Shown piece by piece: positions 1-64,000 of a DNA stretch of 64,000 nucleotides; the first letter of the stretch is position 1; each line of letters opens with the position of its first letter. Source of the DNA: Trissonchulus latispiculum (lineage: Eukaryota; Nematoda; Enoplea; Enoplida; Ironidae); assembly GCA_030248195.1 (NCBI GenBank), contig JASAND010010952.1, positions 17,103 through 81,102 on the forward strand, given 5' to 3'. The position numbers and the translations under genes were made by a program. The notes below the pieces were generated by a model, which worked only from the letters and a program-made list of their open reading frames with translations, did no database searches and was not told the origin of the DNA.

Positions 1-130
1 TACACATATTACACACATCAGATGCAAAATTAAAAGCATTACATTTATTAGTTAACCAAACAATGAAACATTTTCCATTATGAAACAGTCTTTTAGTACT
101 TCTTTCATTTTCCAAATAATTTCACTGTAA
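1..130. repeat. Flank sequence shared with the Polinton-like element
   Basis: These bases are a diverged copy of about 42505-42635, which lies just inside the left inverted repeat of the Polinton-like element at 41237-47971. Matching landmarks are ATTAAAAGCATTACATTTAT and TTTCATTTTCCAAAT. Here the match runs on past CCAAAT into AATTTCACTG, whereas the other copy is interrupted at that point by the end of an LTR-like repeat. This copy therefore shows the sequence before that insertion. Confidence 0.7.
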
Positions 131-345
131 ATTTCCTACTCTAAACACGCACTAGTGTGGACTTTTCTTAACTTTTCTTCTTTTCACCAAAGGAACCCTT
201 TTTAAAGTTTCAACAATTTCTAGGCTATTCATATTGCATAGTCGAAGAACGGCTACAGGAAAAAGGGGTGTTGAAATTTAAGAAACGGCTTAGCAATAAT
301 AATTGTTTCAATTCTGCCAAAGGTCTCACCAGGTGACTTTAACGG

Positions 346-630
346 GTGTCACTACAGTTTTTTCCAACCTTGTTTAATAACAGTGTGTTTCAGAAGACAA
401 TGGAGAATGTCCGCAACTACATCGATATTAAACTGGTTATCGATGAAAAGAAGGTGACTAAACTGACACGGAAGAACGAATACAGTGGATTTAAGGTGAT
501 TGGTGAAAGCTTGTGGGCCGTAAAAATGAAAAGACCTACCGGGGAGCTGTGTAAACCCATTTACGTGGGGTTCACTGTATTAGACTTATCGAAATGGCTC
601 ATGTACGGTTTTCATTACAAAACAAAATGA
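346..630 (+). pseudogene. Protein-primed DNA polymerase B fragment (Polinton/Maverick type)
   Basis: A 94-codon open frame matches the part of the protein-primed family B DNA polymerase of Polintons around the second polymerase motif. Visible landmarks are FNNSVFQKTMENVRN (the family usually has FGKT, so Gly is replaced by Gln) and PIYVGFTVLDLSKWLMY. It is nearly identical in sequence to the minus-strand polymerase fragment at about 45960-46180. The frame ends in TGA just before the region that would carry the third catalytic motif (DTDS), so the fragment cannot make a working polymerase. It is a piece of a second, broken copy of the same element family; the rest may lie left of the window. 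Identification rests on motif recognition and on the second copy in this window. Confidence 0.8.
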
Positions 631-871
631 AAGTGAAACAATGTGAAGTGAAACACAAATAGGAACGTCAGTCGCTGACAAGAAGGGTCACCCGTATAAC
701 AGCAACCGAGTATTTTGTTAACACAATTTTGAATATGGATGAGTGTGCTGCGCCTGACGTTGTCTCAACACTGCCCTCTTACCTGTAGAAAAGTCAGCTG
801 AACAGTTAACATTTAATCTGATCTAATATTTATATTTATCCAATGTATTTATTGTTACATTTTTGTTTCTA

Positions 872-1791
872 GGAATTCATACAGCAAGAACTAGTTAACA
901 AACAGAACATTGAGGAGATACCGCAAGGCTGGGGAATTTCGCCTGCACGACAAAACAAACGGCTTACTCAAAACCATATCGACTATTTGGTAGAAAATTA
1001 TAATGAGGGTGTTAATGTTTGTCGTGTTGAATCAAAATTATTAGCTGAGGAAATGAAGCGTGTCTGAACCGTTACCGGACAGCTGAGTTTTCAACCTGAC
1101 GAATATTTGAAATGGCAACAAATTGCTTCTTTCTTAAGGTACATAATACATGATTACATGAACATAAGCTTTAAAATCCTTTCATTCCAGTACATTACAA
1201 ATAACTTTAGATAATTAAAGGTATAATACATTATGCTGCTGTTGATGTATCACTACTGATCTGGCCTAAATGAAATTAGCGTAAACCAATAAAATGGTAT
1301 ATACTTCCAATAATGTCACACAAATGTTTATTAGATATATAGTTGTATTCAATCCACTTATCTCGTAATGATAAAAAGTTAATCCACCGGAGAAAACTGA
1401 AGTCAGCCGTAGAAAGTTTTTTCTGAGCAATAAAATATTTTTGGCAAATTATTTAAAAATTATTTTTACAGGAAAGTGCTAAAGCAATTCTAATACAAAA
1501 TGTGTCCGTATCTAAAAATGTACTTCTTAAATTCTAAGATGTTAAGAGATACAGTTGCTTGTATAAAAAGGCAGAAGTTATTAAATTTCTGTTTGTGGGA
1601 TTGTCTTTATTATAATATAATTATGTTTCTGTTCAGCTGACTTTCTGTCCAGTTCAAAACGGCATCATCTAATAACAGACCAGACACTATCAATTCAATT
1701 GAGAGGGACGACTATACGGAATACCCCGAATTCCAAATGACCGACGAAGATGCCCGGGAAAACATTTTGAACAGTAACTGTTTTGAATAAA
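872..1791 (+). pseudogene. Broken two-exon fragment of a repetitive C2H2-associated type protein
   Basis: Exon a starts after an acceptor TTTCTAG (873 onward) and ends at a GT donor near 1137; exon b starts after TTCAG near 1638 and ends at TAA near 1791. The phases agree across the join (AG plus C). Exon a has PQGWGISPARQNKRLTQ, an NHIDYLVENYNEGV-like stretch and then QQIASF. This order (Gly-Trp start, basic RFT-like stretch, tyrosine and acidic helix, QI-SFF at the end) is what I recall from a repetitive protein tail in invertebrates, often next to zinc fingers; I cannot name it. There are two in-frame TGA codons, one near 1066 and one at the exon b start, both at positions where CGA (Arg) would fit. 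Probably a dead copy. Confidence 0.45.
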
Positions 1792-1799
1792 TTGAAGAA

Positions 1800-1905
1800 T
1801 GCCTTAAATGAATGGATTATTAGAGATACTTCCATTTGTTTATGTGAAATAAAAAATGACCTAACTAGATTACCTTAAACAACTAGACTAGCATAGTTAA
1901 AGTCA
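1800..1905. other. No feature seen
   Basis: AT-rich sequence without an open frame, repeat or structure that I recognise, between the broken gene fragment and the direct repeats. Confidence 0.5.
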
Positions 1906-1911
1906 AAATTG

Positions 1912-2512
1912 CATAAATATCTGGAAAGGATCTGAAAGGCAACTTTCGCGACCTATATATTAGCCAACCTATCTTCGAGGTAATAAATGGTTATGCATTT
2001 CCATCGAAAAATCGCTGATTATTTGCATGATGATAGGGCATTAAGGTATAAAATATGTGCCAATGTCCTTTTGGCTTTTGAGATCTGCATGTCGTTTAGG
2101 CCAAAAATTCGTAAATCTTTGGAAAGGGTCTGAAAGGCAACTTTCGAGGTTTTGTACTCATTGTTTTTGAATCAACTCAAACATTTAAAGGGCTAAGTAA
2201 CTGATATTATAACAGCAAAAGTGTCATCATATAGCATAGATTAGGCACTGTAGGCAGCGCTTAGCTTCGTCAATGGCAGCTCAATCTACGGCTACTGTGC
2301 TGCTCACAGCTGTAGTGACCCATATTCGAGGTCATAAATGGTTGTGCATTTCCACCTAAAAATCGCTGACTTTTTGCATGCTGTTGGGGCTGGTATTAAG
2401 GTTCTACATATATACCAACGTCCTTTTGGCTTTTGATATCTGCTTATAGTACTGGCCAAAAATGTGCTAATTTTGGAAAAAGCAGAAAGACAACTTTCGC
2501 CGCTAAGTTGGA
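1912..2512. repeat. Pair of diverged direct repeats, about 190 bp each
   Basis: Segment 1915-2145 and segment 2320-2510 share an ordered series of blocks: TTCGAGGT, AAATGGTT, TGCATTTCCA, AAAATCGCTGA, TTTTGCATG, the block CCTTTTGGCTTTTGA, and AAAGGCAACTTTCG or a variant. The last block also occurs at 1925-1945, so the first copy is bounded on both sides by it, as in a tandem array that has lost units. No coding capacity is visible. Confidence 0.7.
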
Positions 2513-2849
2513 CTTATCTCAAGCAAGAAAGCAGCTAGAAGGTTCAAATTTGTTGTGTAAACTGGGTCATATATCCCTACTATGTGTGCCAAATTTGAGC
2601 CGGTTTGGTCATGCCAAGCTTTCTAACCATCTGTCAAAGCATTAGCGAGTTGACAGAGCCAAAATTGTGCAAATGGGTCAACTTGACGGCTCGCTGTGAA
2701 CACTATAGGCGGAATTGGAAAAAAACGGCAACTGCCAAAGAATGACTTCAAGTTTAATATATATCGAAATGAGCGAAATCGATTTTTGAGGTTGAGCAAC
2801 TTATAATTGACCCGGGTCGAATTTATCAGAATCCGAGTCATATATATAG

Positions 2850-5800
2850 GGTTGCAAAGTATCTGATTGAATTACACAAATTTTAATTTAACATCTCACC
2901 ATTCACCTTCCCAATATTTAATCTACAAGATCATCTACAAAATCTACATGCTTAGTTTTAAAATTAGATTATACTTTTTCTATTTTTTAAATTTCTTTTT
3001 TATATAGATGTTTTTAATTTCTTGCCACTGATTTTTCATTGAGCTTGGTTGATTTTTCCATGCAAACGACTAGTTTTCAGGAAACAGAGTCAGGCTGGTT
3101 CAACACAGCTTTAGGTTTTTGCCAGATAAGACTTTTGAATATAACCTTACAACTAAACATGGAAACTAATGGTTACCTCGACCTTCATCACTGTTATCGT
3201 CTTCATCAATATTTTAGTCAGAAGAATCGTCAGGATAGGCTCGAATCACTGCTAAAATATATAGTCGAAGATAATCTAACGACAGCTGATCACTTTTACT
3301 AATTCTTATTATTACCATTTGTTCTCTGGAACTATGCCCCTCTAGTGAATTCCGGTCAATAAAAATGAATAGAATTTTGCTTGTCCATGGGTAAAGTGAT
3401 TTCTCAAGAAACAGCTACCCTACTCAAGCTTGACTTTCATCCTCTTACTCTTATAAGCTTGTTTAGGAAATCCTGATTCACTTTTTCTAGTTTTAGCTCA
3501 ATGCCATAGCGTTGGATTTAATCAGAAGAGATGTACTGATGAAGAGAGCTAAATATTGATTAAGTACTGTTTCGTTTTATTATTTCAGCTTCTTGGTTGA
3601 AACCAAATCAAATCAACTTTAGAAACTTTATACCTTTTAGTTGATACCTTGAACTGCTCTTCCTGATTTTACAATCAGTGAGCACTGACAACTTCGGCTT
3701 TATCTTGGAAGTAGTGTCCAGTACTATTTGAGCATAATTTTAGTTTATCAAAACATTAGGCAAGGGATTTACGTGAAAGTGTGGATGTGGTGATCAGCTT
3801 CAAAGTATGAGTTACCACATGCGCATTCATTATGGTAGAAAACTGATTTCATATTAAAGTTTCGACCTGGTTCCAGTTTCACAAAACATTGTCCAGCTGT
3901 GGAATAGCTAATCTACGCTGGAAATGTCGGTGACATGTGATCCTGAAATGTACTGTTGAAAAATATCTGCTAGTTTTCGAGTAGTTATCTATTCAAATTT
4001 TACTCGAGAATTTTCCAATGTAAAGATTTAAAAAATCTTCTCCTCCTATAGCCTAGACTATTAACATTGTCAACAGGAACTTACGATTACCGCAACTTAC
4101 GCTGAAAACAGTCAGACAATCTTACTGAAAAAAGGGTCTTTGTTTGGGGATTGGTAAAAAGATTCGCTGCTTTGTGAGTCGTCAACAGCTAATTCAGCAT
4201 CCCTTACGTCTGTTTTTACAACCCCTCTGAACGGCGAAATAGGTGACTGGTTTTACGAACCTCTTCAACCGGAAAGATAAGCATTCGCATATTCTAGAAG
4301 GGTCAACGTAACCTACATAAAAGCAAGAAGCTTGGTGGTTTACCAGAGCTGGTCAGCTTGAATATAGAAACAGATAATTGTGAATTGCAAACAGGAAAAC
4401 TTGATTAACGCTGAGCTCTGGACATGCTTGCTGAATTTCAGCAAAAGCTAGTCAAATGGCCTACATTCTATGTGGGCAGGATATTTAAATATTTTCTTAT
4501 CAATAACGGAAATGAAGACTTTGCCATCTGGGGAAAATTGTTTGCTGACTTTAAAAAGTGAAAATGCTCAGGGGAAGTACTTTATCTTACAATAAATAGA
4601 ACAGTATAAGTTAATGTTAAAGTTACACTTTATACTAAATTGAAAAACTAAAATTGGGGCATATTCAACTTTTTCACGTTTTTGGGTTTGGGTTTATGTA
4701 ATAATTCCAAACAAATTTCAATTATAAACTCATTAATTATTGCAATTAAATAGCGAAAATAAGAGTGAAAACCTGTAAATATGTTGTATTATTTAGGCAG
4801 CTAGTATAGAATATGGAAAAGGAGAAGGCAGCGGATGCAAGGTATTGTTTACACAAATGAAATGATGGCAACAACTGCTGGTACATCGAAACTAAATTTT
4901 AGAATAAATACTTTGTGTATACTGTTGAAAACGTGATAATATTGACTTTGTTATCAATCATATTTCACCTTCACGTACCTTTCAATAGATTCTAAATACA
5001 TTTTTCAAACATTATTGTAAATAAGAGTTTAGTAGTTTTGTAGATGAAAGGAATCCACTTAAATGCCTAGAACAGCCAAAGGCAGAGCCGCTCTCTAGTT
5101 GTAAATGCCTGATGCTCGTGATCAAACCCATCAATGATTAAGAAATTGCTTAAACTTTATCCAGTCAACCAAGTTTATCCGCTGCCGCTTTAAAATGTGA
5201 ATACACTAGTATATCCATTCCTTGTTGTGATTCCAAATAAAAATACCTATTATATGTGTTGTTGTCTGTCGTACGTATTCATTCGCTGCGCACTCTTCTT
5301 GCTGCGTTTAACACATGGTTCCTCAGCACCGTTGGAGGTAGCTGAATAGTGAGGAGATGAGGCGTATTCAAAACTGAACCAACATACACACTTGGCCCAT
5401 CAGCTTGCCGCTACTGCTGTGGGTGACCTCTGAGGAGTATGGGGTTCAATCAGCATCATATTTTATGGCATCGTCGAAGAGATTTCGGTTATTTGTATTT
5501 CCATTGTTATAGTTGTTGTTGTTCGAATGAAGACGGTTGTTACCTGACATTATCGATAGTTTGCATTTTAGCGCCATATACAAGGTTAAGAATTTCAGAT
5601 TCTAGTTTCTGTTTGAGTTGGTGATTAGAACGGTTGACGACGAGCTCTTCTGAAATAATTATCTGATAAAGAGAAACTGGGACTTGAAAGTTAGGATCTC
5701 AATGACATCTCATCTCAATAACTACTCAGTGTGCTCGCTGACAGAAGCGCATCTCCTGACGAAAGCCGACTTTAAAATAGTGATATATGAAACAAAGGAC

Positions 5801-6990
5801 CATTAGGGCCATAGAGGCCCGTTAGGCCTATGAACAAAGGTTTGATTTATGTTATTGTTAAATAGCAAAGCGTGCCAGTTTATGAACTGACCTAACATGT
5901 ATGTTAGATTGTCATCTGTGTCATATAACTGAACTGTGTTTAACCTACAGCGTTACAGCTATTTGACATGTCAGATTGTGAGCTGACTTTTTCATGTGTC
6001 ACTGTTAAAACTTTGGTGACAAACAAAAGTTTAAATCATGAAAATACAGTATACACTAAAGTAACCAGTATTACTAGAAATTAACCCCAGCAACAAATAA
6101 TGGGAAATACTTCAATCATGTGAGCCCCTTCTTAACTTTACAAAGTTTTTAGTAAACTATACTATACGACAAATGTCGACTAATAAATTAAAGTGAGCCT
6201 TATATGGCATTATTTTTGATACAAAGTACATGTCGTTTTCTTTCAATGTTTTAAAGAACCCTGCACAAAAGGAAACCAGCACCTTAAGCGATTGTTTCAC
6301 GATTTTTGATACGAAATACTGAGCACAATGAGCCAACATAACATTACAGTATTTGCTCTATAAGTCTAACAGTGTAAGACCTTCAGAAAATATAAATACT
6401 CATTGGCAAGCAAATTTCCAATGTGGAAATTTCAAATCTAAGCAAATGGTTTTGAAGTTTTTTGAAGTTCGGCAAGTTAGAAGATTAAAGTTGACATAAA
6501 ATTTTTTAACGCGGCAGAATTTCTTGCCATTTGGCACAAGTGAGTACTCCTATAAGGCCTCCGCCAAATTACAGCGTTATAGCTCGCACCAGTAGTAAAA
6601 TTTTCCTTTCGTTGGTCAAAATTTTTTAAATTTTTGCCGAAACTTCAACTTTGAAGAGTAATTCCCTTAGATACAGATAAGATACAGACGTCTAGTATTT
6701 GTCTGCAGATAGGGCCACACGTGCCAAATCATATTGGCAAATGGCAGCTTTGGAGCTTGGACCTAGCAGTCAGTAGGAATTTTTAAATAATTTGTTGGTA
6801 GTTGTGAAAAAAGAGGGGTTGGGCACATAAACGCGACGGCTGCACATGGCTGGAAGGCAGCAAAGATATTTTTGACCACACCCATGCTCTGTATCACTGC
6901 CATAAAGTCGGCCAATCGGACAAAGTCGGGACAAGTCGATTTTAGTAGCCCCCCTTAAGCTTTGAGGAATCAGAATTTAGCTCAAATTCT
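2850..6990. other. Long stretch without recognisable genes
   Basis: About 4 kb of AT-rich sequence. The open frames here are short (60-90 codons), show no recognisable domain and have biased low-complexity composition (for example the Tyr/Cys-rich frame at 5439-5624). I see no exon pair with matching splice phases. One exon-like block, MEKEKAADAR between an acceptor at about 4798 and a GT at about 4842, is too short to support. Confidence 0.4.
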
Positions 6991-7009
6991 ATTAGTCTTT
7001 CACCTATTT

Positions 7010-7380
7010 GAGGAAGCTAATATCAACCCAAACCCATTAACTGGATGATGCAACTAAGATATTAGAAGCTAACAGTTCATCATATTAGCCAGTTATAGTC
7101 ATCAATGCACAAGACTTTAATACACAAGACAATTAATACACATAAAAAGTCAGAACTTAGCCAAACTGACAGATGGTACGTAAGTCACAAATAAGCATGA
7201 CATTAATAAGCCCCATTAATTTGATAGCTCAACATCATTAATTTTGACTGCTATATGTCTTTGACAAGCTTATTAATAATTGACAGATAAGTGTCATTAA
7301 TTTGACAGCTTCATTAATTATACATGGCATGAAAAATTAGCAAAAAAACTGGTCCAAAATGATGCCTCCTACACTACTAG
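7010..7380. repeat. Repeat with iterated CATTAATTTGACAG blocks
   Basis: The motif (T)CATTAATTTGACAG or close variants recurs about five times between 7200 and 7315, and is followed by AAAATTAGCAAAAAAACTGG and GCCTCCTAC. A related segment lies at 61560-61640: GTCATTAATTTGACAGG, then GAAAATTAGCCCAAAAAGG, then GTCTCCTA. The two are copies of one dispersed AT-rich repeat whose body is a run of short iterated units. Confidence 0.55.
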
Positions 7381-7734
7381 TATACGTAAGCAGAAGCAGT
7401 TACTGTCCCCAAGACATGATAATGTTTTGTGGAAGTTTGAGACCAAGCATTGTGACAAGCTCTAGTTTCGTTGCATTAAAGACGAATCATGCCGACCGTC
7501 AACAATCTCAAAAATACGAAACTTTAAGCTTGCATTTCTCGCTGCAAGGACGGAATTTGAGAAAGCAGCTTGTGCCAAGATGATAGACTCTGGTTGGGTA
7601 CAGTATATTTGAAATTGAAGAAAATCGGGGAGGGTCGATTTTTCAAACAAATCTCGACCCTGATGAAAAGCCTCTCATACAAAGGTTAACCGCGGGGGCG
7701 TATTTTAGTCGAAGCTCTCCCCAACCCTTACAAA

Positions 7735-8085
7735 GTACAAGTAGGGTTGTTCCGATAAGAAATTGACCGGCCCGGCCCGGAGCCCATTCAAAGTCCGGAG
7801 CCCGCTGCCAGGCCCGGTCCAAAGCCCAGGCCCGCACCTTGGCCCGGGTTTAATTTCCCGGGCCCTGTGACAGGTCCGGACTCCAAATCCCGGGCCCGCT
7901 ACTAGGCCCGTCTCAAAGCCCGGGCGCAGGAAATCCCAGACTCGAAAACTCAGTCAGGTCCGGTGAGACCAGCCTTTAAAACCGGGCCCCTTAGCAGGCC
8001 GTGCCTTCAGCCAAAGCCGGGGCCGGGTCGAGCAAAACATAAAATTTTCCCTGGCCGGAGACCGCCACACGGCCCGGGGAGAACC
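7735..8085. repeat. GC-rich block of iterated GGCCCGGGC-like units
   Basis: An abrupt GC-rich island in AT-rich surroundings, built from repeats of CCCGGGCCC, GGCCCGG and AAAGCCCGGGC. It starts after TAGGGTTGTTCCGAT. Blocks of this kind occur in several transposon families of animals and plants; family assignment is not possible by eye. No gene is visible. Confidence 0.6.
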
Positions 8086-8089
8086 CTAA

Positions 8090-8445
8090 GTACAGGCCCT
8101 ACTGCCGTTCGAGGTAAGGGGTAAGGAAAGCAGAAATGGCCGGTAAAAATAGGTTTTCACACCGAAATTCCGAAGATTTTCCGGATTCACCGGAAGGTTT
8201 TTACTAAAATTTCTTAATTTTTCCAAGAACTCTGTCAAAATTTTTCAACTTTTTGTAAAAACTGATACTTTTTGCCTACTCATTTAAAAATTGCGATTTT
8301 CTATTACTAACACTAACACTAACAGTTAATTTATGCTTATGTACAAGCCCCCAAAGAAAATATTTTCGGTTTAGGGTAAGCCCCCTCTGAATTTTCTTGC
8401 GACAGCCCTGCTCCCAGTATCCGACCCTATGTTAATGTATGATGT
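8090..8445 (+). repeat. Dispersed repeat copy 1, ending CCGACCCTATGTTAATGTATG
   Basis: Begins around GGCCCTACTGCCGTTCGAGG, contains AGCAGAAATGGCCGG, then a run rich in AAATTTT, then ACAAGCCCCC and TAAGCCCCCT, and ends at TCCGACCCTATGTTAATGTA. The same ordered blocks recur at 9050-9411 and as the two ends of 28308-29822. The element has no reading frame of note and is probably non-autonomous. Confidence 0.65.
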
Positions 8446-8784
8446 CATCTATCCATAGTGTTTCTGATTCGACATTAATGCGTTGGAACTGAACTGCTGG
8501 TAACTCTTTGTTGACACAATCTTAATGAGTTGATCTTCAGGCCAAACTAATCTCCAATCATTCTTTACTTTCCAGAAATCTTTCTCCCCATCCCTTTCAC
8601 CTGGAGGTATTTTCTTTCCGGCCGTTCGCTGAATTAGGTTGCAACCATCTTAATGAGAGTAGGATTGTGTCAAAGTGTTTGGTGAGATGTTTTCTGTGAT
8701 CGTCAGAAAATCGGTCACTATTGACGCGCAGACTACCACCTGCAACATCTTGACAAGGAAGCATATTTGCAGCAATTTAATATT

Positions 8785-8848
8785 GGGTGGCTCAATCGGT
8801 AGCGTGTTGGCCTAGACAGCCAAAGGTTGTGGGTTCGATCGCCACCTC
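8785..8848 (+). repeat. tRNA-derived SINE head with tail to about 8925
   Basis: GGGTGGCTCAATCGGTAGCG is a good polymerase III A box and GGTTCGATC a good B box. The ends GGGTGGC and GCCACCT pair as an acceptor stem, and TTGGC and GCCAA pair as an anticodon stem around CTAGACA. A unique tail follows with TTTTTCGGGTCGGAGGTGCT and TTCGTTCTTTCATT. The same tail occurs at 16585-16680 and a related one at 25025-25110, so this is a SINE family rather than a functional tRNA gene. Confidence 0.7.
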
Positions 8849-9019
8849 CGGTCCGAATTTTTCGGGTCGGAGGTGCTGTAGTGACAATCTTAGTTTCGTT
8901 CGTTCTTTCATTAATATTCGCTTTTTCTTGAGTTGTCGTAGAAAGGAACACTACGCTAACTAGGCTTGGTGCACTGTTCTTGTTCCTTGACTTTCGCCTT
9001 TCCATCTCCAGTTTATGTG

Positions 9020-9411
9020 GAGCCTAATAGGGGTATGCCCCTCCAGCCCGAACAAGATAACAAGCCCTACTGCCGTCAGGGGTAGGTGGTGAGGAAATCT
9101 TGGACCAGTGGTAAGCAGAAATGGCCGGACAAATTAGATTTTCGTTGAGAATTTTCCAAAAATTTCTAAGAAATGTTTTCTAGAATTTTTTAATCTTTCC
9201 AAACAGTTCATCGAAATTTTGACATTTTTTCTGAAAATTAATGATTTCGCTTCAAATTCCTTACAAATGGTGAATTTATATTACTATTAGCGTTAATTTA
9301 TGCTTATTGTACAAGCCCCCCTCGAAACTATTTGTTCAACGTACAAACCCCCTCAGAAGTTTTTTGTGACAGACAAGCCCCCCCCCAGGATCCGACCCTA
9401 TGTTAATGTAT
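9020..9411 (+). repeat. Dispersed repeat copy 2, same family as 8090-8445
   Basis: Shows the blocks CAAGCCCTACTGCCGTCAGGG, GGTAAGCAGAAATGGCCGG, TTTATGCTTATTGTACAAG, CAAGCCCCCCCCCAGGATC and CCGACCCTATGTTAATGTAT in the same order and strand as copy 1. Copies 1 and 2 flank the SINE at 8785-8925, which suggests that the SINE landed near or between two copies. Confidence 0.65.
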
Positions 9412-9524
9412 GGTCTTCATCCATGAAATCGTTTTAATCTCGCTCTTGCCCGGTGCAACTGCAGGAAACAAAGTGTTTGCACTTTAACCACTGGTCAGGA
9501 GTATTTGGATTACCAGCAAGATTT

Positions 9525-10850
9525 CTTAAGGTGCTGGTTCGGGTTCGTTTATTTATGGGCTTTAAAAGCACAATTGGTCGTTGAATGAAATCCATTCAAA
9601 TTTGCTACAATTTCATAATTTATCCTAGAAAAGATTTTAGAAACGTCGCGGCGTGAAAATTTGAGTTTTGGAGAAATTTGCTTTAATCCGCATCACTTGC
9701 ACTGTGGATGCCCTACACGGGCGAACTTATAGTCATTCGAATCGTCTCACCAAGACCTACAACTTTTTAACTCCTTACAGTGTAAGAGATAACAGCGAAA
9801 ATTGATTTTCGAGGTCCAAAACTGAACATTTTTCGAAAATCAAATATTGCAAGATTTCGACAGTTTCAACAGCGCTGGTCCGTCGGTCAAGTATTGATCA
9901 TATTTGTAGTCCTAAAGCACAAGCCCAACGGAAAGTTCTCTGCGGCATCTGTGCCTACGCACAGCAACGAAAATGTGATTTTAAAATCGCAACCAGATTG
10001 TTTTGAACACGGATTTCTCGCAACTCAAGCAACGAATTAGAAAACGGCGTTAGACATGCATTTTTGGGAGAATTGCCGAGGGTTTTTCATGGTTTCGTGT
10101 TTTGTCTTTCCGTTCGAGAGAAATTAACATCCAAACTTGAAACTTTTGACAGAAATCGGACAAAATGTACATTTTTCTCAAAATTTTGAGCTTACCTGAT
10201 CACTAAAAGATTTCAGAAAAAGCCTGAGCCTGCTTTTGCTTTTTGCTTTTACTGCTTTTGAAGCCTGAGCTGGTAGTTTTTCTTTAGCTTTCCCACATTT
10301 CGAGAAATCCATGTTCAAAAATTGTTTTCTTGTTATCGCATGTTCATGTCGAAGAGTAGAAATACAGTAGGTATACCCTACTTAGCCGTAACGGCCCATG
10401 TCAAGATAAAAGTCACTTTTTGATGCGCTCTGATCTACCACTTGTTTTTCTTGGAGCTTTTATTTTCATGGGGGTTCTTGGGGTACTGGGGGTTCTTAAT
10501 TTTTTGTAGAGATTTGATCTATAACTATGTTTAGTTTCATTTTTGTGATGGGGGTTCTGGGGATTCTTGGGGGTTCTTAATTTTCGAAGAGATTTGATCC
10601 GTAACTACGTATATTTAGTTTCAAATTTTTGATGGTGGATCTGAAATTTTTTCAAGAGATTTGATCCTCCACTGTTTAGCTTTAAGTGTTTGCTGGAAGT
10701 GTCCATGTGTCCATGGTCCATGTATGTTGGAAGTGTCCAATTGAATGTAGCATATATATACACTTATATAAATTATCGGTGAATTCCAAGAGTTGAGCAA
10801 ATTACAGTCTTTCAAAATTTGCTACAAATACCCGAACCAGCCCCTTAAGT
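9525..10850. mobile_element. TIR element of about 1.3 kb, non-autonomous
   Basis: Left end TTCTTAAGGTGCTGGTTCGGG and right end CCCGAACCAGCCCCTTAAG are inverted repeats about 20 bp long; CAAATTTGCTAC near 9600 also has its inverse near 10815. No transposase frame is visible inside. The interior includes the tandem repeats at 10445-10690. The family is not assignable by eye. Confidence 0.6.
10445..10690 (+). repeat. Tandem repeats of about 85 bp rich in GGGGGTTCTT
   Basis: Two to three diverged units, each with GATGGGGGTTCT, TTCTTAATTTT, AGAGATTTGATC, then TAACTA and TTTAGTTTCA. They lie inside the TIR element at 9525-10850. Confidence 0.7.
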
Positions 10851-11109
10851 GGGACAAGGCACAACCGGTTTGAGCGTTACTACCTTGGAGTGCATAGTAC
10901 TTTTCTTTGAATCCATAACGATAACCTATCAAATGAAGCAAACCACAGAGCTTTTCGATCAGCAAAATTTCGGTTGAAATCGTAGTCTGCATTATCCTGG
11001 GAGTATAGCACTTACAAGTTTGACAGATTTTATAAATATCGTCTAGCTACATATATATACCACAGCAGCAAATGATGTTTAAATATTTTTTAAAACGGGC
11101 TTTAAATTT

Positions 11110-11424
11110 TAAGGAACCCCGTCCAAATTGAAAGCGTAGATTTCAACAGTATAATTTCTACCGTATATACGGTTTGACAAGGTATCTACGCTTTTCAATG
11201 AACCAGTTTTTACAGTTGACTTTTAGACTAAGCACTAAGTTACGTGTATGCAGTGCGGTACAAAGCACAAAGCAAAACTGAGCAGGCTTTGCAGCAGCCT
11301 TTAGAAAAGGTATATAAAAAGTGAAAAAACATGAATACAACATACGGTTGTTACAAACGTTTTATTATACGCTTTCAAATCAAACTACGGTAGTATACGC
11401 TTCTAATTTGGACGAGGTTCCTAA
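11110..11424. mobile_element. MITE with TIRs starting AAGGAACC
   Basis: Left end AAGGAACCCCGTCCAAATTG and right end AATTTGGACGAGGTTCCT are inverted repeats. Both arms continue with AAGCGTA and with a CTACCGTA-like block. The element is about 315 bp with no coding capacity. Confidence 0.7.
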
Positions 11425-11675
11425 GCCCCTCTTATTTTAATGGATAAAACTTACACAGGCCAACAATTAGGTGTGAAAATCTCCTACGCTTTGAAGAGTT
11501 GTCTTGGTATACAGTAATTTTCAACTCATTCCACAAAAAAGAGTAGCGTTTAAATACGATCCAATAAAAGAAAAGTAAATTATTGTCAATGTCTTGGCTA
11601 AATCTAAACTTACGTCATACAGGACTGTAGAACCGTGGGTATACCCATTGTTGACGCACATTATTCATTAAGCTA

Positions 11676-12097
11676 CAGTCCTGGTCAGAAATAACTTTCT
11701 TCGCGAAGGCGAATGCGAAGGGCCTTCGCGAATTTGCGAATGTAGTTTTACATAACTTTCGCGAAGGTCGGCTTGAATTTTCCTTCGCAACACAGCAGGA
11801 CGTGATGATTAGTTGTCAAAAGCTTAAGCTTAAACTTGGTTTTATTGCACAGCTGTCTGTCCACAGCTCTATACTACACAGAGGTAAAACTGACCTGTTG
11901 GCCGGTGGCTACTAGCAGTTAAGTTAAAGCAGCAGGCACCCTGCTGTTTGTTTTGACATTTGTCAGAAAAACTGCGAATGCACAAAGGACTCTGCATTCG
12001 CCTCTTCGCGAACACTCATCAAAATTTTTGGTGTCGAATGTTTTCGCGAAAGTGCGAATATTCGTGAAAATAAGAAACTTATTTCTGACCAGGACTG
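11676..12097. mobile_element. Tc1/mariner-like MITE with TA target duplication
   Basis: Perfect terminal inverted repeats CAGTCCTGGTCAGAAATAA are flanked on both sides by TA (11674-11675 and 12098-12099), the target duplication expected for the Tc1/mariner superfamily. The next bases are also inverted, built of iterated TTCGCGAA-like palindromes. It is 422 bp long with no transposase frame, so it is a deletion derivative. The superfamily call rests on the TA duplication and length only. Confidence 0.8.
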
Positions 12098-12099
12098 TA

Positions 12100-13260
12100 G
12101 TGATTAAATTAAATTAAAACTGTCCATTTAAAACTTTAAACCTTTGTTAGACTGCGTGTTTTACTTTGCTTAGGCGAATGTCCTAGGACAAAAACTAAGT
12201 AGAATTTTGGAGAATACAAGTTTTGAATTTTCAAATTTAGCCTGGACTCTAAATTCGAATTGTCTAAAAAATTCAGGTTTCATTTCACTTTTGACATTAA
12301 ACGGCAATTTCTGATTTCTGAATCTACGTTTTCCTAAAATTCTATTCCATTGCGAGTCAAAATCCTTTTTCCTTCGCCTGTATCTTTGGTAGTTTCCAAA
12401 AATAGCCTGCAGAAATCAGAAATTAATTATGACACTTTTGTAGGGTCCATTTCGATCTATCAAAATTTTAGATCAACCACAAGAAATAATTAGAGAAAAT
12501 GTCAGATTCTATATTCTGGCCAGAGGGGACTTATGCTTGGAAAAATTTGAATTTTTTATCAAAATCAGAACAATACTAATTGCTGTACAATATGGTTGTT
12601 TAAATTTGCGAACATAATACCGTCAAAGTCTTAGTTTAAACAATTTTTAACAACATTCAATTTATTTTGTTACTTCTGTAGAACAGGAGGGGACCAAAGA
12701 AATAAGTCTAAATTATTTGGTTTGGGGCAAAGTAGGCTTTTAAGACAGTTCAATTCTCCATTTTATTAGTTTTGACAGAACTTTACCCTCAAAACTTTCA
12801 GTGATAATGGTCATACTATTTTAGCTACAGGGTTGGCTTTCACATTTGGTTTTCCCATAATTTCAGTCGGGCATCCTTCCCCCGAAGTATCTAGAGTTGA
12901 GCCTCATGTATTCTACAAAAGCCTCAATCTGTTGGCTGGCAGTTCTGGTCTGCAGTCTTTGGGTGCAGTATGCAGACGCCATTAATTGCAGGTAATTGCA
13001 GGTAATTGCTGATAACTGAAACTGTAGCAAGGGCAAGGAGCTCCACCACAGGATAGTGGAATTTTGGGTTCGTCTTCGAAGGTAAAAACCAGGAAACTTT
13101 AATTTGGTCCGTGAAATATTTTCATTCATTCTTAAAATTGGTGGGTCGTTATCAGCTGCGTGTGCAACGAGTTGCAATCATTAGTTGCTTGTTGCAATCG
13201 TGCGGAAAATGTACTTAAACTATGTAAGCATGATTTAAATGTGCCAAATGATAGTGTGAG
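12100..13260. other. No feature seen
   Basis: AT-rich sequence without recognisable exons or repeats. The 104-codon minus-strand frame at 12863-13177 has no domain or splice context, and its composition reflects the short direct repeat GGTAATTGCA near 12990. Confidence 0.4.
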
Positions 13261-13853
13261 CCTCTGATAGCCCAGTGGGTCCTAGCTGCGCTCTAATGTG
13301 GAGGATCATGTTAAGTCAGATCTTGCAAAAAATAAGCGCTAGCACCCTTATTCAAATCCCTACTGCGCATTTTACCGAGATTGTCAGGTGGAGCTACACC
13401 TTCATTGCAGTGAACGTAATGGACGTACTGATAGCCTTGTAGAACACATCAAGTGCGTAATTGCTATGGCAATTATTCAGTGTCAGCATCCCTTTCCTTC
13501 AGAAAAGGACTATGTTCCAAGCTGGCTCTATCCCCTAACCGGAAAGCCAACTGGGATGTGAGGTGGCTGTAAAAGACGGACAGCGGGTCGAACCTTAATC
13601 CAGTCGTTTGCTGCAGCCATTAAACATTTGAATGTCCCACCCAGCTGAAGAAATTTGCTTTAATAACTTAAAGAAATTCAAACAACAAAGAAGCGTCATA
13701 ATTGATTTTGAGGTTGAACGCCAGATCTGTCAGGTGTAGCGACGGAAGGTAAAAGTCTGTCTGTTTCGTTAGACAAAAGCACTACTTTTTACTCTTTTTT
13801 TATTTATTTTTGCTATACTATCTGTGTATTTTTGCTGATTCTGTCATTTTCAG

Positions 13854-13992
13854 AAAGTATGCCTTTGCTCCCATGTGCCGAGGCATCATGTCAAAACGGA
13901 GCCCAGAAGACTCGGAGCTGCTCCCATCAACCTCCAGCGATTCCAGTCAGTCCGAGTCACCGGAAGAACTGTATCTGGCCAGCCTATTAGCT
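13854..13992 (+). CDS. Candidate internal exon of an unrecognised gene
   Basis: The acceptor TGTCATTTTCAG precedes it and the donor GTAAGA follows. The 139 nt read through in the frame that contains MSKRSPEDSELLPSTSSD and a Ser/Glu-rich acidic stretch ending LYLASLLA. One base at the start completes a codon from an upstream exon not identified here. It ends in phase 0, which matches the exon at 15008. Serine-rich acidic composition suggests a disordered region. No family is recognised. The evidence is splice sites plus phase agreement, without homology. Confidence 0.45.
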
Positions 13993-15007
13993 GTAAGACC
14001 AAACCTAAGGCGCCCCCATAAAGGATTCTAATTTGCATAAATTTGCATTGCCGAAAAATGTGACTAAATGAGACTAAATAAAAATAAAATAAAAAGTGAC
14101 TAAATCCTAAAACCATCTGCAATATTGAATAATATTTGGGAAACATGACCTGAGCTCTGTCGCCAAAGCACTGTTTCCTGAGCAAAATAACAGAGCACGG
14201 GCAAGAAAGCACAGAGCACAAAGCACTTAATTCACGCTCGCGCTTTACATCAAACCACGATTGTTGACCACTGATTGAAATTGGGGTGATTCTTCCGTGT
14301 AGTTCACCTGCGCAAAAATCGCAAAACTTAACCAATCTGGTCCAAATTTAGTATGCGTGTATTTGAACACATTTATGATTCGGTCTGTCCCAAAAACTTT
14401 AAACTATTAATTTTAAGCTTTTCAAGGTTGAGGGACCAAGGGAAACGAAGAATTCTTGTCTCCGATTTTGCTGAACATTTGCATTAGGAGGTTTTTAGGC
14501 GACTGAAAAACGAATAAGAAAACCATATTTCGGCCCTGCGTTTTGTTTTGTGTACATGCTATGCATGTCGGCCTAGCATTTCAGTTTATTGGGATAGAAT
14601 TTCGTGCTGAGCGACCTCGAAAACCTCTATGCACGAGTATTCAGCAAAATCTGAGTCAAAACATTTTTCATTCCCCTTGCCTGCCCATGAAAAACCTAAT
14701 ATTTAAAATTACTTAAAATTTAAATTTTTGCCACAGATCGATGAGATAATGCGTTTAAATGCATGCAGCCCTACTAAATTTAACCTCAATCGGTTAAGTT
14801 TTGCGAAAGCTATGCACAGTAGAGACGGAAAGGTCACCGAAACTGAAGCAGTTAGACGAGACGCCTGATTTGACACGAAACAGTTACTAATTGAAAAGTT
14901 AAACTTAAACTTTTGTCAGTGATTGAATCCCTTCACATTTTTCAATCCTGATTTCAACCTGTCACAAAAGTTTGTGTCATTATTTTACGTTTTATTGCAC
15001 ATTTCAG

Positions 15008-15085
15008 CTGACCCAGGAAATTGTTGACGTGAAGGACATGGTGTCAGAAATTGGTCGAAGGCAGGACGAAGGCTGTAAACACTAA
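15008..15085 (+). CDS. Candidate terminal exon of the same unrecognised gene
   Basis: Follows the acceptor CACATTTCAG and reads 25 codons to TAA in phase 0, containing LTQEIVDVKDMVSEIGRRQ. Regular spacing of Leu, Ile, Val and Met suggests a short amphipathic helix or coiled coil at the C-terminus. The join to 13854-13992 keeps the frame. No upstream exons could be supported: a block at 13370-13560 reads open for about 60 codons but has no convincing donor. Confidence 0.45.
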   Translation: MTQEIVDVKDMVSEIGRRQDEGCKH

Positions 15086-15520
15086 AATCGATCCATCCAA
15101 GCCAATACCTGACCTATCGATTCCATCCAATTATTGATCTGCTAGAGTGACCATCAGCTCAATGTTACTGGCTTTTTGACTAATTTGCATAACTGCTATC
15201 CACCCAATTTCCCCTCTTCTTTGACTTTAATCAGTATTGTATCATACACATAAATTATGAGCACTGCTATAGTTTCGTTTGGCAAACTATTAAACCTAAG
15301 TTTAGTGTGTGTTGAATTAGGTATTTTGGACAGCCAGTGACGGTTGAAATGGCTGGCTCGATTTTAACTCAACTGTTTTGCATGTGAGTACACTGGTTGC
15401 AGAGGCCATCATTGTAGAAGTAGAATTTGGGCAGGCGCAAAAGCATCCTCTTAAATGTCACTACAGCTTGGAAACGAAATCAAACTTAAGCTTGGTACGA
15501 TTGTGTCTGGCACTAGATCG

Positions 15521-16590
15521 TCAGAGGATGTGTGTAGCCTTAGCACACCCACTTCTTGAGTCAGGCCCAAAACCTTTTGAGTCATGATCCTTGGGTGGAG
15601 TACTTCTTGATCCACCCCTTACTTTCCTTTGATCCGCTTTGGATTTTCTCCAAAATTCAATTTTAAAGTGGTGTGCAGGAAGACAGCGCTGCACACCAAT
15701 TTTTGAGTCATGGGATGGTATTCTGCTAGAAAGTTTGCAAATTTATTCGTCTTCATGATCCACTCCTCAAAAACAATCCAAATTCCTTCCATTGCGAAAA
15801 AGTTTAAAAATAAAAATTAAAAATTGAAATGAAATTTACTCTATCTGTGAAAGGCTTCTAATGGCTACATAGTTTGCTTCCCGTCCGCTCACCGAACCTA
15901 AGCAAATTCTAGTACAACTAAAAACCAATTTTCCAGCGTCAACAGATTTAAGATTTACGCAAAACTACTAACAACTAGACGTGCTAGAAGATTCTTACAA
16001 AGAAATTATCTAAAATTCTGCTTATTTTTTGAATTTTTACACATGTACGATTCTAGGTACACTGCGTCCCGTCCGCTCACCCAGAATGGGCAGTTGTTAG
16101 GATAAAAAATGAAAAAAATTTAACTTAAATTTTTTTAATTTTTTGTTTTTTAGAACGACAATGTTTATCCTACAACAAATACTGCATTCGAAAAAAGTTT
16201 GGTGACTTTCCGATTTTTACATTAACACCTGCCCATTCTGGGTGAGCGGACGGGACACAGTGTACCTAGAATCGTACATGTGTAAAAATTCAAAAAATTT
16301 TTAAACTTTTTCGCAATGGAAGGAATTTGGATTGTTTTTGAGGAGTGGATCATGAAGACGAATAAATTTGCAAACTTTCTAGCAGAATACCATCCCATGA
16401 CTCAAAAATTGGTGTGCAGCGCTGCCTTCCTGCACACCACTTTAAAATTGAATTTTGGAGAAAATCCAAAGCGGATCAAAGGAAAGTAAGGGGTGGATCA
16501 AGAAGTACTCCACCCAAGGATCATGACTCAAAAGGTTTTGGGCCTGACTCAAGAAGTGGGTGTGCTAAGGCTACACACGTCCTCAGAGGT
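15521..16590. mobile_element. Foldback element with long inverted arms
   Basis: 15521-15812 and 16300-16590 are nearly perfect reverse complements, about 290 bp, with landmarks such as GTGGTGTGCAGGAAG against CTTCCTGCACACCAC. Inner arms 16027-16095 and 16230-16298 continue the palindrome. The left arm alone carries about 215 extra bases (15813-16026), which include CCCGTCCGCTCACC, a partial second copy of an inner-arm block. The loop is 16096-16229. No coding frame. The arms are so alike that the structure must be recent or maintained by conversion. Confidence 0.85.
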
Positions 16591-16685
16591 TGTGGATTTG
16601 ATCTTCGCCTCAGGCCCGAATTCTTCGGGTCGGAGGTGCTGTAAAGGCACATCTTAGTTCCGTTCTTTCTTTCATTTGTACATCA
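16585..16685 (+). repeat. SINE tail, same family as 8785-8925
   Basis: Contains AGAGGTTGTGGATTTGATC (a decayed B box), CCCGAATTCTTCGGGTCGGA, GGTGCTGTAAAGGCACATCT and TTCTTTCTTTCATTTGTA, in line with the SINE at 8785. The tRNA-like 5' half is missing because the foldback element ends where it should be. Confidence 0.6.
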
Positions 16686-16739
16686 ACGTACATGATATAT
16701 GGTTAATTATGTGCCTCGTTTGGCGGGTTTAGATTTTGT

Positions 16740-18100
16740 AATGAAGTTTTAGTGGCTGCTTAATCATGTGACTGGCAGTAAAAAACTGCTCAGAATCGAC
16801 ATCTGGCAAAACTATGATGGACATTATCTCATTGAAGTCATATCGTGACTTGGTGCAATTAGAAACATTGTTTAGAACGATGAGACCTACGGATAAGGTA
16901 CTTTTTGTGTCAATTAGATGATTTTTAAAATTTGCCATTTTTTGGCGGGAAGCTAAAACTGAAGGATGTCATGCATCGGACAGCAAAAATTGAACAAAAT
17001 ATCGTATTACTTTTCACTGTTACGGTTAAAACGCTTCAAATTTTGCACACATATTTAAAGTATTAGGGGGCATCTATGTGCAAAATTTGAGCCCAATCGG
17101 ATGCCTACAGCAGATTAGGTCTCAAACGAAATATGTCAATTGTCATAATTTGGGGATGAGATGCATGGCAAATGCCGCGCTCTACCCACGTGAACTCAGT
17201 TAATTTTGAATTTGCGCGTACCCACCAATACTCCTTTATGTTCACAACAAAATTCAAGATTTGGCTTGTAGCAGTCCCGAGAAAAATCAAAAACCTCGAT
17301 CACCCCCATGCACGAAAATACCGGAGTAAGCAGATTTGCGAGGCTGCGGTCAAAGCAAACGAATAGCATCGAGACTGTTAACTATTGTTAAGGAATCCAG
17401 TTACTGTTTTATGACAAAGTTTGAGCGCAATCGAAAAAATGTTTGTCATTAGTGTATTTGGTATACCCTCCTCCCCTTAATATGGTTACGTTTAGGCTGA
17501 CTACAGATAACTACAATAATACTGATACAGTTCAACGGATACCAGATAAATTAATTATCCAAATTAATAAGATACTGATAAAACATTTTTCATTTCTGTT
17601 TTGTTGATAGTTCAAGCCTGACAAACCTCCATTACAGCCGGAACTCCTAAATCTTTGAACACAATAAACTAGCAGCTTAATTCGGAACAATGCACTAGAT
17701 GAGATCCTGGTAACGTGCTTATCTTGCACAGCTGAGCTCTGGCGAGTTGAGTTGAATTAAGCCTTATTCTACAATAGTCTTTCCTCAACACATACTATAT
17801 CACGATACCGACTGCTAAGACATGATAAGACTGCTTGAATCGCATTCCAACACTGAGTAAGTTGCAGTGCAGTGCAATGCAGTTCTGCTTAGTCTGAAGG
17901 TAGAGGTGTCATTAGTTCTATTTTTATTGATTGATATGTTCTACTTATTTATTTTATTTTATTTTATTTATTTATTTAAACGTTTGGTCATTGTCTATCA
18001 GTTGCCGTCATAACTAGCTTCTGCAGTGGTTTATGCCTAAGTAGTCGAATATGGCGAAGACAACAACAACCCCCCCCCACCAGAAAAAACTGCTTAACCG
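16740..18100. other. No gene seen; simple repeats near the end
   Basis: No exon pair or domain found. 17040-17440 has two blocks of the form AAATTTGAGCCCAATCGG and AAAGTTTGAGCGCAATCG, a decayed dispersed repeat that resembles TTTGAGCCGGTTTGGTC near 2590. 17940-17985 is an A/T simple repeat of TTTAT units; 18058-18080 is ACAACAAC followed by a C run. Confidence 0.4.
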
Positions 18101-18310
18101 TTTTAGACATCGTTAATTGTTAATGAGAGCACAAAATGACGTTGTCGATACAGCTGTAGCGCTTTTACCAGGGCTGGTGGACCAAGAAGAAACCAAGGAT
18201 AAATCCGAACGGGAGGCGTCAGGCACCCGTGTACCCACAAAACCAGGACCTAGAAGAAAGAAGGGAAGAGGGAGGTTCAGCTTTTCACTCACCATTGAAA
18301 GTAAAGAATT

Positions 18311-18381
18311 GGCCCAGCCGGGTTTCGAACCACGGCCCTTTCGATCCGGAAACAGACATGCTACCGCTACACCACAGGGCC
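18311..18381 (-). tRNA. tRNA-Arg(CCG)-like sequence, probable pseudogene or SINE head
   Basis: On the minus strand, GGCCCTG and CTGGGCC form a nearly complete acceptor stem (one T-T mismatch). TGGTGTAGCGG is a good A box and GGTTCGAAACC a good B box. The anticodon loop TTCCGGA gives CCG, but two of the five anticodon stem pairs are mismatched. A normal T-arm and a 71-nt length are present. I favour a degenerate copy or a SINE head over a working tRNA, because of the stem mismatches. Confidence 0.5.
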
Positions 18382-18389
18382 ATCCCGTT

Positions 18390-21030
18390 ACAGACTTATC
18401 AATCTTTCCAATGCCTGCTTCCCTTACATAGCATACGGCACTAGAAAATACGGGGGTTTTATGATTCTAACACAGTAACCGTCAGACTCTCATTACACTA
18501 CCAGCTGAGACACCTGCACTCTGCATTGTCAAGAATAAATAAAGTCGTATCAAAGCTCAGGATAATGTAACAAAGTTAGATATCAGTGGTTCACCAGAAG
18601 GTTCAAATCAGTGTAATAAACTAGTCTCACTCTCGTTGTCTGGGGTGTGGAGCCGCTTTAACAGCAATGCCCAATGAAACTTGACTAACACGTTGTAAAT
18701 AAAGTTTGTTCAGTCTTTTAACAAAACAAAATCAGTTACGAAAGTTACGTGTGCTCTCAATATCTTAACTTGCTTATAGGCTGTGATCATAATCAGTTCA
18801 TTTGTAATCACGTGACATCTCAGACTTTGAACTTCACTTCAAATCTGAAGAGAAAATGGCTATTATTACTACGGTTTGTTTTGCTTTTAATTCTGCTGTG
18901 TATAGTCAATTTAAAAAAGTTTACAGAAAAGGGACGCACGGAGTTGAAATTACAACTACTTACGCACACATAGTCAGTTAAGAACACAGGGAGTTATATA
19001 CATCACCAAATGACATAATTTAGATAATATACATATATATTATATAAGATTTAGAGACAAGCAAGTTTCAAAAATCCTAACTGAATTTCAAGTACCCATT
19101 TCTTTTTTATTTTTAATTGTGCGATAGCTGGAGGTATTATTTATCATTATTCTCCCATGTGTAAGTAACTTTCAATACACTTTATATCAGAAACACAGGC
19201 ATTAAGCCACCTGGCATTAAACCACTGAAACAATACAACGTTCGGCCATACTAATCTCGTCTAAAAATGTATACAAGAAAGAAAACTTTGAGTAATGTAT
19301 AATAATAGGTCTGGGGCAGATTGTAATCATCAGGATCTTAAATTAGTGATGGAATTGTTTTTGTATAAAATCTTGGGTTATGTATCCAATGCATCATTGC
19401 AACGGACGTCGCGCACAAGGTGCATGCTGCAGACGAAGTTTGCAAAGAAAACAATGAAATTGATTTTGGTGATGTTACACCTAAGATAATTGTTTTTGAC
19501 AGCTCCAGGCAGTGCAACTCCGCAGCAGCTTAAAGTTGACTTATTTGGTTAGGAATTGATTTAGTCAGCTTCATACTAAGTATTTACCTACCTTCCTCTT
19601 GTCGACCACTGTGTGGATAATTTACTTATCAGCATCATGTACGATTTTTGAAAGCTGAACGATTGAGATTCCAAACTACCGGCGATTCCAGTTTCGGTTC
19701 TGGTTTCCGTTCCCAATTGAGCATTGTTGAAAAAAGTGAAATCTTTCTGTGTTTTTATAACGGTCGTCTTGGTTGTTGCAGAATATGTCTCGTAAACGGC
19801 GCAACATTATCTTAGCGAATCAACATATTTGGTTTACTTTAATCAAATCAATTTTTGTTCTGCCTGGAGGCAGAACTACTTACACGGAAATTATTGTTCT
19901 GCCTGGAGGCAGAACTACTTACACGGAAATTAATATGATTAGTACTGCTGAGAGCTTCTCCATTCAGACTTTGCCTATCTTCAGCATTGCTCTAGTATGT
20001 ACTTACGCGCTCTTTTTTTAACCTAAGGGGGCCTAATATTTGACAACTTTAGTTTTCTAAATTTTCAATTAATGCATTTTTTATTTTAAAATTGTAAACC
20101 AGCGTTAGTGATCGCAGTGTGAAACTCTATTAACACTATTTTTGCTTACACCCCCTGCTGAATTTAAGTTGCGATGTTGCTTTCATTGCCCCCCTCCTAA
20201 AACTTCTAACGAAATTTCTGACTTTAATTGGGATCACGATTTATGCAAATTAGGTTAACAAAAATTGAAAGCAGTTCTCTGTTAACTGCATCACTGACTG
20301 GTTGCAACGGCATGATGCAGCCAATTTCTATGGATTTGTTTAATCATGATGTGGAGTCAATCAAGTTTTCTGCAATGAGATTGATTCGGAATGTAAATGA
20401 AATGTTCACAAGCGTTTACTTGGACTCGCTTCCTTTTGTGCAGGGTTCAGCTTATCTTTGAAGTATAAACATACCAATACACAATTGTCTTGAACATGCT
20501 GCAGTGATCTGAATAAACTGAAATCTATAATAGATTGTCGATTATTGGCTGCTGAGAGTATGGTAAATAGCAATTTTTAACCTTTTGATTTAACATTCAG
20601 CTATTGCTATCACAATTGGAAAACTTAGCCCCAAAAGAAATATTCTGATTCTATGCGAAAATTCATCAGCAAAAAACTGACTTCGGAAGGGTCGAATTCA
20701 CACAAAGTGACACGTTAACATGCAGCTAGTTTAGGGCGTTTTTAACAAAATTTATCAGGGTTATAATGGAGAATTCAATTATCAGAATTCAGATGGGTTG
20801 AAATATTGTGATCTGAATATTTCGTGCTCAGTCGCAGAACCATGCCCCTTTCAGGGGTCATCTTGTTGTACATTTTAACATTTTGTACTTTAAGATAATT
20901 TAACATAATTTAATTGTACAAGTGAATTTTGAAAAATCTCATGTGAGATTCATCTCATATCTGCCTTGTCATTGTAAGCTTAGGCTAAATGATAAATGTG
21001 AAAATCTGCTTGCGGTTCAGATAACTATCG
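18390..21030. other. Region upstream of the channel gene; first exon not located
   Basis: The N-terminal exon with the initiator Met of the channel gene should lie here or further upstream. Open frames at 18749-18973, 19773-20021 and 20228-20461 were inspected. None gives a short N-terminal peptide ending in Ser/Thr with a phase-0 donor. An acceptor followed by an ATG near 19783 is possible but leads into the 39-bp tandem repeat. Confidence 0.4.
19855..19932 (+). repeat. Two tandem copies of a 39-bp unit with a hairpin
   Basis: TTGTTCTGCCTGGAGGCAGA and the following ACTACTTACACGGAAATTA are repeated perfectly twice. TTCTGCC and GGCAGAA form a hairpin in each unit. Because 39 is a multiple of three, the repeat is open in one frame (VLPGGRTTYTEI twice), but no supported exon contains it. 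Confidence 0.85.
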
Positions 21031-21044
21031 TTAATACATTTTAG

Positions 21045-21290
21045 GTGCACGGTCTCAATTTAGTTTCCATATTACAACGCCGATTTCAGCTTTGCCTTTC
21101 TGTTCTTCTTCTTAGTTTTTTCTCAACCGGTGCATACGTTGTTGCAAAAATGGCTATTCGCTACAGCAGCAATGAAAGATATGTAGAAACTAGATTTGCC
21201 GACGATCAAAAGTTTCCTGCAGTCACTATATGTGATTACAATCCATTCTTTAAAATGACCTTATTTTGGACCGATATTGCTAAGCTGTGG
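21045..21290 (+). CDS. Channel exon 1 seen: HG motif, first helix, FPAVTIC
   Basis: Acceptor TACATTTTAG, donor GTGAGA, phase 0 to 0, 82 codons. It starts VHGLNL, carries the hydrophobic LSVLLLSFFSTGAYVV helix and then FPAVTICDYNPFFKM, the post-helix signature of the family. Because it starts with an acceptor, at least one coding exon lies upstream. Confidence 0.92.
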
Positions 21291-24200
21291 GTGAGAAAAG
21301 TTTTAGTACTGAAAATAAATATGATTAGTGAGCATTGCGCTGGAAACTACGAGTTAGCATGTATCAACCAAGGGTTTTAAACAGCCCATATTCTTGCAAG
21401 CAAAGTGACGAAATATAGAAAAGTTGTAATAATTGACTCACACAGTTTCGACATCTTATCCTAGCAACTTCAAACCCGCTAAATTGGACACACACATATA
21501 GTTGGACCGCATGATCCCTAGGACGAAGCTTTAATCAAGGTATAAGGTTGTTTTGGCGCTGCATCGGTTTCAAACCAAAACACGTAAGATTAGTGACTTT
21601 ACTTCAGCATAGCACCGCAATGCAAATTTTTTAAAGTTTTGATTACGTTATTTACTTTATCTCATTTAAGCCCCAGCTTACAGTTTTTTTAATTTACTTC
21701 TAGTTGAACTGAGATAAGTAAAAGCAACCTATCTTGTTTCAGTACTTCTTATACACTGGCGAAGGTTCAGCCCTGGAGCAACGCAGAAAGAAACCGTTTG
21801 AGTTTGAGTTTGAGCGCTCAAATTTCAAGACTTCTGCCAGAACAGGTTATGGCTATTATTTCGTTTCCTAATATACAGGCAGTAGCAATTGCAAGTTTCA
21901 TCCTCTGAGTGGTTTCGTGGAAGTTTGAAAGGTGCCTTCTTAACAGCATTCCTGCACCTGGTCCTTGACATTGTATCAGCTCAAATTAACCGCCAGCATA
22001 CTTTGTTCAGAATGCTTGAGAGAATTGACTCAAAAGTGATTGGCAAATGTATCGAAAGCCTGCCCCAAAGGAGTTTCAAGCTATCTTGAAATATTTGACA
22101 AATGAGAAAGGAGAAAAATAAATACTATAATTTATTAAGGGATTGATAAAGACTTGAAATACAACATAGAATTTCAGAAATCATAACTTTTCTCCGTAGG
22201 GTTTAGGTGGCATAATATGCATATTAGTTAACCATGCTGCCTCCCTCACTTGCGCATAAATAACCTGAAATGGGTAATAACTATGTGCAAATCCGAACGT
22301 AAATTAAAGTTCTGCATGATGAAATCGCGTATCACCCTTTTCTGTTGTCGGTTGCTATTTTAGGCAAATGTCCGTCTGGCTGGATAGTGGGCGATAGAGC
22401 ATGCTACCTTAAACTGTCATCAAAGGAAAAAGCATTAGCTCAAGGACAAAGTGGCAGCACCAAAGGAAAGCTGACAGTCGACACATCGAACAGTCTTTGC
22501 CAGTCGCTTCCTCAGAACTCACACCTTCCTGTTTTCATAGATGCAAAACAGCTGTCTAATTTTCATGACATTGTGTACGTACTCTTTAATGTGGTGCTCT
22601 GTCGGATGGTCTAATTTCGGATAGTCTAACGTCGGATAGTCTAAAGAAATTTTCGGATAGTCTAACAAGGTCAAACTAAATTGCACTCTGAAATTTTCTG
22701 CTAATTGATTTTCGGTGATCAAATTTGGCCTTCAAGAAAAGCATGAACTTGTAAATGCTGACATGAAGCTGTCCCATGTGACTATTAAAACGGCTGTTCC
22801 AGGCTTCTACAAAATTATTCGTGCGGATTTTCACGTTGTAACAATCCCACAAAAATAACACAGTACGGTGCAGCCAAAACGGAATAAAATAATCAAATAA
22901 AAAAATCCTGGCTGACGTCTAAAACACTTACATTTCTAAATCTAAGGTAAATTTTCTTTGCTTATCTTTTAGACTATCCGAAATTTTCTTTAAACTGTCC
23001 GAAGTTAGACTATCCGAAATTAGACTATCCGAAAATACCCCCTTTAATGTCACTTTTACTGAAGCATTCATTATGAATATAGTACAATTCAGCGTTAAAA
23101 TCTGCCTTTAATGTATTATGGTTCTGCCAAACTTTGAGCAGCTACCAAAAGAACGTAACTTCTGAAATCTTGACCACATTACAGAATGGTCAATTGGTTA
23201 ATTGTACAATTGCAGACGGCAGGTTCTCAGCTTTCAGCTCCAGCTCTGGTTCTGTTCTCTGAAACACGGCTTTCCCTCACAAATGTGATAATGCCGGTCG
23301 AATAAATTGTACGCTTATATTGAGTTCTAAGGACTCATTTATTGGTGGGGGTAATTTCCTGTTTTTATAACCGAAAAGTTTGATAGTTTAAATAGAAGTA
23401 TAAGGTCTCCGAACACTTAATGTTATTGCCTTTCCCAAACAGCCACACAATAATCACAGTACCGCTGCATCCTATTTGCTTTGCTAGTATCTCACTCTTG
23501 ACGTTAAAAATTAATTCATTGCATCAACGTTCAGGTTTTGCCTAAGCAGGTCTGCTTTTTATTTCAGTTATACTCCTGCTAAGTTATACTTCAGTTATAT
23601 AGTTATAGTTATATTTCAGTTTTACTAAGCCTCCTGCTTTTTTCCAAGCTCACCTCCTATGATTAACACACATTACAACCTAACCCGCACTGCTGATTTG
23701 TACACGTTTTTCGTATTCTCAAATCAATTTCTAAATATAATTCAGGAGGCTCGGCTGAGGAGTTTAAGACAAATTAATGTTTAGGGATTATCTGAGAGTT
23801 GCTGATAAATATATGTACCTTGGTTATGTAAAGAATGAAAATGAGTCAGTCATAAACATGTTGGGAAAGTCTTCAGACTGCCTTGCACGGTATGTTATGT
23901 CAAGAACAAGCATGTATATACTGTTAATAATGTATCATAAAAACTGTAAATACTTACTGGAAGTGGTGGCGTTACACAAACCGAGAGGTTCCGCTACACA
24001 AACTTTAGTGCCGTTACACAAACCTTGAGTCTGGTTACACAAACCTGTTCTCCTACTACACAAACCACTTTTCCCGTTACACAAACCTCATACCTCTAAA
24101 TACTAGGATGCAACAGTTATTGTTAACAATGATAAGTATTATTTTCTTACTTTCAAAACATTTAACTGTAAGCAAACTGATACAAACTTAATTAGAAATA

Positions 24201-27200
24201 TTTAAAACTAATTAAGAAATTTGGGCCTCAATTAAAATTATAATTCCAGATTGACACACTTTAAATTCGAGCAATACTTTGATTTATTCAATAATATATA
24301 ATGTATTGCCCAGATTCAATAAAGTTTGTCGGGAGTTTTTTGGCGCCCGAGCAAATATGATAGGTTTGTGTAGCGGGACGGTTTGTGTAACGGGAAAACA
24401 CCACTTACTGCTATTAATTTGTAATTGATCACACGGTATGCACTTAGCCTTGCTTAGAATTTTTCAATATTATTTTCTATTTCTGGTTAGCACTTTGTGA
24501 CTGACCTTAAGATGGCTCCATGTACTGTGTTCAACGTTTGAAATCAAAAATCATAAAAACAGAACGATTGGACAATTACATCGAAAACTTCAGGACTTTG
24601 TCATTCCTTTTGTTGTTACTGTGCTCTCGAATGTAATAACTAAGGCAATCGCGTAATATTATTTTTGTGTCTGTTGATTAGCTTGAGTAGGTTTTTTGTT
24701 GGTTTCAGTTATGTCTTCCTCAACCAAATGCACAGTTTGAAGGAAATAGTTAACGTCACGCGACCGATAGTATTCAGTACAACGGCACACCAACACACTG
24801 TAGCTGCGTCTATGGCTGGTTTATTGCCATTAGAACGCTCCGAAATCATTTGCCAGCTGCTGGAAAATGAAACTGAGGCCTGCACACAATATGGTAAACA
24901 CTGAATTCCTGCCCCTTAAAGATTGTATTTTGGGTAATGACTTTCGCAAAAACAATCCAATATATCTGATGCTATCAGAACACGCTACTTTGATGTGTTC
25001 TACTTTCCTAGTATTCTGCCTAGTGCGCTTAAATTCGTGGGTTCGCGTCCGTCCCATCGGAGGTTCGAATTTTTCGGACCTTCGGTGGTACATGACTTTC
25101 TTATTTTTTCTCATTTATGTTTGCAGAGAATGAAACTCAGTGGATTGGCGGAAAATTGGGAATAGATGACTTAATTTCGAAAGGACTTAGTACAGGCGAT
25201 ATTAACCCTATGCTCACATCAGTTAGCTATACCCAATGGGAGTCAATACTTAGAGGGACGAAAGTATGTACAACCAGATAGAAAACTCCTGCTAAATGAA
25301 ATTATTGATTCATTAATTGAATAATAAATTAATAATATTAATTAATTAATTAATTAATATTGTGTTCTTGTAAGGGCGGTTTCCGAGTCTGCCAAAAACA
25401 ACTTGACTGCCAATCGTATCAGGCGTTAGGATTTTATCCACTGTAAAATCAGCTTTATAGCTGGAAAGAATAATCAAAGCAGTAGAATTTCCAATTTTTC
25501 TGCATCCGTATAGAGGATTCTGTAACTTAGAAAAAACTGAATAACCTTCGCATTTCTTAACCGAAAAGGCTAAACTTTGGTGTGTAGGGTTTTCAGATAT
25601 GGGCAATATTGTCCTGAAACGTTCGTGGATTCAGTCTTTCTGCACACTAAAATGCGGTCCCATGGAAAATATTAAAAATGACTTTTTTAGAAAGAGAAAA
25701 GTCTCAGCATGCCGTTCGGGTTCGGGAAATATATACTTTATGAAAGCTGTCTTGAAGCGCTCTTGAGATATAAAGAAAACTTAAAGATTTCGCTATCCAG
25801 ATCATTTGGTCAGACTTTATTATGTGGTTGCAACAGTATATGAAAGGAAGAGTAAGAGCTTAGGCATTCATAATAGAAACGGGCTTCGAGATTAACGTTT
25901 TGGCCGAAAACTCACTTACCATTGTTCATCATGTGTTTAACGAGGCTGATATAAAATGCATCTGATTGGCTAATCGTATGCCTTATGCTAAATTTATGTG
26001 TACAACGATTCGCTTATTTCAGCTTAAAGAAAAGAAAAAAGACTGATAGAAATTAAAGAAAGAAAGAATAAATAAAGAAGAGAAAGAAAATGGAGGAAAA
26101 TACAAAAAAGGCTTTGTTCACGAACACTGTCAAACTTTGTATTCAATTAAGCAGCTGTCATTTAGGTTGCATCAAACTTTGACTTATAGCAGACACCATG
26201 TCTCGTTTTCTCTTTGCGGATACCCTCATTTTGACAAGTTAGCAGTAATCTGAGGTGCACACTTGACCTTTCTGTGTAACTTAGTTGTCTGTTTGTCACA
26301 TATTGCAGACAACCAATAAACTGAAGAAAGAAAGAAAACAAAAAAAAATAAATAGAAAAGAAAGAAGGGAAATTTATACGGAAATCTGCGAATAGCTGTA
26401 TAAGGCCCCCCTTTCGAGATCGCGAAGGGAGTCATGTTTAGAGCTGTTAAGCGTGTGTTTATAATGTGAGCAAACTGAAGTGCATTCCATAGGCTGCTTA
26501 ACTACCGTAAGCCTCATCAGTGCATTGCAGTTCGACTTCATATGTATAAACACACGCTTACCAACACTAACCGGGTCCCCTCCCCTCTGAAATCTAGGGG
26601 GATGTCACCTTGTGCGCATCAATTTAACATAAGGTTGGGAATTAGCCAATCAGATGCGTTCTATTTCAAACGCATATATAAACACATGCTCAACAATGGT
26701 AAGTGGGACCCTTCGAGATTTCGGCCTTAATCTGCCGAGCATCTCAACAGCCATTTTAATTAGGGAGGGCTAAGCTCCCACTCTTCCTACTCTTGGTAGT
26801 TGCGAACATAATGTGAAAATTGGTAGATTTTGGCCTACAATCTCACACCTCTACGCAAACTGGTTGGTTTGGCAGTCACAGGGTAGTCAAAATACTTAAA
26901 CTTTTGATAGAACGCCGCCTGAGAATACTAAGTTGCTTCAAAAATTTAAAACTTCAAAAACAGCTAAATTTCATAGCTTTAAAATTATCAAAACTTTTAT
27001 CATCTGAATAAATATAAATTAAAAGTCATGCTCATTGAAAATCTATGGACCTATCATGACCCAGCCATGATAACTGGATACGAAAAAATCAAAACTCCAC
27101 AGGACAATGCCTTGAAATGGAACAAAGTTTCAGAATATTTTACTCTTGGTAGAATTTAAATATTAGCGCATGTAGGATGTTGGATAGAAACTGGTCAAAT

Positions 27201-30200
27201 CAGAGTTTCTGGAAGTAAACTTTTTGTCAGAAACTGTTGTGCAAAAAATTGTTAACAGCGATCTCAGAATTATCTAGTGGGATCAAAATTTCATGTTCCT
27301 ATTTTACAAGCACTTGGACTCTATGGTAACTTTCGTTTATAAAGTCATGCTCTATGGGGATGGGTCTTTGAATAGTAAGTAGTTGAACTATTGAAAAACT
27401 TACTGATGTCAGATGCCCAAACAGTAGTTGTGGTCCATTGCTTAGTCAGTCCATTTAGTGAATGAGAGAATTTTGTCTGCTTTGGTTAGAACAACAACTT
27501 AGATGACAAAACTGTGGCAGTTTTGAACAGTCAGGTCCAGCATACGACAAGACAACACAAGCACCAGTCTCGCGCTTGTGGGTTCCTTGTTAGCAGCGTG
27601 CAAAGCATGACACAGCGGCTGAAAACAAAGATCTTCCCCTCTGTCACCGTGTATCCCACTTATACCTATCCTACTTACGCCTAACGTTTGATGTATCCGT
27701 CTTGAGATAACAAAACTCAAAATCCTACTCACACCTAAAGTTCAAAACTGAAACTCCTGCTTACGCCTAAAATTTTCCTTGCAAAACTCATATTCTACTA
27801 CCTAAAGCTCTACAGTTGCCTGCTTGTATGTCTTTACCGTTCAGATTTCATGCAATGTTACAATGTAAGTAATGCGTGGAATTCAAAATCTATTTTAAAA
27901 TCTTTATTCAAAATTCAATGTAACGTTTAGACAAATATTCTTTCGTCAGCTGTACATATATTTAACTTTAAACTAAGGCCAAAGGGAACCAAAAATCGAT
28001 CTTGCTGAAAAGTTGTACATAGGGTTTTGTGTCTAATTTGAAGTTAGTTTTGCTGTTCAGCGTTTATTTAGTTTACAAATTTCAGTCGCAAGTTTGCTAT
28101 CTGGATCATATAAGGTGAATCATCCTAAGAAAAATTGAAACAACTTCAGGAACAAATTCAGAAAGTGGATATTGTAATTTTAGCTTAAATAGGAATCTGA
28201 GTTTTGCGTAAACATTCTTTAGGCGTAAGTAGGAATGTGAGTTGTGACAAAAAGAATTAGGCGTAAGTAGGAATTGTAGTTTTGTAAACGATTAGGCGTA
28301 TGTATGATAGGCATAGTCTAAGGTTAACGCGGAGGGTCTGGGGGGGGGGTCCAAACCTTCCAACCCGGACAAGCTACAAACCCTATCGCTATCGGGGACA
28401 AGGGGTAACCAAAAATAGCCGGCAGAATTATAGTACGACCAAAAGTGTGTGTACAAACTTCGACCGTTTATAGCAGAGTAACTTTTGGAGCAAACCCCAA
28501 CAATGTATATATTTTTAGAATCCTCAGGAACTCGAGATTTCGAAAATCCGGAAAATTCCGGAATTCCGCGTTTCATTCACGGAAAATCTAAAATTGTTTT
28601 TCACGAAAATGCACCCAGTTTCCGGAATTTCGGGTTTTCAAAATTTCCGGATTTTAAAAATTTTCTCCAATACCCACAAGATGGGTATCATTCGAAAGCT
28701 CTTATCGCGCTGAACAACTTTTGTAATAGAATGAACTCTTGAAAATGCACACATTTCCCTAAATTCGAGAAAACAGGATTTTCCGTGATTTTCCGGATTT
28801 TAAAATTTTTCTCCAATACCCCACAATATGGGTATCATTCGAAAGCTCTTGATGAGCTGAACTAATCTTGTAATAGAACCAATGTCTGAAAATGCACCAA
28901 AGTCCCGAAATTCACGAATTCCGGATTTCTCTCTAGCTTAGAAGGTTTTAGCGAATTCCGAGAACTGGGCTCATTTCTGCGAGTTGCTTCTATTACAAGA
29001 TTTGTTCAGCTCATCAAGAGCTTTCGAATGATACCCATTATGGGGTATTGAAAAAAATTTTAAAATCCGGAAAATCACGAAAAATCCGGTTTACTCGAAT
29101 TCCGGGAAATGGGTGCATTTTCAAGAGTTCATTCTATTACAAAAGTTGTTCAGCGCGATAAGAGCTTTCGAGTGATACCCATCTTGTGGGTATTGGAGAA
29201 AATTTTTAAAATCCGGAAATTTCGAAAACTCGAAATTCCGGAAACTGGGTGCATTTTCGTGAAAAACTTGTAAGAGCACAAATATGCAGCGGGGCCAGCT
29301 CTATTCGATCGTGAAAACAAAATTTTAATTGCGATAAAAACTTGGCGAAAAACAAGAAATTTTAGATTTTCCGTGAATGAAACCCGGAATTCCGGAATTT
29401 TCCGGATTTTCGAAATCTCGAGTTCCTGAGGATTCTAAAAATATATACAGTGTTGGGGTTTACTCCAAAAGTTAATCTGCTATAAACGGCCGAAGTTTGT
29501 ACACACATTTTTTGGTCGTACTATAGTTTATACAGTAAAATTACAAAAACTTTCCGGCTTCGCCGGAATTTTTTAGCTATAATGTTTAATTTTTTGGGAA
29601 AAATCGGGCAAAATTTCAAAATTTTTTCCAAAAATTGAAGATTTTTGCAAAATGTGATAAAAAACTAGTAAATTTTAATAAACTTAGCGTTAAATTTTTG
29701 AACAATTTTGCAAATTTATTCTTGAGGTGCAAGCCCCCTGAAAATTTTGTTCAAGGTACAAGCCCCCTCAAAATTTTTTGGGGACAAGCCCACCCCCAGA
29801 ACCTGACCCTATGTTAATGTATGGGCCTAGTAGAAGTAAGCTCTGACACACCTTGTCTGCCCATGTTGCTATATAAATCATCATTTTAAGGCAATGTTCC
29901 CATATGCGTATGGGATAATGAACGAGTTCATTAAGAAAGAATACGAGAAGCCGGACCAAGCAGTATATCAGAACTCGAGATTTCAAGACATTGTGAAGTC
30001 GTGTACAATCAATTATGTCACTAATTGCATGGACTGGTAAGACTACCAATTCTTCAAACTTTCAGCCGTTTTACTTCAGTTTGTATATAGCGCGGGCATT
30101 TTCAGTATTTAATAAAAATCCGAGAGCTTTCGCGGTGCAAAAACCAGGGTTTGTAAAAAACCGCCTTACTACATAATGCTTTGCCAGTAGCATATTTGTT

Positions 30201-33200
30201 ACTAATGATACTTTGTTGATAATGCACTTGTTACTAACTTATCGTCATATGGCTAGTCAAAAGGTTTTCATGAAAGCTTTCTTAATGCTATTATTCTGCA
30301 AATTGTAAAATAAAGCCAAATGACATTATTTGCCGTGCCGGCCGAGCGGTTAAGGCGTTCGACTTTGGATCCGATAGGGAACCGAACCCGAACTTTGGTT
30401 CGAATCCCCGCTGCCATAAGGCTTTCACAAATCCCCTTGAGCAAGGGACTAAGCACATATCGGTTCGCCGTGGGCTCTAGCCAGCCGAGCTATCCATCCT
30501 TAGTTGGTCGGTAAATGGGTACCACTTATGTGGGAAGGTAACAGGAGACCGTGTAGGGCGTCTACACTAGCGTCTAGCTGGCCCCTCCTCCACGGTTGTA
30601 GTCATCATATGAGGTGACACTCCTGGCTCAAGGGCTGTGTATCCGGGGATGAGCACCGGCACCCTAGACCCTGACAAGGGTAGGAGAATCCTCCGGGGGT
30701 TACCTTTTTTCTTACATTATTAAGCAAGTTCGGTTAACAGTAGCAAAGCTTTAGTTTTCAGGACTTGCAAATTGAACAGGCGACAAACACCGAACTGAGT
30801 TATACTTATGATAGCGCGGTAAACAGTGTAAAGTACTCACATTAAACCCAGTTGCAATAGGTCAGCATAGTAATTATAATGAACAAAACTGCAAAAATTA
30901 AACCTTCTAGCATAATGACTCTCGGACTAGACTTTGAATTTACTGCTGTATTTTTATTTGTACACAGAAACTGCGATAAATGGCAGCTGGATGTTTGAAT
31001 TTGAATTTTTGTACTCACTCCGCCCATGGAAAAGTGCTTTGCTCAGATTTTTCTTAGAACAACCACCAAGGAGTACTTTTTGGATTTAAACCAGTCTGTT
31101 TTGAAAACAGCGATAGTTAAGGCAGGCTTAAGGGGGGGAGTCCATTTTTGGCCGATTTTTCGACCATCTCCGATTTTGCTCATTTTCACATATTTTGTTC
31201 TCCGATTGGTATATTTAAACGAGTTTTTGAAATTAAAGTCGGATCTTTTACGGTTAATGAGTAATTTCACTTCAAAGTTGAGATCTCATGTGTTAAACAT
31301 AGGTGTAATGTGGGTAATAACGTCCCCGTTATCACCCCCCTTCCAAGCCCTTTTATAATTCCCACTTTCACTGTTTTCCCAAAACTCCCCCAAAATCCCC
31401 CAAAATCCCCCAAATCCCCCATAAATATTGTATTTTTATAATTGTTGGGAAGTCCGATAATTATGTATTATTTTGTATATAAAATCCCCTCTAAAATACT
31501 GTGCAGTGCTAACTTTATGTTCACCTTTTGAAAATTACTTAAAATTACTTATTTCGGAGCGTAAACTTAACATTGCACATATTTCCTTTTCTTGTTGGCT
31601 TAGCGAAGATAGACCCTCCCGTTCCCAACGCATGACAAAATTCTCCTTGAATGATTACATCACCCTTTCGTCAGTCGGGAGTTTGACAAGTCACCGTGCG
31701 GCTGTTTATCTGAGATTGGGGCCCCACCCTCACCTGTCTACACCTAAAAGTGTAAGTTTCTAGGTTTCGATTTTTCTTTTAAAAACCCCTTTCTAACTCC
31801 TTTTCTAACTGTTTCCTGACTCTAATCCCCTTTCCTTTTTGCTTATTTTTCAAGTTAATCAATCCCTAACTTCCCCCCTTCCTTTTCCCACCTAATTAGC
31901 GGGGTTGCCCCCGTTCCCTCCCCCGGGTCTAACTTCACTAGCTAAGTCCCCTCCCCAATTTTATTTTATTGTTCCGCTGCCCTATTTGTTGCTGGTCCCC
32001 CATTCCTTTGTCTCTGTTCCCTTTTGTGCCCCTTTTCCTGTTTTTGTGCGGGTAGCCCGCTGTACCTTGTCCGTCTTGTCCGGATACCGCCGGACGGACT
32101 TTATTGTATTATTCCTGCCCTGTGCCTTCCCAATAAACCTATCAGTTGTCTGCTATCTATTTTAATTAATTAATTTACTAAGTTCTAACTAGTTTGGTTT
32201 ATTTTTCTAGCTAGGTAGAGCTCTGGGACTAGCCCGGAGCTGACTTATAACTGAGTTTATTTTTGTGTGTGTGTTCCCCCGTTTGCTAGGCGCCCCGTTG
32301 GCGTCCCCCAAAAGTGTCCATCTTCCCCTTGGCGAGGCAAGTCGGTGGTAGAGAGCCGCCTGGACTAAATATCTCCACCCGCAGTCGTAGGTCAGCGTCT
32401 TGCGCACAGTTCCATTGTAAAGTTGGGGCTTGAGCTCAGCGGTTAAAATCCCTAGCTCCCTCAATATTTTACATAGGAAACTGGAAAAGTTTCAATTTTT
32501 TGACTAGTGTCAAAAAATCTCGAAACTGGGCAAAGATTATCAGCATAATTTGGTATCATTAGAAACGCCTAATTGTATAGTTTAATTTGCTGGAATTAGA
32601 TTTTTGAGTTAGGCCTTTAAATTTTTTAAAATAATTTTTGAAGCTTGCTGACTGTGAAATTTGACGTTTTTCGTTGCTGAAAACTGGGGAGTTTCAACTT
32701 TGATCAAGCATTACATAAATTGAAAGGCCTAACTAAAAAATCTGATTCCAACAAATCACAGTATATAAGTAGACGTTTCTAACAATACCAAATGATGCTG
32801 ATAATCTTTGCCCAGTTTCGAGATTTTTTGTCACTAAAAATTTGGTTTTTTACCTTTTACGTGAGACCATTGCAATCAGCAGCTACCAACTGCCAAAATA
32901 TCTCGTTTCTCGTTATTTCTGGTGGCTGTAGCTCAGTGTTGACTACAATTATTCCAGCTAAGTAGCGCAACGTGGTCGCTGCATCCCAATCTGTCGGACT
33001 GGTACCCATATAGCAAAAATATCGATTTTTTCAAATTTCTCAAAATATGATAAATTTGACATCAATCGAAAGCTCTTAATGCGGGGAACATTTTTTCTTC
33101 TTGTCTTGGGCTATGGTCCGCAAATGCACCAAATTGAAGTTAATTGCTGTTAAAGGGTTTTGTTATCTAACCTCAACATTGGCCTTGCTGCTCCTTAAAA

Positions 33201-36200
33201 ATCGTTAAAAAGGCATGAAATCACGTTTAGCCTGCCAATACCGGGACAAAATTAGTTCTTTAGATCAATTTTCAAATGTACACCCCATGGAAGCTCCAAA
33301 ATCAAAGACTGTACAAGGAAAATTGCCTTAGCCTCAAGCGGTACCCTCGTTTCGCCCATTAGTACAATTGCAAGCAGTTGATAGCTGGTAACTCGTGGAG
33401 ACATGGATGAAACAACTCAATATTTAAACTTGGTACGTACAACATGTGTGGCTACATTATGTGTAAAAATGAGCGAAATCCGTGACTATAAATTTTTTCA
33501 TGGTGGACCCCCCCTTAAGTTTGTAACAAAAAAGAATCCAGCATCAACTTTGTCCTGTTGTAACACATTTTGTCGAGCGTACAGCTCGCATATTGCAAGT
33601 AGGATACTCAGCTGCTCGAAACCAGAAAACATTTTTATGTACTCATCCAAACTTTAAGCAACACATGGTACATACTGGTCAAGAACTTTAAATTGTTGCA
33701 AAGTTTCGAAGCACCCGTTGATTGCTAAAGCAGTTGTTCCGTTTTTGTTAACTTGACACAAATAAATCCCTAAATTTTTTAAACCGACCGGGATCGCGAT
33801 AGGAGATTATCAATATAAGGTGTGCTTTATTAAATTTAATACTCATTTCATCCATACCTGAAGGAGAGGTCAAATTTCACCTGCCCTTGTGGTAGCCCAT
33901 TTGGGAACCTCTTGTAGAAGCAACTTAGCTTAGGTGCAGTATTGTAAAATAAATTTATCCGACTTCATTTTTTTGAAAGTCTTTAACAAACCACGGCTAT
34001 TTTTCAACAAAAGTTAAGTTTTTTGGACAGTTTTCAGGAAAAAAGCGGTTTGTTTCGATAATCTTCGTGCTTCCGATTTTGTGTTCAGGAACAGATTTGA
34101 GTTCTATGATCCTTATCAAGGCAGCTGCTATACCTTAACAAGTCATCTCTTTGTGCAGTCAGGACAGGCAGCTGGTAGGTATACATTTTCAATTGCTGTA
34201 AGAATATATTACGTGGTACCCGGATTAATAACAGAAACCAGGAATTATAAAGACAATTATCATACGACGATACTTTCGTAGGCCATTTCAAAGCAGTATT
34301 GCATGTTTTATTCCAGGAATGCAAATCTTGATAAACGCAAGCGCTCCCAGCGTTTTTGACATAAATGAAAATGCAGGCGTTAAACTTATCATACACGACA
34401 AGAACTCTCGACCTATTCCAATGGTTGACGGTTACATTATTTCTCCTGGAACAAAGTCATCGTTGCAGGTAGCATATGTGAGTTAATATATAGCTCTAAC
34501 CATTCTGTTCAATTATAGATTACTACTGTAAAAACTGAAAAATACTACAAGGATTCGCAGAAAGAGCTACGATTAAGCTCTTGCACAACGAAGACCTGAC
34601 TGCTGTCGGTTTTATCAAAAAGCGTTGCTGTCCGCAAGTAACGACTAATTTTAAGTATTTGTAACTTTTCCGTATTCCCAGTTAGAACTGTAAATATATC
34701 ATAAACCCGTCTGCAAACATATTGAAATTTTCCGAAAAATACGTGACTTAGTAGAAATTTAACCATGCTTCCAGCCATAATGTGCTTCACGCATAGTATA
34801 CAGTAACACACCATGCATGAAACGTGGTATCATATTGCATCAAAATACTTGTCCAACTGGATCAAATTTTTACGTAGCTTCTCTGTGGGCTCACAGAAGC
34901 ATAAACAAAAGTAATTTGCATTAGCTCTTGGAAAATGGATTACAAGAAGGTAAAGATTGTGTAAACACGGCTAAACGAAAGCAGAATTGAGTGCCAGAAA
35001 TAATATTTTTTGTCTAATTTTCTTTGTCAACTTTGTCTATTTTTATTAGCTCACTTTCAGAAAACTAGCAAATATAAACCCTTAGTGTTACCGTGCAGTT
35101 ACAATGAAAGCATCATAATAATTTTAGAGACTGGAGCAAAGACTGCCGTTGGTTGCAAGCGATTGCTCAAATACGATATCTAGCTACGGTGGTTGGCTTT
35201 CCGCCTTCACACCAGAGGTAGCAGAAAGGAATTAGTAACTCTTGTTAGCGGTTACTGCAGCTGTTATTTGGAAAATGAGCAAGTGCTATTGTACTAATAG
35301 GAAGACAGTTTTAACAGATTACCTGGGGATTGCCTCCGCTTTGTGTTGTCACCTTTTACTTGCCATGTTTATATAGGTCTAGCTAATTGCGATACAGCCT
35401 ACAGTACAAATTACCCCAACCATATAGGCTATGAGTGTCTAATAATTGCGCAAGTGTAGAACTATTGTGTTAAGAGCATTTAATAGATTTCCAGATCTGC
35501 TACCTTTCGTGTTATGAACGGAGTGTTATTAGCAAATGCGGCTGCTTCGATGGACGAATAACCAACCAATTTGCGGCTACTCATCATCGGAACATATCAA
35601 ATTGTCTAATGAATATGAGCAATTGTACGTTATCATGCTTCGTAGTAATTGGTAGTAATTTCTGTTTATGCCATCGCGACATATGCAAATTTTCAGTATT
35701 AAATTTTTCATAACTGCTAGGATTGCCTGTGGAAACCTTTAAACTCTCTGAAGCATTTGAGCACTGGTACTAGTAACGTCAGTTATTATGTCTATTTGAA
35801 GCTGAAAAATAACGAATAACTGTCAAGCGAAATCCCATCCTAAAATGGTAATGCTTCAACGGATGACAGTTATCATGTAGCATAGCCGTCATCAATCCTA
35901 CAGTAACAAGTGTTGTTTTTTGAGATTATATGGGGTACTTTTTGTGCCAAATCTCATGTCATGCAATTTCTGAAATATAAAATCCTTCATAACTTAGATG
36001 TCATGTAGAAACATATGAACGCTGTTTTTGATCAAGCACACACTCAAATTATGATAATAAGAATTTTTTGCTAAAAATGCTCAAACTACCTACCTCAGCT
36101 CTGCCTCCCCAATCGACTTACCGATTACACAGTATGCCACAAAAAATTCAAAAGGAAGATTTGAAATATGAAAAAATAATAAATAAGAAAAAGAGTGAAA

Positions 36201-39200
36201 ACTAACTTCACAAAACATGTATGACATTCAGTAACTTTCCACGAATGGAGCTGTAACATAATTGTCAATACAGTACAGTTGCAAACAACCCAGTACAGAG
36301 ATATGATTGAGTTATGTATCTGGAAATAAAAGATTGCAAATTCCAGAGTGTCTGAACTAAACATCTCCGATTAGTCTGACCAACTGTGAAGACAGAAGGC
36401 AACAACTTACAAGTGACGCAAATTTATTTTGCAAAGAGAAATTGCCTGAAATAATCAAATACGACTTACAACGCAGACACCAGACAAATTTGATAGAAAA
36501 TTTAGTCAAGAAAATAACACAATGAATCAAGTAACCTAAAGTAAACAAGAGATCGCACAGAAATGACCGGAGAAAGACACAAAATTTATGAACCTCAACA
36601 CCGTCAACTAATAGGAAACCCATTTCATAACAGATCGCTTGCGCGCTCAACATTGTTAGGTTAAACTATTTCCTAACTCCCACCCTGGACCGTACACAAG
36701 AACACAAATTAGTTTGAACGTTTGTGAAGATAACACCAACTTGTGAAAGATTTAAAAAGAAAAAGCTAGGAATATTTCCAGAAAGATTTTCAAGATATTA
36801 AGCAAACTTTCTCCCATAGACATAGCGCTTTAATGGTAATTATGAAAAGCATGATGAAGCATGAATAAATTTTACAGAAAAATGAAATATCTTGACTTTT
36901 GTCAGGCCGGTTAATTAAATTAGAAAAAAGGGTGATCATAATACAATGAAAAAATAAAGGAACATTTCTTGCTGACTAAGGACTCAGATAGGAAATCACT
37001 ACCGCAGCAAATATAGACTGAAGCGAAACTAGAACAAAATGGTAGCCGGTCAATAATTTAAACGAAATTGTAAAAATTCCAAATTTTTCATGAAAGTCTG
37101 CAAACATGAAAAATTACTTCAAAATTGAACAAATGCAATGTTCAAAACAAGTTTACTTTTAAAACAAACGTTAAATGCTATCTTTGGCATGACTATTAAT
37201 TTACCTTTAATTCATGCTTCCAAGAAGCAAGCTCCATTGAAAATACATGTCTACACTAAATGAACTCTTAAACAGTTCTTTGATGCAAATTCTTCAGAAA
37301 CGAGGAATGTTGTAAACAGTGCAGTGTGATGTTTCTGATATTTTCGATATAATGTGCGTAAGCCAACAGTTTTTGTTGCCAATTAATATTGTGCTTTAGC
37401 CTGTGTTTGCTGCAACTTTCTCTAAGCATTTTCAGGGGAGTGCTTATGGACACTTGGAGCATTTGAAAATTCATCTGCTGAATGGTTTCAAAACTGTCAA
37501 TGCTTGTGGCCATGCAGGTTGGTCACTATTAGATCTATTTTATTCATCCTGAAAAACTTCCTTGACTCTAAGTGTTAGCATTTATATCACTTCCAACATT
37601 GACTGTTGGATCAACCAGCTAGCAATGCTTCTGCTACAAAGCGTTTGTGGTCAAATTCTATTACTTCAAATATGCGAAACCGAGTTTTATTTTATAAATC
37701 GATTCTTAATTCAATTTTAATATTTTAATTTTATATCCCTGCCAACTTCGACTGTTCGATTAACAAGCTTAGCAATACTTAACATTTGAGAAAGTACAGA
37801 GCGTTTGTGGTCAAATCATATCACTTGACATTTGAAAAATCTAATTTTGTTGTGTTCCGTAGTAAAGAACAAGTTCACCACGAATACGACCACAAAATCG
37901 TAATTTTATAATAAAAGTTCTTAAAAGTATTGAAATACCTTTTGAGTTAAGATCACAAGCACAACGATCAATTTCTTTGATAACTAATTGAAAAGTTTGT
38001 CGTGAACCTTTGAAGCAGTACGCTTTGTTTTCAAAAGCGCTATTGTTTCGTATTGCGAAAGCAAGTACTCTTCGAGTTCGAGGTAAGAATTTATTTAAAT
38101 GTTTAAATGATACCAATCACCCTAAGGCACCAGCCGACGCCAATATTCCATATTCTGCTAATTACGTTATTTCATTAACGATACGCTTTTACAGATTTGG
38201 CTTTTACGAAGTAACAAGAACAACAACAACTTCCGACTTTACAGATGAAGTAAGTAGTAATTTAGTAATTTGAAGTAATTGAAGTAGTTTAGTAGATCCA
38301 TATGCTGCATACAGCCGGATGGAAGTTTTAATGCTTTCCTTGTTTTAACATTTGGCATTGTATTTGCTGCATGCATTATTTTTCAATTTCAGCAGCAGAA
38401 GAATCAAATAGGAAACACCATGTACGTTAGTAGACATTTTGACACCTAGTTAACATATCTGATAATCGTAGATATAAAAGGAGAATCCCGAATTCTCTTC
38501 AACGAGCTTATAAATGTTTCATACATTTTCTAATGCGCTCTTTGACTACAAATACTGACAAAATGGTACCTCCTAGCTGCATTCTCGAAACGAAATAGAT
38601 AATATGAAATCGCTTTTAGATCTCGAAAAGCTTGGCCCAAATTAGCGGAAAGCATGCCAGTCTATGCCATGCCCTAACTTGAATCTGGAGCACTGAAGTC
38701 AATTAAAACAAAAGCGAACATGCCTTAACGCAGTCAGCAGAATCCTATCCGCAACAAAATTTGACTCTCGTAATAGTTTCTTTCTAATCTAGACAGCGTA
38801 TTTCTAGCCATGCCAGCTCAATTTCTTTGAAAGTCAAAGCCTAGTCAGTTCAAGTCTTTAGAAGTTTGGTTGATTTGTGTAGTCACTATCTTTTAATAGG
38901 TGCACAAATTTAAAGTGAAATAATAAATTGAGATCAAACGTTCCAGCACTGTAGCACTAATGACCGGCTATAGATCCAAATTTTGCCAAGCTCGACTGCT
39001 ATTGGACCGATGTTTAAATATGTTTCGGGTTCATAAAGTAATCTTTCAACTTTGCACCTATACTTCCCCTTGGAAAATACTAAGTTCGCTTTGTAAACTC
39101 AATTATTTTAGACTGGCCAAGGTTACTGTATCAACCCCCGAAAGTTATCACTTAGTTTTCAAAGAAAGAAGAATTTACGAGGTGAGAAAACAAAAAATAA

Positions 39201-39707
39201 GTTTACGCAGGTTGCCACTAACGTTTTAACTCATGTTGATAAGTTAACTCTGTAGGTAGATCTTTATGAGCAATGGAATAACAGTGGTCTTCAAAGCCAA
39301 TTCGTACCTTGTGGATACTGAGGAACCATTCAATTGAGTAAAAATTATGGGACTTCAAATATCCAAAACGGTATGTTACTAGCGGGCGCGTAAACCGCAA
39401 GAACTTATGCGTTAGAATTATGAAGTCTCCTTGCGACGGACCAAACCAGTTGCACAATTATAGGTTAGCGATAGCATAGCAACCCTTTTTACGGATAAGG
39501 CAAAAAATGATTCGGCATCATTGAACAATTCCTGTGATTCCTGCTTTAGTTTGACATTCCTGTTTTTAGATATACCAACTGATATCCAACTCTGGAGGAA
39601 TGATTGCTATATTTACAGGAGCTTCCTTCATTACTATAGCAGAGCTGACTGCTTTTATATTTATGGAATCAGTTAAGCTTAAGCCGCGTTTCTGGTATGA
39701 CGCTTAG
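21045..39707 (+). CDS. DEG/ENaC-family sodium channel subunit with a C-type-lectin-like insert
   Basis: Fifteen exons (21045-21290, 21743-21845, 22364-22574, 24709-24893, 25127-25263, 29891-30036, 34089-34174, 34317-34468, 35128-35217, 35495-35624, 37436-37517, 38195-38249, 38393-38421, 39112-39181, 39570-39707) join in frame to 619 codons plus TAG; every junction is GT-AG with matching phase. Residues 2-3 are His-Gly (the N-terminal gating motif), 14-38 the first helix, 57-67 FPAVTICDYNP, a family hallmark. A CPSGW...CY lectin-like segment occupies about 117-257. About 325-525 holds the cysteine-rich palm/thumb region (DPYQGSCYTL, CYERSVISKCGCF, CQCLWPC). Residues 579-605 are the second helix with GAS at 591-593 and a conserved Glu at 599. 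The initiator exon is missing. The family forms trimeric cation channels in the plasma membrane; the ligand or stimulus is unknown. Confidence 0.9.
21743..21845 (+). CDS. Channel exon 2: start of the extracellular loop
   Basis: Acceptor CTTGTTTCAG, donor GTTATG, phase 0 to 1. Reads YFLYTGEGSALEQRRKK and a charged FEFEFERSNFK stretch. No specific motif; included on splice sites, phase and position. Confidence 0.75.
22364..22574 (+). CDS. Channel exon 3: C-type-lectin-like domain start
   Basis: Acceptor GCTATTTTAG, donor GTACGT, phase 1 to 2. Opens with CPSGWIVGDRACY, the typical opening strand and first disulfide region of C-type lectin-like domains (Cys-Pro-x-Gly-Trp ... Cys-Tyr), and later has SLCQSLPQNSHLPVF, resembling the second-helix cysteine region and the LPVI stretch of that fold. 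Nearby GT sites at 22573 and 22579 are possible alternative donors but would break the phase with exon 4. Confidence 0.8.
22602..23041 (-). mobile_element. Mutator-like (MULE) remnant with iterated TIRs
   Basis: Both ends consist of repeats of CGGATAGTCTAA (three to four per end) in opposite orientation. Inside, on the minus strand, a frame at about 22676-22861 contains NNFVEAWNSRFN and SIYKFMLFLKAKF. This is the N-x-x-E-x-W-(N/H)-x-x-F-N ... (H)-x-S-I-(W/Y)-K-F pattern from the C-terminal part of MULE-type transposases. The remaining transposase is missing, so this is a deletion derivative. It sits 27 nt downstream of the exon 3 donor of the channel gene. Confidence 0.7.
23966..24412. mobile_element. 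TIR element with iterated GTTACACAAACC ends
   Basis: The left end has five to six copies of (G/C)(T/C)TACACAAACC between 23970 and 24090, separated by 8-14 different bases. The right end has GGTTTGTGTAGCGGG and GGTTTGTGTAACGGG in opposite orientation at 24362-24405. About 450 bp, in intron 3. No coding frame. Confidence 0.7.
24709..24893 (+). CDS. Channel exon 4: continuation of the lectin-like insert
   Basis: Acceptor TTGGTTTCAG, donor GTAAAC, phase 2 to 1. Reads YVFLNQMHSLKEIVNVTRP, with an NVT sequon, and later LLPLERSEIICQLLENE, which looks like the C-type lectin stretch in front of the WIGG strand. With exon 3 it forms a symmetric phase 1-1 unit of 396 nt. Confidence 0.75.
25025..25110 (+). 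repeat. SINE-related fragment in intron 4
   Basis: GTGGGTTCGCGTCC resembles a polymerase III B box and is followed by TCGGAGGTTCGAATTTTTCG and CTTCGGTGG, as in the SINE tails at 8850 and 16620. It ends 17-20 bases before the exon 5 acceptor, so it may supply part of the polypyrimidine tract. Confidence 0.5.
25127..25263 (+). CDS. Channel exon 5: WIGG strand
   Basis: Acceptor TATGTTTGCAG, donor GTATGT, phase 1 to 0. Begins with NETQWIGGKLG; WIGG or WIGL is the most conserved core of C-type lectin-like domains. The calcium-binding EPN/QPD and WND motifs are not visible, so carbohydrate binding of the classic kind is unlikely. Confidence 0.8.
25890..26735. mobile_element. Inverted-repeat element in intron 5
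   Basis: CACTTACCATTGTT at about 25913 is inverted at about 26690, and GCATCTGATTGGCTAAT at 25960 is inverted at 26645 (ATTAGCCAATCAGATGC). Inside is a second palindrome, AAGCGTGTGTTTATA at 26449 against TATAAACACACGCTTA at 26545. A purine-rich AAAGAAAGAAA tract occupies 26030-26110 and 26320-26370. No coding frame. Confidence 0.6.
27650..28305. mobile_element. TIR element with iterated CTACTTACGCCTAA ends
   Basis: The left end has repeats of CCTACTTACGCCTAA and variants (CCTACTCACACCTAA, CCTGCTTACGCCTAA) at 27660-27805. The right end has TTAGGCGTAAGTAGGAATG repeated at 28218-28300 in opposite orientation. About 650 bp, intron 5, directly adjoining the next element. Confidence 0.7.
28308..29822 (+). 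mobile_element. Dispersed repeat copy 3, split by a palindrome
   Basis: The left part (28308-28430) has the start blocks ACAAACCCTATCGC and AACCAAAAATAGCCGG; the right part (29526-29822) has the end blocks TGCAAGCCCCCTG, TACAAGCCCCCTC and CTGACCCTATGTTAATGTAT seen in copies at 8090 and 9020. The ends are weakly inverted (GGTTAACGCGGAGGGTC against GACCCTATGTTAATG). The large palindrome 28431-29525 lies between the halves. Confidence 0.65.
28431..29525. repeat. 1.1-kb palindrome rich in CCGGAAATTCC blocks
   Basis: TAGTACGACC at 28431 is inverted at 29515, AATCCTCAGGAACTCGAG at 28520 at 29418, and CATTCGAAAGCTCTTATCGCG at 28690 at 29155; the symmetry centre is near 28960. Each arm is about 540 bp and holds two diverged copies of a block with TTTTAAAA, CCACAAGATGGGTATCATT and a GAAAGCTCTT stretch. 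No coding frame despite long chance frames. Confidence 0.85.
29891..30036 (+). CDS. Channel exon 6: return to channel core
   Basis: Acceptor TCATTTTAAG, donor GTAAGA, phase 0 to 2. FQDIVKSCTINYVTNCMDW corresponds to the DF(I/V)..C.F.G..C region of DEG/ENaC proteins. Intron 5 before it is 4.6 kb and full of transposons; an additional phase 0-0 exon there cannot be excluded. Confidence 0.8.
30332..30715 (+). repeat. tRNA-Ser/Leu-like SINE in intron 6
   Basis: GCCGGCCGAGCGGTTAAGGCG is a class II tRNA A box region and TTTGGTTCGAATCCCCGC a B box region, with a long variable arm between (30345-30412). A tail follows with CCTTGAGCAAGGGACTAAGC, resembling the CCTTGGGCAAGGCACTTAA-type block found in many animal SINEs, and later GACCCTGACAAGGGTAGGAG. 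The anticodon loop is degenerate (CTTTGGA), so this is a SINE, not a tRNA gene. Confidence 0.7.
31380..32465. other. Pyrimidine- and GC-rich block in intron 6
   Basis: Starts with four CCCCCAAAAT-type units (31385-31425) and continues as a C/T-rich strand (31800-32160), then a GC-rich part with GCGCCCCGTTGGCGTCCCCC. Composition differs sharply from the rest of the intron. The long frames inside are compositional. It could be the untranslated end of a retrotransposon; I found no protein similarity. Confidence 0.4.
32505..32835. mobile_element. Foldback MITE in intron 6
   Basis: GTCAAAAAATCTCGAAACTG at 32508 is inverted at 32815-32832, and CAAAGATTATCAGCAT at 32530 is inverted at 32793. Arms of about 125 bp with small differences surround a short centre at about 32640-32690. 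No coding frame. Confidence 0.8.
34089..34174 (+). CDS. Channel exon 7: YDPYQGSCYTL
   Basis: Acceptor TTGTGTTCAG, donor GTAGGT, phase 2 to 1. FEFYDPYQGSCYTLT matches the F-x-D-P-x-Y-G-x-C-(Y/F)-T-F hallmark of the family. Ends with SGQAAG. Confidence 0.92.
34317..34468 (+). CDS. Channel exon 8: AG..V.IH and PG region
   Basis: Acceptor TTTTATTCCAG, donor GTAGCA, phase 1 to 0. Reads GMQILINASAPSVF, then ENAGVKLIIHDKNSRPIP and YIISPGTKSS, in the order found in DEG/ENaC proteins (L.L.LN, AG..V.IH, PG). This is the upper palm. Confidence 0.92.
34519..34599 (+). pseudogene. Exon-like sequence with in-frame stop in intron 8
   Basis: An acceptor TTCAATTATAG is followed, in the phase that exon 8 leaves, by ITTVKTEKYYKDSQKELRLS and a cysteine, then TGA. 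That composition resembles the strand after PG in family members. No GT donor occurs before the stop. It could be an alternative last exon making a truncated protein, or a dead duplicate of exon 9. It is left out of the main model. Confidence 0.35.
35128..35217 (+). CDS. Channel exon 9: RLEQRLPLVASDC
   Basis: Acceptor AATTTTAG, donor GTAGCA, phase 0 to 0, 30 codons. RLEQRLPLVASDCS matches the family pattern R...LP.PYG.C that follows the PG turn. The phase fits both neighbours. Confidence 0.8.
35495..35624 (+). CDS. Channel exon 10: CYERSVISKCGCF
   Basis: Acceptor TAGATTTCCAG, donor GTACGT, phase 0 to 1. ICYLSCYERSVISKCGCFDG matches the thumb signature C...C....(V/I)...C.C of DEG/ENaC channels. 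It ends NMSN. Confidence 0.92.
37436..37517 (+). CDS. Channel exon 11: CQCLWPC
   Basis: Acceptor AGCATTTTCAG, donor GTTGGT, phase 1 to 2. ECLWTLGAFENSSAEWF then NCQCLWPC, the C.C.P.C motif at the base of the thumb. Confidence 0.9.
38019..38082 (+). other. Exon-like sequence, possible mutually exclusive partner of exon 12
   Basis: Acceptor TTTGAAGCAG and donor GTAAGA bound 64 nt that are open in the phase left by exon 11 and end in phase 0, exactly as exon 12 does. The peptide (TLCFQKRYCFVLRKQVLF) does not look like the family, unlike exon 12. Kept as a candidate only. Confidence 0.3.
38195..38249 (+). CDS. Channel exon 12: FGFYEVTRTTTTSDF
   Basis: Acceptor GCTTTTACAG, donor GTAAGT, phase 2 to 0, 55 nt. 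FGFYEVTRTTTTSDF fits the C....Y....S.S.FP stretch after the C.C.P.C motif. Confidence 0.85.
38393..38421 (+). CDS. Channel exon 13: 29-nt microexon
   Basis: Acceptor TTTTTCAATTTCAG, donor GTACGT, phase 0 to 2, reading QQKNQIGNT. It is needed to connect exon 12 (phase 0) to exon 14 (phase 2) and falls where the family has the R.N segment before the second helix. Confidence 0.65.
39112..39181 (+). CDS. Channel exon 14: pre-helix strand
   Basis: Acceptor CAATTATTTTAG, donor GTGAGA, phase 2 to 0. LAKVTVSTPESYHLVFKERR corresponds to the NL..L.VY...L..E strand before the second helix. Confidence 0.85.
39570..39707 (+). CDS. Channel exon 15: second helix, GAS tract and stop
   Basis: Acceptor TCCTGTTTTTAG. 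SNSGGMIAIFTGASFITIAE is the second helix; G-A-S at residues 591-593 is the selectivity tract (family G-x-S) and the Glu after it is conserved. A 14-residue cytoplasmic tail ends in TAG, short for the family. No clear poly(A) signal was seen within about 500 bases downstream. Confidence 0.93.
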   Translation: MYQLISNSGGMIAIFTGASFITIAELTAFIFMESVKLKPRFWYDA

Positions 39708-39709
39708 TA

Positions 39710-41236
39710 GACACCATGACACTGTCCTATAATTGTAAAGTCTGGTTCATGCTTGTCCTAGACACTGTTTTTAGGTCTCGGTGTCTATGTCTCTGTCTCT
39801 ATTTGGTACATACTTGTGTTTGTCTATTTGTCCATTTGTTTCTAAACTGTCCTTGAGAATCTATAAGCGAAGTTGAACAGTGCTATACTTTTTGTCTGTC
39901 CTTAGTCTGTCTGGGTGCTCGTTTCCTTTTGGGCAACGCCTTTTGGATCACGGTGACTTTTTAGCTTTTTGTGTTGGATATAGATGCCTGCATTTCGGCC
40001 CGCGGCCCGGCCGTCGATTCGACGAAGTCGACCTACGCGTCGATTCCCTGTTTTCGGTTTTTTGTTGATGCATGCTGTGAGATGAGTTTTTCAACAACCG
40101 TAGAATTTGGGAGTTTAGAAACAGGTCTACACATCATTTTAATGCTTGGCAAAACAAGCTTAGTTTTCTGACGTACCAGTCAAATATAGACCGTCGATAT
40201 TTTAACATCGTTTCCCAAAATTGCAGAATCGGTCAAACTTGGTTTGTGCTATGATAACAGAACTTAGGACTGAGGGATGTTTTTCTGGATTTGACTCAGT
40301 GGCTCTTAATTATTCCGAAAATTCGCAAAATTCACTGCGACACTAAATTTGGCTGCTAATTGTCTTGAGTTTCTCTAGATTGGAAACGCTCTAGTTGAAT
40401 CCAAGAAAAACGTCCATCCGCAATAGTGCGGATTTATGTTCCTTCAAAGAATTCCTTCGAACAGGTTCGGAAACAATTACTGAATCGGACCCCAACACCA
40501 ACCCCTAGGATTAAAATTGAAGGAGATGCTGGGAATCCCATTAATTTGTTCGGCAAAACATTTTCCCAACGTTGCACTTGTTAAACTCTCTGACAAGGAA
40601 AGTACAACTCAGGTCACCACTGTGCCTACCAGCTCGACATTGAAACTGTTAAATTTCTCTCGAAATTTAAAGGCCATTTACAGGCTGCCTGTTATGGGTT
40701 CGACTAGGGTACAGGAGGCACATGGGTTGCAACAGAGTCTGCTGAGATTTTGGCACCGATCCAATGAGATTTATTTATGCACAAAAAGTACCTCCTAAGC
40801 GACTGTCAACTGATTATTAAACCCCGATGACTCCTGACTCACTGCTCAGGAAACCAGCAAGGTAAAGGTTGAGGACATGCGCTGGCACGTAGGAAAGGTT
40901 ACGTACCAGGGCTCTATGTCTCATGGTATTGAAATGTTCAAGGAAACACTGCTAAATACTCTATCAGACGAACTAGGCAGTGACTACACACACATCTTAG
41001 TGAAGGGGTGCAAACTATTGTCAAAAATTCTATATTCACTGGCCAACCTCTTAGAAAGGTGATTGTCGGGGTTGTCCAGTCGGAGGCGTTTAACGGTTCC
41101 TTAACAGCTGATTCCCTGGTGTTATAGACAATTAGCATAACCGACATTAGTCGAAAATGTGGGTACGACTACATTTCTAGAAAACCTACGAAATTCTATT
41201 TCTCAAAACCTCAAGGGTACGCCCAGCGCCATAATT
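39710..41236. other. No supported gene between the channel and the Polinton-like element
   Basis: Frames at 40517-40798 and 40877-41062 are open and not obviously low complexity, but I recognise no domain and see no splice partners. They could be decayed transposon coding sequence. Confidence 0.4.
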
Positions 41237-42225
41237 AGCTAAACAATGCCGGTTCTGCGCCAGGTACATCCCCTCTGGGCATTTACACAGACATTTGAGG
41301 CTCCTTATGTTACGGTATTAACTGTTTCGGCCCCCGTCACAGGTAAAATCAGGACGAAAAAGCTTTAATAAAGTTTATCTGTTCTGGTTAGACTAATGTA
41401 TAGCCCCAAGTGGTTGATCTTTACTGGCTCAGCTGCAATTTCATGTGTTAAAGATATTGGTAAAGTAAATTTGCGTCACTGCAAATTGTGATGTTCTAAG
41501 CAACCGGTTATGTATCACGTGCGGTATACTAATCATTAAACTATATATAGCTCATGGAAATGTGCTCATCCTATGATTTCAAGACCAATCATTGACAATC
41601 AGAATCTGTTAGAATTGAAAATATAAATACATTGTTTGAGAAGTACTTGCACGATTTAATGGCACCAGCAGAATATATTAATTTTCATGTCACATCAAGT
41701 TAAGCGTAATGAGTTTGCAAATTGTTATACATAATTGTTATGGAGCTTTTAATTATAGTATCAATCAGATTATTGTAAAATTATGTTCAACTGGAACCAA
41801 ATGATGAAAATTGCATTATCAGATTAAGCGCATGATGAAATTATTTTCAAATTATTGCAATCACTGTCATCCTAAATTAGTCTTTGCAGTTTCTAACAGT
41901 TACGAAATGGTTAAGTTTCAAATGAAATAATGAGAACTCAAACACCAAACATCAAATATTTTTATTTCAAACATCAAATATCAAATGTCGTTATTTCAAC
42001 CGAAACAATCAGAATTCTTCATCACAGAATCACAGAGTCAGTTACAAATGTTACCCACAAAATTCTTCTTTCCTGTTTTCTTTTTCTCTTCTGTCCGGTT
42101 TTGGCATATACTTATAGTAGGTATAGGCATGTATTGACTGACTTAAGGTGGATTAAAATAATGTCAGCACCAGTCAAATGTTGGTAAGCATGTGCAGATC
42201 GTCGTTTGGAGCTGCTATTTTTGTG
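41237..42225 (+). repeat. Left terminal inverted repeat of the Polinton-like element
   Basis: Pairs with 46938-47971. Landmarks are GGTTCTGCGCCAGGTACAT, CTTATGTTACGGTAT, GATTTCAAGACCAATCATTG and AAAATAATGTCAGCACCAG, all found inverted in the right repeat in the opposite order. The arms differ by scattered substitutions and small indels. Short frames inside have no recognised product. Confidence 0.9.
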
Positions 42226-42629
42226 ACTATTTGTCCAATTTCAATGTCAATTTTTTACTAGCTAACGCTTTGTAAGTTTAGGTATTGCTATTTGTTAATA
42301 ATTTGCGTGTGTAATAAACTTAAATACCAGATTTTGGTGATAGTATTTCCGCCTCACTTGACATTTTCTATTTCTGAAGGCAATAACGCATATTTTATGT
42401 GCTACAAAGTAACTGCAATTTTTCGTTTCGGCTCCCGCCACAGGGACGCATCAAACGGCTAGGCAATCGATAATGTTTTTTCTTTTTTTTTATTTGCTTT
42501 ATTTCAACGCACAACACATATCACAAACATCAGATACAAGATTAAAAGCATCACATTTATTAGTTAACCCAACAATGAAAAATTCCCCATTATGAAATAG
42601 TCTAATAGTACCACCTTTCATTTTCCAAA

Positions 42630-44006
42630 TGTAACGGTGCAGCCTGGGAAGGAAGGGAAGGAGAAAGTGGTTACGAGCTCAGCTTCAGGCTACAGTACAG
42701 CAGTTTACTACTACGTGCTATGGGTTTCGTGGAGAGACACGGCACATACAGTACACTAATTTAATAGATTAACAAGTCAAGACTAAGACAATTGGGTTCC
42801 CTGGGGAACGCTAGTACTAGAGGGTCTCGTGGAGAGACACGACTGACTTAGACAGATTTTAGGGCCCTGTGGAAGGGCATAGTCTTCCAGAGAAGGCAAG
42901 GTGACACGGAGATTGGAAAAGGTGACATTGCAGAATATACGATACCACTAACTGGATTAAAGTGTACAACAAGGTAAATGGATGGCAGTAAACTAGAGCG
43001 TGCGCGCTCGATTAGAAGTGTAGTGTAAATGTAGTGACGACCCAAAAACAAAAGAAAAGTTAAACTGTTATATGGTGAATTGACGTAAGTAAAACGGAAC
43101 TACAATAACTGGGGCATAACAAAAACGGGTTACACCCAAACTTTGTAGGTAGTTGGAAAAATATTTAAAGTTTATTTTAAAGTTAAATTAGAACAAATTT
43201 TAAAAGAAACAATAACTTGTTGGGGGGGTTGTCACCTTGCCACACAAATAATTGCACTGTAAAGAGACCGAGGTTGACCAACATCTCCGCTTCTTTTCTT
43301 TCCAGTTTCTTAATCAGCTCTGCCTTGAGCTGGGGATAGTCTGTCTTCACGGCCTGGTCCAGGTCTTCATACTTCTTCTTGGCCTGTTTTCTCATGAAGA
43401 CGGGCACAAGCTTAGCCTTCATGGCATCGTCGCAATTCTTCCGTAACAAGATCGAAAGTACAGAACCAGTCCTTTATCTTTTCATCCGGCTTGCCGTAGA
43501 AAACAGAAATCGCGTCTTTGGGTAGCGTGAAGCTACCTGCAGCCATAGATAACTGAGGAAGGTTTGGAATCTGAGGGTGATGAACCTGAGGTTGCTGGGT
43601 TAGCTGATCAACGGCCTGGCGCAAAGAATCAAGTTGAGTTATTGGATTCCTTTGTCGCAATTGCGCGAGAAAGTTAGGGTCCACTAAACTGAGGTCAGAC
43701 TGACTTGTCGAATATCAGCACCGACTCGTTGTAATCTTTGGTCTAGTCCACTGTCAAGGCGACATTGCAGAAAACATGATACCATTAACTGGATTAAAGT
43801 GTACAACAAAGCAAGTGGATGGCAGTAAACTAGAGCGTGCGCGCTCGATTAGAAGCGAATCGAAAAATGTAGTGACGACCCAAAAACAAAAGAAAGGTTA
43901 AACTTTTATATAGTGAATTGATGTAAGTAAAACGGAACTACAATAACTGGGGCATAACAAAAATGGGTTACACCCAACCTTTGTAGGTAGTTGGAAAAAT
44001 GTTTAA
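42630..44006 (-). mobile_element. LTR retrotransposon remnant with gag-like frame
   Basis: 42920-43168 and 43752-44006 are direct repeats of about 250 bp at over 85% apparent identity (landmarks GAGCGTGCGCGCTCGATTAG and GTAGTGACGACCC). The left copy extends further, to TGTAAC at 42630. On the minus strand the repeat contains TATATAAAAG, a possible promoter. Between the repeats lies a gag-like reading frame and nothing of pol, so most of the interior has been deleted. The element interrupts a sequence seen uninterrupted at 105-125. The right boundary is unclear because the right repeat is truncated. Confidence 0.6.
43183..43684 (-). pseudogene. Gag-like capsid fragment with a frameshift
   Basis: Two overlapping minus-strand frames (43412-43684 and 43183-43449) make up one protein region of about 160 residues. 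The first starts MDPNFLAQLRQRNP, has a Gln-rich stretch, and then FYGKPDEKIKDWFCTFDLV, which resembles the F.G.(P).(D/E)..(D/E).W...F start of Ty3/gypsy-type capsid domains. The second has DDAMKAKLVPVFMRKQAKKK and a YPQLKAELIKKLERKE helix typical of the following capsid helices. A one-base frameshift near 43430 separates the two, so the gene is broken. No zinc knuckle, protease or polymerase follows. Confidence 0.6.
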
Positions 44007-44265
44007 GCGTACGATACTGTAAGTTTACGGTAAGAGTTAGCGCAGTTTGTTTGAGAAGAGGTAGTGGTTGATTGTTGATCATTGGCATAATTGCATTGTG
44101 TTGGAGAAGAGGTAGTAGGATCTCTCTGATGATTAGCGATAAAAGATTGTGGATGAGACTTGGTTGCAGTGGTTCTTTGATAATTGGATTGTCTCCGTGG
44201 GGTTTGAGTAGGCTGGGTTGACGTTTCAGGATATGTACAACCTACATCCTCATATCTAGAATAAA
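44007..44265 (-). pseudogene. Second exon of a secreted low-complexity protein gene
   Basis: On the minus strand an acceptor TTTTTATTCTAG precedes ATATGAGGATGTAGG. The exon reads YEDVGCTYPETSTQPTQTP and continues rich in Thr, Ser, Gln and Asn to a TAA at the edge of the LTR repeat. Its phase (one base completing a codon) matches the donor near 44541. The proximity to the LTR end raises the possibility that the natural C-terminus has been cut off. Confidence 0.45.
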
Positions 44266-44540
44266 AATATTAATAAGCTAATCAAATTTAAAAATGTATT
44301 ACCAATTGACTTTGCACGAAATCATTATTAAACTGACAGCTTATTCGAAAATCCGTAGAAGTTTGCACAAGCTTGCTCAGCTGTTAAAACACTAAGCTTA
44401 TCGAAAAATATAAAATGTCTTTGTTATGAGCGTACGAAGCACAAACGTATAGCATAGGATTATTGATACGTACTAGCTTTTAAATTATACATAGTTCACC
44501 TAGTTGTCTGTTCTTATTTGTTTATTAATTTACAACTAAT

Positions 44541-45265
44541 TTTGAAATTTAGTATTTAATACCTAGTTAAGTGAGAAAAATTTGAATTTATGATTTCGTT
44601 GATAGAATTTTCTCCACGACAGTGTCTAAATCTTTCTGAAGGACAATATCTTTGATGATTAACATCATCCCAGTTGTTGCTTTCTGAGTTGAACCTTGAA
44701 TGGCTTGTTTCATTAACAGTATCCACACACTCGCAATGTTCATCCCCCAACTGTTGCCCTGATGCACATAACCAGATTCAGAAGCATAAGACATATAGTT
44801 ATTAGATCGATCGGTAAAGGGTGGTACTCGCGAGACATTTCTGCACTTGATATCGACTTTCTTGATCATTGTTCCGATAACGTTCATCGTTCATGAGACC
44901 CCCACCTTCAGCATAACCGTGCACACCATCTCGGCTTTCGTGGTTCCTGTAACTGCGATGGTTGAATGCATGTCCTTGATGTTGTTGGTGGAATCGACTT
45001 TGATTGTGTAATGTCCTTCATAGGATTCGTCGTTCATAGCATAGTCATAACCCCAAACCCCTTCCGGCTCTTGATGCAAATTTTCGCCATTCGTGACGTT
45101 CCATGTATTTTCCCTAGCACTATTGATTTCCCAGGTTTCAGGTTCATTAGCATCTGAATATTCACTTTTAATCTGGTTGACACTTTTATTTCCTTCGTTT
45201 TCATGTGGAAACGTTCCGTTTGACACAACGGAAAATATAATTAATATTAATGCTCTCGTTATCAT
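44541..45265 (-). pseudogene. First exon of a secreted Asn/Ser-rich protein, frameshifted
   Basis: Starts at ATG 45265 with MITRALILIIFSVVSNGTF, a clear signal peptide of about 17 residues, followed by an Asn-, Glu- and Ser-rich region with NVTNGEN. The coding composition continues through three overlapping minus-strand frames (45265-44891, 44887-44588, 44750-44543), which implies two or three single-base indels. The last frame holds HCECVDTVNE and ends at a donor AG/GTATTA. No family is recognised. It lies inside the Polinton-like element, transcribed with the polymerase, so it is cargo of that element or was captured by it. Confidence 0.5.
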
Positions 45266-45394
45266 TCCTAAAACATGAAAACATTTACATTAGCAATGAA
45301 AAGCATCATATAATAATGTTTGCAAATTATCAAAATTTTTAGGATCCTATATCTATGTACTAGTAACTAGAGAACACACTTATTTTTCAAAATT
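45266..45394. other. Spacer between polymerase and secreted-protein genes
   Basis: AT-rich, no frame; presumably holds the promoter of the secreted-protein gene or the end of the polymerase transcript. No clear TATA box or poly(A) signal. Confidence 0.3.
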
Positions 45395-46938
45395 TTATTG
45401 CATGACATTATAATAAGCAAAACTACAATAACCATCGCTTAAAATGTAACGCTTATCATCAAAAGCACTAAGGCTAGTCTTATTCTGTACAATCCTGTTA
45501 ATTTCTCCAATATCGCTTCTTATACTTCTCATTAAATGTTCATGTTGGGATAATTCAAATAGGGTATCCTTGTACAGTTGATGCTTGATTTGTCTCGATA
45601 CCGCATCCTTCTTAACCCTTTCGCTCTCTTCTTTTCCTTTCCTGCTGTATCTGATATACTATACATTCTCGACCTCAACCCAACAAATTCCCAAATTGTC
45701 CTTCCCGCCATCTCATCTTTCATCTTTCCTATCACCTTCTTGTTTGTAACGTCATAGCATTTATGTTCTTTAGGATAATCACTCCCATCAAATAGGTGTG
45801 ATCCTATTTGATGCGGTGTGATCCTTTACCATATCTTCATAGATGTCATTTATCTGAATACAGTAGATCAGGCTATCGGTATCAGTCATTAATAGGATAG
45901 CAGGGGGCCCATATTTGTGTTTCACGTTTTTGTAGGGAAAGCTATACATGAGCCATTTCGATAGATCCAATACAGTAAACCCCTCGTAGATGGGTTTACA
46001 CAGCTCCACTGTAGGTCTTTTCATTTTTACGGCCCACAAGACTTTCACCAATCACCTTAAATCCACTGTATTCGTTCTTCCTTGTCATTTTCGTTTCCTT
46101 CCTTTCATTGACAACCAGTTCGATGTAGTTGCCCACGTTCTCCATTGTCTTCCCAAACACACTGTTATTAAACTATTTTTTCAAAGTTATCCTTTGCTTT
46201 CTTCCTTTGTTCAGTGTTGAATAGAATATAAGGGGCAATCCATTTAGATTGAGTAAACGCAAGAGAGCGATGTATCTTTGCTAGTGTCAGGCCCACCTCC
46301 AAGTAGAGCTTGAAATTTCGATAGTGTACCATATAGTGGTCTTTCTCACATAAATTGGGGACAAGTTTCCTGACTTTACTACTTTTAAATTTCAACTTTT
46401 CTTTCGCTTCGGGTGAATTTCGTCAGTAATTAGCATCTTTTCAACGGCTAAAGGATAATCGTTATGTTGGTCATGCAGCGGGTCAGGATATTCCAAGTCC
46501 ACTCTGCCATGGTCCATCCATATAGATTATTTGCATCCAAGTAGGTAATCCAGGTCTTTGGTAGAGTTGAGTCATAATCAGGTACCAGGGGATTATTTGC
46601 ATTAGCGTATCTATGACTATATGACTATGAATATGACTATCTACTACTCTATCTGATACTCCTCCACGGATCCCTCTTTCAAGGAACGTATACATGTCAG
46701 GATCTTGTAACAGTTCTAGCTCTACTTCAGTCATCTTTGAGCAAGCGTAAAATAATGGTACGTAGCGATGGTGACGTAAAATAATGAGCAGGATCCAGCC
46801 CACAATTATACAAGCAAAAGTATCGAAAGTTTTCAAAAACGTCTCCAAGTAAGAGGGCATCCGTTTCCAAATATAAATCGTGGTAGTCTCCTAACTTTTT
46901 CATTTTAAACCCTTTCCACATAGTTTGTGCACACAAAT
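45395..46938 (-). pseudogene. Protein-primed DNA polymerase B, C-terminal half, multiply frameshifted
   Basis: Minus-strand pieces in different frames follow the order of Polinton polymerase. LGDYHDLYLETDALLLGDVF lies at 46936-46830 and DPDMYTFLERGIRGG at about 46700-46660. Motif A DANNLYG is at 46537-46517, and VHYRNFKLYLEVG with QSKWIAPYILFNT at 46350-46210. The motif B region NNSVFGKTMEN is at about 46175-46142, LCKPIYEGFTVLDLSKWLMY at about 46000-45940, motif C TDTDSL at 45888-45871, and KMKDEMAGRTIWEFVGLR at 45727-45675. It ends with a DDKRYIL-like stretch near 45435. The exonuclease half is absent. Several frameshifts exclude function. Confidence 0.85.
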
Positions 46939-47971
46939 AGCAGCCTCAAAAGACGATCTGCACATGCTTACCAACTATTGACTGGTGCTGACATTATTTT
47001 AACCCGCCTCAAGTAGGTTAATACATTCCTATACCTGCTATAAGTATATGCCAAAACAAGTCAGAAGAGACCAGCATTTGGTGGGTAACATTTGTAGCTG
47101 ATTCTCTGATAGTCGATGCATCCCTACAAGAATTCTGATTGCTTCGGTTGAAATAATGACATTTGATATTTGATGTTTGAAATAATAATATTTGATGTTT
47201 GGTGTTTGAGTTCTTGTTATTTCATTTGAAACTTAACCATTTCGTAAGTGTTAGAAACTGCAAAGACTAATTTAGGATGACATTGACTGCAATAATTTGA
47301 AAATAATTTCATCATGCGCTTAATCTGATAATGCAATTTTCAACATTTGGTTCCAGTTGAACACAATTTTTCATAAAACTGATTGATAATTTAATTGAAA
47401 ACCCTTTTACAATAAACTGATTGATAGAATAATTAAAAACTCCATAACAATTTGCAAACTCATTACGCTTAACTTGATGCGACATTAAAATTAATATATT
47501 CTGCTGGTGCCATTAAATCTTGCAAATACTTCTCAAACAATGTATTTATATTTTCAATTCTGACAGATTCTGATTGTCAATGATTGGTCTTGAAATCATA
47601 GGATGAGCACATTTCCATTAGCTATATCTAGATTAATGATTAGTATACTGCAGCTGACACATAACCGGTTCCTTTGCAACATCTACGGTTGCTTAGAAAA
47701 TCACAATTTGTATAGTGAAGCAAATTTATTTTACACCTGTCTTTAATACATGAAATTGTAGCTGAGCCAGAATAGATCAACCAACTGGGGTATACTATAG
47801 TCTAACCAGAACAGCTAAGCTGTCTTTGAAATGACTTTATTAAACCCTTTTTGTCCTGATTTTACCTGTGACGGGGTCGAAACGGTTTATACCGTAACAT
47901 AAGAAGCCTTAAATGTCTGTATAAAGGCCCTTGAGGGCATGTACCTGGCGCAGAACCGACATTTTATAGCT
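46938..47971 (-). repeat. Right terminal inverted repeat of the Polinton-like element
   Basis: Reverse complement of 41237-42225. Its inner end (CAGATCGTCTTTTGAGGCTG on the minus strand) runs straight into the first codons of the polymerase fragment, and the left repeat stops matching at the same point. The polymerase N-terminal half has therefore been replaced by the repeat. Confidence 0.9.
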
Positions 47972-47974
47972 ACA

Positions 47975-48360
47975 GCCATTCCTTTTGGGCACATATTATT
48001 GGTTAACGGTTCAAATCAAGATGAAATTGATGAAAATGGAACTTTCCAAAATAGGTTCTTTAAGCATTCTAACACCCTCCGCACAATCCCGCTTCAAAAA
48101 TTAAAGTATACTTTGAGGGCTATTTTGACATTTTGACAGCAGCTGCATAGCTACGATTATATTCATTCGAAAGATCTTGTTGAGCTCTACATTTTTGCGT
48201 GTAGAAGCACCTTCCTAGCTTTTCGCTATCGTGAGATATAGCCGATGTTCGTGTTTTGGCGTTGAAAACTTGTCATTTTTGCGAAATCAAATAATGCGCC
48301 ATTTCTTGAGCTACGTAAGCCGTAAAATTAAACTACGGGTGTCAATTTGAAGGGTAATTA
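47975..48360. repeat. Repeat copy, inverse of 55490-55870
   Basis: Begins right after the Polinton-like element with CATTCCTTTTGGGCACATAT and continues with GATGAAATTGATGAAAA, CGAAAGATCTTGTTGAGCTC, CGTGAGATATAGCCGAT and TTGTCATTTTTGCGAAATCA. All are present inverted and diverged at 55490-55870. Part of a dispersed element, no coding frame. Confidence 0.65.
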
Positions 48361-48897
48361 GTAATTTATTTTTAGTAATTTTTCATAAACCACGTCTGAA
48401 ATAAAAATTGAAAGTATCGTGTTCAGGGGGAAATTTGAGCAAACCATCAACTCAGTGCAATTTGTCGCGACAAGTACAATCCTCAGAAATTCAGAGGGAC
48501 GTCTCTAATGTGAGATCCAGTTACATTCGTTACATTGAAAACAGGAACTTTCAATTGTCTGGGGGTTAAAAAGCAAGAAGACATAGAAAAGGCTATTCAT
48601 TAGGTAGAAAACTATCGCGGATCTAGCTGCAGAGCCCTAAACACGATGGGTTCATTAACATTTGACCGGAAAATGGATTTGCGTACTATGCATAAATGGC
48701 TAGATAACGCAGCTATTGAGCCTGAACTTTTCTGCGGCATTCGGCCATAAGTTCGGATGTTTTACGATGGGAGAGGCTTCATTGTTAATGAACGAAGTGA
48801 GGAGCAGTGTTGCCAATACAGAATGTTGTTTACAAGCCCTTTCGGCAAGACGAAAAAATGAACGGATAAAAAGGAATCTGACTAGTAAACTTCGGAC

Positions 48898-49818
48898 TGT
48901 ATCTGTTTCGTACCGTATGGGATTTTGTACCGTATAATACGGTACGGCACCTTTGCTTTCCTATTAAACGGTACGTACCGTATAATACTGTACAACTATT
49001 TCTCTACCGTATAAAGCGGAATGTCCCGTATCATATGGAACGGTTGATTTTTGTACCATATTTTTGTACCAGAACTGAATAGTGCTGTTAAATAATATAA
49101 AAAAACAAATGGCACTTAATTTTCAGTTTTGCAACGCAAAAACATTACGTTCCTGACGCAACCGTCTTTGAATGTTCGTTTCAACTTTAAGCACTTTTAA
49201 GTTAAAAACAAATTTGGAAATCTTAAAAAGGCTTGTCCCTATTTTGTTTCAATTCGAAAGGTTTCCCAGGGAACTGAAAAATTTTTGTCTTCGGTAATGA
49301 TCAGATGTTAAGACGGGCTCCGATTCTAGCGTGGGGCTTACTCCTGAAAATTTCCAAAATTTAACGGGGTCTATCCCAAAATTAAGAAATGTTGTTTACC
49401 AGATTTTTACCTAAAAACTAGCTTTTTAAGAACAGCTGACGTTTCCTAAAAAGTATGCAATTTATGGTAAAAATGGATGAGGAATTTTCCCCTTTTTCCT
49501 TTCCTATTTACAGTTTTCAAATTTCTTTTTGAAACTTGAACGTTGAAACAAATGTTCTGCTATTTTCACACGGTTTGAATCGAAATTTGTTATTTAGCAA
49601 AATTGAAAAGTTAGGGTCATTTCTTTTATTTAACAGCAGTATTCAGGTCTTTGCCAATACGGTACAAAACGTAACCGTAGAATATAATACTTGACGTACC
49701 GTTTAATACGGTGCAGCAAAAGCTGTACAGTATTATACGGTATGTACCTTTAATACGGTACGAAAACGGCCGTACCGTGTTATACGATACAAAATCTCAT
49801 GCGGTACGTAACATATCT
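48898..49818. mobile_element. TIR element with iterated palindromic TACCGTATAATACGGTAC
   Basis: The left end (48905-49055) and right end (49655-49815) each contain four to six variants of TACCGTATAATACGGTAC, itself a palindrome. The outermost blocks TACCGTATGGGATTTTGTAC and ATACAAAATCTCATGCGGTA are inverse copies. The centre (49080-49640) is AT-rich with no frame. About 920 bp. Confidence 0.75.
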
Positions 49819-49867
49819 GTTTAAACAGCTTCAACCAAAATATCGCGCACGAACAACACAGAATGTG

Positions 49868-50461
49868 TATATGTCGTAGGTAAATATGAAATTCACAGAA
49901 ATGTCATAATTCCCTAGCGCTTGCTAGGTAAAAGTGATATTTCTGTTCTCTCTAGAGAATCTTGTTATGGACAAAACATTTCACATTCCACTGAAGTGTT
50001 TTTTTAAAAAAACTTGGTATGGTAATTCTATTTCTTTAAAAATTATAATGGTAGGATTAAACGGATTAAGAAATTGAAAAACGGGCGTATTGCATGTGAT
50101 TGGGAAAAATTCCTTGTTGTAGTTGTAGCTGTCGTCCTCCGGGCCCACAATAGTGGACTCAAACACTAAAATTACAAATTGGTTTAATCGAAGCAATTGT
50201 GCAACAAATAAGGCCAGGTCAATATACTGTCATGTAATGTAAATGAGTGTAGTAGTATTGTCCTAATTTATAATTACATCCCTCCTCTTTAGTTCTTAAA
50301 CATCAAACCATATCCAGTTTCTCTAAACACTTCAGTGAAATGTGAAATTTTTTGTCCATAACAACATTCTCTAGAGAGAACTGGAATCTCACTTTTACCT
50401 AGCAAGTGCCAGGGAATTATGATATTTCTCTGAATTTCATATTTACCTACGACATATATAC
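49868..50461. mobile_element. MITE with about 130-bp inverted repeats
   Basis: ATATGTCGTAGGTAAATATG at 49879 is inverted at 50440-50460, TCTCTCTAGAGAATCTTGTT at 49950 at 50365-50385, and CACTGAAGTGTTTTT-type ends at 49990 and 50325. Arms are about 90% alike. The centre has no gene. Confidence 0.85.
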
Positions 50462-50469
50462 TACATCTA

Positions 50470-53400
50470 CATATTGTGATCGTTGATGAGGATTATATTA
50501 TTCTCTTTATCGTTCGCTATTCCATTTGACACCTCAGATGCCACAGTCCAATCCAAGCTGCCGTGGGTACATTAATAACGTTAATTTAACACTGCTGTTT
50601 CACTCCTATCAACACTTCTAGTTTTAAATTTGCTTCTTGAGCCAGTACTTAGTTGTGCTAGATTTCATAATCTTGTCTCAAAGTTTAGAGATTGCATTCC
50701 TTGATAACAAGAGCCCACTTAAATAATTTATGTAATTCGCTTCGCTGCCTTAGATTATAATCCTCTTCTTCGAGCAGATGCTTTATTTACTTTATTTACG
50801 GAATTTACTTAGAAACTGGTTTATGCTACTGTGACGTCAACACAACGGTGATTTGAGCGTAAGAAATGTTCTTACGGTATAAATGATGCCAATTGCGGTG
50901 CTAATTTTCCCCCACCTGTCTCGCTGTTCACCACATGTTCTGTAATAGGAATATAAATGGTGGCTGCCGTGCTCATTATCACAGCATTTTAAATTGTCTG
51001 GGATCTGTGGTATGGATTCAACAGGCCAATTGCTTTTGGATTTGGATCTTTCTAAATTAGATATTTGGAGCACCGACGGCATATACAGTTTAATTAGAAT
51101 AACTTTATATATACCTCTACCCTCTAGCTCTAAAAGATTTGCAACTCAGCTTCCTAACATAGAATATGTGTTTCACAATGTTCCAGTTTTGTTATTGTTA
51201 TCTTCCGGAACCTACTTCAATATTTTCAATAATTTTTACACCATTTGATTGTTATTCATTAATTGTTTATTTAATAAATTTAGTCTTTACAGTTGAGACG
51301 TTGTAAATTCATTGCCCTGATTAGATTGGTTGTCGGATTCATTGTATGATTAGAGCTAAGTTCTTGATCTGGATTACTGGATTATTTAAAAATCTGCAAA
51401 CCTAAAAAGTTTAATCTGTTTCTGTTATGAACTGTAGTTGTGATAGTGTTTATAGTACAGCTTTTCAGTAAATAGAACTATCAGACCGTTCTAGTTTTGT
51501 TTTATTAGGTTTTTAGGTCATTTTCATTGCGATGTCAATATAAATGCCTTATTATAATGCTTGTGTGCAATTTTTAATTCGGTTAATGGTACACTTTACA
51601 ACAACTGTCTTTTTCAGACTGTTTTGATTGCAACAACTGTAAATTTGGTTTCAAATTTACTCATCAGTTTAGTTTTTCTATTCATTTTACAACTTTATTT
51701 AGGAATTCATATATGAAAAACTTGAATGTATATTTAAAGTAGTTAAACAGCTTAAACAAAATGCGTTTCAACTTCAGAAATTACCATAAAGTGGAATTGG
51801 ATGAACGTATTCACCATTACTTACTTAGGAGCCACCTATGTTAATTTTCCTTCATTGTGAATTAATCATACAGTTGATCTGCTGAATTAAATTGAAACAA
51901 AGTAAGTTTAATACTGTTTGGAATTGCTGAACGTTGGGGCATCCTCTTGGCGAGGTTTTAGGGGGCATTGTCCTCTAAGTTCAGCTTTGGGTGCCTGTGG
52001 ACTTTCCACTCTTTATTACAGCCGTTCCCCCTAAGATATGGCCCCTGGCACTTTTTGGTGTCTAAAGGACGTTTTTGGTTGTCTTTTCTGGTTTCAACAA
52101 TAATGCAAGTCAGAGACAAAACTTCTCAATAGTTGTAATTAATTCGGTGGAAAATTTTTAACAGGAACTGGGATTTAAAGTCTTCCATTTTATAGGATTT
52201 GAATTAGCTTTTGAACATAAAAGTTCGCTCTTTTAAAAAACTCGCCACTCTAAAAAATTTTACCATTCCAGCTCTGTAGGTTTACTGATAAATTATGCGT
52301 AGAGGAGAAAACTACTGGAAGATCAAACACTTTGGATTAAAATCCAACAGCACGCATAAAAAAAACCGAGAAATGCGTTTGCTAATTTTCCATTCCGTTT
52401 CAAAATTGATATTTTGGGAGGCCGATTAAGCTATGTTTACTTATATTTAAGTCACGTTTCCCAAATCTTAATTTTTGCTACTTGTTCTCTCTATTTAGGC
52501 TATTTCATTTCGGTGGTGCCATTTATGAAATCCAGAAACCTATTGTTGTGTCTGATGAAATAGCTGCAATGCATATCTCCTTTTAACCAATTACCTCAAA
52601 ATCTATAAATGGATGTCGTTGCCCCAGAAATACTGTGTTTCGAATAAAATTGCTATTGTGTTTTTCCTTACATTCCTCAACGATTCCGATTTTTCGAAGT
52701 GACACTTGCTGAATGTTCTAAGAAAAGTTCCTGAAAATTCCACCATTTTATGACGGTTTGCTGGAATGTTTAAACAAATAACCCTACAGTACTTTCTCTA
52801 GATGCTCTCCGATTTTAAAAAGCATAACATATGTTGAGCCATTTGGCAGATAGCGTTTTTGAAATTAAAGGTCATGCTCTCTACGATCACAGAGATGCTG
52901 TTCTAAACTCGTTCAAGGATTTTGCTAACTGTGACGTTAAAATACCCCGAAACATACACATACGAAACATACAGTTTCTTCAGCTATGGATAAGGCATCT
53001 TTTTGAACTTGCTCTGTTAGATTGTCAGAAGCCCGTGCAATCTTGAAAGCAGTCCTGCTTACTTGTGAATTATTATTTACAAGTTACGTACAAAGGCTGA
53101 TACGATGATTCAACAGAGCCATGAGCACAGGTGTGACGGCCGTATTGTATCGCAAAAAAATTGTCCTCCGGAAAACATACACATAACAAAAATGATCAAA
53201 ACTAAGCTTTTGCAGCAAAATGCTGTAAAATTTGTAGAAATCTATGAACCATTTTTATATCGAATTATCAGGTCATAGTGTCCGAAAATTAATGCTGAAA
53301 TATATACAGGTTTCGAAACTTTATTCTTCATTCATGGTAATCATTCCAGAATTTAAAGTGTCTAATACGTGAAGTAAAATATGAGTATTTGTAAAAGGCT

Positions 53401-53990
53401 GCAAACGGTTGGACACTTATTACGGCTGGAAAGCCAAATTTCACTTGATTACCTCCTCTCGCTAGACGTTTACGCAGAACGTAACAGTGAAGACGAAGCT
53501 AATACGGTGTTTAGTTCAAGAGTCTTACTAGCAGTCGATGAAACAAGAAATCCAGCGCTCTGACGATTAATTCATGATACACCGACTGACAAATACGATA
53601 CATTCGGAAAGAGAAACACTTATTCGACCGTATTATCACTTACAATCGTTCGTAAATTGTTCATTTCTAATAAAGCCATAAACACCAAATAAAAGAGACA
53701 GAATGCAATACTAGAGATTCAATAAATAATAAAGCATTCAGAAATAAAATCAGTAATTGGAGCATTAACCATAACAGAATTGTGATCCAAAAATAGAATT
53801 AAAATATTGTTCACGCAATCGTAATTAAAATATCCAAAAGTTCTAATCTACGAACAGCAGTGCTGAACGTAAACAGTAGCGACGAATTCATTTTATATCT
53901 CTACTATAATCCTAAAGCGATGCTGTTCGTAAATGGATATTTCTAAATAATCTGGAACGCAGAATGTTTCAAAATCGATTAATCTTATTC
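50470..53990. other. Long stretch without recognisable genes
   Basis: No repeat ends, splice-consistent exons or domains found. Frames at 50994-51248, 52831-53046 and 53381-53563 have ordinary amino-acid composition but no recognised features. They remain unassigned; any could be a single exon of an unknown gene. Confidence 0.4.
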
Positions 53991-54009
53991 AAGCAAGCAT
54001 GTAGTGGCG

Positions 54010-54465
54010 CCTGTTAGGAAGCCACTTTTTGGGTCCCTAACAGGTGATGCACCGTAATATATCATCCCTGATCTTCTCCAGGACAATGATGACATTCCGG
54101 GGATAAATGTTTTCTCTGCCGGATGTCACCAAGAGACTGAACCATCCAACTCAATTCGAGCTGTTTTTTCGGGAATCTCTCGGTTAAGAGTAAGTTTATG
54201 GGAATGGACGGCACATTCCAATCACGGCGTCCACGGGGTTAAGTCCAACATTGTTGCGTTTGACGGGTCAGACACCGTGTCACTGCGACATATTCTGTCT
54301 CAGTGGTCGCATCAAGCTCGGAGCCATGATCTTCAGTGTGGCTCATAGGGGACGATTTAACATCCAACTTCTGATTTATTATTAGGTTGGGAGTCCAGCC
54401 TATGCTGTTCGCATCCCAGAACTCCCCCATGGTTTGTTGCTTCACTTCTTATTCAAAGCATCGTT
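54010..54465. other. GC-richer block, possible LTR retrotransposon trace
   Basis: TGGCGCCTGTTAGG at 54004 resembles a primer-binding site of the tRNA-Lys kind, and CCTGTTAGG and CCTAACAGG form a hairpin around a 16-base loop. The minus-strand frame at 54239-54445 contains ATTETEYVAV, reminiscent of the copia RNase H motif (T)T(E)AEY. No paired LTR was found, so the assignment is weak. Confidence 0.25.
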
Positions 54466-54554
54466 ACCAAATAAACGATGCTCATCCAACCCACTGCTCA
54501 CTTCCAACCCCATTTCACAGCTGACACTTTACCTTCAACCATGCCCTTTTTATA

Positions 54555-56220
54555 CACAACAGCTACCGTATTCTCGCGCTTAAGGGAACACCCACTTAAG
54601 GTGGTGATTCCCTTTGGTCACATAAAGTTTGCACCATTACTACTCATTCATTATTTGGAGTTAAGAAGCCATTTTTATATCAAAATGTAGCTTGATATTT
54701 TCTCTTTTTAATGCATACCACGAAACTAATGTTGCTTTTCTAAACTATTTTTAACACATTTTAGAAGAAGTCTAATTTTCCAGAATTTTTGCAGACTCAA
54801 GTAAATTTTTTCGCGAGACATCGTTATATCATTCGATACCTCCATCAAATAGCTGGGGACGATTTTTTGTTTATTGTGAAATCGCTCTTCGTTATGGAGA
54901 AATTAGCTGAAATGTGTGCGTAACCTGGGGTGCGTTGCAAAAGATTCTCCTAAGCCTAGGAGCGCTCCTAAGTTCAGCTTAGGTGCTCACTTAGGAGAAT
55001 CGTGTTGCAAAATATTCGCCTAAGCTAGGAGTGCTATCCACCACTCCTAACTTTTCTCCTAAGTCGGCTGAGTTTAGGAGCAGCGCTAGCTAAACTTAGG
55101 AGAAATCTTTTGAAACGGGTTTAGGAGGTCTCCTAACTTCCTCCTAGACAGCTCCCAGGCATTCTCCTAAGTACCCTCCTAGGAGGGCACTTAGGAGAAT
55201 CTTTTGCAACGCGGCCCTGGATTTCGCCTACTTTTTCCAAATTTGTCAAGTGATTACATTAGCTAGAAAGCAGCAATAGGGGCAACTAAAAAATCGTCCC
55301 TGGGTATATTTGTGCAGAACACATTTGTTCAGTAGCAGCCCTCCAGCTTGTATGGTGAATGCTCCACAATCTTTGGAAAAAATTGGTCGTATTTTTGCAA
55401 AAACTACATTTTTATGATAGCAGCCTACAGGATAGCAGTTGGAATACGATCATGCGTCGGATAATTTGTCCCTGTGAGACCTTCAGATCGACGCCCTTAG
55501 TTTGATTTTACGACTTGCGTAGTTCAGGAAATGTTGGATTATTTGATTTCTGCAAAAATGACAAGTTTTCGACGCCAAAACAAGAAAATCGGCTATATCT
55601 CACGGTAGAGAAAAGCTAGAAACTTACTTTAAAAAGCAAAAATGTGAAGCTCAATGAGATCTTTCCAAAGAATATAGTCATAACTGTGTAGCTGGTGCCA
55701 AACGTTCAGAAATTGAGAAAAACCACTCTGACCGGAAATCTCGAATTTTTGAATCGGGATTGCGCGGATGGTGTTATAACGCTAAAAGAACTTATTTCGG
55801 AAAGTTTCATCAAATTTCATCTTGATTTACGCCGCCAAGTAACAATATGTGCCCAAAAGGAATCACCACCTTAAGAGAGCATGTTCCTTAAGTGAACGTG
55901 CTCTTTTAAGTGAAATCGGAAAAGTGCTGAAGCATTAATTGAAAAATTGCTTTTGAGAGTTGAATTTCCAAAAAATTTTGGTTCCTTCTAAGATACAATA
56001 GGCATCCATACCAAATATACCGCAAAATCTGACAATGACAATTAATTATAATCTAAAAAAGTAAAATACGAATGCCTCTTAGTGGTACTGGACATTCACT
56101 TAAGGGAACATGTTCTCTTAAGTGAGCATGTTCTCTTAAGTGAAATCAGAAAAAATTCCATTTTTGCCCTTAAGCGTTAACATGTTCCCTTAAGCTCGAG
56201 AATACGATAATAGTCGGTTA
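54555..56220. mobile_element. Composite element with iterated CTTAAGGGAACATG ends
   Basis: The left end has GTATTCTCGCGCTTAAGGGA, CACCCACTTAAGGTGGTGAT. The right end has ATCACCACCTTAAG near 55860, then three to four copies of (T)CTTAAGTGAACATGTTC-type units, and TTCCCTTAAGCTCGAGAATAC near 56205, inverse to the left. The interior carries the repeat at 55490-55870 and the nested MITE at 54924-55220. No transposase frame. Confidence 0.6.
54924..55220. mobile_element. Palindromic MITE with TIR GCGTTGCAAAAGATTCTCCT
   Basis: Left end CCTGGGGTGCGTTGCAAAAG, right end CTTTTGCAACGCGGCCCTGG, followed on both sides inward by ATTCTCCTAAG. The body is a series of CTCCTAAG and CTTAGGAG blocks, so the whole unit can fold into several hairpins. 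297 bp. No target duplication was seen. It interrupts the composite element at 54555-56220. Confidence 0.85.
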
Positions 56221-56289
56221 AAAATTGCTTGGAAAAACCGGTTTTAATTAACGCCTCAAAAAGGATTTAATAAACTAAATTTATTAGTA

Positions 56290-57600
56290 TCCAGTTACAC
56301 ACATACATATACCCAAAATTTGAAACCCTGTCACCTGTACGAAAAATGCGTATTCATACCTTTGTCATGTAACAAGTCTGGTGAATTACCTCCAACTGAA
56401 TTTTGGACTTTGCTTAAATAGTTCAATAGCGCACGAAAACGAAACACTACCTCAAAAGACTTTGGAGTGTGGGCAAAGCAAGAGTTTGACATCGCATTAC
56501 AAAAGAACATTGATACCAAGCACATATCTTGATATACTAACAAATAATTAAGCGAATACACAACAAACGTAGTATCAAATATATATACGCGCCACCAACC
56601 GCCCCCCTCCCCCACTCTAACTCACACATCGTCCCCCTGTAGCCACCCATCACGTACTCCACCTTAATGACCTCCAGCACCACCTCTACCTCGGGATCCC
56701 CACCCGCCTCATCCCTCCGCCTACCACCATGAGCCACCCCCCACCCCCCGACGAGTTGGGTCAACGAGTCAATCTCGACCTTAACTCGGTCAACCACCAC
56801 CCACTTAACCCACATTAGCCTAACTACCGGCTGCATCCCTCCCCCATATTCCAAAATCAGTACTTGTAGGTCCTGAGAGGTTCGCTCCAGGGAGCTGATA
56901 TTGGCATTGATTGCGCCCGCCATAATAAATTCTAAAAGCAAACCTATACTTGATCGTACGGATGTTTTAGTGCGTCTGTCAAAAGACTGGGATCCCTATT
57001 GCTGGATGAAATAGAACACTGCAATCAAAAGCAACATCAGTTCAAAGTTTCAAAATAGACCAGACTAGCCCCGTTTAACTGTATGGTAAATTAGTTTTGG
57101 CCCGGTCGGTTATACACACTAAAACTACGAGAAATAAATCCTGTACTGATGTAATTTCGACAAAATGTTTGAGCGCGTCCTTGCGCCCTTTCTTAGATCA
57201 AAGTTTGAAATAAAAATGCTCAAAAAATCCTAAATTACAGACTGTAAAATTACAACTTACACTTCAAATCAAGCTCAAATCCGTTACTAATCGTTTCTTA
57301 CCTTTAGGCTAGAGGTTCGACTCCATTTTCTTTGAAAATGTCATTAATAAAACTTTCGAACAACGCACATGAAATTAAAAAATGGCTTTTAATCCCAAAT
57401 AAATACACGGGCAAGAAAACTAAAATTTTTGCAAAACTAGCGACGTCACTTCTACTATAAGACTTCTCAAAATCCGAAAGATAAAAATGACAAGTTTAAA
57501 CCTGTCTGCAAGGAAAGTTGTAGGCAAGTTTTTAACACGTCTGCCAAGCAACACACATTGTGACTAGTAAATATCACTAACAAATAAATCTTTTGTTAAA
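56290..57600. other. No feature seen
   Basis: Contains a C-rich strand at 56590-56760, which produces long but compositional minus-strand frames (Gly/Val-rich). No exons or repeat ends were recognised. Confidence 0.4.
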
Positions 57601-57613
57601 TTGTCGTAATTTA

Positions 57614-57961
57614 TGGGTATGTCAGCTTTAACTCCACAGCGAGTGCAGAAGGTTTCCGGAAAGCTGAGAAAAGCGACTCGAAAGTTGTAAAATTGAAAAT
57701 CAAAATTGTCTCGAAGTATTTCAAAACTTTTTAGAAAATGTTTGAAGAATGTATCGACAGTGTTTGTTAAAACAGTCACCTGTTTTAGTGCAAAAATGTT
57801 CTAGACAAATTTATGAGATGTCTCAAAATATTTTCAAAAAGTCTCGAAAGCTGAAGATCTTTCGAGACAAAAAGTCTCAAAACTTGGAAAGCATTTCGAG
57901 ACAAATCCCAACTTTCCGGAAACCCTCTGCACTCGCTGTGGAGTTAAAGCTGACATACCCA
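57614..57961. mobile_element. PIF/Harbinger-like MITE with TTA target duplication
   Basis: TIRs of about 55 bp start TGGGTATGTCAGCTTTAACT and end AGTTAAAGCTGACATACCCA. TTA flanks both ends (57611-57613 and 57962-57964), the three-base duplication typical of PIF/Harbinger. The inner part is built of repeated GTCTCGAAA and TTTCGAGAC blocks. 348 bp, no transposase. Confidence 0.8.
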
Positions 57962-57972
57962 TTATATAAAAG

Positions 57973-58350
57973 CAAGAGTACATAATATAAGAGTGTGCCA
58001 CTAGGCACGCTCTATGTTATCAGAGCAAAAACTATGCTCTGCTCGCTAACGGCCCACCCCCCCCCCCGCAAATTGGACCCATCACTTCAAAGAATTTTGT
58101 GCGCTATGTTTGTGTTCTAAAGCTCGAAGCAGGCACAAAATTCGCGCACGCACTGCTTGTGTTTTCGAGCTTAAGCACATAAACGTAGAGCGAGTGAGCG
58201 TACCCCCGTTTCGACTAGGTACTGATTTGCGGGGGGGGGGTCACTAGGGTCTGATTTGCGGGGGGGGGGGCCGTTAGCGAGCAGAGCATAGTTTTTGCTC
58301 TGATAACGTAGAGTGTGCCTAGTGGCACACTCTTATATTATGTACTCTTG
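57973..58350. mobile_element. MITE with 84-bp TIRs and a 7-bp target duplication
   Basis: Near-perfect inverted arms 57973-58056 and 58267-58350 start CAAGAGTACATAATATAAG. ATAAAAG is present on both sides (57966-57972 and 58351-58357). The centre has long C and G runs and a GCGCACGC region. It sits 11 bases from the preceding MITE. The arm identity implies a recent insertion. Superfamily not certain; a 7-8 bp duplication would fit hAT. Confidence 0.85.
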
Positions 58351-58359
58351 ATAAAAGTA

Positions 58360-59880
58360 ATTGTTTTCCTTTTTTATTTCAGCTAGGAAACACTCAGCTT
58401 TTCATTTTTTTGATTCTTCGACTTAGAAAACTCCTGCTAAGGTAACAAGACAAAGCCGTGAGTAGCTAGGTATATTATGTAGCATTTCCACTACGTAACA
58501 GCCAAAATCTAGGGCTATTTGCGCATTTTCTGAGATGAGATTTCCTCAACTTCTACGATCCGTTTGCCATTTTGCAATAAATTCTGCTTCCTCTTTCCTC
58601 AATTATCTGTACGAGACACCTGGGTTTTGAACTGATGTCATAGATACACTTCACTGCCAGTATCCGGGAATCTCACAAAACTAGTTCTGTGAGGTTCACA
58701 CCTCACTTAACCCATTCTGTGATGCCATTACATAACAACCCTACAAAATAAATTAAAAAAGCTAGAACCGGAACAGAACAGAACCGGAACCGGAACAAAT
58801 CAGAACAAGCTAGTGTAACTATTTTGGATATTATTCTTGATTTCTATTTAAAATTATCTAAAACGCAGTGTTATCTTTATGAACGATAAATGAAAAATTG
58901 TACTTCCGTGTAGGAACCTCGGTTCCTTAGCTAAATTGTTTCCGCCATTGAAACTGGGCGCAAATTCAGTCTGGTTGAATCTCTCACACGGAGTAGTCGC
59001 GTTTTCGTCTGCCTTTTTGTGCTCAACGGGGGACTTCTTTAATCAGGTATTTTGGCTGGGGGATCTCAATCCCTCCAAACTTTGGGTTTCTCCTTTCACC
59101 TTTTGGGGTTAAGGTAATAATTGTCTGTACGTGTATAATTATAAAAATGTTTATTCTTTGTAAACTGTAAAATTATCTTTCTACTTTTGTCCACCGTAAT
59201 TTTTGTGTCAAAACAAGTAAACTCACGGTACCGAAATTGGACTGCCGGCGTCTGCTGTAGTTGTTTAGGAAATTAGCGAGTTTAGGGACGAGATCGACAT
59301 GCGCACACTCACGAACCTGGTAATCTTCTTTTAATTTAAATTTATCCGTTCACCGAGACAACCAAATATCTTTACACTAGAAAAAGCTAAAAACCTAGAA
59401 ACTTCTAGGTCTCACAGAACGGGTTTTGTGAGGTTTCAGGCTCACAGAACTAGGTTTGTACGATTTCGGGTTTGGGACGTGGCATATATATGATGGTCGC
59501 TTATACTCGACACCATCCGATATCTGAGTACTCCTATTTCTTTTAATTTCTTGTAATAGCAGTCGGCCATGGCATTCTGGGTTACTGACACTGGCAAACA
59601 CTTGACCGCTGAGAATTATGAGCTGACAACAGCTAACTATATTGTGGCAAATCATTATCCATTCCAACTACATTTCCACTATGACCAGCCTCACTAACCT
59701 AGTCATCTTATTAAAAATGCGCAAATATTTGTTGTCTCTTTAATATTCATTCATTTAATATGCAATCAATAAGGGTGCAATGCTGTCATGACTGAAGCAA
59801 TACATAATAAAATTACATAGAAAATAGATAGATTATTGTGTTGCCCACTTTTCCAAAGGTAAGGACAACTCCTTGTTATT
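58360..59880. other. No gene seen
   Basis: Short repeats of TCACAGAAC and GTTTTGTGAGGTT occur at 58675-58700 and 59410-59450. An ACAGAACCGGAACCGGAACA run lies at 58775-58800. No splice-consistent exons or domains. Confidence 0.4.
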
Positions 59881-59887
59881 GGTCTGT

Positions 59888-60778
59888 GCTTATTGGGTTG
59901 CCACTTTTTACCAAAAAACGCAACCCTTTCATCTGGGTATGTCCGTTTATTTATTATTATTATAATTATTATTCCAGTGACCAACCCCTGTCTACCCTCT
60001 AACTTTTGCTAGGGTTGACCGATTGGGCTGAAATTTTCACGAGGGATTTAGAGTGGGGTGAAGTGTTGACTGAAGCGCGGGCAGTCCGATATTTCCCGGA
60101 TTCCGGGAATGGCGAATCCCGGAAGTTTTTAGAATGGTAAGGGGGGACCAACGGAAACGTAAAAATTTTTTGCCTCCGATTTTGCTTAAAAGTTGGTCAA
60201 ATTGTAATTCGACAGCGCTGATTTCTGAACTGAAATGAAATTTCCGGAAAACTTACGAATTTCGAGATATTCCCAAAATTTCTTCAAAGGTGGTCGATAC
60301 GGTACTCAAAAATGAAAGAGCTCGTCGAGCTGAGCAATGCTTCTTCTTACGACATTTTTCCGGAAATACGCCTAGCGAAAGTTACGACCGAGAAACTGTA
60401 AATCCGGAAAATCACGAAAACCCGGATTTTCAACGGCAAAATTTTTTGTCTCCGATTTCTCTCAAGAGCTGGTCATAGGGTAATTCGACCACGCTGATTT
60501 CGAAACTCAAAACGAAATTTCCGGAAAATTTACGAATTTCGATATATTCGCCACGGCAAATTCTGGATTTTGAAAAATTTCTTCAAAAGTGGTCGATACG
60601 GTACTCAAAAATGAAAGAGCTCGTCGAGCTGAGCAATTTTTCTTCTTACGACTTTTTTCCGGAAACGCGTCTAGCGAAAGTTACGACCAAAAAACTGTTG
60701 CATTCTTCTGAAAAAACCCGTGTACCTAAGGGAAAAAGCCGCGGCAACCCATTCTCGCTACTTCGCTAGTTATTTTTA
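59888..60778 (+). mobile_element. GGGTTGCC-ended element, copy 1
   Basis: Starts ATTGGGTTGCCACTTTTTAC, continues with CAACCCTTTCATCTGGGTA, TTTTGCTAGGGTTGACCGAT and GGGCTGAAATTTTC, and ends GGGAAAAAGCCGCGGCAACC followed by CATTCTCGCTACTTCGCTAG and an ATTATT run. The ends are inverted (GGGTTGCC...GGCAACCC). The interior has two diverged copies about 300 bases apart of a block with GAAAGAGCTCGTCGAGCTGA, i.e. two unit lengths of the 155-bp repeat in copy 2. Confidence 0.75.
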
Positions 60779-61440
60779 TTATTATCCGTCTGTCCCCCCT
60801 AGATATCGAGATTGGGAAGGGGTACAGGGGCGGTTGATACCTTATTTTGAAGCCCTTGACTAGGAAATCTCCCGGAAGCAAGATGGTTTCGAAATTCCGG
60901 GTTTTGTAAATTCGGAATTTTTCGGGTGGTAAGGGTGGTAACTTTTTTGTCTCCAATTTGGCTCCAAAGTCTTTCATAGGGTTATTCGACCAAGGTGATT
61001 TCGAATCTGAAATCGAAATTTTCGAAAAATTTTCGGATTTCGAGATATTCTTCCCGGAAAATTCCGGATTTTAAAACATTTCTTCAAAAGTTGTCGATAT
61101 TGGGCTCAAATGAAAGAGCTCGTGGAGGTGAGTAATTTTTATCCTTACCGTATTTTCCGGAAATGTTTCTAGCGAAGGTTATGGCCGCAGATTGGAAAAT
61201 TCTGAATTTCCGGAAAAAACCGGATTTGCAAAAATTCGTTGAAACATGGGCAATATGCTTAATTGAAAGCTCTTTGAGTCCTGGGACAGATTTTCTGAAC
61301 AGAAATAGCTTAACAGGTATATATCTAGCTAACTCTATACCCCAAAGGAATGTGTTGTGGGCAACACATTCTTGCAGTAGCGCTAGTTATTATTATTATT
61401 ATTATTATTATTATTGTTGTTGTTATTATTATTATTAACC
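60779..61440 (+). repeat. Diverged GGGTTGCC-family remnant and ATT microsatellite
   Basis: CCCGGAAAATTCCGGATTTT, CAAATGAAAGAGCTCGTGGA and TCTAGCGAAGGTTATGGCCG are the same blocks as in the neighbours. The end GTAGCGCTAGTTATTATT is a diverged version of the usual TACTTCGCTAGTTATTATT end, and a (TTA)n microsatellite follows at 61390-61437. Confidence 0.65.
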
Positions 61441-61822
61441 TGCCTATATTGCCTATAGTATATATGCATATAGTATATGTCTATAGATTGACATCTCACC
61501 AATTTCATAGCTTAACATAATTAGCTACTCGAGCCCATTATCATTTGAAACCTACCGACACCTGTGTCATTAATTTGACAGGTGAATACATTAGTGGACA
61601 AGAAAATTAGCCCAAAAAGGTGGTCCCATTTGAAGTCTCCTATTGCTGGAATAAAGCTTTTAAACGATTGCCAGGTTGGCTTGGAGGAATTGTACCGATA
61701 TTTTTTATCATGAATTAACGGTATGCTACGTCCTCATTCCGTGTCTTAAAGTTGCTGAACTTCAGATCATGCACATCAAAACTCCACTCCTAAACATGCA
61801 TCACAAACATCAAAAGATATTA

Positions 61823-63095
61823 TTGGGTTGCCGCTTTTTACACAAAAAGGCAACCCTTTCATCTGGTTATGTCCGTTTATTATTGGGTTGCCGCTTTTTT
61901 TACCAAAAAAGGCAACCCTTTCATCTGGGTATGTCCGTTTATTATTATTTATTCATCTCGTGACCACCCCTGTCCCCCGTCTAACTTTTGCTAGGGTTGA
62001 CCGATTGGGCTGAAATTTTCAGTGGGTGTTGGGGGTGGGGTGAAGTGTTGACTGAAATGCGGGCAGTCTGATATTTCCCGGATTCCGGGAATGGCTGCTC
62101 CCGGAAGTTTTAAAAATGGTAAGGGGGACCAAGGGAAACGTAAAAATTTTTTGTCTTCGATTTCTCTCAAAAGTTGGTCACAGTCTAATTCGATAGCTCT
62201 GATTTCTAAACCAAAATCGAAATTTCCGGAAAATTTACGGATGTCGAGATATTGAACCCGGAAAATTCCGAATTGTGAAAAATTTTTCCGAAAGTGGTCG
62301 ATATGGCACTCAAATGAAAGAGCTCGTCGAGCTGAACAACTCTCCTTCTTGCGACATTTTGCGGAAATGCGTCTAGCGAGAGTTACAGCCGAAAAACTGA
62401 AAATCTGGGAATTCCGGAAAACCCGGATTTTGAAAGATTTTTCCGAAAGTGGTCGATATGATACTCAAATGAATGAGCTCGTCGAGCTGAAAAAGTTTTT
62501 TCTTGCGGTAGTTTCCGGAAATGCGTCTAGCGAAAGTTATAGCCGAAAAACTGAAAATCCAGGAATTCCCGAAAACCCGGATTTTGAAAAAATTTTCCGA
62601 AAGTGGTCGATATGATTCTCAAATGAAAGAGCTCGTCGAGTTGAACAACTTTTCTGCTTGCGGCATTTTCCGGAAATGCGTCTAGCAAAAGTTATAGCCG
62701 AAAAACTGAAAATCCGGGAATTCCCGAAAACCCGGATTTTGAAAAATTTTTCCGAAAGTGGCCGATATGATACTTAAATGAAGGAGCTCGTCGAGCTGAA
62801 CAACTTTTCTGCTTGCGGCATTTTCCGGAAATGCGTCTAGCAGAAGTTACAGCCGAAAAAGTGAAAATCCGGGAATTTCCGAAAACCCGGATTTTGAAAA
62901 ATTTCTCCGAAAGTGGTCGATATGATACTCAAATGAAAGAGCTCGTCGAGCTGAACAACTTTTCTGCTTGCGGCATTTTCCGGAAATGCGTCTAGCGAAA
63001 GTTACGACCAAAAAACTGTTGCATTCTTCTGAAAGAAACCCGTGTCCCTAAGGGAAAAAGCAGCGGCAACTCATTCTCGCTACATCGCTAGTTTA
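61823..63095 (+). mobile_element. GGGTTGCC-ended element, copy 2, with 155-bp tandem array
   Basis: Two tandem copies of the start (ATTGGGTTGCCGCTTTTT at 61822 and 61881, about 59 bp apart) lead into the TTTTGCTAGGGTTGACCGAT body. Five units of about 155 bp follow, the block AGCTCGTCGAGCTGA falling at 62321, 62476, 62630, 62785 and 62940. The end is AGCAGCGGCAACTCATTCTC and CGCTACATCGCTAG. Open frames across the array are a by-product of the repeat. Confidence 0.85.
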
Positions 63096-63099
63096 TTAT

Positions 63100-63606
63100 T
63101 AATCTCGTGACCACCCCCTGTCCCTCCCTCTAAGTTTTGCTAGGGTTGACCGATTGGGCTGAAATTTTCAGTGGTGGCTTGGGGTGGGGTGAAGTGTTGA
63201 CTGAAGCGCGGGGGGGTTCCCCCCGTTGCGGTATGCGAAAGTACTCGATACGGTGATTCTGCATATGGTCAAAATTGAAAGTAGCGGAAACCGCCCAATA
63301 TTGGGCTCATTCGAAAGCTCTCGGTGAGTAGATAAAAAGTTGTAATAGGGCCAAGCCGTCAAAATGAACGACATTTGAGTTACGGAGCATTAAATTGGTC
63401 AAAAATGGCCAAAATCGACCAAAAAACCAAATTTTGACACTTTTCAAAATAATATGGTGAATATGGTACTTAAATGAAAGCTCTCGATATGGAGAGCACC
63501 AATACGTATACTTTGGGTGATGCAAACGCTTTTTATGGGAGATATCGCTATACATTAACGGAAAAAGCAGCGGCAACCCATTCTCGCTACTTCGCTAGTT
63601 TATTAT
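63100..63606 (+). mobile_element. GGGTTGCC-ended element, copy 3, array lost
   Basis: Starts within the body (TCTCGTGACCACCCCCTGTC, TTTTGCTAGGGTTGACCGAT), has a different middle with ATTGAAAGTAGCGGAAACCG and GAAAGCTCTCGATATGGAGA, and ends AAAGCAGCGGCAACCCATTC and GCTACTTCGCTAGTTTATTA. The shared ends with different interiors are typical of non-autonomous families mobilised by one enzyme. Confidence 0.7.
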
Positions 63607-63609
63607 TAC

Positions 63610-64000
63610 AGGCACCAATAAATTCCATTACTTTGCTTTCAACTCTATTATACGATTAAACTCTTTATACAACTCGTTTATCATACAACTTTTGTTTCGC
63701 TGACAGAAAGCTCTAATTCTATTTATCTGTAAACCTCACTACTTTGCTTTTCTACTCCTACATCACTCTCTCCATCACCGGCTCCTCCGATCTGATTCCC
63801 GTTGTATTGGCAATGCCAATGGCTTTGAGATTCACTGCTGCATCTTTGCCACCTGTTTCTGCTTTTTGCTACCTGTTTCCTCTTAATTCCGTAAATATAC
63901 TTACAACACAAACTCCCTGAAAATGTTTCGTTTTCGACGTGTAATGCATATGTCGTTCAATTTGATGTCTGATGTGTCTGTCAGTCAGATTTATATCGGC
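63610..64000. other. No feature seen
   Basis: Ordinary AT-rich sequence up to the window edge; no repeat end or exon recognised. Confidence 0.4.

Follow-up and report, generated by a model that had tools for sequence, protein, structure and literature searches.

A predicted DEG/ENaC channel subunit of the nematode Trissonchulus latispiculum with an insert that begins like half a C-type lectin domain

Introduction

Protons, peptides, force and proteases gate channels of the DEG/ENaC family, and for several of these inputs the site of action is the finger domain. A locus in Trissonchulus latispiculum (GenBank assembly GCA_030248195.1, contig JASAND010010952.1, positions 17,103 to 81,102; this stretch of 64,000 nt is called the window) raises the question of whether such a channel can carry a module related to C-type lectins in its ectodomain and, if so, how much of a lectin it is and what it might do there. 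The initial annotation of the window proposed a DEG/ENaC channel with a C-type-lectin-like segment, specified by exons 3–5, built into the extracellular loop. Our literature search, which mostly lay outside the subscription journals, turned up no report of a DEG/ENaC protein in which a part resembles C-type lectins.

Results

With splicing deduced from the sequence, the predicted gene consists of at least 16 exons; the 16 located, all on the forward (+) strand, are joined at 15 junctions into 1881 nt that specify 626 amino acids and a stop codon. Each of the 15 junctions has a GT donor and an AG acceptor and keeps the frame; the introns are long (up to 4.6 kb). The initial annotation had counted 15 exons, 14 junctions and 1860 nt: its in-frame joining stands, and the counts are replaced by ours. 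The 21 nt by which the two models differ equal the length of exon 12 (38062..38082; KYSSSSR), which presumably had been omitted. Exon 12 is probably a genuine exon, probable rather than proven because the frame holds with or without it. None of the 10 other open frames of the window that we tested gave a Pfam match above the cut-off.

Exon 1 (21045..21290) specifies the HG motif, the first membrane helix, the FPAVTIC palm strand and the start of finger helix 1. It is in phase 0 at either end and is not the first coding exon: an in-frame TAG stands immediately before it (21045), so the start codon must lie in a further exon upstream. No convincing candidate was found among the open reading frames upstream of exon 1 in the window, nor by comparison with the 3.2 kb that precede exon 1 in the paralogue in contig C5844. 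Counterparts of exon 1 in contigs C17440 and C5844 are 58–59% identical. Exon 2 (21743..21845) covers the tail of finger helix 1 and a linker into the insert, and ends in phase 1. Its best candidate counterparts, in C17440 and C19532 (Y.L.TGK), have the same phases, matching phases being a condition of the search; the candidate in C5844 is weak. That exon 2 holds a conserved basic site was considered and rejected, the RRKK of the window being missing from the best exon-2 candidates of the three paralogues.

The insert follows in exons 3 (22364..22574), 4 (24709..24893) and 5 (25127..25263; phase 0 at its end), and the channel resumes with exon 6 (29891..30036), which by alignment includes finger helices 2 and 3 and carries DIVKSC. 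Exon 7 (34089..34174) specifies DPYQGSCYT in the beta-ball and palm region, exon 8 (34317..34468) palm with AGVKLIIH, exon 9 (35128..35217) palm and thumb, exon 10 (35495..35624) the cysteine-rich thumb (CYLSCYERSVISKCGC) and exon 11 (37436..37517) the CQCLWPC of the thumb. Beyond exon 12, exons 13 (38195..38249) and 14 (38393..38421) are placed by the spliced model, exon 15 (39112..39181) contains a palm strand running into helix 2, and exon 16 (39570..39707) ends the gene with the second membrane helix, the GAS selectivity-filter motif and the stop codon. Contig C10154 has exons 78% and 79% identical to exons 11 and 16, respectively.

The gene encodes a subunit of the DEG/ENaC sodium-channel type, judged by the framework of the predicted protein. 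The Pfam profile PF00858 matches residues 2–609 with an E-value of 4.9e-40 (138.4 bits; cut-off 23.6), and a sequence search of the PDB with the whole protein listed 29 matches at E ≤ 1, all of them by name sodium channels of the DEG/ENaC kind, with ENaC alpha as the best (8.5e-13). HG (residue 2), FPAVTIC (57), DPYQGSCYT (350), AGVKLIIH (391), CGC (467), CQCLWPC (516) and GAS (598) occur in this order; such motifs (HG, FPAVT, the GxS selectivity filter and others) we take to be hallmarks of the family. Hydropathy peaks near residues 16–34 and 593–611 correspond to two membrane helices. The channel identity proposed at the outset, hallmarks in order, is thus borne out. Outside the insert, 14 cysteines are found from residue 63 onward; the DEG/ENaC ectodomain is described as having seven conserved disulfides, i.e., 14 cysteines (PMC6197857). 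Beyond this genome, no homologue of the spliced model was found at E ≤ 0.001 among 5636 candidates, from protein collections poor in animals, and none in the viral contigs searched, an absence that carries little weight. A COX1-like stretch from the genome is read best with the invertebrate mitochondrial code (ATA as Met, AGR as Ser and AAA as Lys, judged against COX1 residues), which speaks against a sponge, cnidarian, echinoderm or flatworm, although its frames are broken and it is likely a nuclear copy.

The insert comprises 178 amino acids (533 nt). FPAVTIC and DIVKSC are 263 residues apart (residue 63 to 327), close to the 270 or so noted before, and the excess length pointed out then is real: between the aligned anchors FPAVT and AG..IH there are 314 residues here and 136 in ASIC2, and the difference, 178, is the length of exons 3–5. 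The long introns, and a splicing pattern known from prediction, would suit an alternative: an ordinary DEG/ENaC gene, one of whose introns harbours exons 3–5 either as a gene in their own right or as an alternative cassette. Omitting exons 3–5 alone breaks the frame, their length being 533 nt; with phase 1 at the end of exon 2 and phase 0 at the start of exon 6, exons 3–5 are needed unless exon 2 is omitted too, in which case the loss of exons 2–5 together (636 nt) does keep the frame.

Against such a cassette speaks the arrangement in the paralogues. Contigs C17440, C5844 and C19532 each carry exons 1, 3, 4, 5, 6, 7 and 8 in the same order, all on one strand, so that four genes share the exon order, with phases mostly equal: those at the end of exon 1, the start and end of exon 3, the start of exon 4, the end of exon 5 and the start and end of exon 6 agree in all three paralogues, and that at the end of exon 4 in two. 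The exception, C19532, has no donor at the end of exon 4, and its exon 1 can be read only in two frames; it may therefore be decayed. Moreover, for 23 of 24 listed first-helix exons (a sample, 70 of 489 candidates having been scored) a relative of exon 3 lies downstream on the same strand, 0.5–11 kb away. We consider a separate gene or cassette very improbable, and the evidence supports exons 3–5 as part of the channel under the predicted splicing, as had been claimed from the reading frame.

The insert family has many copies in the genome, and constraint on it is seen in dN/dS, which ranged from 0 to 0.50 in all nine paralogue pairs listed (single insert exons, dS below 0.4), pairs with two or fewer differences having been left out. 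The CP..W...CY motif is absent from the longest open frames of 30 screened PF00858 loci of the same genome; some of its channels therefore manage without the insert.

The CPSGW...CY, LPVF and WIGG stretches on which the lectin assignment had been founded are present in exons 3–5. The relation to C-type lectins is most evident in exon 3, which contains the CPSGW...CY hairpin, an extra helix, helix 1 with LC, and helix 2; the hairpin (CPxxW...CY), helix 1 with its cysteine and helix 2 are features of C-type lectins. Compared profile to profile with C-type lectin-like domains, exon 3 scored 51.8, against at most 21.3 across 200 column shuffles. In profile searches of the PDB, 12 of 12 and 19 of 20 matches were C-type lectin proteins, with E-values above 0.1. 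The predicted fold of exon 3 can be superposed on the N-terminal half of C-type lectins with the same order of elements, and all 50 fold matches shown were C-type lectin folds; with Foldseek, the two best E-values were 0.48 and 1.2, and C-type lectins made up four of the 42 matches listed. These profile and predicted-fold comparisons support exon 3 as the N-terminal half of a C-type lectin-like domain.

The whole domain read into exons 3–5 by the initial annotation is not borne out. None of the seven full inserts matched the PF00059 profile, and searching the PDB with the insert as a single sequence returned nothing at E ≤ 10. No alignment extends past the N-terminal half and WIGG into the C-terminal half, with its W..C...ICE and two core disulfides. 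Each of the seven inserts has five cysteines, against six to eight in 13 C-type lectin domains compared; the number being odd, one cysteine is left with no obvious partner. The motifs EPN, QPD and WND of C-type lectins bind calcium and sugar. EPN/QPD-type motifs and WND are found in none of the seven inserts, as had been remarked of this one, the control being a weak one: an EPN/QPD-type motif occurs in only three of 13 C-type lectin domains of the genome and a strict WND in none. With the calcium- and sugar-binding half of the fold missing, the insert is not expected to bind sugar.

Exon 4 specifies a 61-residue module with two conserved cysteines (IICQ...C), conserved among the paralogues, for which the profile test detects no relation to C-type lectins. 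The lectin match gains nothing from it (shuffled versions of exon 4 did equally well in 59 of 100 cases, and those of exons 4–5 in 74 of 100), and the fold predicted for exon 4 has too low a confidence to be used (pLDDT 41.5). The notion that it supplies the C-terminal part of the lectin, SEIICQ standing for the final ICE motif, finds no support in this test. Exon 5 carries WIGG and a YTQW stretch. In all seven inserts this WIGG motif reads W.GG or takes a closely similar form (WIGD, WLAG). With exon 4 taken out it aligns weakly, though colinearly, with the WIGL core of C-type lectins (one of 100 shuffles as good); most of exon 5 has no lectin match. Since the WIGG match is lost with exon 4 in place, a lectin domain split by exon 4 is weakly supported.

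An insert that Pfam does not call, whose PDB E-values exceed 0.1, and of which exon 4 and most of exon 5 resemble no lectin might instead be an independent new domain with a convergent CPxGW...CY. The margin over the column shuffles, the near-uniform yield of lectins in the PDB profile searches and the overlay of elements in the same order make convergence improbable in our view. An origin from lectin genes by exon shuffling was also considered, via a shared intron position: in both split lectin exons of this genome that we examined the frame continues past the WIGL core, unlike in exon 3, and the intron position thus gives no support.

Discussion

In ENaC, the GRIP domain is protease-sensitive and fills a slot that lies over finger helix 2 and contacts the thumb; pulling, binding or removing the occupant of this slot can therefore change gating. 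The GRIP domain lies between helices 1 and 2 (Noreng et al., PMC6197857), and sequence alignment places our insert between finger helices 1 and 2; it thus appears to occupy the same slot. We regard it as fairly probable that the subunit uses its 178-residue insert, which starts as a half-lectin, as a protein-docking module controlling gating. An extracellular protein of the matrix or of a cell surface would bind the half-lectin and exon-4 module, and the bound module would shift the finger against the thumb, by which the pore would open or close. The cysteine with no obvious partner could form a disulfide with a neighbouring subunit or with the partner. That the added domain gates or positions the channel had been suggested before; the suggestion stays conjectural, and the position between finger helices 1 and 2, not remarked on then, adds weight to it.

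The insert could also serve structure or assembly: without any ligand, and with the half-lectin as no more than a scaffold, it would shape trafficking or the contacts between subunits at the outer collar of the trimer. The sugar-binding half is absent, the invariant columns of the insert (mostly cysteines, aromatic residues and a DRACY stretch) fit a fold rather than a variable binding site, and the knuckle and finger domains of ENaC make subunit contacts (PMC6197857). However, a block of 178 residues is conserved in a family of many copies, while the longest open frames of the 30 screened PF00858 loci lack its CP..W...CY motif, and we hold a purely structural role to be unlikely, though less so than convergence.

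If the insert does sit in the slot of the ENaC protease switch, as a second and unrelated module, this would mark the slot as a reusable input port, and the half-lectin insert would give a direct test of how finger movements reach the pore. More tentatively, and with doubt outweighing confidence, one may imagine a lineage with a large repertoire of receptor channels: dozens of genes whose gating slot holds a docking module built from a split half-lectin, by which recognition of outside proteins would directly gate sodium entry.

Among known systems, human ENaC (SCNN1A/B/G) is similar in combining the DEG/ENaC framework with an additional ectodomain module, which in our protein is placed by alignment, as in ENaC, between finger helices 1 and 2; it differs in that the insert has no sequence match to any ENaC chain (PDB matches at E ≤ 10) and, unlike GRIP, starts as a C-type lectin-like half. 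ASIC1/2 share the core, palm, thumb and second helix, but the stretch from FPAVT to AG..IH, as aligned, is 178 residues shorter in ASIC2. In polycystin-1 and PKD1-like proteins, too, the ectodomain of a channel subunit includes a C-type lectin domain, and that of PC-1 is described as needed to activate PC-1/PC-2 (PMC7728438), a precedent for a lectin domain acting on a channel; they belong, however, to another channel superfamily, and their lectin domain lies in a long N-terminal ectodomain and not within a finger. Long-form C-type lectin-like domains (CD69, NKG2A, CD23, snaclecs; PF00059) share with the insert the CPxxW...CY hairpin, helix 1 with its cysteine and helix 2, whereas in the insert exon 4, with no lectin match, comes next, and the C-terminal third and the sugar-binding loop are absent.

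Gene Model and Channel Framework

In the source assembly (734 Mb in 21732 contigs; the window is 17103-81102 of C7453), we rebuilt the gene exon by exon on the + strand as 16 exons (21045-39707), joined in frame over 1881 nt that specify 626 residues and a stop codon; each of the 15 introns in this predicted gene model has a GT donor and an AG acceptor. The initial annotation had proposed 15 exons and 1860 nt: its in-frame join holds, its exon count probably does not, and exon 12 (38062-38082, 21 nt) was apparently missing, since the 21-nt difference equals its length. An in-frame TAG immediately precedes exon 1; at least one upstream exon carrying the start codon is therefore absent from the model, and none was found among the upstream open frames in the window or by comparison with the paralogue in contig C5844. 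Exons 3-5 amount to 533 nt, and skipping just these would shift the frame; skipping exons 2-5 (636 nt) would keep it.

The spliced protein matches PF00858 over residues 2-609 (profile search, E = 4.9e-40), carries the DEG/ENaC family motifs in the correct order and has two hydrophobic helices, near residues 16-34 and 593-611, which bears out the earlier identification of a DEG/ENaC channel. Solved ENaC and ASIC structures match it as well, down to 8.5e-13. Outside the insert encoded by exons 3-5, the ectodomain contains 14 cysteines (counted from residue 63 on), the count required by the seven disulfide bridges that Noreng et al. describe as conserved in the family (PMC6197857).

The Insert as Part of the Channel

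Exons 3-5 code for residues 117-294 (178 residues), and in the sequence alignment the flanking anchors stand 314 residues apart versus 136 in ASIC2, an excess of 178. Compared with the same genome, the insert yielded 140 matches at E ≤ 10; 76 have E ≤ 0.001 (72 of them exon-3 matches, including the window's own), a figure that includes allelic or recently duplicated contigs, so that the gene number is lower.

In three other contigs (C17440, C5844 and C19532), exons 1, 3, 4, 5, 6, 7 and 8 keep their order on one strand, at per-exon identities with the window of about 28-68%. All three share the window's splice phases at the end of exon 1, the start and end of exon 3, the start of exon 4, the end of exon 5 and both ends of exon 6; the phase at the end of exon 4 is shared by C17440 and C5844. 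The copy in C19532 may be decayed, since the donor at the end of exon 4 is absent (locus L063, 5560-5680) and exon 1 is readable only in two frames, with the frame change within this first-helix exon at 80-330 of the same locus. Candidates for exon 2 are clear in two of the three paralogues and weak in C5844; the search required the window's own phases, so phase agreement is built in.

Among the matches listed, 23 of 24 first-helix exons are followed, on their own strand, by a relative of exon 3, the exception being C18981; this is a sample, 70 of 489 candidates having been scored, and for C8902 the exon-3 match behind the pairing has E = 0.014. In a motif screen, 12 of 31 exon-3 loci showed the palm motif upstream of exon 3, including four contigs new beside the 24-exon list (C6868, C7677, C8705 and C21359). 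For the remaining 19 loci, the roughly 1.5 kb or less of upstream sequence screened did not contain it; six of these loci have a first-helix exon farther off in the same contig. The exon order in the three contigs, the mostly shared phases and the linkage among the matches listed uphold the earlier proposal that exons 3-5 are joined to the channel: the insert belongs to it, through predicted splicing.

The genome holds at least 95 PF00858 matches, many DEG/ENaC genes matching within one open frame, and the CP..W...CY motif occurs in none of the longest open frames of 30 PF00858 loci screened; channels that carry the insert therefore form one branch within a large DEG/ENaC repertoire. The palm-motif pattern matched 0 of the same 30 loci, which are divergent and for which it is uninformative. 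In the literature searched, we found no report of a C-type lectin part in any DEG/ENaC protein, and the word "lectin" is absent from the main text of two DEG/ENaC phylogeny papers (PMC9822975, PMC10507113).

Two further contigs carry related stretches. C10154 (24822-26980) matches exons 11 and 16 with 78-79% identity, exons 1, 3 and 8 being absent among the matches listed, and is either a partial duplicate of the gene or an incompletely assembled allele. The match to residues 370-507 in C20346 (767-1183) looks unspliced, spans four exons and contains 6 stops; it is possibly a processed pseudogene of a DEG/ENaC relative.

Relation of the Insert to C-Type Lectin-Like Domains

Exon 4 brought no gain to the lectin match in the profile test, 59 of 100 shuffles being equally good, and structure prediction gave no confident fold for it. 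In all seven full inserts compared within this genome, exon 5 shows W.GG or a close variant of it at the position that follows helix 2 in lectin domains, and the match of exon 5 to the lectin profile when taken alone was equalled by 2 of 200 shuffles. Omission of exon 4 raised the lectin score from 52.2 to 66.6, a value reached by 1 of 100 shuffles; with exon 4 retained, the gain from exon 5 vanishes (74 of 100 shuffles as good). The simplest reading, which we put forward as a proposal, is a lectin-like domain interrupted by a 61-residue module and ending before the C-terminal third. The C-type lectin domain of the initial annotation would accordingly survive as a split lectin-like domain and not as a whole one, the C-terminal third being absent and exon 4 giving no match.

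Each of the seven inserts has exactly five cysteines. The lectin hairpin accounts for two of them and exon 4 for two more (residues 235 and 245 of the window's gene), so that C162 would have no obvious partner. In an exon-3 subgroup (loci L095, L096 and L097 in C13823, C9319 and C8484), the loop from CY to the helix-1 Cys is shorter, its spacing being nearer that of ordinary C-type lectins.

For single insert exons, dN/dS was 0 to 0.50 in the nine listed paralogue pairs with dS < 0.4 (exon 3, n = 5; exon 4, n = 2; exon 5, n = 2), pairs with two or fewer differences being left out; distant pairs (dS about 0.65-1.2) gave less reliable values of 0.13-0.86.

Repeats and Other Features

Large, MITE-like palindromic elements occupy 28441-29512 in intron 5, with 218-nt and 155-nt arms that are 95-96% complementary, and two further intronic inverted-repeat elements lie at 32505-32836 (120-nt arms, 88% complementary) and 22602-23032 (64-nt arms, 92%). 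By eye, we recognised "ttacacaaacc" repeat units at 23970-24400 in intron 3, with inverted copies near 24360, and a tRNA-derived-looking (SINE-like) stretch at 30335-30710 in intron 6, where ARAGORN made no call. The tRNA calls, tRNA-Ser(aga) at 8782-8854 and tRNA-Arg(ccg) at 18309-18382 (the latter also reaching the Rfam tRNA cut-off), may be SINE heads. Elsewhere in the assembly, the invertebrate mitochondrial code fits a COX1-like stretch in C17523, where ATA stands for Met, AGA/AGG for Ser and AAA for Lys when judged against the residues expected in COX1. Provided that this stretch is the host's own, sponges, cnidarians, echinoderms and flatworms are excluded as the source.

Probable Position on the Finger and Proposed Function

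Neither EPN nor QPD occurs in the seven inserts, in agreement with the earlier remark that calcium- and sugar-binding motifs are not visible; most C-type lectin domains compared from this genome likewise lack them. Since the calcium- and sugar-binding half is also absent, sugar binding by the insert is unlikely.

Judged from the sequence anchors, the insert is flanked on its N-terminal side by finger helix 1 (exons 1-2) and on its C-terminal side by helices 2 and 3 (exon 6). In ENaC, the slot between helices 1 and 2 is occupied by the GRIP domain, which covers helix 2 and touches the thumb and whose stretches are described as unique to ENaC by Noreng et al. (PMC6197857); in the window's gene, the insert would lie at a like place, where a module would be well placed for gating control. 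The insert could thus be a module on which a protein partner docks or through which it controls gating. This proposal draws on the probable GRIP-like place and on polycystin-1 as a precedent from function: there, a C-type lectin domain acts on a channel, since the PC-1/PC-2 complex needs the C-type lectin domain of polycystin-1 in order to be activated (PMC7728438).
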